From Cinnamomum chago (Eukaryota > Streptophyta > Magnoliopsida > Laurales > Lauraceae): a stretch of DNA of 64,000 nt. Position numbers and translations under genes: made by a program. Every line of letters starts with the position of its first letter. The stretch's first letter is position 1. Under the pieces are notes generated by a model. The model saw only the letters and a list, made by a program, of their open reading frames with translations, was not told where the DNA came from and searched no databases. This document shows positions 1-64,000 of this stretch, one piece after another. Where the stretch lies: contig CP142451.1 in assembly GCA_038049695.1 (NCBI GenBank), forward strand, positions 65,229,501 through 65,293,500. The letters run 5' to 3'.

Positions 1-3000
1 GCCATCACTCCCCATTGCAATAGGGATAAGCCTTTTTCCTGTGCCACTTCTCTCTGCACCACAAAAGATGGATTACTACTGAGATCACATTGTCTGTCAT
101 GCAATTCAAAAGAATGCCATGAAATTGAACAAATCATTTCTTGATTAGTTTTTGAGGTTAAACCTTTTATATCAAGATAAGATAGTGAGATACTATGATC
201 CCACACTTGCATTATCTAACCTTACCCATGAGATTGAAGCTAGAACATTCATCATGCCGCCAATCAACCTCCTTGATGGATGGCTTTAGTTAATTAGTCA
301 TGACATTTTTTTCAGGTAATTTAGTAACCAAGTACCCATTTAGGGTCAAAAGAGGACCAAACATTTTCTAAATATGAATATCTAAGACTATTTCATATCA
401 TACCAGACCCTATACTTTATTAAGATTGTAACACCTTTTAAAGTTGCCATTGTCCTTTAATTTTTATTAAATATCTTCTTTACATTCAAATAGCCTACAT
501 TCATTTATTTTTAAGTGCTTCATCATGATCTGAACATTACTTTACCTTAGTTGTCTCTGTTATTATTCTTTCCTTTCTCACTAAAGATTTCTGCTCTATA
601 GTTTTTCACTTGCCTGTTCCCCTCGAGAAGTAAACATGGATTCAAGCATTTTAAGCCACATCGTTTGCCAAGAAAAGACTACATACTAGATTACAATCTT
701 ACTATTTTGTTCATGAAGATAGAACTTATGGCAGTTATAATAGAGCTAGAATAAATGACACAAGCAGAAGAATAAGATTTTCATATATAGTTTGAACCAT
801 AAATTAGTATTGGATCAACTTTCCACCCACCTTGTAGTAGAAATATAACTCTGAACAGCTTTTTCTTGTTCATCATCATAGATAAACCACTTGTCTTGAG
901 GTGTTACCAAATCCTGGTTCCCAATATCTGTAAAGAAGCATAACAATGGTGAAAATAATAATAGTAAGTGAAGCAATATCGGGGCTCCAGAATTTCAATC
1001 TCATTTATTAAAAGAGAAGAAAATTCAGAAATTACGAACCTTGAAGCAAAATATGTGATCCATCGGAATGGCTCCTCAGTTTCCAATATGCTCGACCATT
1101 TTGATCCAAAAGAAGAGGCTCTGTCCTGACAGCATCTAATCTTTGTTTCTCTACAACAATAGTTCACAATCAGGCAATGGAGTTGCCAAAAAAAAAAAAA
1201 AATAGAAAACAAACAATTATTAGTTATAAAAGACACTAACAATACATAATTATATACACAGGTACAACAATTATGTTATGAGAAACTGGATAGAAAGAGA
1301 AGCATGCTAAGCTTTCCTTTCACTACATTTTTACCATTAAAAACCCTTGATTTTCTTTTGGGCTAGAGTGCCTCATATCAGAATTGTGCATTTACTTTAC
1401 AATTTAATAATACCCCATTTTCCGTATAATAATCTAGATGTTTCAGAAGTTGGTGACAATAATAGTCTTATCAACATTAAGTATTTTATATTGCAGTTTT
1501 GATACAGATGAATGAGCTCACCATGAGAGGGATTTCGAAACACCCTTCACCCTTTTTTTATTTACTTTCATATGCAGCCAAACTAGGAACCCTTAGTTTC
1601 TGATTTAATAAAACAAGGTTTCAAGCCTTAGAAAAGATAGAATCCTAACACCATTTGTATATACCCATATATGTAGAAAATGTCCTTTAGTTTGAGATCA
1701 AAAGTCTGTGAAAGCAGTGCTCTGCATCATCTTAAAAATCATTAATTTCATGGAATCCATTACTTAAAAACAATCCACACCACATTAATCAAGCTCATGT
1801 CATATATGGTCACCCTAATGCAATTTCACAAAAGATGTGGAGACAAAGGTTATGTGTTAAACTAAAATCTAGTTCCTGAGTTCCTTATAAGTTACCTTTT
1901 AACCTCAATTTCTTTGTTGTTGCTTTACGTCATTATAGAAGCTTAAAGAAAATCTCAACAAAGATATTGAACAAGAAAATCTAAGTCCGACCAAATAGTC
2001 AGCACAAAACAATATTCATACTACATAAAAAGGACTTCTTTCATTGCAAATATGATGTAGTCAGGACATTGGATTATGTCTCTGGCTTCAACTGCACAAG
2101 AGTGGAATATATTGTGTAAACAAAATGCATAAAAAAAAGCATTTAAAATTTGCAGAACCAGAGAAAAGAAACAACCATGTTTAATTATTGCATTGAAATA
2201 ATACACATGTACAAAATTCACTATACCTCTTAATAAATGTTTTGGCAAACACATTTTTCTCCCATTAAGTCAAATATAAAGATGATTTGCAAAGGTTGGC
2301 ACCTGATGCAACTTAGAATTCAAGTTCAGTTCATAGGAATAGTTCTGAACTTGTTTTTGCAACATTAGCAAAAAACAACTTAAACATAAACCCATTGGTT
2401 ATGATTTGAAACATCACACTTATAGTAAATAAGCCAAGCATCTCAAGACAAAGAAGCTAGAACATACTCTTAGGAACCATATCCTTTGCTTCTACCATCT
2501 CAGCATGAGCTTTCTGTGTCTCAGCCTTTATTTTTGAAACTGCATGATCATTCAGATTGAGCATAAACCTAACTAACAATATCGCAGTTAAAAGAAAATA
2601 TTTACTTATTTAGATAGAAATGCATGAGATAGGCAATCCCTCAAACAGATTCATGATATGAATATCTTCATCCTACCTAAACCAATCCATGTCCAATCCA
2701 TCCTCATGAACCAAAATAATAAAGAGCCCAATGAAGTTACAAATATAGGGAGCAGCAGCAGAAACTGAAGGATGCACGAAACTGTCAAGACCAGACGCAA
2801 CAGCAGAAACTGAAGGATGCACGAAAAAAAAAAAACAGAATGTAGCAGCAGCAATAGAAAGAACACAATGCACGAAAAAAAAAACCAGCAACAAGAACAC
2901 TGTCAAGACCAGACGCAGAGATCACCAAAAAAAAAGAATGTAGCAGCAGAACAAAAAAAAACAAAAAAGAAAAGAAACAGCAGCATCACAAGAAACATCA

Positions 3001-3430
3001 GAAAAGAAAAAATGTAGCAGCAGAGCAAAAAAACAAAAAGAACAACAGCAATAGAAAGAAAACAGCAGCACAGCAGGGAAAAAAACAGCAGGGAAAAAAC
3101 AACAATGTGAAGAAACGCAGCAGGGGAAAAAAACAGCAGAAACACAGCAGGGAAAAAAAATACAGAATAGCAGCAAGAAAAACAGCAGCAGAGATCGTGA
3201 GAAAACAGAAAAAAAAAAAAACAGAGAGAGAGAGAATAGAAAACAGTAGCAGTAGAAGAAAAGGGAAAAAAAGAAACGAAACAAAAAGAATGGAAAGAAC
3301 GTGATGTACCTGGCACCTGCGCAGCGCCGGAAGAGCAGCTTCTTCCTCTTCGTCGTCGTCGTCGTCGTCTTCTTCTTCTTCTGCTTCCAGCGACTCCCTG
3401 CTTCCAGCGATTCCTCTTCTTTTTTTTTTT
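1..3430 (-). CDS. Host gene, 5' part: DDT/WHIM-type chromatin protein (partial, spliced)
   Basis: Exons read on the minus strand are about 3317-3430 (acidic Glu/Asp run, then ALPALRR), 2468-2568, 1040-1150, 831-927 and tentatively 1-78. The first four join in phase at GT/AG sites and keep an open frame. The third and fourth give LDAVRTEPLLLDQNGRAYW and then DKWFIYDDEQEKAVQSYIS. The R-x-E-P-L-x-x-D-x-x-G-R-x-YW pattern resembles WHIM motifs of plant DDT-domain proteins, which partner ISWI chromatin remodellers in the nucleus. No in-frame ATG was found upstream of the acidic exon, and an in-frame stop lies about 20 codons before it. The start is therefore unresolved: a missing upstream exon, a downstream Met (FMLNLND) or a decayed 5' end. 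The acceptor of the 1-78 exon has alternatives. The gene continues off the left edge. Exon chaining is fairly sure; the family name is from motif memory. Confidence 0.6.
2740..3300. repeat. A-rich / GCAGCA simple-sequence tract in host intron 1
   Basis: About 560 bases of poly-A runs interleaved with cagcag and gcagca units, plus short local duplications such as two copies of gcagaaactgaaggatgcac. It lies between the acidic first exon and the second exon of the host gene. Long frames in it on either strand give only Lys/Gln/Ser or Phe/Leu/Cys-rich translations and are not genes. Confidence 0.8.
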
Positions 3431-3985
3431 GTTTCGTTAAGTCACCTAGGGCACGATATATGCCCTTTTTTGTTGGGCTAGGCCGCTGGATTGTTGGGCT
3501 GGATCATTTTCTAACTTAAGCCCATTGACTGTTGGGCTGGATCATTTTTTTTTCTAAAATCTTAAGTTTTTGTCCAAATATGCTTCGGAAATAAGACTTT
3601 TATCAATCAGAGATGACCGTTGGAAGATGCCGGACTCATCGTCATGCTCACCGTCAAGATTTCACTCTTTTCCCCCTTCTCAGTTACTTCTTATGTTCCG
3701 TCTTCTCTTTAGCGCGGGAACTAAAATCACTCCCACCTCTTGTTTTCATTTTTTTTTGTAATGTGATTTTCCCTCTTTTTATTATTTTGATACCATTGTA
3801 ACACATTACTAATCGTCACAAATATCCAATAAATGTTACAAAATAATTCAAGTATTTGCAAAGATATTTACTAACGATTATGAATATTGCTAACGGATAA
3901 TAAATGTGACAAATTACCTAACGGAAATATTTGCATTACTAATAAGAAATCTCAAATGTTGCAAAATCACCCAAATGGTGTAGTG
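3431..3985. other. Upstream flank of host gene; possible CACTA-like end
   Basis: No convincing gene. Includes TTGGGCTGG repeats at about 3470-3540. The stretch from about 3790 to 3985 has repeated cgtcacaaat / aacggataat / tgttacaaaa words and ends in ggtgtagtg, which recalls the subterminal repeats and end of a CACTA transposon. No matching left end or target duplication was found, so that reading is weak. Confidence 0.3.
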
Positions 3986-5076
3986 ATGGCAAGGACATAT
4001 CTGCATCCTGAAGCTGTCAGGCTAATATCCAGGGTCCTTTTCCAGTCTATAAAGTTGGATTCCATCAACTTATTCTGGTTGAGGATGGTCGCAAGTGGAT
4101 TGAAAGTATTTGAATTCATGCTTGAAAAAACTGTAGCACATAACCATACATTCAATTAATGAATTTAAATGACATTAGGGTTTAGTATTCTACCAAATTT
4201 ATGTGGGAATCCTCATAACCACTATATTCAAAATACATCGGAATCCCAATCTCCGGGGTATGCCTCCTTGGGGAGTGCGAATACCACCTAGATTGGTGCG
4301 GATCAAAGTTGGTCAAAATTAGGATTAAGACTAACTTTCCATGATCCCCTTCATTCATTATTATCTAGGTATCTCATACCAAATAATGAATGACTCCCGA
4401 TTAGCTTCGGTTTCTAAAATAAATGAGGCAAATCCTTGGGGATAATACATCATTATTTTAGTTAAGTGTGACCCACCAACTAGCATTGCATGACAACCGT
4501 TGCAAGCAACTCCTCCTTGGGGAGTGGGCCCCCGCCCCGTCTCACCAACACTATCCGTAGGAGATCCATATCTAGTAACCAGACAAATAAAAGCCCTCTG
4601 TGGGGAACGGCCATTCTCAAGTTGGCGCGAGGCTAATACTTTCGTTACAATGGACCTATGGTGGAAAACCATGGGGATTTCTAAATATGAATGCCCCGCT
4701 CCCACTTAATATTTTATAATTGAGGATTTCCATGTAAGGTATTAGGGCCCACATATATATGAACATCAAATCATCTCATGATATGATCAAAGATTGGTTC
4801 CAAGTCAAGTTATTCTTAGGAAAGTCCAGTTTCTTAAATTAGTGTTACCAATGTGTCCATCTCATGGGTCATCAACACTAATTAGAACTCTTTCCAAAAA
4901 TTAATTTGATTTGACCAATTTTAGTAACTTGCTATGTTTGGATCAGATTTGGAAATATTCTAAATTAAGCATGCATCCATAAATAGAAAGTGCTAAAATT
5001 AGAAACTAGTCCTCTCCTCCACATGGCCCTAGCGAAATAGACTTCTTGGACTTCTAGACTTTCCAAAACTTTGTAA
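3986..5076 (-). other. Non-coding segment continuous with 38308-39082 before S2 inserted
   Basis: No gene supported. Two copies of ctccttggggagtg occur at about 4267 and 4511. The segment ends in tgtaa (5072-5076), the target duplication of S2, whose partner lies at 38308-38312. Removing S2 joins this stretch to 38313-39082, which is followed by a primer-binding site and an LTR. It is therefore probably part of the non-coding internal region of an older minus-strand LTR element. Its left limit is not visible. Confidence 0.4.
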
Positions 5077-6941
5077 TGAAAGTCCTTGGGATCCTAACCC
5101 TAGAGGGGGGGGGGTGAATAGGGTGAGCTACAATTATGACTAATTTAAAACAATTTTAACTTCTTAACAAAAACTAGTCACAAGTGATGATTAACCATAC
5201 AATATGCGGAAGCTAAACAAAAACAATCACCACATAGCAATCACCACAACACAATATTTATAGTGGTTCGGCCAACGTGCCTACATCCACTACCGGCTTG
5301 TGCATCCAACACCCCACCGGATTTCCACTATTTATGCTTTTTCAAAGGCTAAGCAATAACCTATACAAAGTTGTTTTTCTAGGCTCAACAACCACCTTTA
5401 CAAGATGCTTTTCAAGGCTAAGCAATAACCCTTACACAATGCTTTTCTTAGGCTAAGCAATAACCTTTACAAATCAAGAAGATTTTCTCAAAGATAGTGT
5501 TTACACAACACTCTAAGAGATTACAATTTAAGCTCAAATTAATTTGCCTCTAAATAGGCGGATATGAAACTGAAAACTAACTCACACAAACACTCAAAGA
5601 AATGCAAAGATGTATGCTTATGAAGTGTGTATGTGAAAACTTCAATCAAGTTTAAAAGTAAGCTCAATCAATTTATGCTTAATGCAATTCGAAAAATTAA
5701 GGCACAAAAAGATATGATTGAAGTTCTATGCAAATCACTTGAACAATTACACACTTGTGAATGATATGAAAATCTAAAGATCACAAGTTGTATGAAAGTG
5801 TTTAAGCCTAATCAAGTGATGCATGTGCAATGTTGTTTTCTAAACTAATTTGACTAAAGATTAAATGAATGAAAACAACAAGGGAAGTTTCAACCAAGTG
5901 AAATAATCATGCAATAAAAGAAATCAAAGATTTAGGCTAAGCATGATTAAGAAAGTTTAAAACAAAACTTGGGTTGAAATCAAAGTGATGAATCCAATCT
6001 TGAATATCAAAGATGAAGGGTAGAATGGATTCAACACATCATAGTTATCATGCATAAAAACATTTACCAATAACTTAAACAAGCATGTAAACTATGATAA
6101 AGAAAGGTAGAGCTTACTTGGTGGTTTAACTCATTAATCCAAGCTTTAGCTCTCCTAATGACCTTCTAGCCTTTCCAACTTCATCCCCTTTCAATGGCTC
6201 CAAAAATGGTCTCAAAGGTTCATGTGTCAAGCCTTGAAAAAGGTTGGAAATGAATGGACTTTATAGCAAAAAACAGTCCAACGGCTAGTCTCTCGGTCGA
6301 CCTAGAAACAGGCCTCGGTCGACCATGAACACACAACGGTCAAAAAAGTGACCGTTGGAGCTTCAGGTGCGGTCAAGCTGCAGTGTCCTCGGTCGACCGA
6401 GATACAGGTCTCAGTCGACTGGCGACACTGCCGGGTGACTGCCCTGTTGACCAAAAATCCAATTTTTTCATATTTGAAGGTATTTCTTTGGGGAACTTTT
6501 TGGCCACTAAATCAAGCTTGAATAACATGTTTTAAGTCATTCTAAGATGTTTAAAAACATGAAACACCCAAAGCCTAAAATGATTTGAAACTTTAAAAAC
6601 AAAGGCTAGCTTGATTTCTAAAAGCTCTTTTCAAATGAAAATGCATACAAAACTGATTCTGAAAGTGATGAATGTATGCAAGGCTCAAACCTAAATTCTC
6701 AAAATGATTTTCCAAATGTAATGCACAAAGAATTAGGTTTTCAAAAGAGTTTGTATTCTAAAACCAATGCATCCAAGTTTAGAAACAAAACATGCATAAA
6801 ACAAGATTTTTACAACTCTTTAAAAACAATGCATGTATAAAACAAGATTTCAAGATTTTCTAAAACAATGCATGAGTGTAAATTCAAATGATGTGAATAT
6901 GTTAATGCATCCATCAAATTGCAAATACAAAATCCCTAACA
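5077..6941 (-). repeat. S2 3' LTR
   Basis: A TG...CA-bounded repeat of 1865 bases, nearly identical to 36436-38307 apart from a poly-G run near its low-coordinate end. A Sirevirus-style promoter module lies at 6259-6422. About 34-base repeats centred on a gctaagcaataacc word lie at 5335-5470. Confidence 0.92.
6259..6422 (-). promoter_or_regulatory. S2 3' LTR promoter module: palindromes, MSA motifs, TATA
   Basis: Read on the minus strand, four GGTCGACC-type palindromes (near 6292, 6314, 6389 and 6410) precede a TATA box (complement of 6259-6265). Two exact matches to the MSA consensus YCYAACGGYYA lie at 6277-6287 (TCCAACGGCTA, plus strand) and 6349-6359 (TCCAACGGTCA, minus strand). The second forms one arm of a CAACGGTCA / TGACCGTTG inverted repeat. 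MSA motifs bind three-repeat MYB factors at G2/M; use here is inference. Confidence 0.6.
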
Positions 6942-7383
6942 ATCTCCCCCTTTGCAATTTGATGGCAACTTACTTATCATTGAATTAACACAACAAGTCT
7001 TCAGCTCCCCCTAAGCTGGACAAGTCTTGAAATCTTCTTGGATGCTCCTCCTCTTAGCTTGGGCTCTTTTCTTCATTCTTCTTGATGCTTGGAGCTTGAT
7101 CATTCTTCAAGCTTTCTCTTCTTCTTTCCTTTCTATGACCAAGCATCTTCTTTAGCTCCAAGCTTTCTTTCTTCTATTTGCTCTCCCCCTTTGACCATGC
7201 CCTTCTCTCCCTTTGGCAAGATATGCATTCACTCCCTTTGTAGAAGATCATACACAACTCTCCCCTTAGGAAGCTTGGACATTCTCTTCACCCTTCTTGA
7301 GAACTTGAATGCTCTCTACCCCTTTGAAGTGTAGGAGATCTTCGAGTACTTGAACTCTCTCTCCCCCTTTGACATTAAATTGC
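6942..7383 (-). other. S2 internal 3' end with polypurine tracts
   Basis: The last part of the S2 internal region on the minus strand, matching 23255-23698 of S1. On the minus strand it contains several AAAGGGGGAG-type tracts, the last directly before the LTR at 6941. It stops at the aaagg duplication (7384-7388) made by S1 and resumes at 25637. Confidence 0.85.
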
Positions 7384-7890
7384 AAAGGTGTTAGGGATTT
7401 TGTATTTGCAATTTGATGGATGCATTAACATATTCACATCATTTGAATTTACACTCATGCATTGTTTTAGAAAATCTTGAAATCTTGTTTTATACATGCA
7501 TTGTTTTTAAAGAGTTGTAAAAGTTTTGTTTTATGCATGTTTTGGTTTTATACTTGGATGCATTGTTTTTAGTATTCAAACTGTTTTGAAAACCTAATTC
7601 TTTGTGCTTCATATTTGGAAAATCATTTGAGAAGATAGGTTTGTGCATTGCATACATTCATCATTTTCAGAATCATTTTTGTATGCATTGTTTTTGAAAA
7701 AGAGTTTTTGGAAATCAAGCTAGCCTTTGGTTTTAAACTTTTGAATCATTTTAGGCTTTGTGTGTTTCATGTTTTTAAACCCTTAGAATGATTTAAAACA
7801 TGTTTTTAAGCTTGATTTATTGGCCCAAATAGTTCCACAAAGAAATACTTTGAAACTTGCAAAAGTGGAAATTTTGGCCTGTGCAGTGTC

Positions 7891-8066
7891 GCCGGTCGAC
7901 CGAGACCTGCTTCCCGGTCGACCGGGAACACTGTTGGTCGAGTGGGCAGTTTCTGAACTGAAATCTGCCAACAGTTAAAAATATGACCGTTGTGCTTTCT
8001 CGGTCGACCGAGACCTCTTTGCAGGTCGACCGAGGACTAGCCGTTGGGCACTTTTTGGCTATAAAG
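7891..8066 (+). promoter_or_regulatory. S1 5' LTR promoter module
   Basis: Palindromes cggtcgaccg (7893-7902), cccggtcgaccggg (7913-7926), ctcggtcgaccgag (7999-8012) and ggtcgacc (8024-8031) come first. An exact MSA match, CCCAACGGCTA, lies on the minus strand at 8038-8048. A TATA box (tataaag) follows 12 bases later at 8060. The order is the same as in S2 and S3. Confidence 0.6.
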
Positions 8067-8863
8067 TCCATTCATTTCCAACCTTTTTCAAGGCTTGACA
8101 CATGAACCTTTGAGACCATTTTGGAGCCAAAGAAAGGGGATGAAGTTGGAAAGGCTAGAGGGTCATTAGGAGAGCTAAAGCTTGGATTAATGAGTTAAAC
8201 CACCAAGTAAGCTCTACCTTTCTAAAACATAGTTTACATGCATTGTTTAAGTTATTGGTAATTGATTTTGTGCATGTTAACTATGATGTGATGAATCCAT
8301 TCTTCTCTTAATCTTTGATGTAATTAAGATTGGATTCCTCACTTTGTTTTCATCCAAGTTGTTTTTAAATCTTCTTAATCATGCTTAGCCTAAATCTTTG
8401 ATTTCCTTTATATAGCATGATTCATTTTCTTGGTTGAAACATAATTTGTTGTTTTCATTCATGTAAACATTAGTAAAATTATTTTGGTTTTGAAAACAAC
8501 ATTGCACATGCATCACATGTTCTAAGTTAGTCATTTTCATACAACTTGTGATTCTTTGATTTTCATATCATTAACAAGTTATTTTACATACATGTGATTT
8601 GCATTAAACTTCAATCAAATCTTTTATGTGCCTTAAACTTTGAAATGCTTTGAGCATACATTTGAATAAGCCTTCTTTTTAAACTTGATTGAAGTTATCA
8701 CACACACACATCATGAGCATTCATCTTTGCATTCATATAGTGTTTGTGTGAGTTTGTTTTAAACTTTCATATCCGCCTATTTTAAAGGCAAATACATTGT
8801 GCTTAAATTGTAATCTCTTAGAGTGATCTTTTGAGAAGACACTTTCTTAGAGAAATATTTATC

Positions 8864-9036
8864 TTGTAAGGTTATTGCTTAGCCTAAGAAAAGCATTGTG
8901 TAAAGGTTATTGCTTAGCCTTGAAAAGCATCTTGTAAAGGTTATTGCTTAGCCTATAAAAGCACATTGAGAGGTTGTTGTTTAGCTTAGAAAAACAACAT
9001 TGTAAGGGTTATTGCTTAGCCTAGTAAAAAGCATAC
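8864..9036 (+). repeat. 34-35 base tandem repeats in S1 5' LTR transcribed part
   Basis: Five units built on aggttattgcttagcct...aaaagcat. Each has a short hairpin potential, tgctt pairing with aagca around ttagcc. The same array in the right LTR (25160-25375) has six units. Equivalent arrays exist in S2 (5335-5470, 36705-36835) and S3 (51325-51455). Confidence 0.8.
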
Positions 9037-9294
9037 ATAGTGGAAATCCGGTGGGGTGATTGGATCACAAGCCGGTAGTGGACGTAGGCATTGAGGCCGA
9101 ACCACTATAAACCTTGGTGTTGTGGTGCTTGCTTTTGTGGTGATTGTTTATTTTAGCTTCCGCATATTGATTGATTTATCATCACATGTGACTAGTTTTT
9201 GTTAAGAATTAAAATTGGTCTTAATTAGTCATAATTGTAGCTCACCCTATTCACCCCCCCCCCCTCTAGGGTTAGGATCCCAAGGACTTTCAAT

Positions 9295-9305
9295 TGGTAT
9301 CAGAG
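9295..9305 (+). promoter_or_regulatory. S1 primer-binding site
   Basis: tggtatcagag two bases after the LTR end is complementary to the 3' end of initiator Met tRNA, the usual primer of Ty1/Copia elements. Confidence 0.88.
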
Positions 9306-9391
9306 ACTCGTGCTCTATCTTAGGATCAAGTGTTTGGAACTCTTGATTAGGTGTAAAAACCTAGAGTCAAAAACCCTAGAGTTGTCCTTAT

Positions 9392-10834
9392 ATGAAAATT
9401 ATTAGAATGGACTCCACTATGCTAGACCTTGTAGATTCTTCTAGACCCCTCATTCTTCCTTCTATTGGAGATTCAAACCCTCAAATTAATGAATCTCAAT
9501 ATGAGTCAAAAGAAGAAGAAATTGATTATGATGAAGATGATCTTCAACAAGCCTATAATGAATTATATAAAGTTTCCTTAAAGCTTGAGAAGAAAAACAA
9601 AAGTTTAAGAGAAGAATCTATGAATCTAAACAAACAATTAGTCTCTTCAAAAGATGAACTTAGAGAAAAAGAAGAAGTAATAAAATGTTTGGAATCTAAG
9701 TTCATGATCTCTTTAAATAACTTATCCAATATCAAAGATGAACAAAATGAGATCAAGATAAGTTATGATGATGTTAAAAAGGAAAACTTAAACCTAAGAG
9801 ATCAAGTAAAAAGGCAAGACAAAGACTTTATCAATTTAAAATCCAAGTTGACAATTTCCATGGAAAACATGTCAAATGTTCAAAGTAAATTAAAAACTTT
9901 AGAACTTGGATCTAATGTCATTAATGAACTTAAATTTGAATTAAAACTTGTCAATGAAGAGCTAAGCAAATATAAGGAAATTGAAAATGAACTTACAAAA
10001 GTCAAACATGAAAATTCAATCCTTCTAACCAATGTCACTCAACTTGAAGAATGTAAACAAAAGTATGAGTGCAAGTTTACCCAAAGTGAAGATAGACTTG
10101 AAAAATTATTTAAATTGGGTAAACCTCATGGAGATAGGACGGGTCTTGGATTTAATAGGAATATGTCTCATGACCCTAAATTCACCAACACTTTTGTGAA
10201 AGGTGAGTCCTCTTTCTCTAGCACTCTTTCTCCCTTGCCCAAATCAAAATGTAATTATTGTGGCATTGAAGGGCATTTTATGTTTGAGTGCAAACTAAGA
10301 AAAAGAAGCCATGTGTCTAAACCCATCTTTGAACTCAAAAATGTAAAACCTAAATCTATGAAGGGTAAGACATTAAAAATCAAAGAAGACTCCAAAAAGA
10401 CTAAACAAGGTAAATCATTTAAAATGGAGTCTCCTAAGATAGATTCTAAAAAGTTTAAACAAGTTAAACCAAGCTTGAAAGAATCTATGAACAAAAAGCT
10501 TCTCAACCTATCTCCCTTATATAAACCTATGAAAGAACTTTTGAATAAAGTAACCAAGTTAAATTTAAAATTCAAAAGTCAAGTAAAGGGAGAAAATAAG
10601 AAGAAAAGAAAAGTGAATCAATCCCCAAAGAAACAAACTCACCAACATCAAAAGACTAATCACCAATCCAAGCTAAATTTAGTCAAATCTAAATATCATG
10701 GTGATAAGTTTAAATTGAAAATTTATCAAGTTAAATCTCCTATAGTTGGTGAGACTTCCAAAATAGACCTCAAAGTTCAACCCTCTCAAGACCTTAGGTG
10801 GATTCCTAAGGTTATGTACTTAGACAAACCTTAA
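9392..10834 (+). CDS. gag: S1 Gag (coiled coil plus zinc knuckle), 480 aa
   Basis: Structural Gag-like protein of a Sirevirus. Residues about 40-210 are charged and heptad-rich, predicting a long coiled coil. They hold a repeat that starts SKFMISLNNLSN and restarts as SKLTISMENMSN 49 residues later. Then come the conserved block CKFTQSEDRLEKLFKLGKP and a CX2CX4HX4C zinc knuckle (CNYCGIEGHFMFEC, about residues 288-301). A very Lys-rich C-terminus follows, ending in DLRWIPKV. Zinc knuckles bind RNA genome, and the basic tail would help. The ATG lies about 100 bases past the primer site. The frame is open to a stop and is not followed by pol. It is 70% or more alike by eye to the S2 Gag. It would have to work with protease, integrase and reverse transcriptase from other elements. 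Confidence 0.85.
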   Translation: MKIIRMDSTMLDLVDSSRPLILPSIGDSNPQINESQYESKEEEIDYDEDDLQQAYNELYKVSLKLEKKNKSLREESMNLNKQLVSSKDELREKEEVIKCLESKFMISLNNLSNIKDEQNEIKISYDDVKKENLNLRDQVKRQDKDFINLKSKLTISMENMSNVQSKLKTLELGSNVINELKFELKLVNEELSKYKEIENELTKVKHENSILLTNVTQLEECKQKYECKFTQSEDRLEKLFKLGKPHGDRTGLGFNRNMSHDPKFTNTFVKGESSFSSTLSPLPKSKCNYCGIEGHFMFECKLRKRSHVSKPIFELKNVKPKSMKGKTLKIKEDSKKTKQGKSFKMESPKIDSKKFKQVKPSLKESMNKKLLNLSPLYKPMKELLNKVTKLNLKFKSQVKGENKKKRKVNQSPKKQTHQHQKTNHQSKLNLVKSKYHGDKFKLKIYQVKSPIVGETSKIDLKVQPSQDLRWIPKVMYLDKP

Positions 10835-10922
10835 GGCCTTGAACCTTCTTGACCAACCTATTCTTAATAGTTAAATCATTTTGTTGGTCATGTTGCATTT
10901 GCATTTTGTTTCTTTTAGTTAC
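10835..10922 (+). other. S1 post-gag leader of the non-coding region and Tekay target site
   Basis: Non-coding sequence after gag, matching 47146-47230 of S3. It ends in gttac (10918-10922), the duplication made by the Tekay element; the second copy is 21365-21369. Confidence 0.85.
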
Positions 10923-13707
10923 TGTCGCGACCCCGGAACGGGTCCCGGGCCCGCGACGAGTGTTGCATTGCATTCGGTGTTGTTAATTGCTTTCCCACAG
11001 GTTCCCGCGGTGAGGATTCCCAAAGACACGCGGAATCTGACTCACACGTACACGATTGCGGAAGCGTGTAGCAAAACACATCAAGATGAGCCCAACAAAA
11101 CATTTGGGTGCCATAACAAATAATCACAAGGCATGGTATCATAGAAAGAAGCTAACAAGCATTCCCATTAATATTCAAGTTATAGAACTAATACAAAAAC
11201 AAGTTAAGTTTAGCACAACCCATAAGAGACCAATAAAGGTCAATACAATCTCAAAATAGTCAAAAGAAACCCCAAGACTAAGGGTGACGAAACTCAAGAA
11301 CCAGACCAACATCTAAATGACATCGTCGGGCTGCCACTCTCTCACGGGAGTTGGCTCACAAGCCTCCTCCTGACGCTCCTCCTCAAAGGCAACGTCTCCT
11401 GCACCTGGGCACCAATAAACAAGGGTCAAACACGACGGTTTGGCAGGTAATCAATTTAGGCATGAACATGAACAATAACATTTAGAGAAAACATGTGAGC
11501 AAATCTTTGGTATGAAGTACTATCAAAGTTGAGATACATTTTCAAGAGTACGAACAAAGCTGAGATACAAAATAATCTAGCATGAGTACATAATATATAT
11601 CATGAATAGTTACAATCCACAAAGAGCCCATCCTTTCTCTATCATTTATATAATGAAAAGAGCAAGCACGCACGACAAGCACGATATACATAATATAAGC
11701 ACGACACGATTTCCCACAAAGACGGGAATTCCGGCCGCGGAACCGGACACGCACGATGTGTAATAAATACACGACCAGTCTGCAGACAGTCCACATGTTT
11801 AAAGACCCCCAGACAGTGGATCAAACCAAAAGGGCAGTCTAAGCTCAGTGGTGTTTACTTAATTCATGAATGCACAAAACACGCGAAGCACGATCAAACA
11901 CGTCGAGATAAAAAGGGGGAAATCACTTATCACAACACGACGAGCACGACTAGCACGAGGCATAATATTTATGCAAAACACGCTTAGGAAGTGATCCCCT
12001 TTTTTTTCTTGAAACAAAACTTTAAAACAAACTTATACTTGAAATACAAAACAAGTGCACGTTTGTACTTATAGTACCAAGACGGAAATTCAAATACGAA
12101 ATCTGACAAGCATGTGCTAAGGCTACAAATTGACCTTTGTGTAATTGAAACTCCAAATGTCAGAATGTATAAGAATTGGTGTCCTTAGAGGTTGGGTGGC
12201 ATTTCGAGGTTTCATTTACACAATGTCAAGTCAAAACCCTTAACACAGTCTAGTTTTCGGACCTCAAGAAAAATACACAAAATGGAGAGAAATCATCTTC
12301 CTGAGTCTGGCGAGCGAACCTGTCACGTTGATGACACTTCGCTCGAGCGGACCTTACAAAGCGTAGACAGTTCGCTCGAGCGAATTTTGGGTCGAGCGAA
12401 TAATAAAATGCGTTCGAACGAACGACTCGCTGCCTCGCTCCGTAGGAGACAATGGCATGTTCGCTCGAGCGAACCCAGGGGTCGCTCGAGCGAACAGGCT
12501 GCTGCCTGAGCTCGCTGAGTGCGGAAATCCCCTTCCCTTGCACATCTTTCACTACATTCTTCTCCTTCTTCTCATCCACCAACCACATATCATCCCTTGA
12601 GCCTTCATGCTCACCAAGGGTTTATCTATCATCATCCACACATCCAAATCAACTAAGATAAAATCATAAACTTGTAGACAAATCACATGCATAATTCCTA
12701 AAACGAAATAGAATCAAAATACAATGCACATGAAGCCTATAAAGATCACTTGCCTTGACCAAAGCTAAACACTCCTCCTCAAGTACTTCCTCAAGCTAAT
12801 CAACACTACAAGAAAATCCAAGAGAAAACCACACAACTCACTAAATCTTGAAAACAAGAAACCCATTTAGAAAAAGGTTTGAAACTAGGAAAATCATGAT
12901 CTTAAAGGACTAAAAAGACTCCATGAAAGATGTGGGTTGAAGCTCTTACCTAGGAATGGTCACACAAGAGAGAAGAGAGGAAATGTAGATCTTGTCCCAA
13001 AAGAAACTCCAAGAAACTTGTACCAATAGAGAGCTTGCACTGAGATGAAGAAGATGATGACTTTGAAGTTCTTTTTGGAGCTCACTAGCTAGCTCATGCA
13101 AGAGGAAATGAAGAGAAAGGGAAAAAGGGGTTTTCCTTGCCCTAGCTTCAGAAATTGCAGAGATTTGGGGAATGAACGGAAGAGAGGAAGAAAGGGTTTA
13201 AGTGAAGGAAAATGGGTCCCAACTAACTTGAACTTGAAATGGCTAAAACATGATCTTGTGGGCCTCGGATGACTTCGACGAAGAAGGATAAAACGATCGT
13301 CGAAATATCTAGTTTCCAAAAAGTATATTTTTGACATAGTTTTGAAGTCTCAAAAATTGTGTCCAGATTTGTGCAAGAAAGACAATTTTACCCTCTTTGG
13401 GCCAAAACTTGGTTTTTTTGGGCTTCAAACATGAATGGGCTTAATACGAAAGTCGTAACACGTCGAAATATCAATCAAATGAAATCAAAATCACAATCAC
13501 ACGGAAATCGATACGATCTTCCCAAGCTCACACGTGCACTCAGGCCATCCTGAGTGTGTCTAACTAATATTAAACGTTCTCAAAATTACCAAAGCTATAT
13601 CCAAGACTAAAACTAATCACTTCTAACCCAACAATAACTAAACCCACTTAGGACTAAACACATACTAATCACACACTAATCGGATTGGTTTGGGTCGGGG
13701 TCTAACA
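10923..13707 (-). repeat. Tekay 3' LTR
   Basis: 2785 bases; in element sense it runs from TGTTAGACCCC to GGGTCGCGACA. The high-coordinate edge adjoins the polypurine tract, the other edge adjoins the S1 target duplication. A cluster of CGCTCGAGCG palindromes lies at 12310-12495. Confidence 0.93.
12310..12495. promoter_or_regulatory. Palindrome cluster in Tekay 3' LTR
   Basis: Within 185 bases there are copies of ttcgctcgagcgaa or close variants at about 12338-12350, 12371-12384, 12460-12473 and 12480-12494, half-sites at 12390-12399 and a related cgttcgaacg at 12411-12420. This looks like a multimerised binding site in the LTR regulatory region. The role is inferred from position and repetition only. 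Confidence 0.55.
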
Positions 13708-13720
13708 TCCTCCACCCCTT
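13708..13720 (-). promoter_or_regulatory. Tekay polypurine tract
   Basis: On the minus strand AAGGGGTGGAGGA directly abuts the TGTTAGACC start of the 3' LTR, the expected plus-strand primer of reverse transcription. Confidence 0.85.
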
Positions 13721-13744
13721 AGGATATTTGGTCCACCAAATAAA

Positions 13745-16700
13745 TCAAACAATTACCTCTGGTAAAAGCTGTGGATACTTCCTTTGCACTTGCTCTCTCA
13801 ATTTCCAGGTGGCTTCCTCTGGCTCGTGATTTTCCCAAAGTACCTTGACCCAATGAATAGTCCGGTTTCTCAATTCTTGCTCTTTGGTGTCAATGATCTT
13901 GATCGGTCTTTCCACATACGAGGCATCTTCTCGAATCTCTAAAGGCTCATGTTGTAGAATGTGTGCAGGACTAGAGACATACTTCTTGAGCATCGAAACG
14001 TGAAAAACATTGTGTACCCCGGAGAATTCCGGCGGTAACGCAAGTCTATAAGCTACATCTCCAATCTTGCTCAAAATCTCATACGGACCAATAAACCTTC
14101 TAGACAATTTGCCCTTCTGTCCAAATCTCAATGTCCCCCTAGTTGGTGAGACTTTCAAAAACACCTTGTCACCCACCTGAAACTGCAATTCTCTTCTGCG
14201 AGTGTCTGCATAACTCTTCTGCCTACTTCGGGCAATCTTCAACCTTTCCTGAATCAACTTGACTTTTTCACTTGTCTCTCCAACTATCGTCGGTCCATGG
14301 AAACTACGTTCACCGACTTCTTCCCAGCAAACCGGAGTTCTGCATCTTCTACCATAAAGTGCTTCGAAAGGTGCCATACCGATGCTAGAGTGGTAACTAT
14401 TGTTATAAGCAAATTCACAAAGAGGTAAGCACTCATCCCACTGAATCTTGAAATCCAATACACATGCACGCAACATGTCTTCGAGAGTCTGTATCGTCCT
14501 TTCTGACTGACCATCGGTCTGAGGATGATAAGCTATGCTGAATTGGAGCTTGGTACCCATCGACTCATGAAGAGTCTTCCAAAACTTTGAAACGAATCTG
14601 CTGTCTCTATCTGAAGTAATGGAGACGGGCTGACCATGTTTACTAACAATCTCATCAACAAATAGCTTCGCAAGTGGTGCCATATGCATCATATTCCCGG
14701 TCTTCATCGGAATGAAGTGAGCAGACTTTGTCAGACGATCTACAATGATCCAAATTGCATTATTTCCCTTCTTAGTATTAGGCAAACCGGAGACGAAATC
14801 CATGGTAATGTGCTCCCATTTCCACTCCGGAATCTCCAAAGGCTGTAACAAACCTGGAGGCTTCTGATGCTCTGCCTTGATCAACTGACAAGTTAGACAA
14901 CGAGATACAAAAGCTGCTATCTCTCTCTTCATGTTATTCCACCAAAACCTATTCTTCAAATTATGGTACATTTTCGTGCTACCCGGATGCATAGAATATC
15001 TCGTACTGTGAGCTTCGTTCATTATCTCATTCTTCAAATCATCCACATTTGGCACACACAACCGGTCACGGAAATACAATATCCCATTCACCATCTTGAA
15101 ATCGGGGCGTTCTGCAATGACTTCCACTATCTTAGCCAAGTCTGGATCTTGTAACTGATTTTCCTTAATCTTCTGGATGAAGGTAGGTTCTGAAACTGTC
15201 ATGTTCGCTAACATCGCACCCAATCTAAGGGTTTGCACTTCTACACCCAACTCTTCAAACTGCTGTAAGACACCCATTCCTCTCAAATTAGCCATAACCA
15301 CTGATTTTCTGCTTAACGCATCTGCTACCACATTCACTTTGCCTGGATGATACTTGATCAGAAAGTCATAATCTTTGATATATTCCATCCACCTCCTCTG
15401 CCTCATGTTCAACTCCTTCTGAGAGAACAAATATTGTAAACTTCTGTGATCTGAATGGACCTCGAATCTCTCTCCATAGAGATAGTGTCTCCACATCTTC
15501 AATGCGAAGACAACCGTCGCCAACTCCAAGTCGTGAGTCGCATAATTCTTCTCGTGGTCCTTCAACTGCCTCGAGCCATAAGCAATCACCTTGCCATCTT
15601 GCATCAATACATAACCCAGTCCCACATTCGAAGCATCTATATAAACAATAAATCCACCGTTGCCCGATGGTAATGTAAGGATTGGGGCTGTGGTTAACCT
15701 TCCTTTCAACTCTTGAAAACTGGTTTCACACTGATCGGTCCACACAAATGGGACATTCTTCCTAGTCAGTTTTGTCAAAGGGGCTGCGATAGACGAAAAA
15801 CCTTGGACAAATCTTCTGTAGTAGCCTGCTAACCCCAAAAAGCTTCTAATTTCTGTCACACTGCCTGGCCTTGCCCAACTAACAACTGCTTCTATCTTGG
15901 CTGGGTCAACTGCTAAACCTTCTCTGGAGATGATGTGGCCTAGAAAAGCAACTTGCTCTAACCAGAATTCACACTTACTGAGTTTCGCATATAACTGGTT
16001 GTCCCTCAAGAGCTGCAACGCTGTCCTCAAATGTTCTTCATGCTCCTTCTTACTCTTAGAATATACCAGAACGTCATCAATAAACACTACCGTAGAGTGA
16101 TCCAAATATGGTGCAAAGACCTTGTTCATCAAAGCCATAAAGACTGCTGGTGCATTTGTCAAACCAAAGGGCATCACTAAGAACTCATAGTGCCCATATC
16201 TTGTTCTAAAGGCTGTCTTCTGGACATCTGAGTCTCTAACTCTCAACTGGTGGTATCCTGATCTCAAGTCTATCTTGGAAAAATAGGCTGCTCCTTGTAA
16301 TTGGTCAAACAATTCATCTATCCTTGGCAAAGGATACTTGTTCTTCACTGTCACATGGTTCAACTTCCGGTAGTCAATGCACATTCTCAGGCTTCCATCC
16401 TTCTTCTTCACAAACAACACCGGTGCTCCCCACGGTGAAACACTTGGCCTAATAAAACCTTTGCTCAACAAATCTTGCAATTGGAGCTTTAGCTCACCCA
16501 TTTCTGCTGGAGCCATCCTATATGGTGCAATCGAGATCGGAGCTGTCCCTGGAAGGAGCTCAATCGTGAACTCAACCTCTCTAATTGGTGGTAAACCCGG
16601 GATTTCTTCTGGAAAAACATCCGGAAATTCACACACAATGGGGATATCCTCCACCCCTTGGGACTGTTTATCCTCCGTGATAAACGCAATAAATGCCTGA

Positions 16701-18430
16701 CATCCACTCTGCACTAATCTGCTTGCCTTCAACACTGAAATAAATCCTGCCTGAGACTTTCTCCTGTTCCCCTGAAAAATCAATTCTGCCTGTGGTCCTT
16801 GGAATCTGAATGTGATGGTCTTACTAAAACAGTCCATGGTGGCATGATATGCTTCTAACCAATCCATGCCTAAAATAACATCAAAATCATGCATGTCTAA
16901 AACTATGAGGTTGGCCGGTAAATTCACATCTCCTAACAACACTGTACAACTAGGGTAATGGTTTCTACACACAACTTGTTTCCCTACTGGAGTGGTCACT
17001 ACTAAGATGTAATCCAATTCACTACATGGTGCATCAATCAACTTAGCAAAACTAGGAGATGAAAATGAATGTGTGGATCCAGGGTCAAACAAAATCTGGG
17101 CTTCTACCCCACAAACAAGAAGTTTACCTTCTACCACGTCTCCTGCAGCTTCAGCATCTGCACGGTTGAGATAGTATAACCGTCCATGCATCTGTAGTCT
17201 GTTCGGTACTTGGTTCTGCCTTCCTTGGCCTTGTCTGTTCTGCTGTGGAGGACGAGCATTCTGATTCTGTGCTGGTGGCCTAGCCTGTTGCTGCTGCTGA
17301 GGTGGCCTCATCTGATTCTGAACTGGTGCTTGATTCTGAGGAGCTACTTGTCTCTGCTGCTGGTTCCTGTTCCCTTGATTCTGAAGTAGTGGGCAATCCT
17401 TGATTGAATGGTTCATAGCCCCACACTTGAAACAAGCACCCATGGCCTTACGACATTCGTGTGTCTCATGATTCTTGCCACAATGTCCACAACCTTGCCT
17501 CACATGGCCTTGCTCTTGCCTCGGCTTCTTGCCTTGTTGCTGCCTCTGATTCTGCTGCTGATACTGCTGCTTCCTGTCCTGAACAATCATATTATTAATA
17601 TCTTCAAAGGTGTATGCCCGCTTGACTGCCTCATCATATGTAGCTGGAGGTACTACACCTATGACATCTCTCATGATGATCGGATTCAGCCCTTCCAAAA
17701 ACTTAGTTATCTTCTTCCTTTCTGTATCAATTAGCTCGGTAGCATATCTAGCCAATCTCTCAAATTTGGTGACATAGTCCAAAACCGTCATGCTACCCTG
17801 CTTGAGTTGCTGAAACTCAATAGCCTTCTGCCTCTTGACATGAGAGGGAATGTATTTGTCTTGAAACTGTATCTTGAAAGCTGTCCATGCCTCATCATCA
17901 GCCATCACTGCATATGGGTCCTTGACTGTTTGCCACCACCGGTCTGCAAGCCCATAAAATAAAGAAGCAGTGAGGTTGACTTTCTGTATACCCGTGCACA
18001 TGAAGACATCAAAGATCTTCTCCGTATTGACTAGCCAGTCATCTGCCACTAGTGGGTCCTCATTGCCCGAAAACTCCTTTGGTGCTCTCTTTCTAAACTT
18101 CTCAAACAGAGCATTAGGGTCAGGATCCCTATTCTGAATAACAATCTGAGGACCTGCAGGTGGTGCTACATTCCTGTTCTGAAGTACTTCCAACAGTTGC
18201 CTCTGAACTTGTGCCATCTCATCATCCTTCTTAGTTAGTTGCTCTTGAAATCTTGCTTGATTCTCATTAGCCTGTCTTTGCTGTGCTATCATGGCTTGCA
18301 TCAATTCTTGAAACTGTGTAGCTGTCGGTGTCTCAGATGCATCTGACTCATTCTGATTACTGCCTGAAGCATGATGATTTGGAGCTTTTCTCGGAGGCAT
18401 ATTGCTGTAACACAAAGAGTTAGAACACAA
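13745..18430 (-). CDS. gag-pol: Tekay Gag-Pol polyprotein with chromodomain, 1561 aa
   Basis: One uninterrupted frame. The natural start may be the second Met ([10 protein letters not shown], residue 11). Rough order: retrotransposon Gag domain 130-270; zinc knuckle [14 protein letters not shown] near 333; aspartic protease region near 448 ([11 protein letters not shown]); reverse transcriptase 600-860 with FIDDVLVYS near 788; RNase H from about 925 ([10 protein letters not shown]); integrase H-H-C-C zinc module 1140-1185; catalytic core 1205-1370 with a D...D...E pattern (MDFVSG, SDRDSRF, DGQSERT); C-terminal chromodomain about 1505-1550 ([12 protein letters not shown] ... [13 protein letters not shown]). 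The protein copies element RNA to DNA and integrates it. The chromodomain is thought to steer integration to heterochromatin. The frame fills the space between primer site and polypurine tract, as the family requires. Confidence 0.95.
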
Positions 18431-18546
18431 TAATGATGGTACAAGGGTTTCTAAGATCCTATACGAACGAATCTATCGAACACACGAATCCTCGCCACGT
18501 TCCTAAGACCTTTCTAGTTTCTTTTAAGTGCCTGAAACATGTCTCG

Positions 18547-18557
18547 CTCTGATACCA
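18547..18557 (-). promoter_or_regulatory. Tekay primer-binding site
   Basis: The minus strand reads TGGTATCAGAG a few bases after the end of the 5' LTR (18562), matching initiator Met tRNA. Confidence 0.88.
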
Positions 18558-18561
18558 GTCC

Positions 18562-21364
18562 TGTCGCGACCCCGGAACGGGTCCCGGGCCCGCGACGAGT
18601 GTTGCATTGCATTCGGTGTTGTTAATTGCTTTCCCACAGGTTCCCGCGGTGAGGATTCCCAAAGACACGCGGAATCTGACTCACACGTACACGATTGCGG
18701 AAGCGTGTAGCAAAACACATCAAGATGAGCCCAACAAAACATTTGGGTGCCATAACAAATAATCACAAGGCATGGTATCATAGAAAGAAGCTAACAAGCA
18801 TTCCCATTAATATTCAAGTTATAGAACTAATACAAAAACAAGTTAAGTTTAGCATAACCCATAAGAGACCAATAAAGGTCAATACAATCTCAAAATAGTC
18901 AAAAGAAACCCCAAGACTAAGGGTGACGAAACTCGAGAACCAGACCGACATCTAAATGACATCGTCGGGCTGCCACTCTCTCACGGGAGTTGGCTCACAA
19001 GCCTCCTCCTGACGCTCCTCCTCAAAGGCAACGTCTCCTGCACCTGGGCACCAATAAACAAAGGTCAAACACGACGGTTTGGCAGGTAATCAATTTAGGC
19101 ATGAACATGAACAATAACATTTAGAGAAAACATGTGAGCAAATCTTTGGTATGAAGTACTATCAAAGTTGAGATACATTTTCAAGAGTACGAACAAAGCT
19201 GAGATACAAAATAATCTAGCATGAGTACATAATATATATCATGAATAGTTACAATCCACAAAGAGCCCATCCTTCCTCTATCATTTATATAATGAAAAGA
19301 GCAAGCACGCACGACAAGCACGATATACATAATATAAGCACGACACGATTTCCCACAAAGACGGGAATTCCGGCCGCGGAACCGGACACGCACGATGTGT
19401 AATAAATACACGACCAGTCTGCAGACAGTCCACATGTTTAAAGACCCCCAGACAGTGGATCAAACCGAAAGGGCAGTCTAAGCTCAGTGGTGTTTACTTA
19501 ATTCATGAATGCACAAAACACGCGAAGCACGATCAAACACGTCGAGATAAAAAGGGGGAAATCACTTATCACAACACGACGCGCACGACTAGCACGAGGC
19601 ATAATATTTATGCAAAACACGCTTAGGAAGTGATCCCCTTTTTTTTCTTGAAACAAAACTTCAAAACAAACTTATACTTGAAATACAAAACAAGTGCACG
19701 TTTGTACTTATAGTACCAAGACGGAAATTCAAATACGAAATCTGACAAGCATGTGCGAAGGCTACAAATTGACCTTTGTGTAATTGAAACTCCAAATGTC
19801 AGAATGTACAAGAATTGGTGTCCTTAGAGGTTGGGTGGCATTTCGAGGTTTCATTTACACAATGTCAAGTCAAAACCCTTAACACAGTCTAGTTTTCGGA
19901 CCTCAAGAAAAATACACAAAATGGAGAGAAATCATCTTCCTGAGTCTGGCGAGCGAACCTGTCACGTTGATGACACTTCGCTCGAGCGAGACACTTCGCT
20001 CGAGCGGACCTTACAAAGCGTAGACAGTTCGCTCGAGCGAATGTTGGGTCGAGCGAATAATAAAATGCGTTCGAACGAACGACTCGCTGCCTCGCTCCGT
20101 AGGAGACAGTGGCATGTTCGCTCGAGCGAACCCAGGGGTCGCTCGAGCGAACAGGCTGCTGCCTGAGCTCGCTGAGTGCGGAAATCCCCTTCCCTTGCAC
20201 ATCTTTCACTACATTCTTCTCCTTCTTCTCATCCACCAACCACATATCATCCCTTGAGCCTTCATGCTCACCAAGGGTTTATCTATCATCATCCACACAT
20301 CCAAATCAAGTAAGATAAAATCATAAACTTGTAGACAAATCACATGCATAATTCCTAAAACGAAATAGAATCAAAATACAATGCACATGAAGCCTATAAA
20401 GATCACTTGCCTTGACCAAAGCTAAACACTCCTCCTCAAGTACTTCCTCAAGCTAATCAACACTACAAGAAAATCCAAGAGAAAACCACACAACTCACTA
20501 AATCTTGAAAACAAGAAACCCATTTAGAAAAAGGTTTGAAACTAGGAAAATCATGATCTTAAAGGACTAAAAAGACTCCATGAAAGATGTGGGTTGAAGC
20601 TCTTACCTAGGAATGGTCACACAAGAGAGAAGAGAGGAAATGTAGATCTTGTCCCAAAAGAAACTCCAAGAAACTTGTACCAATAGAGAGCTTGCACTGA
20701 GATGAAGAAGATGATGACTTTGAAGTTCTTTTTGGAGCTCACTAGCTAGCTCATGCAAGAGGAAATGAAGAGAAAGGGAAAAAGGGGTTTTCCTTGCCCT
20801 AGCTTTAGAAATTGCAGAGATTTGGGGAATGAATGGAAGAGAGGAAGAAAGGGTTTAAGTGAAGGAAAATGGGTCCCAACTAACTTGAACTTGAAATGGC
20901 TAAAACATGATCTTGTGGGCCTCGGATGACTTCGACGAAGAAGGATAAAACGATCGTCGAAATATCTAGTTTCCAAAAAGTATATTTTTGACATAGTTTT
21001 GAAGTCTCGAAAATTGTGTCCAGATTTGTGCAAGAAAGACAATTTTACCCTCTTTGGGCCAAAACTTGGTTTTTTTGGGCTTCAAACATGAATGGGCTTA
21101 ATACGAAAGTCGTAACACGTCAAAATATCAATCAAATGAAATCAAAATCACAATCACACGGAAATCGATACGATCTTCCCAAGCTCACACGTGCACTCAG
21201 GCCATCCTGAGTGTGTCTAACTAATATTAAACGTTCTCAAAATTACCAAAGCTATATCCAAGACTAAAACTAATCACTTCTAACCCAACAATAACTAAAC
21301 CCACTTAGGACTAAACACATACTAATCACACACTAATCGGATTGGTCTGGGTCGGGGTCTAACA
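18562..21364 (-). repeat. Tekay 5' LTR
   Basis: 2803 bases, paired with 10923-13707. It is 18 bases longer because of an additional gacacttcgctcgagc-type copy in the palindrome cluster (19958-20152). Ends are TG and CA. Confidence 0.93.
19958..20152. promoter_or_regulatory. Palindrome cluster in Tekay 5' LTR
   Basis: Same cluster as 12310-12495 with one more cgctcgagcg site from an 18-base direct duplication. Site number therefore changes by short duplication within one element. Confidence 0.55.
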
Positions 21365-21369
21365 GTTAC

Positions 21370-23698
21370 ATTTATTAAAATGCATTGCTTCTTTATGATC
21401 AATTGATTTTGTTTTCATACACCATTCTTGTTACATAACATGGTTTTCAAAATCATTTGATTATAATTTCATCATGTTTGATTTGCTTTTTGCACACATA
21501 TGTCTTGCATTGCATGTCTTTACATGATTAATTGATTGTGTTTTTAAAAGCTTTCATAGCTAATTTATTCATGATCAATTATTGTTGAATCATTTGTGTT
21601 ATGTCATAGTAAGATTATTTGAACAAATGATTTGAATCAATTCAAGTTTTTCCATGGATTCCTAAGTTGTACTTTTATATGGAGAACATTGTTTTGAAAA
21701 ATCAACTTGTATGTGTTTCAATTAAGTTATATCTTTTAAAATACAATGTTGAAAATTGATCTTCAAAATCATTCTTTTTATGCTCATTGTTGGATTTTGT
21801 TTTTCAAAATGATTTGAAGATTGTTTGATTGGAAATGCTCTAAAACATCATTAGTTATATTCATCTAAGCATGTTCCATGTTCACATTTCCTTTTCTTTT
21901 GGTTTCATTATCTTAGAAATGGAGATGTATGTTGTTTGCATCCTTGCTTGTTTATTTACATTCTTTTTATATGCAAATGACTTTTGGTTCCATGTATGGT
22001 TGTGATCTTAGTAACATTTGTAGAAACCATACTAGAACCCAAATCCATCCTCTATGCCTTATAGTCATTTCTTTTTGGATGGTTATGGTGTTGATTCATG
22101 TAGATTCTCTTGGTGTCATCCTTATACATGTTTCAACTTCATAAGTAGTGATCTTAATCATATGAAACTCTTTGAAACCCATTTCTCATATTTCTATATG
22201 TTTGATGGATATCTTAGATGTTGAATTCATATGATTTTGACACTTTGGAAATTGCATGCATTTCAAAGTTATATTCTTTTGCATTGCAATTTGCCTTGTT
22301 CATCACTATGCTTAATAGTTATATCTTTAAAAGTGATGAATATGCATTTATGATGCTTGTTGGAATTTTGTGTTTGTCACATCCTTGCTCTTTAACATGT
22401 TGTCAAATTCAATTGGTTTCATTTGGTATAATTTAAGATTGATTTGATTTCTTGTGTATGTGATAGACCTTGTGTGCATTGGATTGAGCTTGATAGTTAT
22501 ATATTTGTTCCATGTCACATTCCATTAGCATCATAATGTTCATGTTGCCACCTCTCTTGCTCTTATAGGTAAATCTCATGACCACCATGTTTATGTGTTC
22601 ATAATATTGGTTGGTTATTAGTTGAGGTTGGCTTCATGTTTGAATTTCATTTCTTTCATCTTGCACATGATAGTCATATTTATTGATTGAATGAAATGAT
22701 TTTCAAAACCTTCATAGCATATGCTTTCCATAGTTAGATTATTTGATGCTATGATTAATAAACCCCATTTCATCATGGATAGCTCTAATTTGGATTTTTC
22801 TTAATAGGTATATCTTTAAATCCATTTTAGAGTGATTGATTTAATAGTCATATCCTTAAATCTCAATTGGTATTCTTTGTTTTTCCAATTGGTATCCATG
22901 ATTGCTTTGCTCATTAGACCTAGCTCTCTTTTGGTAATTTGATCATATTGAGCTTTATGGTTAAATGAATCTAATCCTTCTCTTGAAGTTGACCCTCAAT
23001 TGGATAAACCATCTACTTCTTGAATCTAATAGTTAAATCTTGTCAAAAGTTTGACAAAAGAAGAGAATGGATTGAGGGGGAGTGTAAACCTTCATAGGAA
23101 GAATTAGTTTTGATCAAATTGACCCTTGGATTGCCATTAAGCCCTTAGAAATTACTTCCATACATGATAGCCTGTTATGTATTTCATTTTCGATTTCATT
23201 TGTTAACAGGTGCTACTAAAAGGTATTTTCCTTGTTTCATGTGTGTAGGTACCTTTGCAATTTAATGTCAAAGGGGGAGAGAGAGTTCAAGTACTCGAAG
23301 ATCTCCTACACTTCAAAGGGGTAGAGAGCATTCAAGTTCTCAAGAAGGATGAAGAGAATGTCCAAGCTTCCTAAGGGGAGAGTTGTGTATGATCTTCTAC
23401 AAAGGGAGTGAATGCATATCTTGCCAAAGGGAGAGAAGGGCATGGTCAAAGGGGGAGAGCAAATAGAAGAAAGAAAGCTTGGAGCGAAAGAAGATGCTTG
23501 GTCATAGAAAGGAAAGAAGAAGAGAAAGCTTGAAGAATGATCAAGCTCCAAGCATCAAGAAGAATGAAGAAAACAGCCCGAGCTAAGAGGAGGAGCATCC
23601 AAGAAGATTTCAAGACTTGTCCAGCTTAGGGGGAGCTGAAAACTTGTTGTGTTAATTCTATGATAAGTAAGTTGCCATCAAATTGCAAAGGGGGAGAT
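21370..23698 (+). other. S1 long non-coding 3' internal region with repeated polypurine tracts
   Basis: About 2.3 kb without a credible gene; short frames are not conserved as coding between S1, S2 and S3, although the DNA aligns throughout. Scattered agttatat/agtcatat words occur. Purine tracts lie near 23066 (ttgagggggag), 23268, 23449, 23625 and 23686-23698. The last (caaagggggagat) adjoins the 3' LTR and is the functional polypurine tract. Multiple polypurine-like motifs upstream of the 3' LTR are, from memory, a described Sirevirus trait. Confidence 0.75.
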
Positions 23699-25636
23699 TG
23701 TTAGGGATTTTGTATTTGCAATTTGATGGATGCATTAACATATTCACATCATTTGAATTTACACTCATGCATTGTTTTAGAAAATCTTGAAATCTTGTTT
23801 TATACATGCATTGTTTTTAAAGAGTTGTAAAAGTTTTGTTTTATGCATGTTTTGGTTTTATACTTGGATGCATTGTTTTTAGTATTCAAACTGTTTTGAA
23901 AACCTAATTCTTTGTGCTTCATATTTGGAAAATCATTTGAGAAGATAGGTTTGTGCATTGCATACATTCATCATTTTCAGAATCATTTTTGTATGCATTG
24001 TTTTTGAAAAAGAGTTTTTGGAAATCAAGCTAGCCTTTGGTTTTAAACTTTTGAATCATTTTAGGCTTTGTGTGTTTCATGTTTTTAAACCCTTAGAATG
24101 ATTTAAAACATGTTTTTAAGCTTGATTTATTGGCCCAAATAGTTCCACAAAGAAATACTTTGAAACTTGCAAAAGTGGAAATTTTGGCCTGTGCAGTGTC
24201 GCCGGTCGACCGAGACCTGCTTCCCGGTCGACCGGGAACACTGTCGGTCGAGTGGGCAGTTTCTGAACTGAAATCTGCCAACGGTTAAAAATATGACCGT
24301 TGTGCTTTCTCGGTCGACCGAGACCTCTTTGCAGGTCGACCGAGGACTAGCCGTTGGGCACTTTTTGGCTATAAAGTCCATTCATTTCCAACCTTTTTCA
24401 AGGCTTGACACATGAACCTTTGAGACCATTTTGGAGCCAAAGAAAGGGGATGAAGTTGGAAAGGCTAGAGGGTCATTAGGAGAGCTAAAGCTTGGATTAA
24501 TGAGTTAAACCACCAAGTAAGCTCTACCTTTCTAAAACATAGTTTACATGCTTTGTTTAAGTTATTGGTAATTGATTTTGTGCATGTTAACTATGTGTGA
24601 TGAATCCATTCTTCTCTTAATCTTTGATGTAATTAAGATTGGATTCCTCACTTTGTTTTCATCCAAGTTGTTTTTAAATCTTCTTAATCATGCTTAGCCT
24701 AAATCTTTGATTTCCTTTATATAGCATGATTCATTTTCTTGGTTGAAACATAATTTGTTGTTTTCATTCATGTAAACATTAGTAAAATTATTTTGGTTTT
24801 GAAAACAACATTGCACATGCATCACATGTTCTAAGTTAGTCATTTTCATACAACTTGTGATTCTTTGATTTTCATATCATTAACAAGTTATTTTACATAC
24901 ATGTGATTTGCATTAAACTTCAATCAAATCTTTTATGTGCCTTAAACTTTGAAATGCTTTGAGCATACATTTGAATAAGCCTTCTTTTTAAACTTGATTG
25001 AAGTTATCACACACACACATCATGAGCATTCATCTTTGCATTCATATAGTGTTTGTGTGAGTTTGTTTTAAACTTTCATATCCGCCTATTTTAGAGGCAA
25101 ATACATTGTGCTTAAATTGTAATCTCTTAGAGTGATCTTTTGAGAAGACACTTTCTTAGAGAAATATTTATCTTGTAAGGTTATTGCTTAGCCTAAGAAA
25201 AGCATTGTGTAAAGGTTATTGCTTAGCCTTGAAAAGCATCTTGTAAAGGTTATTGCTTAGCCTTGAAAAGCATCTTGTAAAGGTTATTGCTTAGCCTATA
25301 AAAGCACATTGAGAGGTTGTTGTTTAGCCTAGAAAAACAACATTGTAAGGGTTATTGCTTAGCCTAGTAAAAAGCATACATAGTGGAAATCCGGTGGGGT
25401 GATTGGATCACAAGCCGGTAGTGGACGTAGGCATTGAGGCCGAACCACTATAAACCTTGGTGTTGTGGTGCTTGCTTTTGTGGTGATTGTTTATTTTAGC
25501 TTCCGCATATTGATTGATTTATCATCACATGTGACTAGTTTTTGTTAAGAATTAAAATTGGTCTTAATTAGTCATAATTGTAGCTCACCCTATTCACCCC
25601 CCCCCCCCTCTAGGGTTAGGATCCCAAGGACTTTCA
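23699..25636 (+). repeat. S1 3' LTR
   Basis: 1938 bases, partner of 7389-9292. It is longer mainly by one extra 34-base unit in the tandem array at 25160-25375. A promoter module is at 24201-24376, with an exact MSA match on the minus strand at 24348-24358 and TATA at 24370. Confidence 0.93.
24201..24376 (+). promoter_or_regulatory. S1 3' LTR promoter module
   Basis: Copy of 7891-8066: four GGTCGACC palindromes, the MSA motif CCCAACGGCTA on the minus strand at 24348-24358, and a TATA box at 24370-24376. Confidence 0.6.
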
Positions 25637-25641
25637 AAAGG

Positions 25642-26221
25642 TACCTACACACATGAAACAAGGAAAATACCTTTTAGTAGCACCTGTTAACAAATGAAAT
25701 CGAAAATGAAATACATAACAGGCTATCATGTATGGAAGTTATCTCTAAGGGCTCAAAGGCAATCCAAGGGTCAATTTGATCAAAACTAATACTTCCTATG
25801 AAGGTTTACATTCCCCCTCAATCCATTCTCTTCTTTTGTCAAACTTTTGACAAGGATTTAACTATTAGGTTCAAGAAGTAGATGGTTCAACCAAATGAGG
25901 GTCAACTTCAAGGAAAGGATTAGATTCATTTAACTATAGAGCACATTATGATCAAATTACCAAAAGAAAGCAAGGTCTAATGGGAAAAGCAATCATGGAT
26001 ATCAATTGGAAAAACAAAGAATACCAATTGAGATTTAAGGATAAGACTATTAAATCAATCACTCTAAAATGGATTTAAAAGTATAACTATTAGGAAAAAT
26101 CCAAATTAGAGCTATCCATGATGAAATGGGGTTAACTAAACATAGCATCAATCAATATAACTATGAAAATCATATGCTATGTAAGTTTTGAATTCATTTC
26201 ATTCAAACAATAAATATGACT
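25642..26221 (-). other. S2 internal non-coding region, middle piece
   Basis: Minus-strand counterpart of the S1 sequence around 22660-23260. It resumes S2 after S1 and stops at the att duplication of the CACTA element. No gene is seen. Confidence 0.8.
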
Positions 26222-26224
26222 ATT

Positions 26225-26970
26225 CACTACAACAAACTGCATATTTCCCGACATTATTTGCCGATGCAGTGAAAATTTGCGTTGGCAAAAGTCTTATTTC
26301 CAACGCATATTTGGACTGCGTTGGCAATTAGTGTCGGAAAATGCTAGTTTTACCAACGCAAGTAAGACTGCGTTGCCAAAAGCTATTGAAACCACATTGG
26401 CGCGAACAAAAAAAAACACCAAAAGAGAGGGAAAGTTTTGCCAACGCGTTTTTCTCTAATGGCGACGCAATAATACGTTGACAATTATCTTGTTTACTGG
26501 CGACGCACAAGTGTACGTTGGGAAAGGTCTGAGTTTTTATTTGTACTATTGCCAACGTATGAGTTGCGTCCCTAAATCCCCATTTATGACAAACTTAACT
26601 TTCTCGACACTATTTTCCGACACAGTGAAAAGTTGCGTTGGCAAAAGTCACGGAAAATTGCTGCTTTTACCGACTCAAGTAAGACTGCGTTGGCAAAAGC
26701 CGTGGAAAAACTTTCCCGACACTATTTGTTGACGCAGTGAAAATTGGCACTGGCAAAAGTCTTATTTCTGATGCATATTTGGACTGCGTTGGCAAAAGTC
26801 ACAGAGAACTGTTAGTTTTACCAACACAAGTAAGACCACGTTGGCAAAAGTTATGAAAAACATACAATTATTTTGCCTACTGGCGATGCACAGGTTTGCG
26901 TCCGCAAAGCCCCATTTAGTCAAATTCTTTTTTGCCAAAATAATAAGAGCACTTCGTTTTAATCGCTTTG
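26225..26970. repeat. CACTA left subterminal repeats
   Basis: Repeated gcgttggcaaaag, ccaacgca and ccgacgc words in both orientations, spaced a few tens of bases apart. This type of array binds CACTA transposase. Frames read through it have no family likeness. Confidence 0.8.
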
Positions 26971-26974
26971 ATTT

Positions 26975-27660
26975 CACTACAACAAAGGAGATTTTTAGCG
27001 ACGGAACTATTTGTGACGCAACACAAAGTGTCGCAAAAAGAAGACTTTTTGTAACGTAAAACTAGACACGTCGCAACAAGCTAAGTATTTGCAACACAAG
27101 AATCTATGCGTCGCAAATAGATACTTTCAACAATGAATATAGTGTGTCGCAAACAAATGCGTCAAAAAATCATTGGCGCCAAATGGCGGTAAAATTATTT
27201 GCAACGCTAGATACACATTTGCAACACAATTATATGTCGTAGAAAAGTGTCTTTATTTGCGACACAATTCCTGCGTCGCAAATAGTTTTTAGTCTGAGCT
27301 ATGTCGTAGAAAATTTAAGGTTATTTGCAACAGTTTTCTTTTTGTGTCGCACATAATATCTTATTCGCGACGTTGATGTCTTTGTGTTTCAGATAATTAT
27401 TATTAGTGACCTCCATTATATGGTGTCATAAAAATTTTAAGCTATAAAAGTCACTAATTTCTTCCCTCCGCGACCATTATGAAATTTTTTTTATACATTT
27501 GGGACTCAATCTTGACGTCACAAATAATATTTAGTTGAGACATATACCTGATGCATCGTAAATAATGAGTTTTTTTTTTTTGCAACGTGGATTTAAATGC
27601 GTCGTAGATAATGTTTTATTAGCGACATTATTTTTAGCGTTGCAAAAAAAAATTAAGTCT
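26975..27660. mobile_element. Second, nested or chimeric CACTA end
   Basis: cactacaacaaagg at 26975 starts a new subterminal array with a different word (gcgacgcaa / tgcgtcgcaaat), unlike the ggcaaaag array to its left. No matching right end or target duplication was found, so it is a truncated nested element or a composite end. Confidence 0.55.
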
Positions 27661-27730
27661 AATTTTTAAAATTTGTTCCATCTCCCGTGTTTTTTTTTTT
27701 TTAATCAATCCCCCGCCTTTTGTTAATAGT

Positions 27731-27800
27731 GTTTTATAAAAGCAAGTCTCTTTGCTACCCTCTCTGCACTTCACTCTCTCTATCTAGCTCTCTGCCCTAA
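27731..27800 (+). promoter_or_regulatory. Promoter-like TATA and pyrimidine-rich leader inside the CACTA element
   Basis: ttttataaaagcaag at about 27731 is followed some 30 bases on by ctctctgcacttcactctctc, the layout of a plant TATA promoter with a CT-rich 5' untranslated start. Confidence 0.45.
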
Positions 27801-30800
27801 ATCCATACCAGAAATCCAAGATCCTGTGGACGATCCTCTACAAGATAATAGAGAAATCCGTTGGCTCTACAAGATAATAGAGAAATCCGTTGGTAAAACA
27901 TTGATCTAATGGCGCCCATGTTGCGCGGGGAAATTTTTAATTTTTACCGTTGAATATATAGCGGCGGCCAATCGCTAAAAATTATATTACAAACCGCACC
28001 TTTATGCCCTAATCCTCTTCAAATGACGAACTATTCTATTGGGTCCCCTCTCGAGCATAAATCTTCAAGAAGAAGGCTCTCCTCCCATCTTCCTCCTACT
28101 GATGGGTTTTAGCCCCTGGTACGCTGCCCGATTCGGAGAAGGAAGGTCTGGACTCTGTTGATAGGGATTTCCCTGATCGATCTCTGTTGGGCCATCGTAG
28201 ACAAAAAAAAGGCTCAAATTTACCGGGAAAGATGGGCCATTGCAGAGAACCGAAGCCTGGAGGAGACGGGATTCTTGAGGTTTCCATCGCCCGCCTGAAT
28301 CGAAGAAGACGAATCAAAGAAAGAGATCTCAGTGGCTGTTGGTTATTGAAGGATACGCTCTTTTCCGTGATTTGCTTGTGAGAAATGAGGTTTTATTTTT
28401 TTATTTTTTTGTATTTTTTATTTCATGGATCTCCTTTTAGATTTAAGACAAACTTCTTCATCTGCTTTTACGTGATCATTTGGTGTGAGAACCAACAATT
28501 TTGGGTTTTTTTTTTTGGATCTTGTAGTAGAAATTGAGTTTTTAGTTGCTTTTCCATGATTTCTAGTTGAGATTTTTGGCGATATGCTTCCTTTTTGTTT
28601 CAGTTCTTTGAACTTGGAATGGACTTTTTTTGGCCTGTGGATTTGTGTTATGCTTGTAAGGTGTTCGACATAATGCGTAATATATATTTTACTTGTAAGC
28701 TTTCTTAACCAGATGATCGGAATTGGCTCCTATCAGTTTATTCTTGATAGGTGTTGTTAAATTGGATTCTCTGCACTTTATCATCAATTTCCTGTTAATT
28801 TACAATTTAGGTTTTTTGCTTTTGCGTATCTTATTCTGAGTTTTTAGGTATTTTAGCTGATTTACATTGTCCCTGATTGGAAAAAAAAAGGATGTTATAA
28901 TTCTACATTGTTGTAGAGAAGAGTTATGAACGGTTCTTATTTCATGTCTACCATACAAGTTCAGAAGTTTCAACTTTTTCAAAATTCAGGAACCTAGATT
29001 AATATCGGTGGGAAGGGCTTTCAAAATTTCTAATATTGTTGTAGGTGCTTTTAGAGTGATATGTAGAGCTTCATAGGCTATCTTCTGAAAAGAACCAATT
29101 AGATGTGAAGTAATTGTTTATATTTTATTTTGCTGTGTTTGTCAGTGGCATATGCCCTGTTTGATGCATTTTCTTATAATTGTAGTAGATTTGTGTGAGA
29201 GTAGTTTACATGTTGGTGGTATTTATAGATGTAGTTGATATAAGATTTGAACGTCAAAGTAATAGGAATTTGATACTTGCTTTGTACCAATTGTTTGTGT
29301 GTAGTAGTAGTAAAGATACTTGAACCTACAATTGTTTGTGCATTACGTTTGCATCACTTAAAGGTGTAGCTTAACGCACAAGGTGTCAAGAAGACTTGCA
29401 TCTGAGTGATTTGCTAAGTAGGCCTTTCACTTGTTAACTTGAATCACTATTGGGTTTTTTTCCATCTCTAACAACAATATCTAGGAGAAAAATTCTTTAG
29501 GAGCATTTACCTCCAAATTTTTGCGGGAGCTTTTCTAGGTGGCCTTGTTTTTTTGTTTCTTCATCATCTAATAGTTTGGTTGTTTATTTCTTCATTTATT
29601 AAGAGAGCTCATTCTAGCATCAAATGACAAGAAAAAAAAAGTTTGTATGCTATCTTCTCCCATCATAATCTAAAAGAGAAGAATGACGAATTGGAAGCCA
29701 AATGAACCCAACTGCATGAAGTGGACACATGACTGAAATGAATTGATACTGGTTAGTCTCCCAATTGAGATCTTATACTGGTCATTAATAATTCTGAACT
29801 GGTGATGTTATTTTAGAAGAAAGTACTTTGGATGTCTATGATAGTATAAGGGGCATCTCTTCAACATGTATGTCTGACTAGAGCTAGCTGGTAATTTCTT
29901 TTAAGAATATGGCACACCTACTGCATCTTTTTTCACATCTTCTAATTTTTTATTAGAGAAGTGGAATTAGCAAGTGATATGAACAATATGAAGTGTTGAG
30001 TGGGATTATCATCATGTTCTTGCTCCATTCTTCTTCTTTCATCTTTTTTTTTTGTTAACTTCTTTTTACTCATTCTTTAGATGAAAGGGGTAGTGAAAGA
30101 TGTGGCCGGGTATTTCCCTACTGCTATTGTGAGTGGGAGTCTCCTTTCTTATCAGTATCAAACTCATCCACTGGATATATTCAAGATGCCATTGCCGATG
30201 GAGCAATTGCTTTAAAGGAAAAGTCATACCAACAGAGTTATGTTCTAGGTTGTATAGGTTTGCTTATTTTCTTCCTTTACTCTTTGGATTTCACGAATTG
30301 CGATCTAACACTTAATGTCTGTAGAGATTCCATGTAAAGCCACAGAATATGTTTAGGGGTGCACATAAAACTTGTTTCCAGAAAATACCGATAAGAAGTT
30401 AGAGTAAGAAAGCAGACATGGTTAATTGGTGACCAAAAACTTTACTTCAATATTTCAATTGTTAGAGTCAGCATTTTAACTAGAATATATTGGTCTTAAG
30501 TGACCTAGTTATTGCTCTGTTCGATCATGATGAAAAGTGTGATATTGTTTTTCACAGTCCTTCTATGAATATGAATTGTTTGAATGAGAAAACAGGGCCC
30601 ACAGCGACAACAAACACCAAACAGCTCAGCTTCTTGATGATAACGAGCATAAATGAAGATCAAAAGAGGGCCCAAACCCTTCATGTGGCTTTTTTCTGGT
30701 ATGTCTGTGGTTTTAGGTTCTGTCCTCATTTAAGTTCAAACCACCTAAAATTTTTGCTCAACTCTCTTAATCTAGACCTTGTATCTTGTAGGTGCTTCAT

Positions 30801-32090
30801 TTACTGTGGAATATGGAAAGATGGGACTGAATGATGACATGTTTTGTATGAGTGCTTGGGACCTAAGCTGGGCAAGGCATCTTTAGTTATGAAGAAAAAA
30901 AATATCAAAGTTAACTTCTGATAATTCAGTTTTATGAATGAATGGAGAGGAGCTTTTGTTCTATAGGTGCTTGTTTGAAAAATCTAAAATCTTACAAGTG
31001 GGCTTCATAATAGAGATTTTCCCCTTATGTATCACTTCTTGTGATACTTTTCGGCTATACATGAATGACCGCTTCTTTTGTAATTGGCATGAAAATAATT
31101 ACTACTTGATGTCATTTACCTTATTGTTAACCAATTTTTTGTTGCTCTTGTTAACAAATGTATATTGTTATAGGAATCCATATGGGAAGAAACAATTTCA
31201 GAATACAAATATGTATTGTTGTATTTAACTTGTTACTTTGACTTGATGCCAGTCTCTTCTACAACTTTGTATCAGAAGCTCTGGTCAATTATTCCTTTCT
31301 GTGGTTTGGTTAGGGATTGCAGGGAGTGAATGGTATCGGTGCGCCGGGGGAAAGACGAAATGGCTATGTAAATATTGATAGGGCGCTTCTAAAGGTGAGT
31401 CCATTAGGTTCTTAATGTTTGTTTGTAAATTATAGATTCAAGTATATGTATGGTAGATAGCCCAATGTGTTCATGGTGATATTCGTGTATGGCTTTGAAA
31501 TAACAAGATGTTACCACTGTTAATCACTTAACAGTGGGATGTCGCTGCCAATAACATCTAGCTTTGGATTATGTTTACATTTTGTTGCTACTTCTATAGA
31601 TTTAGACTTGTGATTTGAATTTATTATTTTTGTTCTCACTTCCTGCTTCTATATTTTTTTTCTTTGGTGAATTTCTGCTTCAATAGTTGTTCAATACTTG
31701 GCTCAATTAAAACTCAGATGTTAGTTTGATTTAATATACCATAAAAAAAGAGTTCAACCATCACCTGGGTGCAATGTCTAACTTATGTAAAAAGGAGTGC
31801 AACCATTCAATTTCCAACAAACTCAATGGTCTCGATTTATTTATTTTTTTTATAAATTTTAACATCTAACTTGTTTTATTTATTACAGATCCAAATGGGA
31901 GATGAAGAGAAAATAAGAACAAGCAACATTTTTTGGACCGGTTTGGATGGTGCAGATCAATTTGAGGATGCTATATTTTATCGTGGAAATTGTTCGTTGT
32001 CTCTCTGTGATACATATCGAAGACTGCCTAACAAGTTCATTTTGCTCCTTACTGGCCGTGTTTCATGGTGTACTTTGGATATTTGATGAT
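27760..32090 (+). pseudogene. Unrecognised multi-exon gene-like body captured in the CACTA element
   Basis: Product not recognised. Signs of gene structure: a leader after the TATA site; an open stretch 28105-28381 (PDSEKEGLDSVDRDF, then Arg/Lys-rich) with a possible donor gt near 28377; T-rich intron-like sequence; a codon-like stretch around 30145-30250 (GYIQDAIADGAIALKEK); an exon with clean borders at about 31322-31394 (ttgcag before, gtgagt after; GVNGIGAPGERRNGYVNID); and a final exon from about 31889 (ttattacag before; MGDEEKIRTSNIFWTGLDG) to a stop at 32086. The last two join in phase. The earlier pieces do not all lie in one frame, so the copy may be decayed or the exon limits wrong. 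CACTA elements often duplicate host gene pieces, the likeliest source here. Confidence 0.4.
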
Positions 32091-32339
32091 GATTAGATTT
32101 TAGTTGAGATTTACTTTATTGAGATATTTAAGTTTTTGTTTACGTGAGATATTACATTTTATGTGGCATGGACAAGTTTTATGATTGGTTTTAGTTTATT
32201 GGTGACTCATTATTTTTTGTTGTTACATGATGAATGTGGGATTTTTTGTTGTTTATCAATGCTTATGCTTGTGCAATGTTGAAAATGTAGATTTGAACAG
32301 GAAAGTATTGTACGGGAGTTTTTCCTAATTTTTTCAATT

Positions 32340-33381
32340 ATTTCTTAATAGATAAGAAAAGTTATTTCCCAACGCACTCTCTGTGTCACCAAAAGTAAAT
32401 TTCTTACCCTCGTTAGAGACATTTCTTGACGCGTCAACACGTCAGAATATGTATGACCGGCGCTGTGTATGCGTCGTCAAATATGTATTTCAACGCTAGT
32501 ATGTGTGTTGGCAAATGTATAACCGACGTTATTATGCGTCGACAATGACGTAAATCTATTTCCCAACGCACTCTCTGTGTTGCCAAAAGTAATTTTCCAG
32601 CATCGTTAAAGACATAACCCGATGCTTCAACATGTTGGGATATGTATTACCGGCATTGTGTATGCGTCGTTAAATATGTATTCCGACGCTAATATGTGCG
32701 TTGGCAAATGTATAACCAATGTTATTATGCGTTGGCAATTAGGTACATCTATTTCCCGACGCACTGTCTGCGTCTCTAAAAATATTCTTCCTGCGTCGTT
32801 GAAGATATTTCCCGATGCTTCAATACGTTAGGATATGTATTATCGGCGTTGTGTATGCGTCGTCAAATATGTATTCCGACGCTAGTATGTGCATCGGCAA
32901 ATGTATAACCGACGTTATGCGACGGCAGTTAGGTAAATCTATTTCCCGACGCATTCTCTGCGTCGCTAAAAGTAATTTTCATGCGTCGTTGAAGACATTT
33001 CCCGATGCTTCAACACGTCGGGATATGTATTACCGGCATTGTGTATGCGTCGTCAAAAATGTATTCCGACGCTAGTATTAGCGTCGGCAAATGTATAACC
33101 GACGTTGTTTAGCGTCGGCAGTGAAGTGAGGTTAACCACTAAGTTCGATGTTTTGCCGACGTTGTTGGAATTGTCGACGTTTGGGACGACGCACCATTGC
33201 GTCGGTGAATGACCCTTTTTAGCCGACGCTAAACATTATTACGTCGGGAATGGTTTTCCAGGCATTAGGTTGCCGACGTGGTGCCGACGCATTGTACTAC
33301 GTTGGTAAAGCTTGTCCCGACGCAATTATGATTTTTCCAGACGTGGTGACCGCGTTGGCAAAACTGTATTTTGTTGTAGTG
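32340..33381. repeat. CACTA right subterminal region with about 193-base tandem repeats
   Basis: Four units begin with atttccc-a/g-acgcactctctg near 32359, 32557, 32749 and 32939, spaced 190-198 bases. Each contains gcgtcggcaaatgtataaccgacgtt-like words. The last 250 bases have denser cgtcgg/ccgacg motifs up to the terminal repeat. Confidence 0.75.
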
Positions 33382-33384
33382 ATT

Positions 33385-34762
33385 AATGTGCAATATGAGT
33401 GAAATGAAATTCAAGCATGAAGCCAACCTCAACTAATAACCAACCCATATTATGAACACATAAACATGGTGGTCATGAGATATACCTATATGAGTAAGAG
33501 AGGTGGCAACATGAACATTATGATGCTAATGGTGTGTGACATGGAACAAATATATAACTATCAAGCTCAATCCAATGCACACAAGGTCTATCACATACAC
33601 AAGAAATCAAATCAATCTTAAATTATACCAAATGAAACCAATTGAATTTGACAACATGTTAAAGAGCAAGGATGTGACAAACACAAAATTCCAACAAGCA
33701 TCATAAATGCATATTCATCACTTTTAAAGATATAACTAATAAGCATAGTGATGAACAAGGTAAATTGCAATGCAAAATTATATAACTTTGAAATGCATGC
33801 AATTTCCAAAGTGACTAAATCATATGAATTCAACTACTAAGATATCCATCAACCATCATAAATGCAAGGAATGGATTTCAAAGAGTTTCATATGATTAAG
33901 ATCACTACTTATGAAGTTGAAACATGTATAAGGATGACACCAAGAGAATCTACATGAATCAACACCATAACCATCCAAAAAGAAATGACTATAAGGCATA
34001 GAGGATGGATTTGGGTTCTAGTATGGTTTCTACAAATGTTACTAAGATCACAACCATACATGGAACCAAAAGTCATTTGCATATAAAAAGAATGTAAATA
34101 AACAAGCAAGGATGCAAACAACATACATCTCCATTTCCAAAAGAAAAGGAAATGTGAACATGGAACATGCTTAGATGAATATAACTAATGATGTTATAGA
34201 GCATTTCCATTCAAACAAACTTCAAATCATTTTGAAAAACAAAATCCACCAATGAGCATAAAAAGAATGATTTTGAAGATCAATTTTCAACATTGTATTT
34301 TAAAAGATATAACTTAAATGAAACACATACAAGTTGATTTTTCAAAACAATGATTTTCCATATAAAAGTATAACTTAGAAATCCATGGAAAAACTTGAAT
34401 TGAATCAAATCATTTGTTCAAAAAAATCTTACTATGACATTTACACAAATGATTCAACAACAATTGATCATGAATAAATTAGCTATGAGAGCTTTTAAAA
34501 ACACAATCAATTAATCATGTAAAGAAATGCAATGCAAGACATAAGTGTGCAAAAAGCAAATCAAACATGATGAAATTATAATCAAATGATTTTGAAAACC
34601 ATGACATGTAACTTAGAATGGTGTATGAAAACAAAATCAATTGATCATAAAGAAGCAATGCATTTTAATAAATGTAACTAAGAAAGAACAAAATGCAAAG
34701 CAACATGACCAACAAAGAGATTTAACTATTAAAGAATAGGTTGGTCAAGTAGGTTCAAGGCC
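33385..34762 (-). other. S2 internal non-coding region after gag
   Basis: About 1.4 kb that aligns in reverse with 21370-22660 of S1 and 47150-48530 of S3. No convincing gene; the short frames at 33618-33833 and 33909-34124 also exist in S1 but look like incidental frames of a conserved non-coding sequence. Confidence 0.75.
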
Positions 34763-36175
34763 TTAAGGTTTGTCTAAGTAAATAACTTTTGGAATCCACC
34801 TAAGGTCTTGAGAGGGTTGAACTTTGAGGTCTAGTTTGGAATTCTCACCAACTAAAGGAGATTTGACTTGATAAATTTTCAATTTAAACTTATCACCATG
34901 ATATTTAGATTTAACTAAATTTAGCTTAGATTGGTGATTAGTCTTTTGATGTTGGTGAGTTTGTTTCTTTGGGGATTGTTTCTCTTTTCTTTTCTTCTTA
35001 TTTTCTCCCTTTACTTGACTTTTGAATTTTAGATTTAACTTAGCAACTTTCTTCAAAAGTTCTTTCATGGGTTGATATAAGGGAGATAGGTTGAGAAGCT
35101 TTTTGTTTATAGATTCTTTTAAGCTAGATTTGACTTGTTTAACCTTTTTAGAATCTATCTTAGGAGACTCCTTGTTAATTGGTTTAACTTGTTTGAGCTT
35201 TATGGAGTCTTCCTTGGTTTTTAGTGTCTTACCCTTCAAGTTTGATTTTACTTTCTTTGGTTCAAAGATGGGATTAGACACATTGCTTCTTCTTAGTTTG
35301 CACTCAAACCTAAAGTGTCCTTCATTGCCACAATAAACACATTTGGATTTGGGCAAAGGAGAAAGAGTGCTAGAGAATGAGGACTCACCTTTCACAAAAG
35401 TGTTGGTGAATTTAGGGTCATGTGACATATTCCTATTAAATCCAAGACCCGTCCTATCTCCATGAGGTTTACCCAATTTAAATAATTTTTCAAGTCTATC
35501 TTCACTTTGGGTAAACTTGCACTCATACTTTTGTTTATAACTTTCAAGTTGAGTGACTTGGGTTTTAAGGGTTGAATTTTCATTTTTAACTTTTGTTAGT
35601 TCATTTTCAATTCCCTTAAAATCGTTTAGCTCATCATAGGCAAGTTTTAACTTAGATTTAAGCTCATTAACAACATTAGATCCAAGTTCTAAAGTTTTTA
35701 AATTACTTTGAGCATTAGACAAATTTTCATTGGAAATTGTCAACTTGGATTTTAAATAGTTAATGTTTTCATCTTGTCTTTTAATTGTATCTCTTAGGTT
35801 CAAATTTTCATTTTTAAGCTCATCACAATTTATCTTAATCTCATTTAATTCATCTTGAGCATTAGATAAATTTTCCTTAGAGATAGTCAATTTAGATTCA
35901 AGATTGTTAAAGTCTTTATCTTGCCTTTGTAATTGATCTCTTAGTTTTAGATTTTCCTTATTAAGATGATCATAACCTATCTTTAATTCTTTAAGTTCAT
36001 CTTGAGTGTTGTATAGGTTATTCAAAGAGATCATGAACTTAGATTCTACACAATTTATGAATTCATCTTTTTCTCTAAGTTCATTTTTAGAAGAGACTAA
36101 TTCTTGGTTTAGCCTTTTAGATTCTTCTTTTAATCTTTTATTTTTCTTGGAAACCTCTAAGGACCATGTGTACAA
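34763..36175 (-). CDS. gag: S2 Gag (coiled coil plus zinc knuckle), at least 470 aa
   Basis: Sirevirus-type Gag homologous to the S1 protein. The first 200 residues are coiled coil with a 49-residue unit repeated: SKFMISLNNLYN, SKLTISKENLSN and SKLTISNENLSN, one more than in S1. Then come CKFTQSEDRLEKLFKLGKP, the zinc knuckle CVYCGNEGHFRFEC and a Lys-rich tail ending DLRWIPKV. Gag-like coding similarity continues upstream to about 36340, so the listed start is the first usable Met seen rather than a proven N-terminus. No pol follows. The primer site is at 36423. Confidence 0.8.
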   Translation of the reverse strand: MYTWSLEVSKKNKRLKEESKRLNQELVSSKNELREKDEFINCVESKFMISLNNLYNTQDELKELKIGYDHLNKENLKLRDQLQRQDKDFNNLESKLTISKENLSNAQDELNEIKINCDELKNENLNLRDTIKRQDENINYLKSKLTISNENLSNAQSNLKTLELGSNVVNELKSKLKLAYDELNDFKGIENELTKVKNENSTLKTQVTQLESYKQKYECKFTQSEDRLEKLFKLGKPHGDRTGLGFNRNMSHDPKFTNTFVKGESSFSSTLSPLPKSKCVYCGNEGHFRFECKLRRSNVSNPIFEPKKVKSNLKGKTLKTKEDSIKLKQVKPINKESPKIDSKKVKQVKSSLKESINKKLLNLSPLYQPMKELLKKVAKLNLKFKSQVKGENKKKRKEKQSPKKQTHQHQKTNHQSKLNLVKSKYHGDKFKLKIYQVKSPLVGENSKLDLKVQPSQDLRWIPKVIYLDKP

Positions 36176-36422
36176 TTCCTCATAGGCTTCAAGTTCATCA
36201 AATTCTTCTTCTTTTAATTCAAGTTGAGATTCTTTAATTTCAATGTTTGAATCTCCATAAGATGGAAGAATGAGGGGTCTAGAAGAATCTACACAAGAAT
36301 CTACAAGGTCTAAACTAGTGGAATCTATTCTAATGATTTTTATGGAAGCACAACACTAGGGTTTAAACTCTAGGTTTTTGCACCTAATCAAGATACACTT
36401 GATCCTAATATAGAGCACGAGG

Positions 36423-36433
36423 CTCTGATACCA
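36423..36433 (-). promoter_or_regulatory. S2 primer-binding site
   Basis: The minus strand reads TGGTATCAGAG two bases after the end of the 5' LTR (36436), matching initiator Met tRNA. Confidence 0.88.
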
Positions 36434-36435
36434 AT

Positions 36436-38307
36436 TGAAAGTCCTTGGGATCCTAACCCTAGAGGGGGGGGGGGGGGGGGTGAGTAGGGTGAGCTACAAT
36501 TATGACTAATTTAAAACAATTTTAACTTCTTAACAAAAACTAGTCACAAGTGATGATTAACCATACAATATGCGGAAGCTAAACAAAAACAATCACCACA
36601 TAGCAATCACCACAACACAATATTTATAGTGGTTCAGCCAACGTGCCTACATCCACTACCGGCTTGTGCATCCAACACCCCACCGGATTTCCACTATTTA
36701 TGCTTTTTCAAAGGCTAAGCAATAACCTATACAAAGTTGTTTTTCTAGGCTCAACAACAACCTTTACAAGATGCTTTTCAAGGCTAAGCAATAACCCTTA
36801 CACAATGCTTTTCTTAGGCTAAGCAATAACCTTTACAAATCAAGAAGATTTTCTCAAAGATAGTGTTTACACAACACTCTAAGAGATTACAATTTAAGCT
36901 CAAATTAATTTGCCTCTAAATAGGCGGATATGAAAATGAAAACTAACTCACACAAACACTCAAAGAAATGCAAAGATGTATGCTTATGAAGTGTGTATGT
37001 GAAAACTTCAATCAAGTTTAAAAGTAAGCTCAATCAATTTATGCTTAATGCAATTCGAAAGTTTAAGGCACAAAAAGATATGATTGAAGTTCTATGCAAA
37101 TCACTTGAACAATTACACACTTGTGAATGATATGAAAATCTAAAGATCACAAGTTGTATGAAAGTGTTTAAGCCTAATCAAGTGATGCATGTGCAATGTT
37201 GTTTTCTAAACTAATTTGACTAAAGATTAAATGAATGAAAACAACAAGGGAAGTTTCAACCAAGTGAAATAATCATGCAATAAAAGAAATCAAAGATTTA
37301 GGCTAAGCATGATTAAGAAAGTTTAAAACAAAACTTGGGTTGAAATCAAAGTGATGAATCCAATCTTGAATATCAAAGATGAAGGGTAGAATGGATTCAA
37401 CACATCATAGTTATCATGTATAAAACCATTTACCAATAACTTAAACAAGCATGTAAACTATGATAAAGAAAGGTAGAGCTTACTTGGTGGTTTAACTCAT
37501 TAATCCAAGCTTTAGCTCTCCTAATGACCTTCTAGCCTTTCCAACTTCATCCCCTTTCAATGGCTCCAAAAATGGTCTCAAAGGTTCATGTGTCAAGCCT
37601 TGAAAAAGGTTGGAAATGAATGGACTTTATAGCAAAAAACAGTCCAACGGCTAGTCTCTCGGTCGACCTAGAAACAGGCCTCGGTCGACCATGAACACAC
37701 AACGGTCAAAAAAGTGACCGTTGGAGCTTCAGGTGCAGTCAAGCTGCAGTGTCCTCGGTCGACCGAGATACAGGTCTCGGTCGACCGACGACACTGCCGG
37801 GTGACTGCCCTGTTGACCAAAAATCCAATTTTTTCATATTTGAAGGTATTTCTTTGGGGAACTTTTTGGCCACTAAATCAAGCTTGAATAACATGTTTTA
37901 AGTCATTCTAAGATGTTTAAAAACATGAAACACCCAAAGCCTAAAATGACTTGAAACTTTAAAAACAAAGGCTAGCTTGATTTCTAAAAGCTCTTTTCAA
38001 ATGAAAATGCATACAAAACTGATTCTGAAAGTGATGAATGTATGCAAGGCTCAAACCTAAATTCTCAAAATGATTTTCCAAATGTAATGCACAAAGAATT
38101 AGGTTTTCAAAAGAGTTTGTATTCTAAAACCAATGCATCCAAGTTTAGAAACAAAACATGCATAAAACAAGATTTTTACAACTCTTTAAAAACAATGCAT
38201 GTATAAAACAAGATTTCAAGATTTTCTAAAACAATGCATGAGTGTAAATTCAAATGATGTGAATATGTTAATGCATCCATCAAATTGCAAATACAAAATC
38301 CCTAACA
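36436..38307 (-). repeat. S2 5' LTR
   Basis: 1872 bases, partner of 5077-6941. The length difference equals the longer G-run at about 36464-36480. The promoter module is at 37625-37790 and the 34-base array at 36705-36835. Confidence 0.92.
37625..37790 (-). promoter_or_regulatory. S2 5' LTR promoter module
   Basis: Minus-strand TATA (complement of 37625-37631), an exact MSA match TCCAACGGCTA at 37643-37653, a second MSA match on the other strand about 70 bases away, and four GGTCGACC-type palindromes. This copy sits at the 5' end of S2 and would drive its genomic transcript. Confidence 0.6.
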
Positions 38308-39082
38308 TGTAATTCCTCAAACTCTTTGGGCAACTCCAAAATTGTTTTGGTAATCTTCAAGCTCTTTGATTAGGAGTCCAACATCGCTTTCCGTCTTTGT
38401 CTCGGACATCGCCAGAATTTACAAATTTAGAAAAATCACATAAATTCCTATGCATCGATTATGGGACTTACATGGTTATCTAAACATGGAAATAAAAAGG
38501 GTTATAAGGAAATTCATCATGCCTTGCCCTTTCACGGGAAACCAAGGAAACCATGATGCCCTTTACACTTAGCCTCAAATAAACCAATAACCATAAAAAG
38601 AAAGTAAAAGACTTGTGGGCCATATGGAGAGGACATTTTCACCTGAAAGTTAGTATCTCATACAACAACGCATCTCACAAAACCAGGTTACCAAACCACA
38701 ATGGAAAAACAAGATGCCAAAAGTAGCCACCCTTTTAATACATGCACTTCGCAGAGGGAGTCCGGGGGTGTCCCCCAGCGGGGACCAAGCACGAGGCCAG
38801 GTCGACCCGCCTGACGAAGGCAGAAAATTGGGTTTTCTCAATTCGAGTCCAAACACCTCCAAAACACTTTTGAAGGCCTTCAATGGCATCCTACCATCCT
38901 TCCATCATAATTAAACCCTTTTGTGACTATCCAAACATGGATTTACTACATAAAGTAAACAAACCCAATCATAACTGATCCTAACATAGCCCTAGGTCTA
39001 TCCTCTTCGCATTTCATGCAAAGATTAGATCTAGATTGCTGATCTAACATGATTATAAATGAGGTTTGTCTCTGATACCAAT
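38308..39082 (-). other. Non-coding internal segment next to a primer-binding site
   Basis: Continuation of 3986-5076. At its right end the minus strand reads TGGTATCAGAG (39070-39080), a primer-binding site two bases from the LTR at 39083. It is therefore the 5' leader of a minus-strand LTR element. No coding region is supported. Confidence 0.5.
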
Positions 39083-40752
39083 TGTTGGTAAATAGGTGAG
39101 CCATTCAGATAGGTTTCAAAACTTTTGACCCACTTGATGCAGGGATCAACTATCTAGAAGGCGACAAAACCCAATACAGGATGCAATCCCTCAAACTCAT
39201 AAATCATGTACAACAAAACATACAAGGATGTAGATTATACCTTTGGAGCTTTGTAGTGCTCTAATGGAAAAGTCGGTCTCTTTTTTTGATGATGAACACC
39301 TTCACTAATCAAATCAGAATATCCAACACCTTTTGATCTTCCACGCTATGACCCGTATCAGATTCTCTTTTCTCAAGAAGATGGTGGAATCTCCAAGAGA
39401 AAACCTAACTAGTAACTCCAAGGAACTAGAGGAGAAAGAGAAGAGAACTAGAAGAGGGAAGGGAGGAAGAGATGCAACACTTGCACTCAAATAAGGGGCT
39501 AGGCATGAATCCCTAGATGGAATAGCATGGAGGACGTCCAAGCCTCCTCTCCTCTTTTAAAGCACTTAAGCAACCTCCTCTTACTAATTGAAATAGAAGT
39601 CTTACTTCCATAATAATTAGTTGCTTACTAAATCACAATTAGAAGTCTTACTTCAAATATGACTAGTAACTTCCTCTTTTTCTAATTAAAATAGAAGTCT
39701 CACTTCCATTAATAATTAGTAACTTACTATTACCACTATTAGAAGTCTCATTTCAAGTAGAAATAACAACTTTCTATTTCCTTTTAGAGTTCTACTATAA
39801 TTAGTATCTTTTTAATATCTTGGGCTAGCGTGGGGACCACTAGGGATTCCTTAGAAAGCTGGCTCCAAATGGGACACGCGACCCCACATCTCACGTGCAA
39901 TCCGGGCCCACAGTCAATTGCAAATAACTCCACTATATAAATGCAATTGCACTCCAGTCTTAGGAATATATTACAATGAAGACCCTAAACTTCCTCAGTA
40001 CCACAAGTAGGCCCCTCCATCTATATCCATGGATCAATTGGACCTGTCCACCAAAATAGATCTATATCTTATTATCCTTGAGCCCCAATTAATTATAATG
40101 ATCATTTGGTACCTATCCAATTAACTCTTAATCGGAATGGGTGTGCACTTACCAATGATAAATCCATTAATTGGCACAAGGGGATATTAAAGATAGATTC
40201 CATCTTGACTATTGAATGTTCCCACAACTCTACTACCACGTACCCAAGTCACCGAGGTGTTGACCTACAATTGGCCTCACTCATTGGTGACTCAAAGCAA
40301 ATGAATAGATAGAAACTTGAGTTCATTAATGTCTCAAGATTATGAGTCTATTGCTAGGGAATTATGAGAGCAGAGCTTAAAGTTAAAGACAGTGTATATA
40401 AGGTGTATCTCATGGTCCTTCAATACATCCAATGTACCAGCACCATGATCTAGAATCTTACATTCCAATGATCGAGACAAATCACACTATCTCATAGTGA
40501 TCAAAGTGCTGCAACCTTGTCAGATGAGATGCCCAATCTCATCACTGGTTGCGAAGATATTTAAGTATAAAATTTGCAATACATGTCTCCTGTATGTGGA
40601 TCTCATCCATTATGTCATTCGTATTAGTTATGTGCAAACAAGTAATAAAACACCATTCATCTCATGAAAGGAAATCAATAATATATATTGATAAATAAAT
40701 AAATTAATCAATTTATTCATCATATACTGGTATTGAGACCATAAAACTAACA
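39083..40752 (-). repeat. LTR, probable 3' LTR of the Tat element
   Basis: The sequence starts tgttggt and ends actaaca. On the minus strand AAAGGGGAAAA (complement of 40753-40763) lies directly upstream like a polypurine tract, and TGGTATCAGAG lies directly downstream like a primer site. An LTR normally has only one of these. Being bounded on both sides by element-internal sequence suggests a shared LTR between two recombined copies, or an LTR of a different element abutting the Tat internal region. Confidence 0.6.
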
Positions 40753-42720
40753 TTTTCCCCTTTGGTCGCCGTTTCGTCGGCCGTTTTTTGAGTTTTTTTG
40801 CTTCTTTTGTCTCCTGTATTTTTCTTGACATTTCCCTCATTTTTTGGCTTGGTTTTCCTGGAGAAAATCCAACGAGAAGTTGCACAAAACCGGGCACAAA
40901 GTTTCCTATTTTTTGGAAAAGCCGAAGACTTTGCCGCGCAGAGTTGCCGATTTTTGTCAAGAGTTGAAACTAGGTCAAACGCTGTCGGAATGACCTGAAA
41001 TTTGACGTGGAGCTTCCCGAGCAGTAGATAGGACCAACCATGGGCTTTGGTTTGAGTTTTGAAGCCGTTTGGGGTCCCATTGCTGCTAGGCTTGATTTCA
41101 CCGCGAGGAAGATGTCGCGCTTTAATGTGTGGTCAACCGATGTCCGATTGACCTGAAATTTGACATGGAGCCTATTGGAGTCATTTTGAGATGATCCATT
41201 AGCTCTGATTTGGATCTCATGGTTCTGGGGTGCCACGCTGCCGGTAGCCTTGATTTTCTTTCGGAGCATCAAAGTCGGGTCAAACGTTGTCGGAATGACC
41301 AGAAACTTGACGTGCAGCCCTTTTGAAGCATGTTGAAGCCGCCCATGTGCTCCGTTTGATGAGTAATGGTCTCGGTGGTTTTCGCCACTGAGGGGCTTGA
41401 TTTTCTTTCGGAGCTTCGAAGTCGGGTCAAACATTGTTGGAATGACCAGAAATTTGACGTGGAGCCTTTTGGAGGTATTTTGAGACCATCCGTAGGCTCT
41501 GATCAAGGTTTTGATGTCTTCGACTTCGTCGCCGCCAGGAGCGCCTGTTTGGGTTCCGGAGGAGTGAAGTTAGGCCAAATGATGTCGGAATGGCCTGAAA
41601 CTTCATGTGAACTCCTCTTTTGGCTGTCTTGAAGGATCTATCAGTTTTCAAGTGATTCTAACAAGATCTGATGCTTAAAGCGGCATTGCCCATTTGTAGT
41701 AGGATGTGCCTCGAAGAGAAACTTGAAGGAGAGCTTTTGACTTGACCAAGAGTTTTTGAGCTTTTTTATTTTTTGAATAGCCTTTTGAGTTTCCAAGGGG
41801 ATTTTATGGTAGTGAGAGGAATCACGTACCATCTCAAGGCAAAGTCTTGAAAATGACATGAGGGAGTTCGATTTGGGTTTTGGATTTTAGGTTTTCCTTT
41901 TGATCTTATGAACCTAAAGGCTTTATGTGGCGCATCAGGCGATCAAGAAGGATTTTTTGGTTTTTGACCTTGTGACCTAACAAGCTGTATGTGGCAGGTT
42001 AGGGGGTTGGGGCTTATTTTTTGGATTTTGACCTTGTGACCCAACAAGCTGTATGTGGCAAGTTGGGGGATCATGTTTGGTTTTGACCTTGTGTCCTAAC
42101 AAGCTGTATGTGGCGAGTCAGGGGGTCAGGGATTTTTGTTTTGGCCTAACAAGCTTTATGTGGCAAGTTAGGGGACCAGAGTGTGGTTTTTTGTGGGTTG
42201 TCAATTTCAAGATTTTGACTCAATTTGGTTCATGAGGTGGGATGGTTTGCTTTTTTGTTTTTTTTTTTTTTGGAAACTCATGAGGCTTTTTTTTTTTTTT
42301 TTTTGAATGGTTCGATCGACTCAAAAGAGGCATGGAACCATTTTGTATGCTCTTGGTAAGAGGAATTTTTGAAAGGAACCCCCTTTTAGTGCCTAGGTGG
42401 TCAAACCTGACTCATGTGGGCTTAGATCTCACATGGTGTCATTTTGTAAAGAATATCTAAAAATATCTCTTTTGGATAGAGAATATCTAAAAATATTCTT
42501 ACTTGGAGAGAATCTCTCAAGTTTCTTTTCTTTTGGGAGAGATTTTCTCAAAGTATCTCTCTTTGGGAAAGAATATTTTTCATTCCCTTTCTTTTTGGAG
42601 AAAATTTCTCAAAGAATCTTCTATTTGGGAGAGAATATCTAAATCTCCTTTCTTTTTGGGAAGGTTGCTAATTTTTAGCACTTACCTCCTTTCTTTTCTC
42701 CTTGTTTCCTCTTTTGGTTT
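40753..42720. repeat. Tandem-repeat blocks upstream of the PMD gene
   Basis: No gene. Block 1 (about 40960-41640): five units with gtcggaatgacc at 40984, 41142, 41289, 41436 and 41584, period 147-158 bases. Block 2 (about 41900-42190): five units around aacaagctgtatgtggc, spacing 52-72 bases. Block 3 (about 42440-42670): 30-55 base units of gagagaatatctaaa / cttttggga. Poly-T runs lie near 42255-42305. Confidence 0.75.
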
Positions 42721-42729
42721 GCTCTCTTC

Positions 42730-42737
42730 TATAAAAG
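42730..42737 (+). promoter_or_regulatory. TATA box of the antisense PMD gene
   Basis: tataaaag, followed by a pyrimidine-rich leader and an ATG at 42863 in the context atcaatggc. It points away from the probable 3' LTR and so is separate from the LTR promoter. Confidence 0.5.
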
Positions 42738-42872
42738 CAAGATGAGATTGGATCTTTGCTTCTTTGCTTTCTTTCTTTGCAAGAATCTTCAAGAGTGCTC
42801 CGAGATCAAGAATTCTCCTTCTTCTTCGAAGATCTTCAAGCTTTTCTTCTTCTTCTCCATCAATGGCTTCAA

Positions 42873-43775
42873 GTACATTTTTTTTTACAAGAAATTTTCA
42901 TTGCAGAAGTAGACTTTTCTTTTCTTTTCTTTCTTTTTCTTTTTCTTTTCTTCTCTCTTTTTTTTCTTTCTTTCTTTCTTTTCTTTTTCTTTTCTTTTTT
43001 TTTTCACGTGCTGCCCCCCTTTTTTTTGACCTTTTTTTTTTCTCTTTTTTTTTTTGCACGTTTTTTTTTAAACTTCTCTCTCCCTTTTTTTTTTGCCTCT
43101 CCTTTTTTGCTCATTATGATAATGAAGTTTATGCACCATGACGATGAGGTTTTATGCATTCCGAGATGTTCATGCACGTTTGTTTCTTTTTCCCTTTTCT
43201 TTTTATTTTTCCTTTTTTGTGATGCATCAAGATAAGAGGCTAGAATCTCTAGGTCATGTCAACATGAATTTTGACTTTAACAGAGTTTGATTGGTTTTGA
43301 TCAAGTTGGGTTGGAATTGATCAAGCTTTGGTTAAAGTTTTTTTCCTAGCATCTAATGCATGATGACTTTCTTTTATGCATGCTTTTTGTAAATTGATTG
43401 GGAGCATGATGATGCATACCTAGAAATCTTTTGCAAGTTTTGGGATTTGGAGCTCGTAACAATGTTGAGCCCTTTCCTGATTTTGCTGGATTTTTTAGGA
43501 GCTTTGCAAGTTTCGACGTTTGGAGCTCGCAGCAATGTTGAGCCCTTCTTCAAACTTTGTGGAGATTTGATGAGATTGGTTTGATCTCGTAGCGATGTTT
43601 GAGTTGAAACCTTCTTTGAGGATACTTCTTTGAGCTCATCTTCAAGCTTCCTATCTTTGTCGGGATGTTTCCCTTTTCTTCGGAATTGTCCCGGAATCAT
43701 GCAAAAATTTCGCTAGAATTTCTCTTAGCAAAATTCTGTCACTTTAATGATTGATTTTTTTTATCCTGTTGCAGG
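42873..43775 (+). other. Putative first intron of the PMD gene with polypyrimidine tract
   Basis: About 0.9 kb bounded by gtacat and tgttgcag. It holds an almost pure C/T stretch at 42905-43110 and two imperfect units around ggagctcg...caatgttgagccctt at 43450-43540. Phe/Ser-only frames across the tract are not genes. Confidence 0.55.
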
Positions 43776-45108
43776 TAGTTCCTCCAGAACGAATAAGGGC
43801 AAAGAGCCTGCTTCTGATGCACCTCGTCAGTCTACCAGGTCTCCTAATGTGGCCATACAGCAGGCCTGGGAAAAAGTCCAGTTTGTGGAGAGAAACTTGG
43901 AAGAGTGGACTCCCTCATTCAAGATGAGATGAGACAGTGATTAATCGCTCTCAAGGATGAGGAGTTCTATAGGACTGTGGTAAGCAATCGACCTTGGGTC
44001 ATGGACGATCAGAGCGTTGTGCTCAAGCCTACCTTCTTCTTTGGCCATGCAGTCCCTGGCGACTTGACGTACCAAAGAAGATGCTCTCAGTTCTCTTACA
44101 CAGTTGATGGTGCGGAGAGAACTATTTCTACCCGGTCGACCTTTGATCGGACTGTCTCTATCATGAGTCTTTCTCCCACGTGTCCCAAGTGGGAGGATCC
44201 TCCAAGCTGGGTGAAGAGGACCAATGTGATAAAGACCGGGGTTTTCGTTGGCGGTCCTTCCGGATATGCGGAGAAGTCGCCCGTCCATATGGACATGTTG
44301 ATGCCCTCTGGTGGCTACCAAGGTTCTGACCATCCATAGGTCAGTTTGAGACCGGTTGGCCTTGGCATATTTCTGGGTGACGGCGGCAGTTGGGTGAAGC
44401 CTTTTCGACTTCGTGGCCGTTTCAGTGCCGATTCGAGCTGGGAATCATGGATTGATCACACCCTGCAGGTTGGTGGAGCCATTTTGAAGGAGGACGGGAT
44501 CTTTGACGCGGTTCGCGCTTTTCGGAAGACCGTGGTTTTCTCTGATGAGGCCTTCGTGGCCATGCTAGAGTCATTCCTTCCGCAAACCAACAACTTCATT
44601 ATGACAAATGGTGAGATTGGTTTTACTTTGAAGGAATCAAGCGTCATCACCGGGCTGCCTATCCTTGGCAAAATCTATGAGGAGTTTATGCCTATCGATA
44701 GCGTTCTTGAGGAGCAGTCTGAGGAGTTCAGGCTCCTGTACTTTCAGCTTCTCGCCTTCTTTGATTTTTTGAAAGAGAAGGAGGGCTCGAAAGTCCGGTG
44801 CAGTAGTTGGAAGAGTTGTGGCTCCAACTTCTTTGACGGTGGATAGTCTTCTGGAGGTGTCGCCCCAGATGCTAGGTCCAAGAACCCAGAGTCGAAGAAG
44901 ATCTCCGTTATGCGAGATGTCTTGAAGAAGTTCTTCAAGAGTACAGACGCCATTTGTCCTGACATTGCACTGTGAAGAGATCTCGCTGTTTACCTCACTT
45001 ATTGGTTGGATGAGGCTGTTTTTGCTAGAGGAGATGGAACAAACATCAGGCCGCATTGTATTTTTCCGGCTTGTCAGATGGCATTCAGAGAGCGGTTGGC
45101 TTTGGTAC

Positions 45109-46874
45109 TGTTAGGAATTTTCTAGATTGCAATTTGATGGATGCATTTCATTCTAGCATCATTTGATTTACACACTTGCATTGGTTTTAAATAAACTTGA
45201 AATCTTGTTTTATTCATGCATTGCTTTTAAGATTTGTAAAAGTATTGATTTATGCATGATTTGTATTTTCATCTTGGATGCATTTGATTTAGAAAAGAGT
45301 TTTCAAGAAATCAAGCAAGCCTTTGTTTTAAAAGTTTTGAATCTTTTTAGGCTTTTTATGTCATGTTTTAAAAACCATTAGAATCTTTAAAACATGTTTT
45401 CCTAGCTTGATTTAGTTGCCAAAAGGTCCCCCAAAGAAATAACTTTGAAATGGCAAAAGTTGTTTTTTTGTCAAAAGGGGGTTGTCCCGGCAGTGTCGCC
45501 GGTCGACCGATAGGTCTCGGTCGACCGAGACAACTGCAGGCAAATTTTGCCTGGGAGCACCAACGGTCAGAAATATGACCGTTGTGTGTTCTCGGTCGAC
45601 CGAGGCCTGTTTGCCGGTCGACCGAGAACTAGCCGTTGGCAACTTTTTGCTATAAATATGAGTTCTTTCCCTTGCCAAAAGTTGGGAATTTTTAACCCCT
45701 CCTTGAGAGGATTTGAGGCATTTCAAAAGGGAAAAGAACCAAGGGATGAAGGGGAAGATTGGGAAAGCTAAAGCTTGGATTAATGAAGTTAAACCACCAA
45801 GTAGGCTCTTCCTTTCTTAATCATATGTTTTCATGCTTTGTTTTATTTTTGGTAAATCATTTCTAGCATGATAAACTATGTTTGTGTTGTGTCCTTAACA
45901 TGTGTTATGTTTTGAGTTGATTTATTGTTTTGGATACAACACCATATGATTCAATTCAAGTAGTACTTAACTTTGGTAAATCTAAGTAGATCATGTTAAT
46001 GTAAAAACCTTTGAAATCATATGTAACATGATCCATATACTTGGTTGAATCTTTGGTTGTTGTTTTCCATCATAAGAAAATCACTTTCAAAACTATCTTA
46101 TGTTTTGGACTCAACCTCTTTACAAATCATATGTTCTCATGTTTTGTTTTATCATTGGTAAATCTTTGTAACATGTTAATATATGATATGTTGTATCCTT
46201 AGCATATTCTATATTTTGAATAGATCTATTGTTTTGGATACATCACCATTGATTCATCAAAGTAGTACTTTATTGGTAAATCTAAGTAGATCATGTTAAT
46301 GAAAGATGTAACATGATTCATATACTTTGTTGAATCTTTGGGTGTTGTTTTCCATCATAAGAAAATCTCTTTCAAATGTATCTTATGTTTTGGATTCAAC
46401 ATCTTTACAAATCATATGTGTATTATTGTTTTAATACTTCACAACTTGCCTTACTTTGATTGGTAAATCTTTTTCAAGTTGTCCTTATAATTACATATGA
46501 TTTGTCCCCTCTTTTCAATCAAATCTATTTTTATGTTTTGAGCTTCATTGATGATTTGATTGACATCCCTATGCATCACATGTTTAGAGCTAATCCATTT
46601 CATACAACTTGTGTAACTCTGATACCATGGAAATCCGGTGGGGTGTTGGATCACAAGCCGGTAGTGGATGTAGGCATTGAGGCCGAACCACTATAAATAC
46701 TTGTGTGATGGTGCTTGCTTTGTGGTGATTGTTTATATTAGCTTCCGCATATTGTTTGATAATCATCACTTGTGACTAGTTTAAGTTAAAGAAGTTAAAA
46801 TTGATAAAATTGGTCATAAAAGAAGCTCACCCTATTCACCCCCCCTCTAGGGTTCGGATCCCCATGGACTTACA
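45109..46874 (+). repeat. S3 5' LTR
   Basis: Begins TGTTAGGAATTTTC and ends GGACTTACA. Promoter module 45499-45658: GGTCGACC palindromes, the inverted repeat caacggtca / tgaccgttg, an MSA-like GCCAACGGCTA on the minus strand at 45630-45640 (one mismatch) and TATA at 45651. It is shorter than its partner. Confidence 0.9.
45499..45658 (+). promoter_or_regulatory. S3 5' LTR promoter module
   Basis: Palindromes at about 45499-45508, 45517-45530, 45592-45603 and 45614-45626. An AACGGTCA inverted repeat lies at 45561-45583, and TATA (tataaata) is at 45651-45658. The layout is the same as S1 and S2 although the S3 LTR belongs to a different subfamily. Confidence 0.58.
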
Positions 46875-49507
46875 AGTGGTATCAGAGAGGGTTACTCCAT
46901 TTTTAGGGCTTAACAACCCGGAGTTGATCCTTGCTAGATTTGAACCCTAGTGTTGTCATTTATTGCATATCTTTTAAAGATTTCCACTATGTTTGAAATT
47001 GAAATTTTCCCTAGCCTCTTTGCACCACTCTAAGACTTTCTCAAGTTATATCTTCTAAAGTTGGTGAGTCCTCAAAGTGATCTTTCAAGGACAACCTTTT
47101 CAAGGCTTTAGGTGAATTTTCAAAGGTAGACTATTTGAGTAACCTTAGGCCTTGATCCCCCTAGACCAACCTATGCTTTTTAGTTATATCTTTTTGTTGG
47201 TCATGTTACATTTGCATTTTGTTTCTTTAAAGTCACATCTTTTAAAATGCAATGTTTCTTTGTGATCATTTGATTTTGTCTTCATGAACTTTTAAAGTTA
47301 TATCTCATGGTTTTCAAAATCCTTTGATTGCAACTTTGGAAAATGTTCTAAGCTTTATTAGTTATATTTCTAGAAGCATTTTCCTTGAATTTATTTCCTT
47401 GTGCCTAATTATGATTATATCATTTGGAAGGAAATATTTTTTACAAACAATTTGCATCTTTGCTCATTGAGTTACATTCTTTATGCAAATTGATTTTGAT
47501 GTATTACATTGCTTGGTTGGATATGGTTTCATTGATTTGCATGTTTGTGCCTAACTTGGTATATTCTCATTAATGCATTTTGATGATTGTTTATGTGCTT
47601 TATAGTAAAATCTTGTATTTGAGCTTTTTAAGTACATATGTGATTTTATGTGCTAAGTTCATTTGGTTTAAACCTCATATCCTTTTCCATTGCATTGTAA
47701 GCATTAGTACATTTGCTAAGAGTGGAGATGTTACATGATAGATTGATTCCTTTAACTTCATACCTTCTTGTGCTTAAATAGTTATATTCCTTTTTGGATG
47801 ATTGGTATGAGTTAGATCTTGAATGTTGATTAATCCTCTCTATGCAAATGTCATAGTGTTCTATGTATGGTTGTGGTATTTATTATATTTGTTGAAACCA
47901 TACTAGAACCCAAATCCATCCTCTTTGCCTTCTAGTCATATCTTTTTGGATGGTTATGATGTTGATTCATGTAGATTCTCTTGGAGTCATCTTTATACAT
48001 GTTTCAACTTCATAGTAGTGATCTTGCTCATATGAAACTCTTTGAAATCCATTCCTCATATTTCTATGTGTTTGATGGATAACTTAGATGTTGAATTCAT
48101 ATGATTTAGTCACTTTTAAATTGCATGCATTTCAAAGTCATATCCTTTAGCATTGCAATTTATCTTGTTCATCACTATGCTCAATAGTTATATCTTTAAA
48201 AGTGATGAATATGCATTTATGATGCTTGATGGAAGTTTGCCACATTCTTGCTCTTTATCATGTTATCAAATTCAATTGGTTTCTATTGGTATAATTCTTG
48301 ATTGATTTGATTTCTTGAGAATGTGATAAACCTTGTGTACATTGGATTGAACTTGCTAAGTTATATTTTTGTTCCATGTCACACACCATTAGCATCATAA
48401 TGCTCATGTTGCCACCTCCTTTGCTCATATAGGTATATCTCATGACCACCATGTTTATGTGTTCATAATATTGGTTGGTTATTAGTTGAGGTTGGCTTCA
48501 TGTTTGAATTTCATTTCACTCCATTTGCACTTTAATAAGTCATATTTATTGATTGAATGAAATGATTTTCAAAATCTTACATAGCATATGATTTTCATAA
48601 GTAATATTGATTGATGCTATGTTTGAGTAAACCCCATATCATGGATAGCTCTAATTTGGATTTCTCATAATAGTTATACTTTTAAATCCATTTTAGAGTG
48701 ATTGATTTATTAAGTCATATCCTAAATCTCAATTGGTATTCTTTGTTTGTCCAATTGATATCCATGATTGCTTTTCCCATTTGACCTAGCTCTCTTTTGG
48801 TAATTTGATCATATTGAGCTTTATAGTTAAATGAATCTAATCCTTTCCTTGAAGTTGACCCTCTCTTGGTTAAACCATCTTCTTCTTGCATCTAATAGTT
48901 AAATCTTTGTCAAAAGTTTGACAAAAGAAGAGATTGGATTGAGGGGGAGTGTAAACCTTCATAGGAAGAATTAGTTTTGATCAAATTGACCCTTGGATAG
49001 CCTTTGAGCCCTTAGAGACTTTTTCCATACATGATAGCCTGTTATGTATTTCATTTTCGATTTCATTTGTTAACAGGTGCTTCTAAAGGTATTTTCCTTG
49101 TTTCATGTGTGTAGGTACCTTTGCAATTTAATGGCAAAGGGGGAGAAATTATGCAAGTTCTCAAAAGGGTAAAGAGAATGTCCAAGCTTCCTAAGGGGAG
49201 AGTTGTGTATGATCTTCTACAAGGGGAGAGAATACATACCTTGCCAAAGGGAGAAAGAGGCATGGTCAAAGGGGGAGAGCTAATAGAAGAAAGAAAGCTT
49301 GGAAGCTAAAGAAGATGCTTGGCTAAAGAAAGAAAGATTGAAGAATGATCAAGCTCCAAGCATCATGAAGAATGAAGAAAAGAGCTCAAGCTAAGAGAAG
49401 GAGCATCCAAGAAGATTTCAAGACTTGTCCAGCTGAGGGGGAGCTGAAGACTAAGTGTGTAATCTCAGTGGTGAGTGTGTTTGCCATCAAATTGCAAAGG
49501 GGGAGAT
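46875..49507 (+). other. S3 internal region, non-coding
   Basis: A primer site is at 46877-46887, followed by short gag-region remnants and about 2.3 kb aligning with 21370-23698 of S1. Purine tracts include one near 48941 (ttgagggggag) and the terminal one at about 49495-49507. No protein-coding gene is supported. Confidence 0.8.
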
Positions 49508-51762
49508 TGTTAGGAATTTTCTAGATTGCAATTTGATGGATGCATTTCATTCTAGCATCATTTGATTTACACACTTGCATTGGTTTTAAATAAACTTGAA
49601 ATCTTGTTTTATTCATGCATTGCTTTTAAGATTTGTAAAAGTATTGATTTATGCATGATTTGTATTTTCATCTTGGATGCATTTGATTTAGAAAAGAGTT
49701 TTCAAGAAATCAAGCAAGCCTTTGTTTTAAAAGTTTTGAATCTTTTTAGGCTTTTTATGTCATGTTTTAAAAACCATTAGAATCTTTAAAACATGTTTTC
49801 CTAGCTTGATTTAGTTGCCAAAAGGTCCCCCAAAGAAATAACTTTGAAATGGCAAAAGTTGTTTTTTTGTCAAAAGGGGGTTGTCCCGGCAGTGTCGCCG
49901 GTCGACCGATAGGTCTCGGTCGACCGAGACAACTGCAGGCAAATTTTGCCTGGGAGCACCAACGGTCAGAAATATGACCGTTGTGTGTTCTCGGTCGACC
50001 GAGGCCTGTTTGCCGGTCGACCGAGAACTAGCCGTTGGCAACTTTTTGCTATAAATATGAGTTCTTTCCCTTGCCAAAAGTTGGGAATTTTTAACCCCTC
50101 CTTGAGAGGATTTGAGGCATTTCAAAAGGGAAAAGAACCAAGGGATGAAGGGGAAGATTGGGAAAGCTAAAGCTTGGATTAATGAAGTTAAACCACCAAG
50201 TAGGCTCTTCCTTTCTTAATCATATGTTTTCATGCTTTGTTTTATTTTTGGTAAATCATTTCTAGCATGATAAACTATGTTTGTGTTGTGTCCTTAACAT
50301 GTGTTATGTTTTGAGTTGATTTATTGTTTTGGATACAACACCATATGATTCAATTCAAGTCGTACTTAACTTTGGTAAATCTAAGTAGATCATGTTAATG
50401 TAAAAACCTTTGAAATCATATGTAACATGATCCATATACTTGGTTGAATCTTTGGTTGTTGTTTTCCATCATAAGAAAATCACTTTCAAAACTATCTTAT
50501 GTTTTGGACTCAACCTCTTTACAAATCATATGTTCTCATGTTTTGTTTTATCATTGGTAAATCTTTGTAACATGTTAATATATGATATGTTGTATCCTTA
50601 GCATATTCTATATTTTGAATAGATCTATTGTTTTGGATACATCACCATTGATTCATCAAAGTAGTACTTTATTGGTAAATCTAAGTAGATCATGTTAATG
50701 AAAGATGTAACATGATTCATATACTTTGTTGAATCTTTGGGTGTTGTTTTCCATCATAAGAAAATCTCTTTCAAATGTATCTTATGTTTTGGATTCAACA
50801 TCTTTACAAATCATATGTGTATTATTGTTTTAATACTTCACAACTTGCCTTACTTTGATTGGTAAATCTTTTTCAAGTTGTCCTTATAATTACATATGAT
50901 TTGTCCCCTCTTTTCAATCAAATCTATTTTTATGTTTTGAGCTTCATTGATGATTTGATTGACATCCCTATGCATCACATGTTTAGAGCTAATCCATTTC
51001 ATACAACTTGTGTAACTTTGATATCATTAACAAGTTGTTACTTTTAACATGTGATTGCATTATATCCTCAATCATAAATGTTTTTGAGCTAAAACTTTCA
51101 AAAGCCTTAGGCTTACATTTATGAACTTTCATTTTCAAAATGATTGAGGATCACACACACACACACTTCATTTGTTTTCATCTTTGCATTCATAGTGTGA
51201 GTGTGTATTTGTATTTCACTTCCATATCCGCCTATTTAAGAGGCAATGTAATGAGCTTAATAGAATCTCCATCAAGTGTATTAAAGACACTAAATTAGAG
51301 AGATAACCAACCTTGTGGTTGAAGAGGTTATTGCTTAGCCTATAAAAGCATAATGGATAGGTTGATGTTAAGCCTTGAAAAACATCATTGTAAGGTTATT
51401 GCTTAGCCTTGGAAAGCATATTGTAAAGGTTATTGCTTAGCCTATTGAAAAACATAAATAGTGGAAATCCGGTGGGGTGTTGGATCACAAGCCGGTAGTG
51501 GATGTAGGCATTGAGGCCGAACCACTATAAATACTTGTGTGATGGTGCTTGCTTTGTGGTGATTGTTTATATTAGCTTCCGCATATTGTTTGATAATCAT
51601 CACTTGTGACTAGTTTAAGTTAAAGAAGTTAAAATTGATAAAATTGGTCATAAAAGAAGCTCACCCTATTCACCCCCCCTCTAGGGTTCGGATCCCCATT
51701 TGGTCATAAAAGAAGCTCACCCTATTCACCCCCCCTAGGGTTCGGATCCCCATGGACTTACA
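49508..51762 (+). repeat. S3 3' LTR
   Basis: 2255 bases, partner of 45109-46874. Promoter module 49898-50057. A 34-base-type array gcttagcc...aaaagcat is at 51325-51455, and the end carries a doubled ctcaccctattcaccccccct...ggatccccat segment. Confidence 0.9.
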
Positions 51763-54329
51763 GGTACCAACTCTTTACTCCTACTTATGTACCGAACTGC
51801 AGGCTGCTGCTTTCTTGGTTCGGCTAGGGCTCCCTATGAACAGGGTATTTTCAGCCCATATTTTTTATTCGTGGTATGTGTACCACTGTCCTGGCTTCCA
51901 CTGTTAGGAGTTGCGCAGGATGATGACCCTTTCATGATTCGGTTGACTAGAGGGACAGCCGTTTCCGAATCTCTCTTGTTTGCCCGTTTGAGGATCCGAC
52001 GGTTCAGGGACGTCGAGATCGGGCAATCTTTAGTGAAGCTTTCTCTAGGTTTGCGGAAGAAGGCTTTTGATTTTGGAGCCTCCCATGATTCCACCAGGGC
52101 GGGGTCAAGAAGACAGTACTCCTTCACCAATGCAGAAAAAGGATGGATTTTTAGCATACGTGTTGGTATGATGGTGTACCGAAGACATCTTTTTATTGAT
52201 ATCCAGCCGTATGTTCCCTCGCGTTTTGCGCTGCAGTTGGGCTTCTCTTAAGGCGTTGTTGGAGCGCCTTCGAGTATGGTGAAGCGCTTTGGAAGTTTAC
52301 AGGATGGGAGGAATGCATGGGCCTTTTATAGTACGGAAGACACAACCGCCATGATTTCCTATCCTGAGTTGCCCACTTTCCGGACTGCTGGCTTCACGAA
52401 ATGGTTCGTGGAATGCTTTTCTGAGTACCGAGGGCTTTCCAGGAAGGAGCTTGATGTCAAACAATCTCTTGGGAAGGGTCTTGGTAGATCGGATGGAGTC
52501 CGTCGAGAGGAAGTCATGGCTTTCCTCTCTGGAGAGAAGCACAAGATAGGCTTTCTCAATGAGCAGGACATCATCAGACCAGGAGTTGTACAAGAGATAC
52601 CTAGTGAGGTCTTGGAACAGCTCAAAGAGGAGGAAACCAAGATCGACGCTTGGATGCAAGTGGAATTAACGAAGGCTTCCATGGATTCCATTGGAAAGAG
52701 TAGACCATCCGGTGAGGAACCAAGCGAAGCTCCTGACTTTGACAGTGGGGAAGGTACTTCAAGTAAACCATCCCATAGAAGCAAGAGGAAGAGAGGGCAG
52801 TGCCGCAATAAGAGACGACACGATGACTCTCCTGATTTGGAAGTCCCACTCACCACTGCTGAAGAGATGTCTGGGGATGCTGATGAGCCTCTGGAAAAGA
52901 GGAGCTGAGAGGAAGAAACCGTTGATGAAGGTATGATTCCTCTTTCTTCCCTTTTCGTTTCTTTCTTTGAGATTTTCTTATTTTTTATTTGCCTTCTCTC
53001 CCTTTTTCAGTGGAAGATGAGGACTTGGTGATGCATGAGGTCCCGGCTGATGAAGCAGCGACGAATCCAATTACGGCATCTGAAGAAGAACCGAGGGACT
53101 CTGGAGTGATTCCAGAATCTTCACCTGGTATGACTTCTTTGTATTTTCTTTCTTTTTATGTCTATGCAGTCATCTGCTAACATGTTGCTTGTTTTCTTGT
53201 CAGCTGACTTGCCACAGGATTCCGACGATTTTGAGCCATCTATGGACGCGGCCTTTGATGACACTTCGGATGAACTCATGGAGGCGGAAAGTATTCCGCC
53301 AATCGTCGAAGAAGGTATTTGTAGCAATAACCCTGATGATAATGATTTTTTTCAACAGGATCATATTCATACCTTTTTTTTTGCTGGCAGATTGTTAGGC
53401 GACAGAAGAAGTTCCTCCGTCTTTCTCAGTGCCAGAGCAGGGGATGCCTGCAGTTGAACCAGAAGTAGGGACTTCTTCTTCTAGTTTTAATGCAGCAGAG
53501 ATAAAATCGTCTGAGTAGATTCCTTCGCCAGTGTCTCCGGTTAAAAAGAGCTTAGTGATCACTCCTCTGGCAGGACAAAACACGAGTAATCGACCAATGG
53601 AGAGGGGCGAGCCTTCATCCAGGCCATCTCTTGATTATGCGAAGAAAGTGTTGAAGAGCGTTTTGAGCTCATGGATCGAAACTCTTTCTTCATGCCATTT
53701 GGAAGCTGGCTTTGGCATGGTTAAGCACGTACAGGACATCCTTGCTGATAGTGAAAAAGTCGGCCTGGACATTGCAGATGTGAAGGCTTTTGTTGATGAA
53801 GTCATAGCTCTAGGGAACAAATGGAATGAAACCAAGAGCTTCCCAAGTGGTGACTTCTTCAATGAGATGTTTTTGAAGCCTTCTGGCAAAGTCAAGTCGG
53901 AGCTGGACGAGATCTCGCAGACTCGGAAGCAATTCGTTCGGGAGAGGAACGTTACCGAGTTGGCTATCATCGGGCTGACAAAGGATCTGCGCCGTATTGA
54001 TAGGGAGGTCGTTGAGACCAGGCAACGTCTTGAGCTATTGGAGGAACAATTTTCCGCGACATGGGATGCCATTGTGAAAGTTCGTACCAGGGAAGGGTCT
54101 CTGATTCGCCAAGTCGAGGAGATTGAAAGCAATCTCCGAAGGAAGACTCAAGAATACGAGCAATGGCAGATTCTTTGGGAAGAGCTTCCCCGTGCTGTAG
54201 ACGGATTGCGGCGTTCTACCGCATTCTATGGGAAGATCTTGAAGAAGCGTGGCCTAGAAGCTTTAGAGGCTAAGGCCAAGACTCTGCTTGAGGAATTGAG
54301 CCTCTGGTTGAAGACCATGTGAGACTGAG

Positions 54330-55680
54330 CTCTTGATTCTTGTAACAAATCCTTTTTTTTCTTTTTTTTTGGGTACCCGTGTATACACATATTTTTTTTG
54401 TACTCTTTCTTTTGTAGTGCTTGTGGACATTTTTTTTAGCACTTCTCTTTTTTGTATTCCCTCCTTTCACTCAAATTCTTTTGTGATAAATTCAAGCAAT
54501 AGTTGAATGGGAATGTTTGTTTGGAAATTTGATCAAAAGTTTGTCATTTTGTGAAAAACCTTTTGTCAAATGGTTGTTTTGGCATGAAACCCGAATTTTG
54601 AGATGGCGTGGAAGCCAAAATTTGGGCCGGCGTGGAAGTCAGGATTTTGAGGCGTAAAAGACAAAATTTGGGATGGCATGGAAGCAGGATTTTGTTTGTG
54701 GCATGGGAGCCAAAATTTTGAAATGGCATGAAAGCCGATTTTTTGAAATGGCATGAGAGCCAGGTTTTGTGGCACAAGAGTCGATTTTTGGGATGGCATG
54801 GAAGCCAGTTTTGTTTGTGGCATTGATAGCCGGGATTTGTTTTTTTTTTTTTGTTGGCATAAAAGCCGAAATTCTTTTTTGGCATGGAAGCCGAAATTTT
54901 GTGCCGTTTGTAGTCGAATTTGTGGCGTTTATAGCCAATTTTTTGTGGCATTTATAGCCAAGTTTGTGGCGTTTACAACCGATTTTGTGGTGTTTATAGC
55001 CGATTTTGTGGCATTGATAGCTGGATTTTTGGCATTTATATCCGATTTTTTTTGTGGCATGAAAGCCGGGTTTTTGGCATTTATAGCCGATTTTGTTGAA
55101 AGCCAAGTTTTATTTTGTTAGCGTGAAAGCTAGATTTTGTGGCATTTATAGCCGAGTTTTGGCGTGAGAGCCGGATTTTTGGCATTTATAGCCGATTTTT
55201 GTGGCATTTATAGCCGATTTTTGGCTTGAGAGCCGGTTTTTTTGCATTTATAGCCGATTTTTTTTTGTTTTCAAAAGTGCAAGTATCGACTAAAAGTCAC
55301 CTTCTTGCTAAATGGTCTTGCAAGTATCGATGGAATGTCGCCTCCTCGTAGATTTGGGAGCAAGTATTGACTAAGCGTCGCTTTCTTGCTTTTTTCAAAA
55401 TTTTGGTTTTGTGGGTATCGATGGAATGTCGATTCCCCACGTTTTTTGAAATTTTGAGGTCTTTTTTTTTACCTTGGTTTTTTGTTTGAATTTTGGGTTT
55501 GTGGATATCAACTGGAATGTTGGGTCTCCACGATTTTTTGAAATTTTGCAAGAATAGACAAAGTGTCGCTTCCCTGCGATTTTGAAATTTTGGAAGTATC
55601 AAATGGGGTTCGCATCCTTCTGATTTTTTGGTTTTGCGAGTATCGACTGAGTGTCGCTTCCCCGCGGTTTTCTAAAAAAA
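54330..55680. repeat. Short tandem repeats between the converging PMD and pol 3' ends
   Basis: From about 54590 to 55260, some 35 degenerate 20-25 base units of the type ggcat-ggaagcc-gaatttt and ggcatttatagccgattttt. From about 55280 to 55660, further units around caagtatcga-tggaatgtcgc. Long frames across them are shadows. Variable 3' tandem repeats are known in Ogre/Tat elements and can seed satellites. Confidence 0.8.
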
Positions 55681-56035
55681 CCTTTTTTTTTTAAAGACAC
55701 GAGGGTCGTAAATTTTGACTTAAAACCGTTTTAACCGTTTTTGGTTGTAAAAGTCAGGGTGGATTAGGGTGGAAATCCCTAAATCCTGATTTTGTTTCAA
55801 ACCATGAATTTTGGTTTTTAAGGATCGAAAGTTCGGTCAAGTCCGGGAAAAGGCTCCTAAACTTGGATTTTTGGATTTTTTTTGAACAATGAAACTATGA
55901 AAGTAAGCATCGTTTTGAAATTTTAGAAATCTCAACATAAGGATGAAAAATCTTAAAGTGGCAGGTTTGACGAGCGTGTACCTGAGAATAGGCTTTGGCC
56001 GTGCAAGCACTACTCTGACCCAATGGCGCAAGTCT
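55681..56035. other. Spacer after integrase, no gene seen
   Basis: A/T-rich unique-looking sequence between the tandem repeats and the integrase stop. I see no coding region or clear signal. Confidence 0.6.
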
Positions 56036-58312
56036 TCAAGGGCAGTACCGCTTCAAGAACTTCCCGTTGATAGGCAGCATACATTTGTCACCTTCTATGT
56101 TTAGAAGTGCGTATGCGCCACTGGAGAAGACTTTGTCAATGACGAAGGGTCCCTCCCATTTTGGTTCGAGTTTTCCTTTGGATTTGTGGGAAAAAACCAT
56201 TAGCCTTTTCACTGTAAGAACCAAGTCGCCCTTTTTATAGATGCGTTGCCTGACCTTTTTGTCGAAAGATCGTGCCATGCGTGCTTGGTACAGCTCAATG
56301 CTTCGTAAGGCTTCGAGTCGTCTTTCGTCGAGATTGTCCAGTTCTTGGAGTCTCAGTTTGGCATTGCTTTCTTGCATTATGTCATTTTGCAAAGATACCC
56401 TTAAGGAAGGAATTTGTACTTTCAAAAGGACAACAGCTTCGCATCCATAGACCAAAGAGAATGGTGTGCTATGGGTTGGTCCTCGAACGGTGGTTCGATC
56501 AGCCCACAAAGCTTCAGGTAGTTTGTCTCCCCAATCTCTTTTGTGACTAGAGAACATTTTCTTGAGAGTTTTGCAGAGTGTCTTGTTGAAGGCTTCTGCT
56601 AGTCCGTTTCCTGCCGGATTATACGGAGTCGAAGGACAATTTTGGATTTTGTATTTGTCGCAAAACCTGTAGAATCGTTGATCCCGAAATTGTGGTCCGT
56701 TATCATGAACGAATCTTTTAGGTATGCCAAAGCGGCAAATAATGTTGATGCGCAAGAATTGAAGGACTGATGAGGTCTTCATTTCACTGAGCGCAAACGC
56801 TTCTGACCACTTGGAGAAATAATCTGTAGCGGCGAAGATGAAGCGATGGCCTTTGCTTGACGGGGGAGAGATAGGACCTATGATGTCCATGCCCCAAGCT
56901 TCGAATGGCCATGAGATTGTTGTGGGGTGTAGCCATTCTGGAGGCATGTGGACATAGTCTCCATGAACTTGGCATTGGCGGCAGCGTTTAGCAAATTGCA
57001 TGGCGTCAAGTATCATGGTAGGCCAATAATATCCCAACCTTTTTATCTGATCGCAGAGCTTGGGACAAGCCTGATGAGCTCCACAAAGACTAGCATGTAC
57101 TTCTTTGAGGGTTTCCGCAGCCTCTTGTTGTGACAAGCAGCGCAGAAGTACTCCGTCGAAGGATTTTCTATAAAGCATTTTTGAAGGTATGTCCAAATGA
57201 AAGTTCGGGGCTAATCTTTGGACACTTACCCGTTCTTTTGGATCTTCAGGAAGGATTCCGAACATGGTGTAATCGATGAACGGATCTCTCCAGTCGCCGA
57301 TCGGAGGTTTGAGGATGGAGATCCGACTTCCGGCCAATTGGTGGCATTCAGCAACTGCTTGGTGTGTGTTAAGAAGAGGGAGAATCCTTCTTTGACACAC
57401 TGTAATTTGTATGTTTTCCCCTTCCTGGATTGCCATGGATGCGGTAAGTCCGACCAAGGCATCTGCATGGATGTTCTCACCTCTGAGGATGTGGATGATG
57501 TGACAGATGTCCAACCTTTGGCGAAGTGATTGTGCCTTATTGTAGTAAGGAAACAAATCAGGCTTCCTGACTTCAAATTTCTGATTCATCTGGTTGACGA
57601 TCAGTTGAGAGTCCCCAAAGACTTCCAGCATGGTGATGCCAGATTCTAGGGCGAGTTCCAATCTCACGATGAGAGCTTGGTATTCAGCTGCATTGTTTGA
57701 GCATGGTTCCACTAGCGAGAAAGCATGTGATATCATTTGCTTGTCGGGGCTAACAAAGAGGATGCCAGCTCCCGAGATCAGCTTTCTTTTTTCATTTGTC
57801 CTAGTTGCACCGTCAAAGTACATGTCCCAGGAGGCATTTGGTGAGAAGGTTTCCACGTTGTAGACTAGTCCGTCTGGGAGATCATCTCTGAGTGGGGAAT
57901 CTTTCGGCAACGGATGCTCTGCAAGAAAGTCTGCTAGAGCTTGGCCTTTGATTGCCTTTTGTGGTACATACCTAATATCAAATTGTAATAGAAGGATGGA
58001 CCATTTTGCCAGTCGGGCATTGAGAGAACCTGCTTTTGTGACAATGACCTTTAAGAGGTTGATCCTCGAAATCAGGTAAACTGTGTTCGAAAGAAGGTAG
58101 TTATGTAGCTTTTGTACGACGAACATCACCGCAAGGCATTCTTTCTCGACTGGAGAGTAGCGATGCTCCGCACCTACCAGCATACGACTGAGGTAGTACA
58201 GAGCAACTTCTTTGCCCTTGTCATTCTCTTGTGCGAGCAGAGCGCCCAGAGAATGGTTGAGAGCTCTTGTGTACAAGATGAATAGTTTTCCAGTGGTAGG
58301 GACAGCCAGCAC
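56036..58312 (-). pseudogene. pol: Tat pol: RNase H, second (archaeal-type) RNase H, integrase
   Basis: A 758-residue open piece. Residues about 1-130: Gypsy RNase H (LFILYTRALNHSLGALLAQ ... YSPVEKECLA). About 155-290: a second RNase H with the acidic set MYFDGATR, NNAAEYQAL, FGDSQLIVNQ and ENIHADAL, typical of the added Tat domain. About 390-450: integrase zinc module (CRQCQVHGDYVH). About 460-640: integrase core (AWGMDIIGPI, HDNGPQFRD, NGLAEAFNKT). Then a C-terminal domain ends KRYCP. It removes template RNA and inserts DNA. Part of the broken Tat polyprotein, with reverse transcriptase just upstream. Confidence 0.88.
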
Positions 58313-58369
58313 TGGAGGTTTAGTTAGGTATGTCTTGATGTCTTAAAATACTGCTTGACATTCAGCATC

Positions 58370-59233
58370 TCAAACAAAGTTCACACCTTTCTTCATTAGG
58401 CGAGAGAAGGGACAACATTTCCCTGAGAGATTGGAGATGAACCGTCTGATGTATGCCAATCTTCCTTGAAGTCCTTTCAATCCTTTTAAGGTTCTTGGAG
58501 AAGGCATTTCTAGAATAGCTTTGACTTTGATGGGGTCAAGTTCTATTCTACCTTTTCGAACTATAAATCCTAGGAACTTACCCGACGAGACGCCGAAGAA
58601 GCATTTCAAGGGACTCATTCGCAATTTGTGTTTGCGAAGTCGGAGGAAGACTTCCCGAAGGTCTTTTAGATGGTCTTCTTTTCTTCTGCTTTTGACGGCG
58701 AGGTCATCAACGTAACATTCCACCGTCTTGTACTGCATATCTTGGAATATCTTCATCATAGCCCTCTGATATGTGGCACCAGCATTTTTCAGACCAAATT
58801 GCATGACAGTGTAGCAATACAAGCCAAATGGGGTCCGAAATAATGTGTGTTTTTCATCTTCAGGATGCATCTTTATTTGATTGTAGCCAGAGAATCCATC
58901 CATGAATGTCATTCGCTCAAACCCACAGGTGTTGTCAATCATCACCTCTGGTATGGGGAGCGGGAACTCATCTTTGGGGCAAGCGCCATTTAGGTCTCTA
59001 TAATCAATACAGACCCTGATTTGCCCATTTTTCTTTGTCACGGGGACGATATTGGCCAACCATTCAGGATGTTGTTCCGCACGGATGAAGCCGACACTTT
59101 TGAGTTTTTGAGCTTCCTGTTCAATTTTGTCCATCACGTCTGGACGGAATCTTCTTTGGCCTTGTTTGACAGGCTTGATATCTTTTTGAAGATTGAGTTT
59201 ATGAACTGCTATTTTGGGGTCTAAGCTGGGCAT
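58370..59233 (-). pseudogene. pol: Tat pol: reverse transcriptase
   Basis: A 287-residue piece with the main reverse transcriptase motifs: RVCIDYRDLNGACPKDEFPLP, FMDGFSGYNQIKM, QFGLKNAGATYQRAM, the catalytic YVDDLAVKS, KCFFGV and the GRIELDPIKVKAI connection. The upstream piece reads KPVKQGQRRFRPD, normal for Gypsy. It lies between the G-patch/protease part and RNase H; the element's coding is broken. Confidence 0.9.
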
Positions 59234-59239
59234 TTCAGC

Positions 59240-59767
59240 ATAAGACCATGCAAAACAATCAACAAACTCACGAAGAAAAGAGATATACTAGGGTAACTCA
59301 TCATCCTTTATATTCTTACTTATGAATACAGGACGTGGGTCATCTGGTGTTCCCAAGTCTATCTTTTGAACAGGATCTTCTGTTGGAAGGGTCGAAGGTG
59401 GTCCCTTCACAATATTTTCAGAGGCTTCCAACTCAACGAAACCTTCTGGAGTTTCAAGGGCATTTTTAGACCAAGGCTTTGTTTCTGGCCAGAGGTCTTC
59501 AAGATCGATGATCTTCTCAAGGCTTGCTATGAGATGGTCCCAATCACCTGTTGAAACTGGGTCGAAGTAGCGTACTTATTTTGGAGACAATGGTTCTTCT
59601 GGGTCAGAACACCACATGTCTGTATCGTCGGATAATTCCTCTTCATCATCAGAGAAATCATACCGATTGGTAGAGCATCCCGGATCCTTGACGGGTGACT
59701 CTTCAAAGAGATATCTAGGGAGATCGATGTCTTCAAGGAAATGAGATGTTGAGGCTTGGTCGGCAAA
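59240..59767 (-). pseudogene. Tat linker between G-patch and reverse transcriptase
   Basis: Acidic, Ser/Thr-rich minus-strand coding remnants (for example SLDISLKSHPSRIRDA near 59700) without a recognised domain. It probably belongs to the pol linker. Confidence 0.4.
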
Positions 59768-60037
59768 TCAACTCCTCAGCATTTGTGTCAATTGCCTCAT
59801 GGGAGTGTCAGGATCATACCCCAACCCATGTGCAGATTTTTCTACATGACCGTAGAGTCTCCAATCTTCCAATTGACTTTTGGTCAAGGCGGGCTCCAAT
59901 GGTGTGAGAATACCGCGACCTTGCCCCAGACCGATTGAGTTTTGAGTGTCATAACCCATTTTCTTCATATTAGCTTGTGCCATAGGACTATATAGAAATA
60001 GTTGCGGCATACCTTCATTTTTGAAAGGTTCAAGCAT
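59768..60037 (-). pseudogene. Tat pol: G-patch segment
   Basis: A piece of 89 residues containing MKKMGYDTQNSIGLGQGRGI, which fits the G-patch pattern (a Gly-rich nucleic-acid-binding motif). It sits between protease and reverse transcriptase. G-patch segments are known at the protease C-terminus of betaretroviruses and in some plant Gypsy elements. The role, probably RNA binding or reverse transcription support, is inference. Confidence 0.6.
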
Positions 60038-60132
60038 GGAATTTGATGAAGAAGCTTCTGATCTGTGGGAGAAGATTGACTTCTCTTCTGTTGAAGTTGC
60101 CAGAATAACAAAGGAAGCAGACGTAGGATCTT

Positions 60133-60845
60133 CTACGTCGGTAGGTTCTCTATTGGAGGTAGAGCAGGCTGAACTTGTTGAGTGTCAGCTTGGCATGACG
60201 GTGTATCGTCTTCTGGCTCTGACTCTGAATCCGTGTCTTGCATGATAGACACGAAAGAGACAACAAACTTGCCCCCAGACTTTTGCTTTGTCTTCTTTGC
60301 CTTGGTTGTTATGACCAAAGGCTTTGAAGATTTGAGGGAGACAACGAATGGAGATGGATCTCTCTCTTCAGATTTACCGGAGGAGTTTTTTTCTTCCGAT
60401 GATCGCTGAGGAGCCTTGCCTTTATCTTTCTGAAGATTTTCAGCAAGGGGCGCTATTTCTTCGTCCTTTTCTTCTTTTTCATCTTTGTACATCTGAGCAT
60501 CTGCAAAGTGGACTTCTTTGCCTTTGAAGGGCTTTTTATCTGCAAACACTCGATGTATCGAGTCGTCATTGCTAACGAACTTGATGCATTGATGTAGAGT
60601 TGAAGGGACGACACCATTATTGTGTATCCAAGGACGCCTAAGGAGGGTTTGTAGCATAAAGGGGTTCTTATTGCGTACACAGTGACTTCAGAAATAAGAT
60701 CACCGATTTGAAACTTGAACCTGATTTTGCCGATAGGCCTTTGAGCGCTCCCATCGTACCCAAAGATGGATACAGACGTGTGACTCAGCTTGCTAGGTGG
60801 GATGCCCAGCTCTTCAAGCGCCGAAGTAGAGATGTGGTTAAGCAC
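60133..60845 (-). pseudogene. Tat pol: aspartic protease region
   Basis: Two overlapping frames cover a retropepsin-like stretch: ELGIPPSKLSHTSVSIFGYDG, then GKIRFKFQIGDL, then RRPWIHNNGVVPSTLHQCIKF, the usual tail of plant Gypsy proteases. A long acidic, Lys-rich linker (KDEKEEKDEEIAPLAENLQKD) leads to the G-patch piece. The family call rests mainly on the PWIHNNGVVPSTLHQ-like block. Confidence 0.65.
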
Positions 60846-62640
60846 AGACCCTGGGTCGATTGGACTCTGTCTATCAGTATTTCTTTGATGTACCCTGTGA
60901 AGTACAAGGGTCGGTTGTGCTTCATCTTGCCTAGCAGGAGGTCGTCCTTACCAAAGGTGATAGTTGCACTTGTTGCTTTCTGTACCGAGAGGCATTCGGT
61001 GCCTGATGCCTCAGTTTTCTTCTTTTCTCCCTTTGAGGGAGTATTTGATTTTTTTATCCTATAGTCCATTTCAATTTGTAAGACTTGTGGGGCATTTTTG
61101 TCGACATCCGTATTCAGCCTTTGCAGTTCTGAAATGAGACTATCACGAATTTGTGGAGACATTCGTAATAAGTCAAGGATGTGCAGTCATGCAGGTATGT
61201 GTTTGAAGTGCTCAATCAAGTCGTACTTGAAAGCCTCCTTCGGGCCTGCGTGTTCATTATTCTTGCCACTAAGGGCATTAACATATTGTGTTCCTGAAGG
61301 ATTTACATAAGAAGAAGAAGAAGAAGGTTGGTTGTAGTTTTTATGGTAATCCCGGCCAGAACGAGTACCTCTACCAACTTCAAGAGCTTCTTGAGAAGGG
61401 TCTTCTTTTGGAAGATCGTCCTTGGGATCCAAGGGTTGATCCTTCTCATTAACAAAGATGTGTCTGTAGCAGAGTCGACATCCTCAGTGATTGCGTTACA
61501 TGGAGCATTTCTGGGAACAAGTCCTGAACAACATCCAAAAACTTTTCTCCTTCATTGAGTAATTTGTCTGTCCAGACATCTCCTATGAGGTCAGGTATCT
61601 GGGACCAATTGATCAGGTCTCCATCGGCTGAAGTTTCTTCAGGATGATCGGTCGGAAGAGCAGTGAGTTGTGACGTCATGGTCTCTTTCAGGGGACGAAG
61701 GCTCAGAAGATGTTATCTCAGTGGAAGTCACCCAAGAAAATGCAGCTCCGAAAGATATACTATCTGGCATAGCCGGAGAGTACGTGTCTTCAGTAGATGA
61801 AGCTTCAGAGGCACAATCATCTCGAGCTATCGCATTGCAAGTTGCCGTGATAGGAGATCCCTCTAGAGTGGACTGCTGGGAGTCGGACTCATCATCGGAT
61901 GTGAGAGGATCTTCTACCCAGTAGTTTTCTCCATTTTCAGGAGTTGAGGGAGGAGGCACCTGTTGATTTTCAGGAACTTCCGGTTCCGGATTATGATCGC
62001 GAAGATCTTGCTATTGTTCTAAGGCAAGACGCTGCAAGATCCTTGCATATTCTTCAGGATCAGGTATGGGAGCCAAATCGTCTTCTTCGTCAACTCCTTG
62101 TGGTTCAACGTGGTTAGGTTCCACTAGAGCATTGACAGGTGCTGAGTCATCAACATTTTCTTGAACAGGCTCTTGGTCTCCTTCATCATTCGACCAGGAT
62201 CCCTGTAACCCATATGGGTCATACCAGATTACCGGCATAAGGTGAGATTCGGGAACCCATTCTTCTTGTGAGAGATATTCTCCTATTTCAAGGGATTCCT
62301 CCCACTCATCGGTGTCACCGAACTCCTATCCATCCATGGAGAATCCAATCACCGAATTGCAAGAGTATGATGCCCCCTGCACCGTTTCATTTCTGAATTG
62401 AGGTGGCATGAAATCACCAAGGGTAAATTTTCTTTCCACCTTTGAAGCCTTAGATTCTTCCGCTGCCCCCAGCAAAGCAGTGGAAGAAGTCTTTGCCTTT
62501 TCAGGGACTTCTTGCTTCGATTGAGCTTTCTCCTGCTGCTTGAGCTTGCAGAGTTGTCTCTTGGCTTGCCTTCGTTGTCGAGCGGTAGGCTTTGTTTGGA
62601 TGATCTCCCAATTTTCATCATCTAGGAGATCGGGATGTAC
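60785..62640 (-). pseudogene. Tat Gag-protease linker region
   Basis: Several minus-strand coding remnants in different frames, mostly acidic and Ser/Pro-rich (EPVQENVDDSAPVNALVEP near 62130, RGTRSGRDYHKNYNQPSSS near 61350). No recognised domain. Such a long, low-complexity spacer between Gag and protease is common in Tat elements. Confidence 0.5.
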
Positions 62641-62691
62641 TCATATATGTTGTCCGTCTGGTGTTGGATAAGGAACCAACTCTTGCGATGT

Positions 62692-63888
62692 TTAGGTCAT
62701 TTTTATCACCTTAAAGGAAGTGGTGGTCTTCTCCTTTGGTGATTTTAGAGTTTGTCCATACGACACCATGTTGATGGAGGCAGACCCATAGTTTTTTTCA
62801 AAGGTGATGACTCCGTTTTTCCACATCTCGTTGATCTTCTCTCTCACAACGAAGCATTGATTGAGAGGATGCGAGATCATCTGGTGGTATGGACAGTACC
62901 GAGGATCATTGGTTTTGCCAACATCTCCTGGTCTTTTGAGCTCAGGCAAGGCGAGTTTACCATTTGCTAGGAGAGCCTCGAAGATTTCTTTGACATCTTC
63001 ATTGAATGGGTATTTTTTCTCTACTCGTTCCCTGAAAGCATCAGAGAGTTCAGGTTTCTTACCTGCAACTTTATTTTCAGTTTTCTTTGGCTGCTGATGA
63101 GCTGACTTGGTTTGCACATTAAGAACCTCCTTTTTCTTTGGCTTTGAGGTCGTAATGGTAGCCGGCTCTTTCTTTGATGACTGCTGACTGTTGAGGTCTT
63201 TGATCACCGTTTCAGCCTCCATGGAAGCTTCTAGGAGTTCTCCCAGGTTCTTGGATTTGTTGCCGATAATCATGGAGCGGATCCTCGCTCTCATGTTGTT
63301 ACGACAGATGTCGACAACTAATGCTTGTGGCAGCACATCGGAGCATTTATATGCCATCGCCGTCCATTTGTGAATGAAGTCGTATGTTGACTCATTCTCT
63401 CCCTGTTTTAGGCTGCAGAGCTGTGCCATAGTAACAGGATGATCCTCACCTTTGAAGTGAGTCATGAAGCGTGTCTCTAGCATGGCCCAATTTTGGATGG
63501 AGTCCTCCGACAAAGTGGAGTACCAATCGAAGGCCGTACCTTTTAGGGTACTTGCAAAGAGACGGATCTTGAGGGCATCTTGATCTGAGATAGCTCCCGT
63601 CAGGATCTTGAAGTGGATAACATGCTGTCTGGCTGAACCTTTCCCCGTATATGTTTGGAGAGTAGGTTGTTTGAATTTTGCATGGAACTGGACTGAGTCC
63701 ATCCATAAGGGATATGGTGGCTTGATCACATGCTCCTTCAGTGTATCCTCTTCTTTTGCTTTAACCAGGATATCGTCAATGTCCTTTTTGGTAAGGGCGC
63801 GTGACTCACCGCTTTCTGCATTTTCCTCGTTATCTGGAGGAGGTTGGTTGTTTTCTTGACGCTGCAAAGTAAGAAGAAGATTTTCCAT
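62692..63888 (-). pseudogene. gag: Tat Gag
   Basis: A 398-residue piece; Gag coding appears to begin further upstream near 63995 (MNVLATNSEQPRNPPPDE). It contains a retrotransposon Gag core (KIRLFASTLKGTAFDWYSTL, SLKQGENESTYDFIHKW, RIRSMIIGNKSKNLGELLEA) and a C-terminal CPYHQMISHPLNQC motif, a zinc-binding-like pattern of Tat Gags. It forms the particle and packages RNA. The right window edge prevents a check of the leader and 5' LTR. Confidence 0.85.
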
Positions 63889-64000
63889 GAGAGCCTCAAT
63901 CCTTTGTTAACCTTGCTCCAATTGCTGGATTCGTGCGGTCGTTTCATCCGGAGGTGGATTGCGAGGTTGCTCGGAGTTTGTAGCCAAGACGTTCATCGTC

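Follow-up and report, generated by a model that had tools for sequence, protein, structure and literature searches.

Overall organization of the locus

The 64,000-bp stretch of DNA analysed here (the window) contains the gag-pol region of a decayed Tat element on the minus strand (63906-56036, Pfam profile search) and, on the plus strand, the remains of an intron-bearing gene with matches to the plant mobile domain (PMD). The gag gene of the Tat element (62692-63906) matched Retrotrans_gag with E 2.8e-11, and protease remains (60453-60947) matched Asp_protease_2 below the cut-off (E 0.0036). The reverse transcriptase (58370-59287; RVT_1, E 2.9e-28) is 93% identical to that of a relative, L001 (see below). 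The segment 56036-58342 matched RT_RNaseH, RVT_3, rve and Integrase_H2C2; the first three follow one another in a single 768-aa frame, which places the second RNase H (aRH) between RNase H and integrase, as in Tat elements.

On the left side of the PMD gene, the region 40754-42680 was assigned by its position to the probable 3' LTR of the Tat element (minus strand) plus adjoining sequence, with putative boundaries. A pyrimidine-rich stretch at 42681 marks its end; it contains tandem repeats, and its left side is cut by another LTR. No paired LTR for the Tat element was found within the window; the partner, the 5' LTR, would fall beyond base 64000, as would the primer binding site. Because the LTR pair is absent from the window, we infer, rather than observe, that the PMD gene and pol belong to the same element. 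The PMD gene is antisense to and convergent with the integrase, as in Retand-type placement, and its 3' LTR side is putative.

A probable antisense gene with remains of a plant mobile domain

The original prediction had placed a TATA box, an ATG exon and gt-ag introns on the strand opposite gag-pol, and these were all found at the sequence level. The candidate TATA box (TATAAAAG, 42730-42737) is followed by a candidate exon 1 of 10 nt (42863-42872, ATG plus 7 nt) and a candidate GT-AG intron 1 of 902 nt in phase 1 (42873-43774). The predicted junctions, 42872/43776, agree with the sequence apart from one or two bases: exon 1 ends at 42872 and the intron at 43774. With the predicted splice, the frame of exons 1 and 2 starts with MASSSSSRTNKGKEP. 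A promoter of its own may be proposed for this gene from the single candidate TATA box and by analogy with Grande gene23.

The remains of exon 2 (43775-45108) hold the N-terminal part of the PMD. When separate pieces of the gene were searched, PF10536 matched 2 of 10, fragmentarily and under the curated cut-off of 34.9 bits: 44340-44843 aligned with model positions 1-59 (E 4.6e-7, 29.8 bits) and 44976-45107 with positions 111-149 (E 0.073, 12.7 bits). The two pieces are in the same frame and in collinear order. The other eight pieces showed no PF10536 match. On this check by profile search the original prediction held, with matches that are fragmentary and under the curated cut-off. With E values as high as 10 admitted, no piece of the 10 matched Transposase_28 (PF04195), in a gene that is decayed and in a search whose HMMER filters remove most weak matches. 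A PDB sequence search with the PMD piece, with an E limit of 1, retrieved three chains (best 0.11), which were rejected, and the AlphaFold model of this piece (mean pLDDT 41.6) was set aside.

The gene continues on the plus strand beyond a nested element. The segment 51763-52930 was recognized by its frames and a basic stretch (KRKRGQCRNKRR, 52783-52818), with no Pfam PMD match. It is followed by two candidate acidic exons, 53011-53127 (117 nt) and 53204-53314 (111 nt), both multiples of 3 in length with both ends in phase 1. The candidate gt-ag introns that precede them, 52931-53010 (80 nt) and 53128-53203 (76 nt), are in phase 1, the same as intron 1. A further possible intron lies at 53315-53398 (84 nt); its pyrimidine tract is poor (0.53), and the reading frame changes after it. 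The candidate last exon (53399-54322) contains a 267-aa open frame with a coiled coil at about 53885-54316. In a single-sequence prediction for 53519-54319 (whole-model pLDDT 70.1), residues 123-244 form a long helix, for which 10-residue blocks have mean pLDDT values of 68-97; the basic and coiled-coil segments described opposite gag-pol in the original prediction are both present.

The two acidic exons and the coiled coil are without homology support. The coiled-coil model gave five matches to PDB folds at E up to 10 and none at 0.001. Searching NCBIfam yielded seven weak matches, all to the coiled-coil piece, with SMC as the best (E 0.0035); Pfam matches to DUF3786, DUF724, KASH and DUF1798 (E 0.018-0.28) were rejected as coiled coil or chance.

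Could the frames opposite pol, and the PMD match with them, have arisen by chance? For 52252-54322 the spliced open length comes to 1,667 nt, whereas shuffled sequences gave 937 +/- 101 (maximum 1,204), and none of 200 shuffles reached the observed value; the 267-aa frame was matched in 0 of 1,000. A chance origin of the 3' half is therefore unlikely. The reverse strand of the same segment, with a spliced open length of 1,329, likewise exceeded every shuffle (n=200), and the 168-aa PMD frame was matched in 17 of 1,000, so that the evidence for this frame is the Pfam match and not its length. These two results, together with PF10536 scores under the curated cut-off, speak for chance; against it stand the Pfam E value of 4.6e-7, a further matching piece that keeps both frame and order, and the lengths that no shuffle attained for the 267-aa frame and the spliced frame. 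Overall, we consider chance frames with a chance PMD match extremely improbable.

Decay of the gene and a nested insertion

The anatomy proposed for the antisense gene holds in outline; what the original prediction left unmentioned is its decay into a dead gene and the insertion within it. The coding region is interrupted by eight stops (43930, 44337, 44844, 44973, 51905, 52249, 52906 and 53516), and there are at least three frame changes, with sites near 43930-43941 (in exon 2) and near 51904. Within the PMD, an LTR element of 6,654 bp is inserted on the plus strand (45109-51762), flanked on both sides by the target duplication GGTAC. The alignment of its LTRs (45109-46874 and 49508-51762) has 3 mismatches over 1,766 bases and a further 489 gap columns; the insertion is recent. 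The protein cannot be made from the copy in the window, which serves as an example of anatomy only and for which a functional role is excluded.

Relatives of the Tat element

Using the reverse transcriptase as a query against genome contigs, we obtained 43 pattern matches, of which one was a relative (L001). The contig of L001 is 4,661 bp long and bears the name Streptomyces clavifer; we take it to be plant contamination. It contains an open frame of 1,553 aa, also with RVT_3 after RNase H, and its dN/dS values are 0.066 for the reverse transcriptase and 0.136 for RH-aRH. The contig ends before the antisense region, and its assembly gave no match to either the PMD piece or the coiled-coil piece. 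Among viral contigs, the PMD, RH-INT, basic and coiled-coil queries gave 5, 1, 8 and 11 pattern matches, respectively, with no relative in any of the four scans. PF10536 had no match in 392 genomes of the genus named on the label of L001; because it had none in 14 control genomes either, this zero shows nothing.

Comparison with known elements

PMDs are known from Ty3/gypsy elements. Gypsy-encoded PMDs form the clades PMD-A1/A2, and there are Gypsy-only PMD clades (PMC5418596); in Ogre elements, a PMD is found among the extra ORFs, which the available text ties to no single position (PMC6317226). As far as these sources describe them, such PMDs resemble that of the window in being carried by Ty3/gypsy elements whose aRH lies between RH and INT, whereas the gene in the window is broken and interrupted.

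Antisense genes have precedents as well, published for the lineage in general rather than for this particular family. The antisense ORFs of Retand elements, located between pol and the 3' LTR, resemble the window gene in orientation, pol-side tandem repeats, Tat lineage and, given the putative 3' LTR, position; they contain Transposase_28 in all but two of 63 clusters (PMC11963269), whereas the window gene has PMD matches and none to Transposase_28. In Grande, the accessory gene gene23 likewise runs opposite to gag-pol within the 3' internal region, with its own promoter and a nuclear product reported; no PMD is mentioned for it (PMC7264820). In the window gene, the candidate TATA box and the basic stretch are the features that would correspond to such a promoter and a nuclear product. 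Ty3-gypsy elements of common bean, such as pvRetro13, possess an antisense ORF2, the window counterpart of which has the weak SMC match (E 0.0035). Those ORF2 frames are of 211-939 aa, with no PMD mentioned in the text available (PMC4093653), whereas the window gene is split and decayed. In the literature searched, no paper was found that explicitly describes an antisense intron-bearing PMD gene, which is weak evidence of absence, figures and supplements being outside the search. Since such extra genes have already been described in these elements and the window copy is dead, the find is mostly ordinary.

The order RH-aRH-INT and the PF10536 matches on the opposite strand support the proposal that a Tat element carries a PMD gene in antisense orientation. 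We conclude, with a probability of about 0.8, that the locus is a defunct copy of a large Ty3/gypsy element of the Tat clade (Ogre/Retand group) with a reverse-oriented PMD accessory gene between integrase and the 3' end. Readable in the window are the order of gag-pol and, facing it on the other strand, putative PMD, basic, acidic and coiled-coil segments, candidate gt-ag introns of one phase, decay and a nested insertion.

Alternatively, two elements may be arranged tail to tail. The PMD gene would then be in sense orientation, close to the 5' LTR of a plus-strand Ogre-type element whose LTR supplies the TATA box at 42730, and the minus-strand gag-pol would belong to another element. The Ogre PMD, published in the available text among extra ORFs without a fixed position (PMC6317226), is compatible with this arrangement, as are the location of the Tat LTR pair outside the window and the start of the first intron 130 bp past the TATA box, which also fits an LTR-driven gene. 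However, no gag-pol follows on the plus strand to the right of the PMD gene: all three listed frames of at least 100 aa at 55000-64000 were without a credible Pfam match. The spacer that separates the convergent gene from pol (54323-56035, 1,713 bp) shows, by self-comparison, only tandem repeats internal to it, and nothing else in the window pairs with it at E <= 1e-20; introns of a sense gene would tend to vanish from genomic RNA. We regard two elements as unlikely. In a search with four plus-strand frames, one was without a match, and matches to PsaM, Rhodanese_C and a Neuraminidase-like family (E 0.033-0.091) were dismissed as chance.

Capture of a host PMD gene or fragment (PMD-B or PMD-C type) by the Tat element, or its mere adjacency to the element, would fit the candidate introns and has a parallel in MULE elements, which captured PMD-C genes (PMC5418596). 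Nevertheless, the site between integrase and the 3' end is the usual place of antisense accessory genes in the elements described, and PMD clades restricted to Gypsy exist (PMC5418596); a host origin is very unlikely.

In weighing the Tat/PMD identity, we counted for it, besides the domain order, the collinear PF10536 matches, the phase-1 exons and introns, the basic stretch, the coiled coil, the shuffle results and the lack of a plus-strand gag-pol to the right of the gene, the open frame and low dN/dS of L001, the published antisense ORFs and the PMDs of Ogre/Gypsy elements. Counted against it were the PMD scores under the cut-off, the eight unmatched pieces out of 10, the acidic exons and coiled coil unsupported by homology, the location of the LTR pair outside the window, the high spliced length of the reverse strand, the association of Retand antisense 3' genes with Transposase_28 in the available text, and the lack of a relative with the antisense region among the contigs searched.

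Possible role of the antisense PMD protein

In intact members of a Tat family with the antisense PMD gene, the gene would be transcribed from a promoter next to the 3' LTR and its transcript spliced. Because its introns run antisense to the genomic RNA, splicing cannot remove them from that RNA, and they would survive reverse transcription. The protein made may act in the nucleus, associating through the PMD and the coiled coil with itself or with host chromatin factors and adjusting transcription of the element, a role already suggested for Grande gene23 and the Retand antisense ORFs. We put a regulatory role of the protein at roughly even odds.

One possible form of such a role is interference with MAIN/MAIL1-type silencing. 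MAIN and MAIL1 are host PMD-C proteins required for silencing of transposable elements, according to the available text of PMC5418596 and PMC7156037; they have the plant mobile domain in common with the window gene, and theirs are host genes. An anti-silencing idea was already raised by Ikeda et al. for the PMDs of MULEs (PMC5418596). For the putative antisense protein, we consider an anti-silencing role improbable. It is similarly improbable that the spliced PMD/coiled-coil nuclear protein of intact copies would divert the host MAIN/MAIL1-PP7L silencing machinery by serving as its decoy, an element-encoded counter-defence; were it a decoy, the antisense position relative to the genomic RNA might, speculatively, be precisely why a counter-defence gene can keep introns. 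Should splicing and purifying selection be found in intact relatives, antisense PMD genes would bear on whether the Gypsy PMD or the genic PMD came first, a question left open in PMC5418596, and would link retrotransposon accessory genes to MAIN/MAIL1 in a testable way.

The antisense PMD gene and its candidate exons

Coding pieces of a gene antisense to the Tat gag-pol were delimited at 42863-54322 on the plus strand, using stop-free pieces, Pfam and splice-site reading. When ten stop-free plus-strand pieces were searched against Pfam, two matched the plant mobile domain (PMD; PF10536), at 44340-44843 (E 4.6e-7, 29.8 bits, model positions 1-59) and 44976-45107 (E 0.073, 12.7 bits, model positions 111-149); no PMD match was found in the other eight. 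Neither score reaches the curated cut-off (34.9 bits), as expected because the pieces are fragments, and the two matches share one frame in the correct model order. The PMD of the original prediction was thus recovered by profile search of the separate pieces, below the cut-off.

A candidate exon 1 of 10 nt carries an ATG, and a 902-nt GT-AG intron joins it in frame to MASSSSSRTNKGKEP. Near the 3' side, candidate introns 80 and 76 nt long flank two short acidic candidate exons (117 and 111 nt); all are of phase 1, and a basic stretch, KRKRGQCRNKRR, lies upstream. Pyrimidine content ahead of the acceptors was 0.8-1.0 for intron 1 and for the 80-nt and 76-nt introns; at another candidate intron, 84 nt long, the pyrimidine tract is poor (0.53) and the frame changes after it. 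In a single-sequence structure prediction, residues 123-244 of the last candidate exon form one long helix (pLDDT block means 68-97), and this exon gave only weak matches to NCBIfam, the best being to an SMC coiled-coil region (E 0.0035).

The spliced open length was 1,667 nt, compared with 937 +/- 101 in shuffled sequences, and was reached in none of 200 shuffles. A 267-aa frame appeared in 0 of 1,000 shuffles and a 168-aa frame in 17 of 1,000. On the opposite strand, this stretch gave a spliced open length of 1,329, likewise above every shuffle, and therefore the spliced-length test alone cannot tell which strand is coding. The prediction of an antisense, intron-bearing PMD gene was largely right, and the gene is genuine in its origin; the original prediction mentioned neither its stops nor a nested insertion.

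Decay of the gene and the nested element

Read piece by piece, the gene contains stops at 43930, 44337, 44844, 44973, 51905, 52249, 52906 and 53516, and its frame changes at no fewer than three places (near 43930-43941, 51904 and 53398). A 6,654-bp LTR element, with LTRs at 45109-46874 and 49508-51762 and GGTAC at both flanks, lies inside the PMD coding region. The PMD frame reads RERLALV up to the insertion; beyond it, translated separately, the same frame resumes with PTLYSYLC. Judged from the sequence, the gene is dead in the window copy. The insertion is recent, because the alignment of its two LTRs shows 3 mismatches over 1,766 bases, together with 489 gap columns. Its internal part holds no open frame of at least 80 aa except one of 80 aa, and for this reason the element looks non-autonomous.

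LTR-like repeats of this family were found at 5077-6941, 7369-9299, 23672-25643, 36436-38307 and 45109-51762, in both orientations, with copies 71-99% identical. At the extreme end of the nested element's right LTR there is a 56-bp tandem duplication (51644-51753, 96% matching), adjoined by a length-variable array (51325-51456).

The Tat gag-pol on the minus strand

Pfam matches to gag-pol span 63906-56036 on the minus strand, in the order gag (Retrotrans_gag, E 2.8e-11), a weakly matched aspartic protease (E 0.0036, below the cut-off), reverse transcriptase (RT; RVT_1, E 2.9e-28), RNase H (RH), another RNase H, of RVT_3 type (aRH), and integrase. An additional RNase H domain placed between RH and integrase is the published hallmark of Ogre and Retand, the Tat clades of angiosperms (PMC6317226).

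One relative was found, BMWJ01000029.1 (L001), with an RT 93% identical at the protein level and DNA 83.4% identical to window positions 61974-57225. It contains a single open frame of 1,553 aa. The contig (1-4661) is labelled Streptomyces clavifer, yet holds a fully open plant Tat retrotransposon frame, and is probably plant DNA that contaminates a bacterial assembly. Aligned with L001, the window gag-pol has 6 stops in 1,553 codons and 8 frame-shifting length changes (seven deletions of 1-2 bases and a single 4-base insertion), and dN/dS came to 0.066 over 305 codons of RT and 0.136 over 373 codons of RH-aRH. By these measures, pol in this Tat family was under constraint and the window copy has decayed.

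One element or two

The antisense gene and integrase converge, separated by a spacer of 1,713 bp that contains tandem repeats and matches nothing else in the window at E <= 1e-20. Three plus-strand frames of 100 aa or more were listed between 55000 and 64000, and none had a credible Pfam match; therefore the PMD gene is not followed by a gag-pol on the plus strand within the window, which favours the PMD gene and the minus-strand gag-pol being one element. This we infer only, because the window does not reach the 5' LTR and the proposed 3' LTR (about 40754-42680) is unpaired. The left side of the latter appears to be cut by a probable LTR at 39091-40753, of a minus-strand element that we take to be of Copia type, judged by eye from the LTR ends and from an adjacent primer-site-like TGGTATCAGAG.

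Relation to known elements and proposed working

This kind of gene is already known. Antisense ORFs are described in 15 common-bean Ty3-gypsy families (PMC4093653), and Grande, RIRE2 and Retand are covered by a review according to which an upstream promoter drives Grande gene23 and the product of that gene is nuclear (PMC7264820). The LTRs of Ogre elements measure 1.9-6.5 kb, these elements bear one or two extra ORFs (PMC6431247), and 57% of them carry a PMD (PMC6317226); the PMD was the commonest non-canonical domain in one survey, occurring in consensuses from ten species (PMC9289625), clades PMD-A1 and A2 are exclusive to Gypsy elements (PMC5418596), and phased siRNAs arise from tea PMD loci (PMC10673657). 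An explicit account of an intron-bearing PMD gene lying antisense in the 3' region was not found in the parts of the literature covered. The abstract of its likely source, Steinbauerova et al. 2011, reportedly describes extra-ORF position and orientation as most varied in Tat, and is said to mention a transposon-associated domain in some Tat extra ORFs.

In intact members, transcription would start near the TATA box at 42730 and would yield a spliced antisense mRNA encoding a nuclear PMD/coiled-coil protein. Splicing of the genomic RNA does not recognise introns that lie on the opposite strand, so antisense introns would persist through reverse transcription. Such antisense genes have been proposed to regulate the element's own life cycle (PMC7264820, PMC11963269). 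Silencing of transposable elements requires the host PMD proteins MAIN and MAIL1, with PP7L as their interaction partner (PMC5418596, PMC7156037), and Ikeda et al. speculated that PMDs captured by MULE elements help these to counter silencing (PMC5418596). The promoter, splicing and function of the present gene are putative, as is the 3' LTR of the element.

Other elements in the window

Nested LTR elements are abundant across the plant DNA of the window, as seen in the repeat map. Two LTRs of about 2.8 kb (10922-13707 and 18561-21364, 98.7% identical) enclose an uninterrupted minus-strand gag-pol frame of 1,575 aa (13745-18472), so that 10922-21364 is apparently an intact Ty3/gypsy element. 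Two similar long frames, at 9380-10834 (plus strand, 484 aa) and 34763-36355 (minus strand, 530 aa), have a coiled-coil look and weak CCHC zinc knuckle matches (E 0.0014 and 0.0045, respectively), and appear gag-like.
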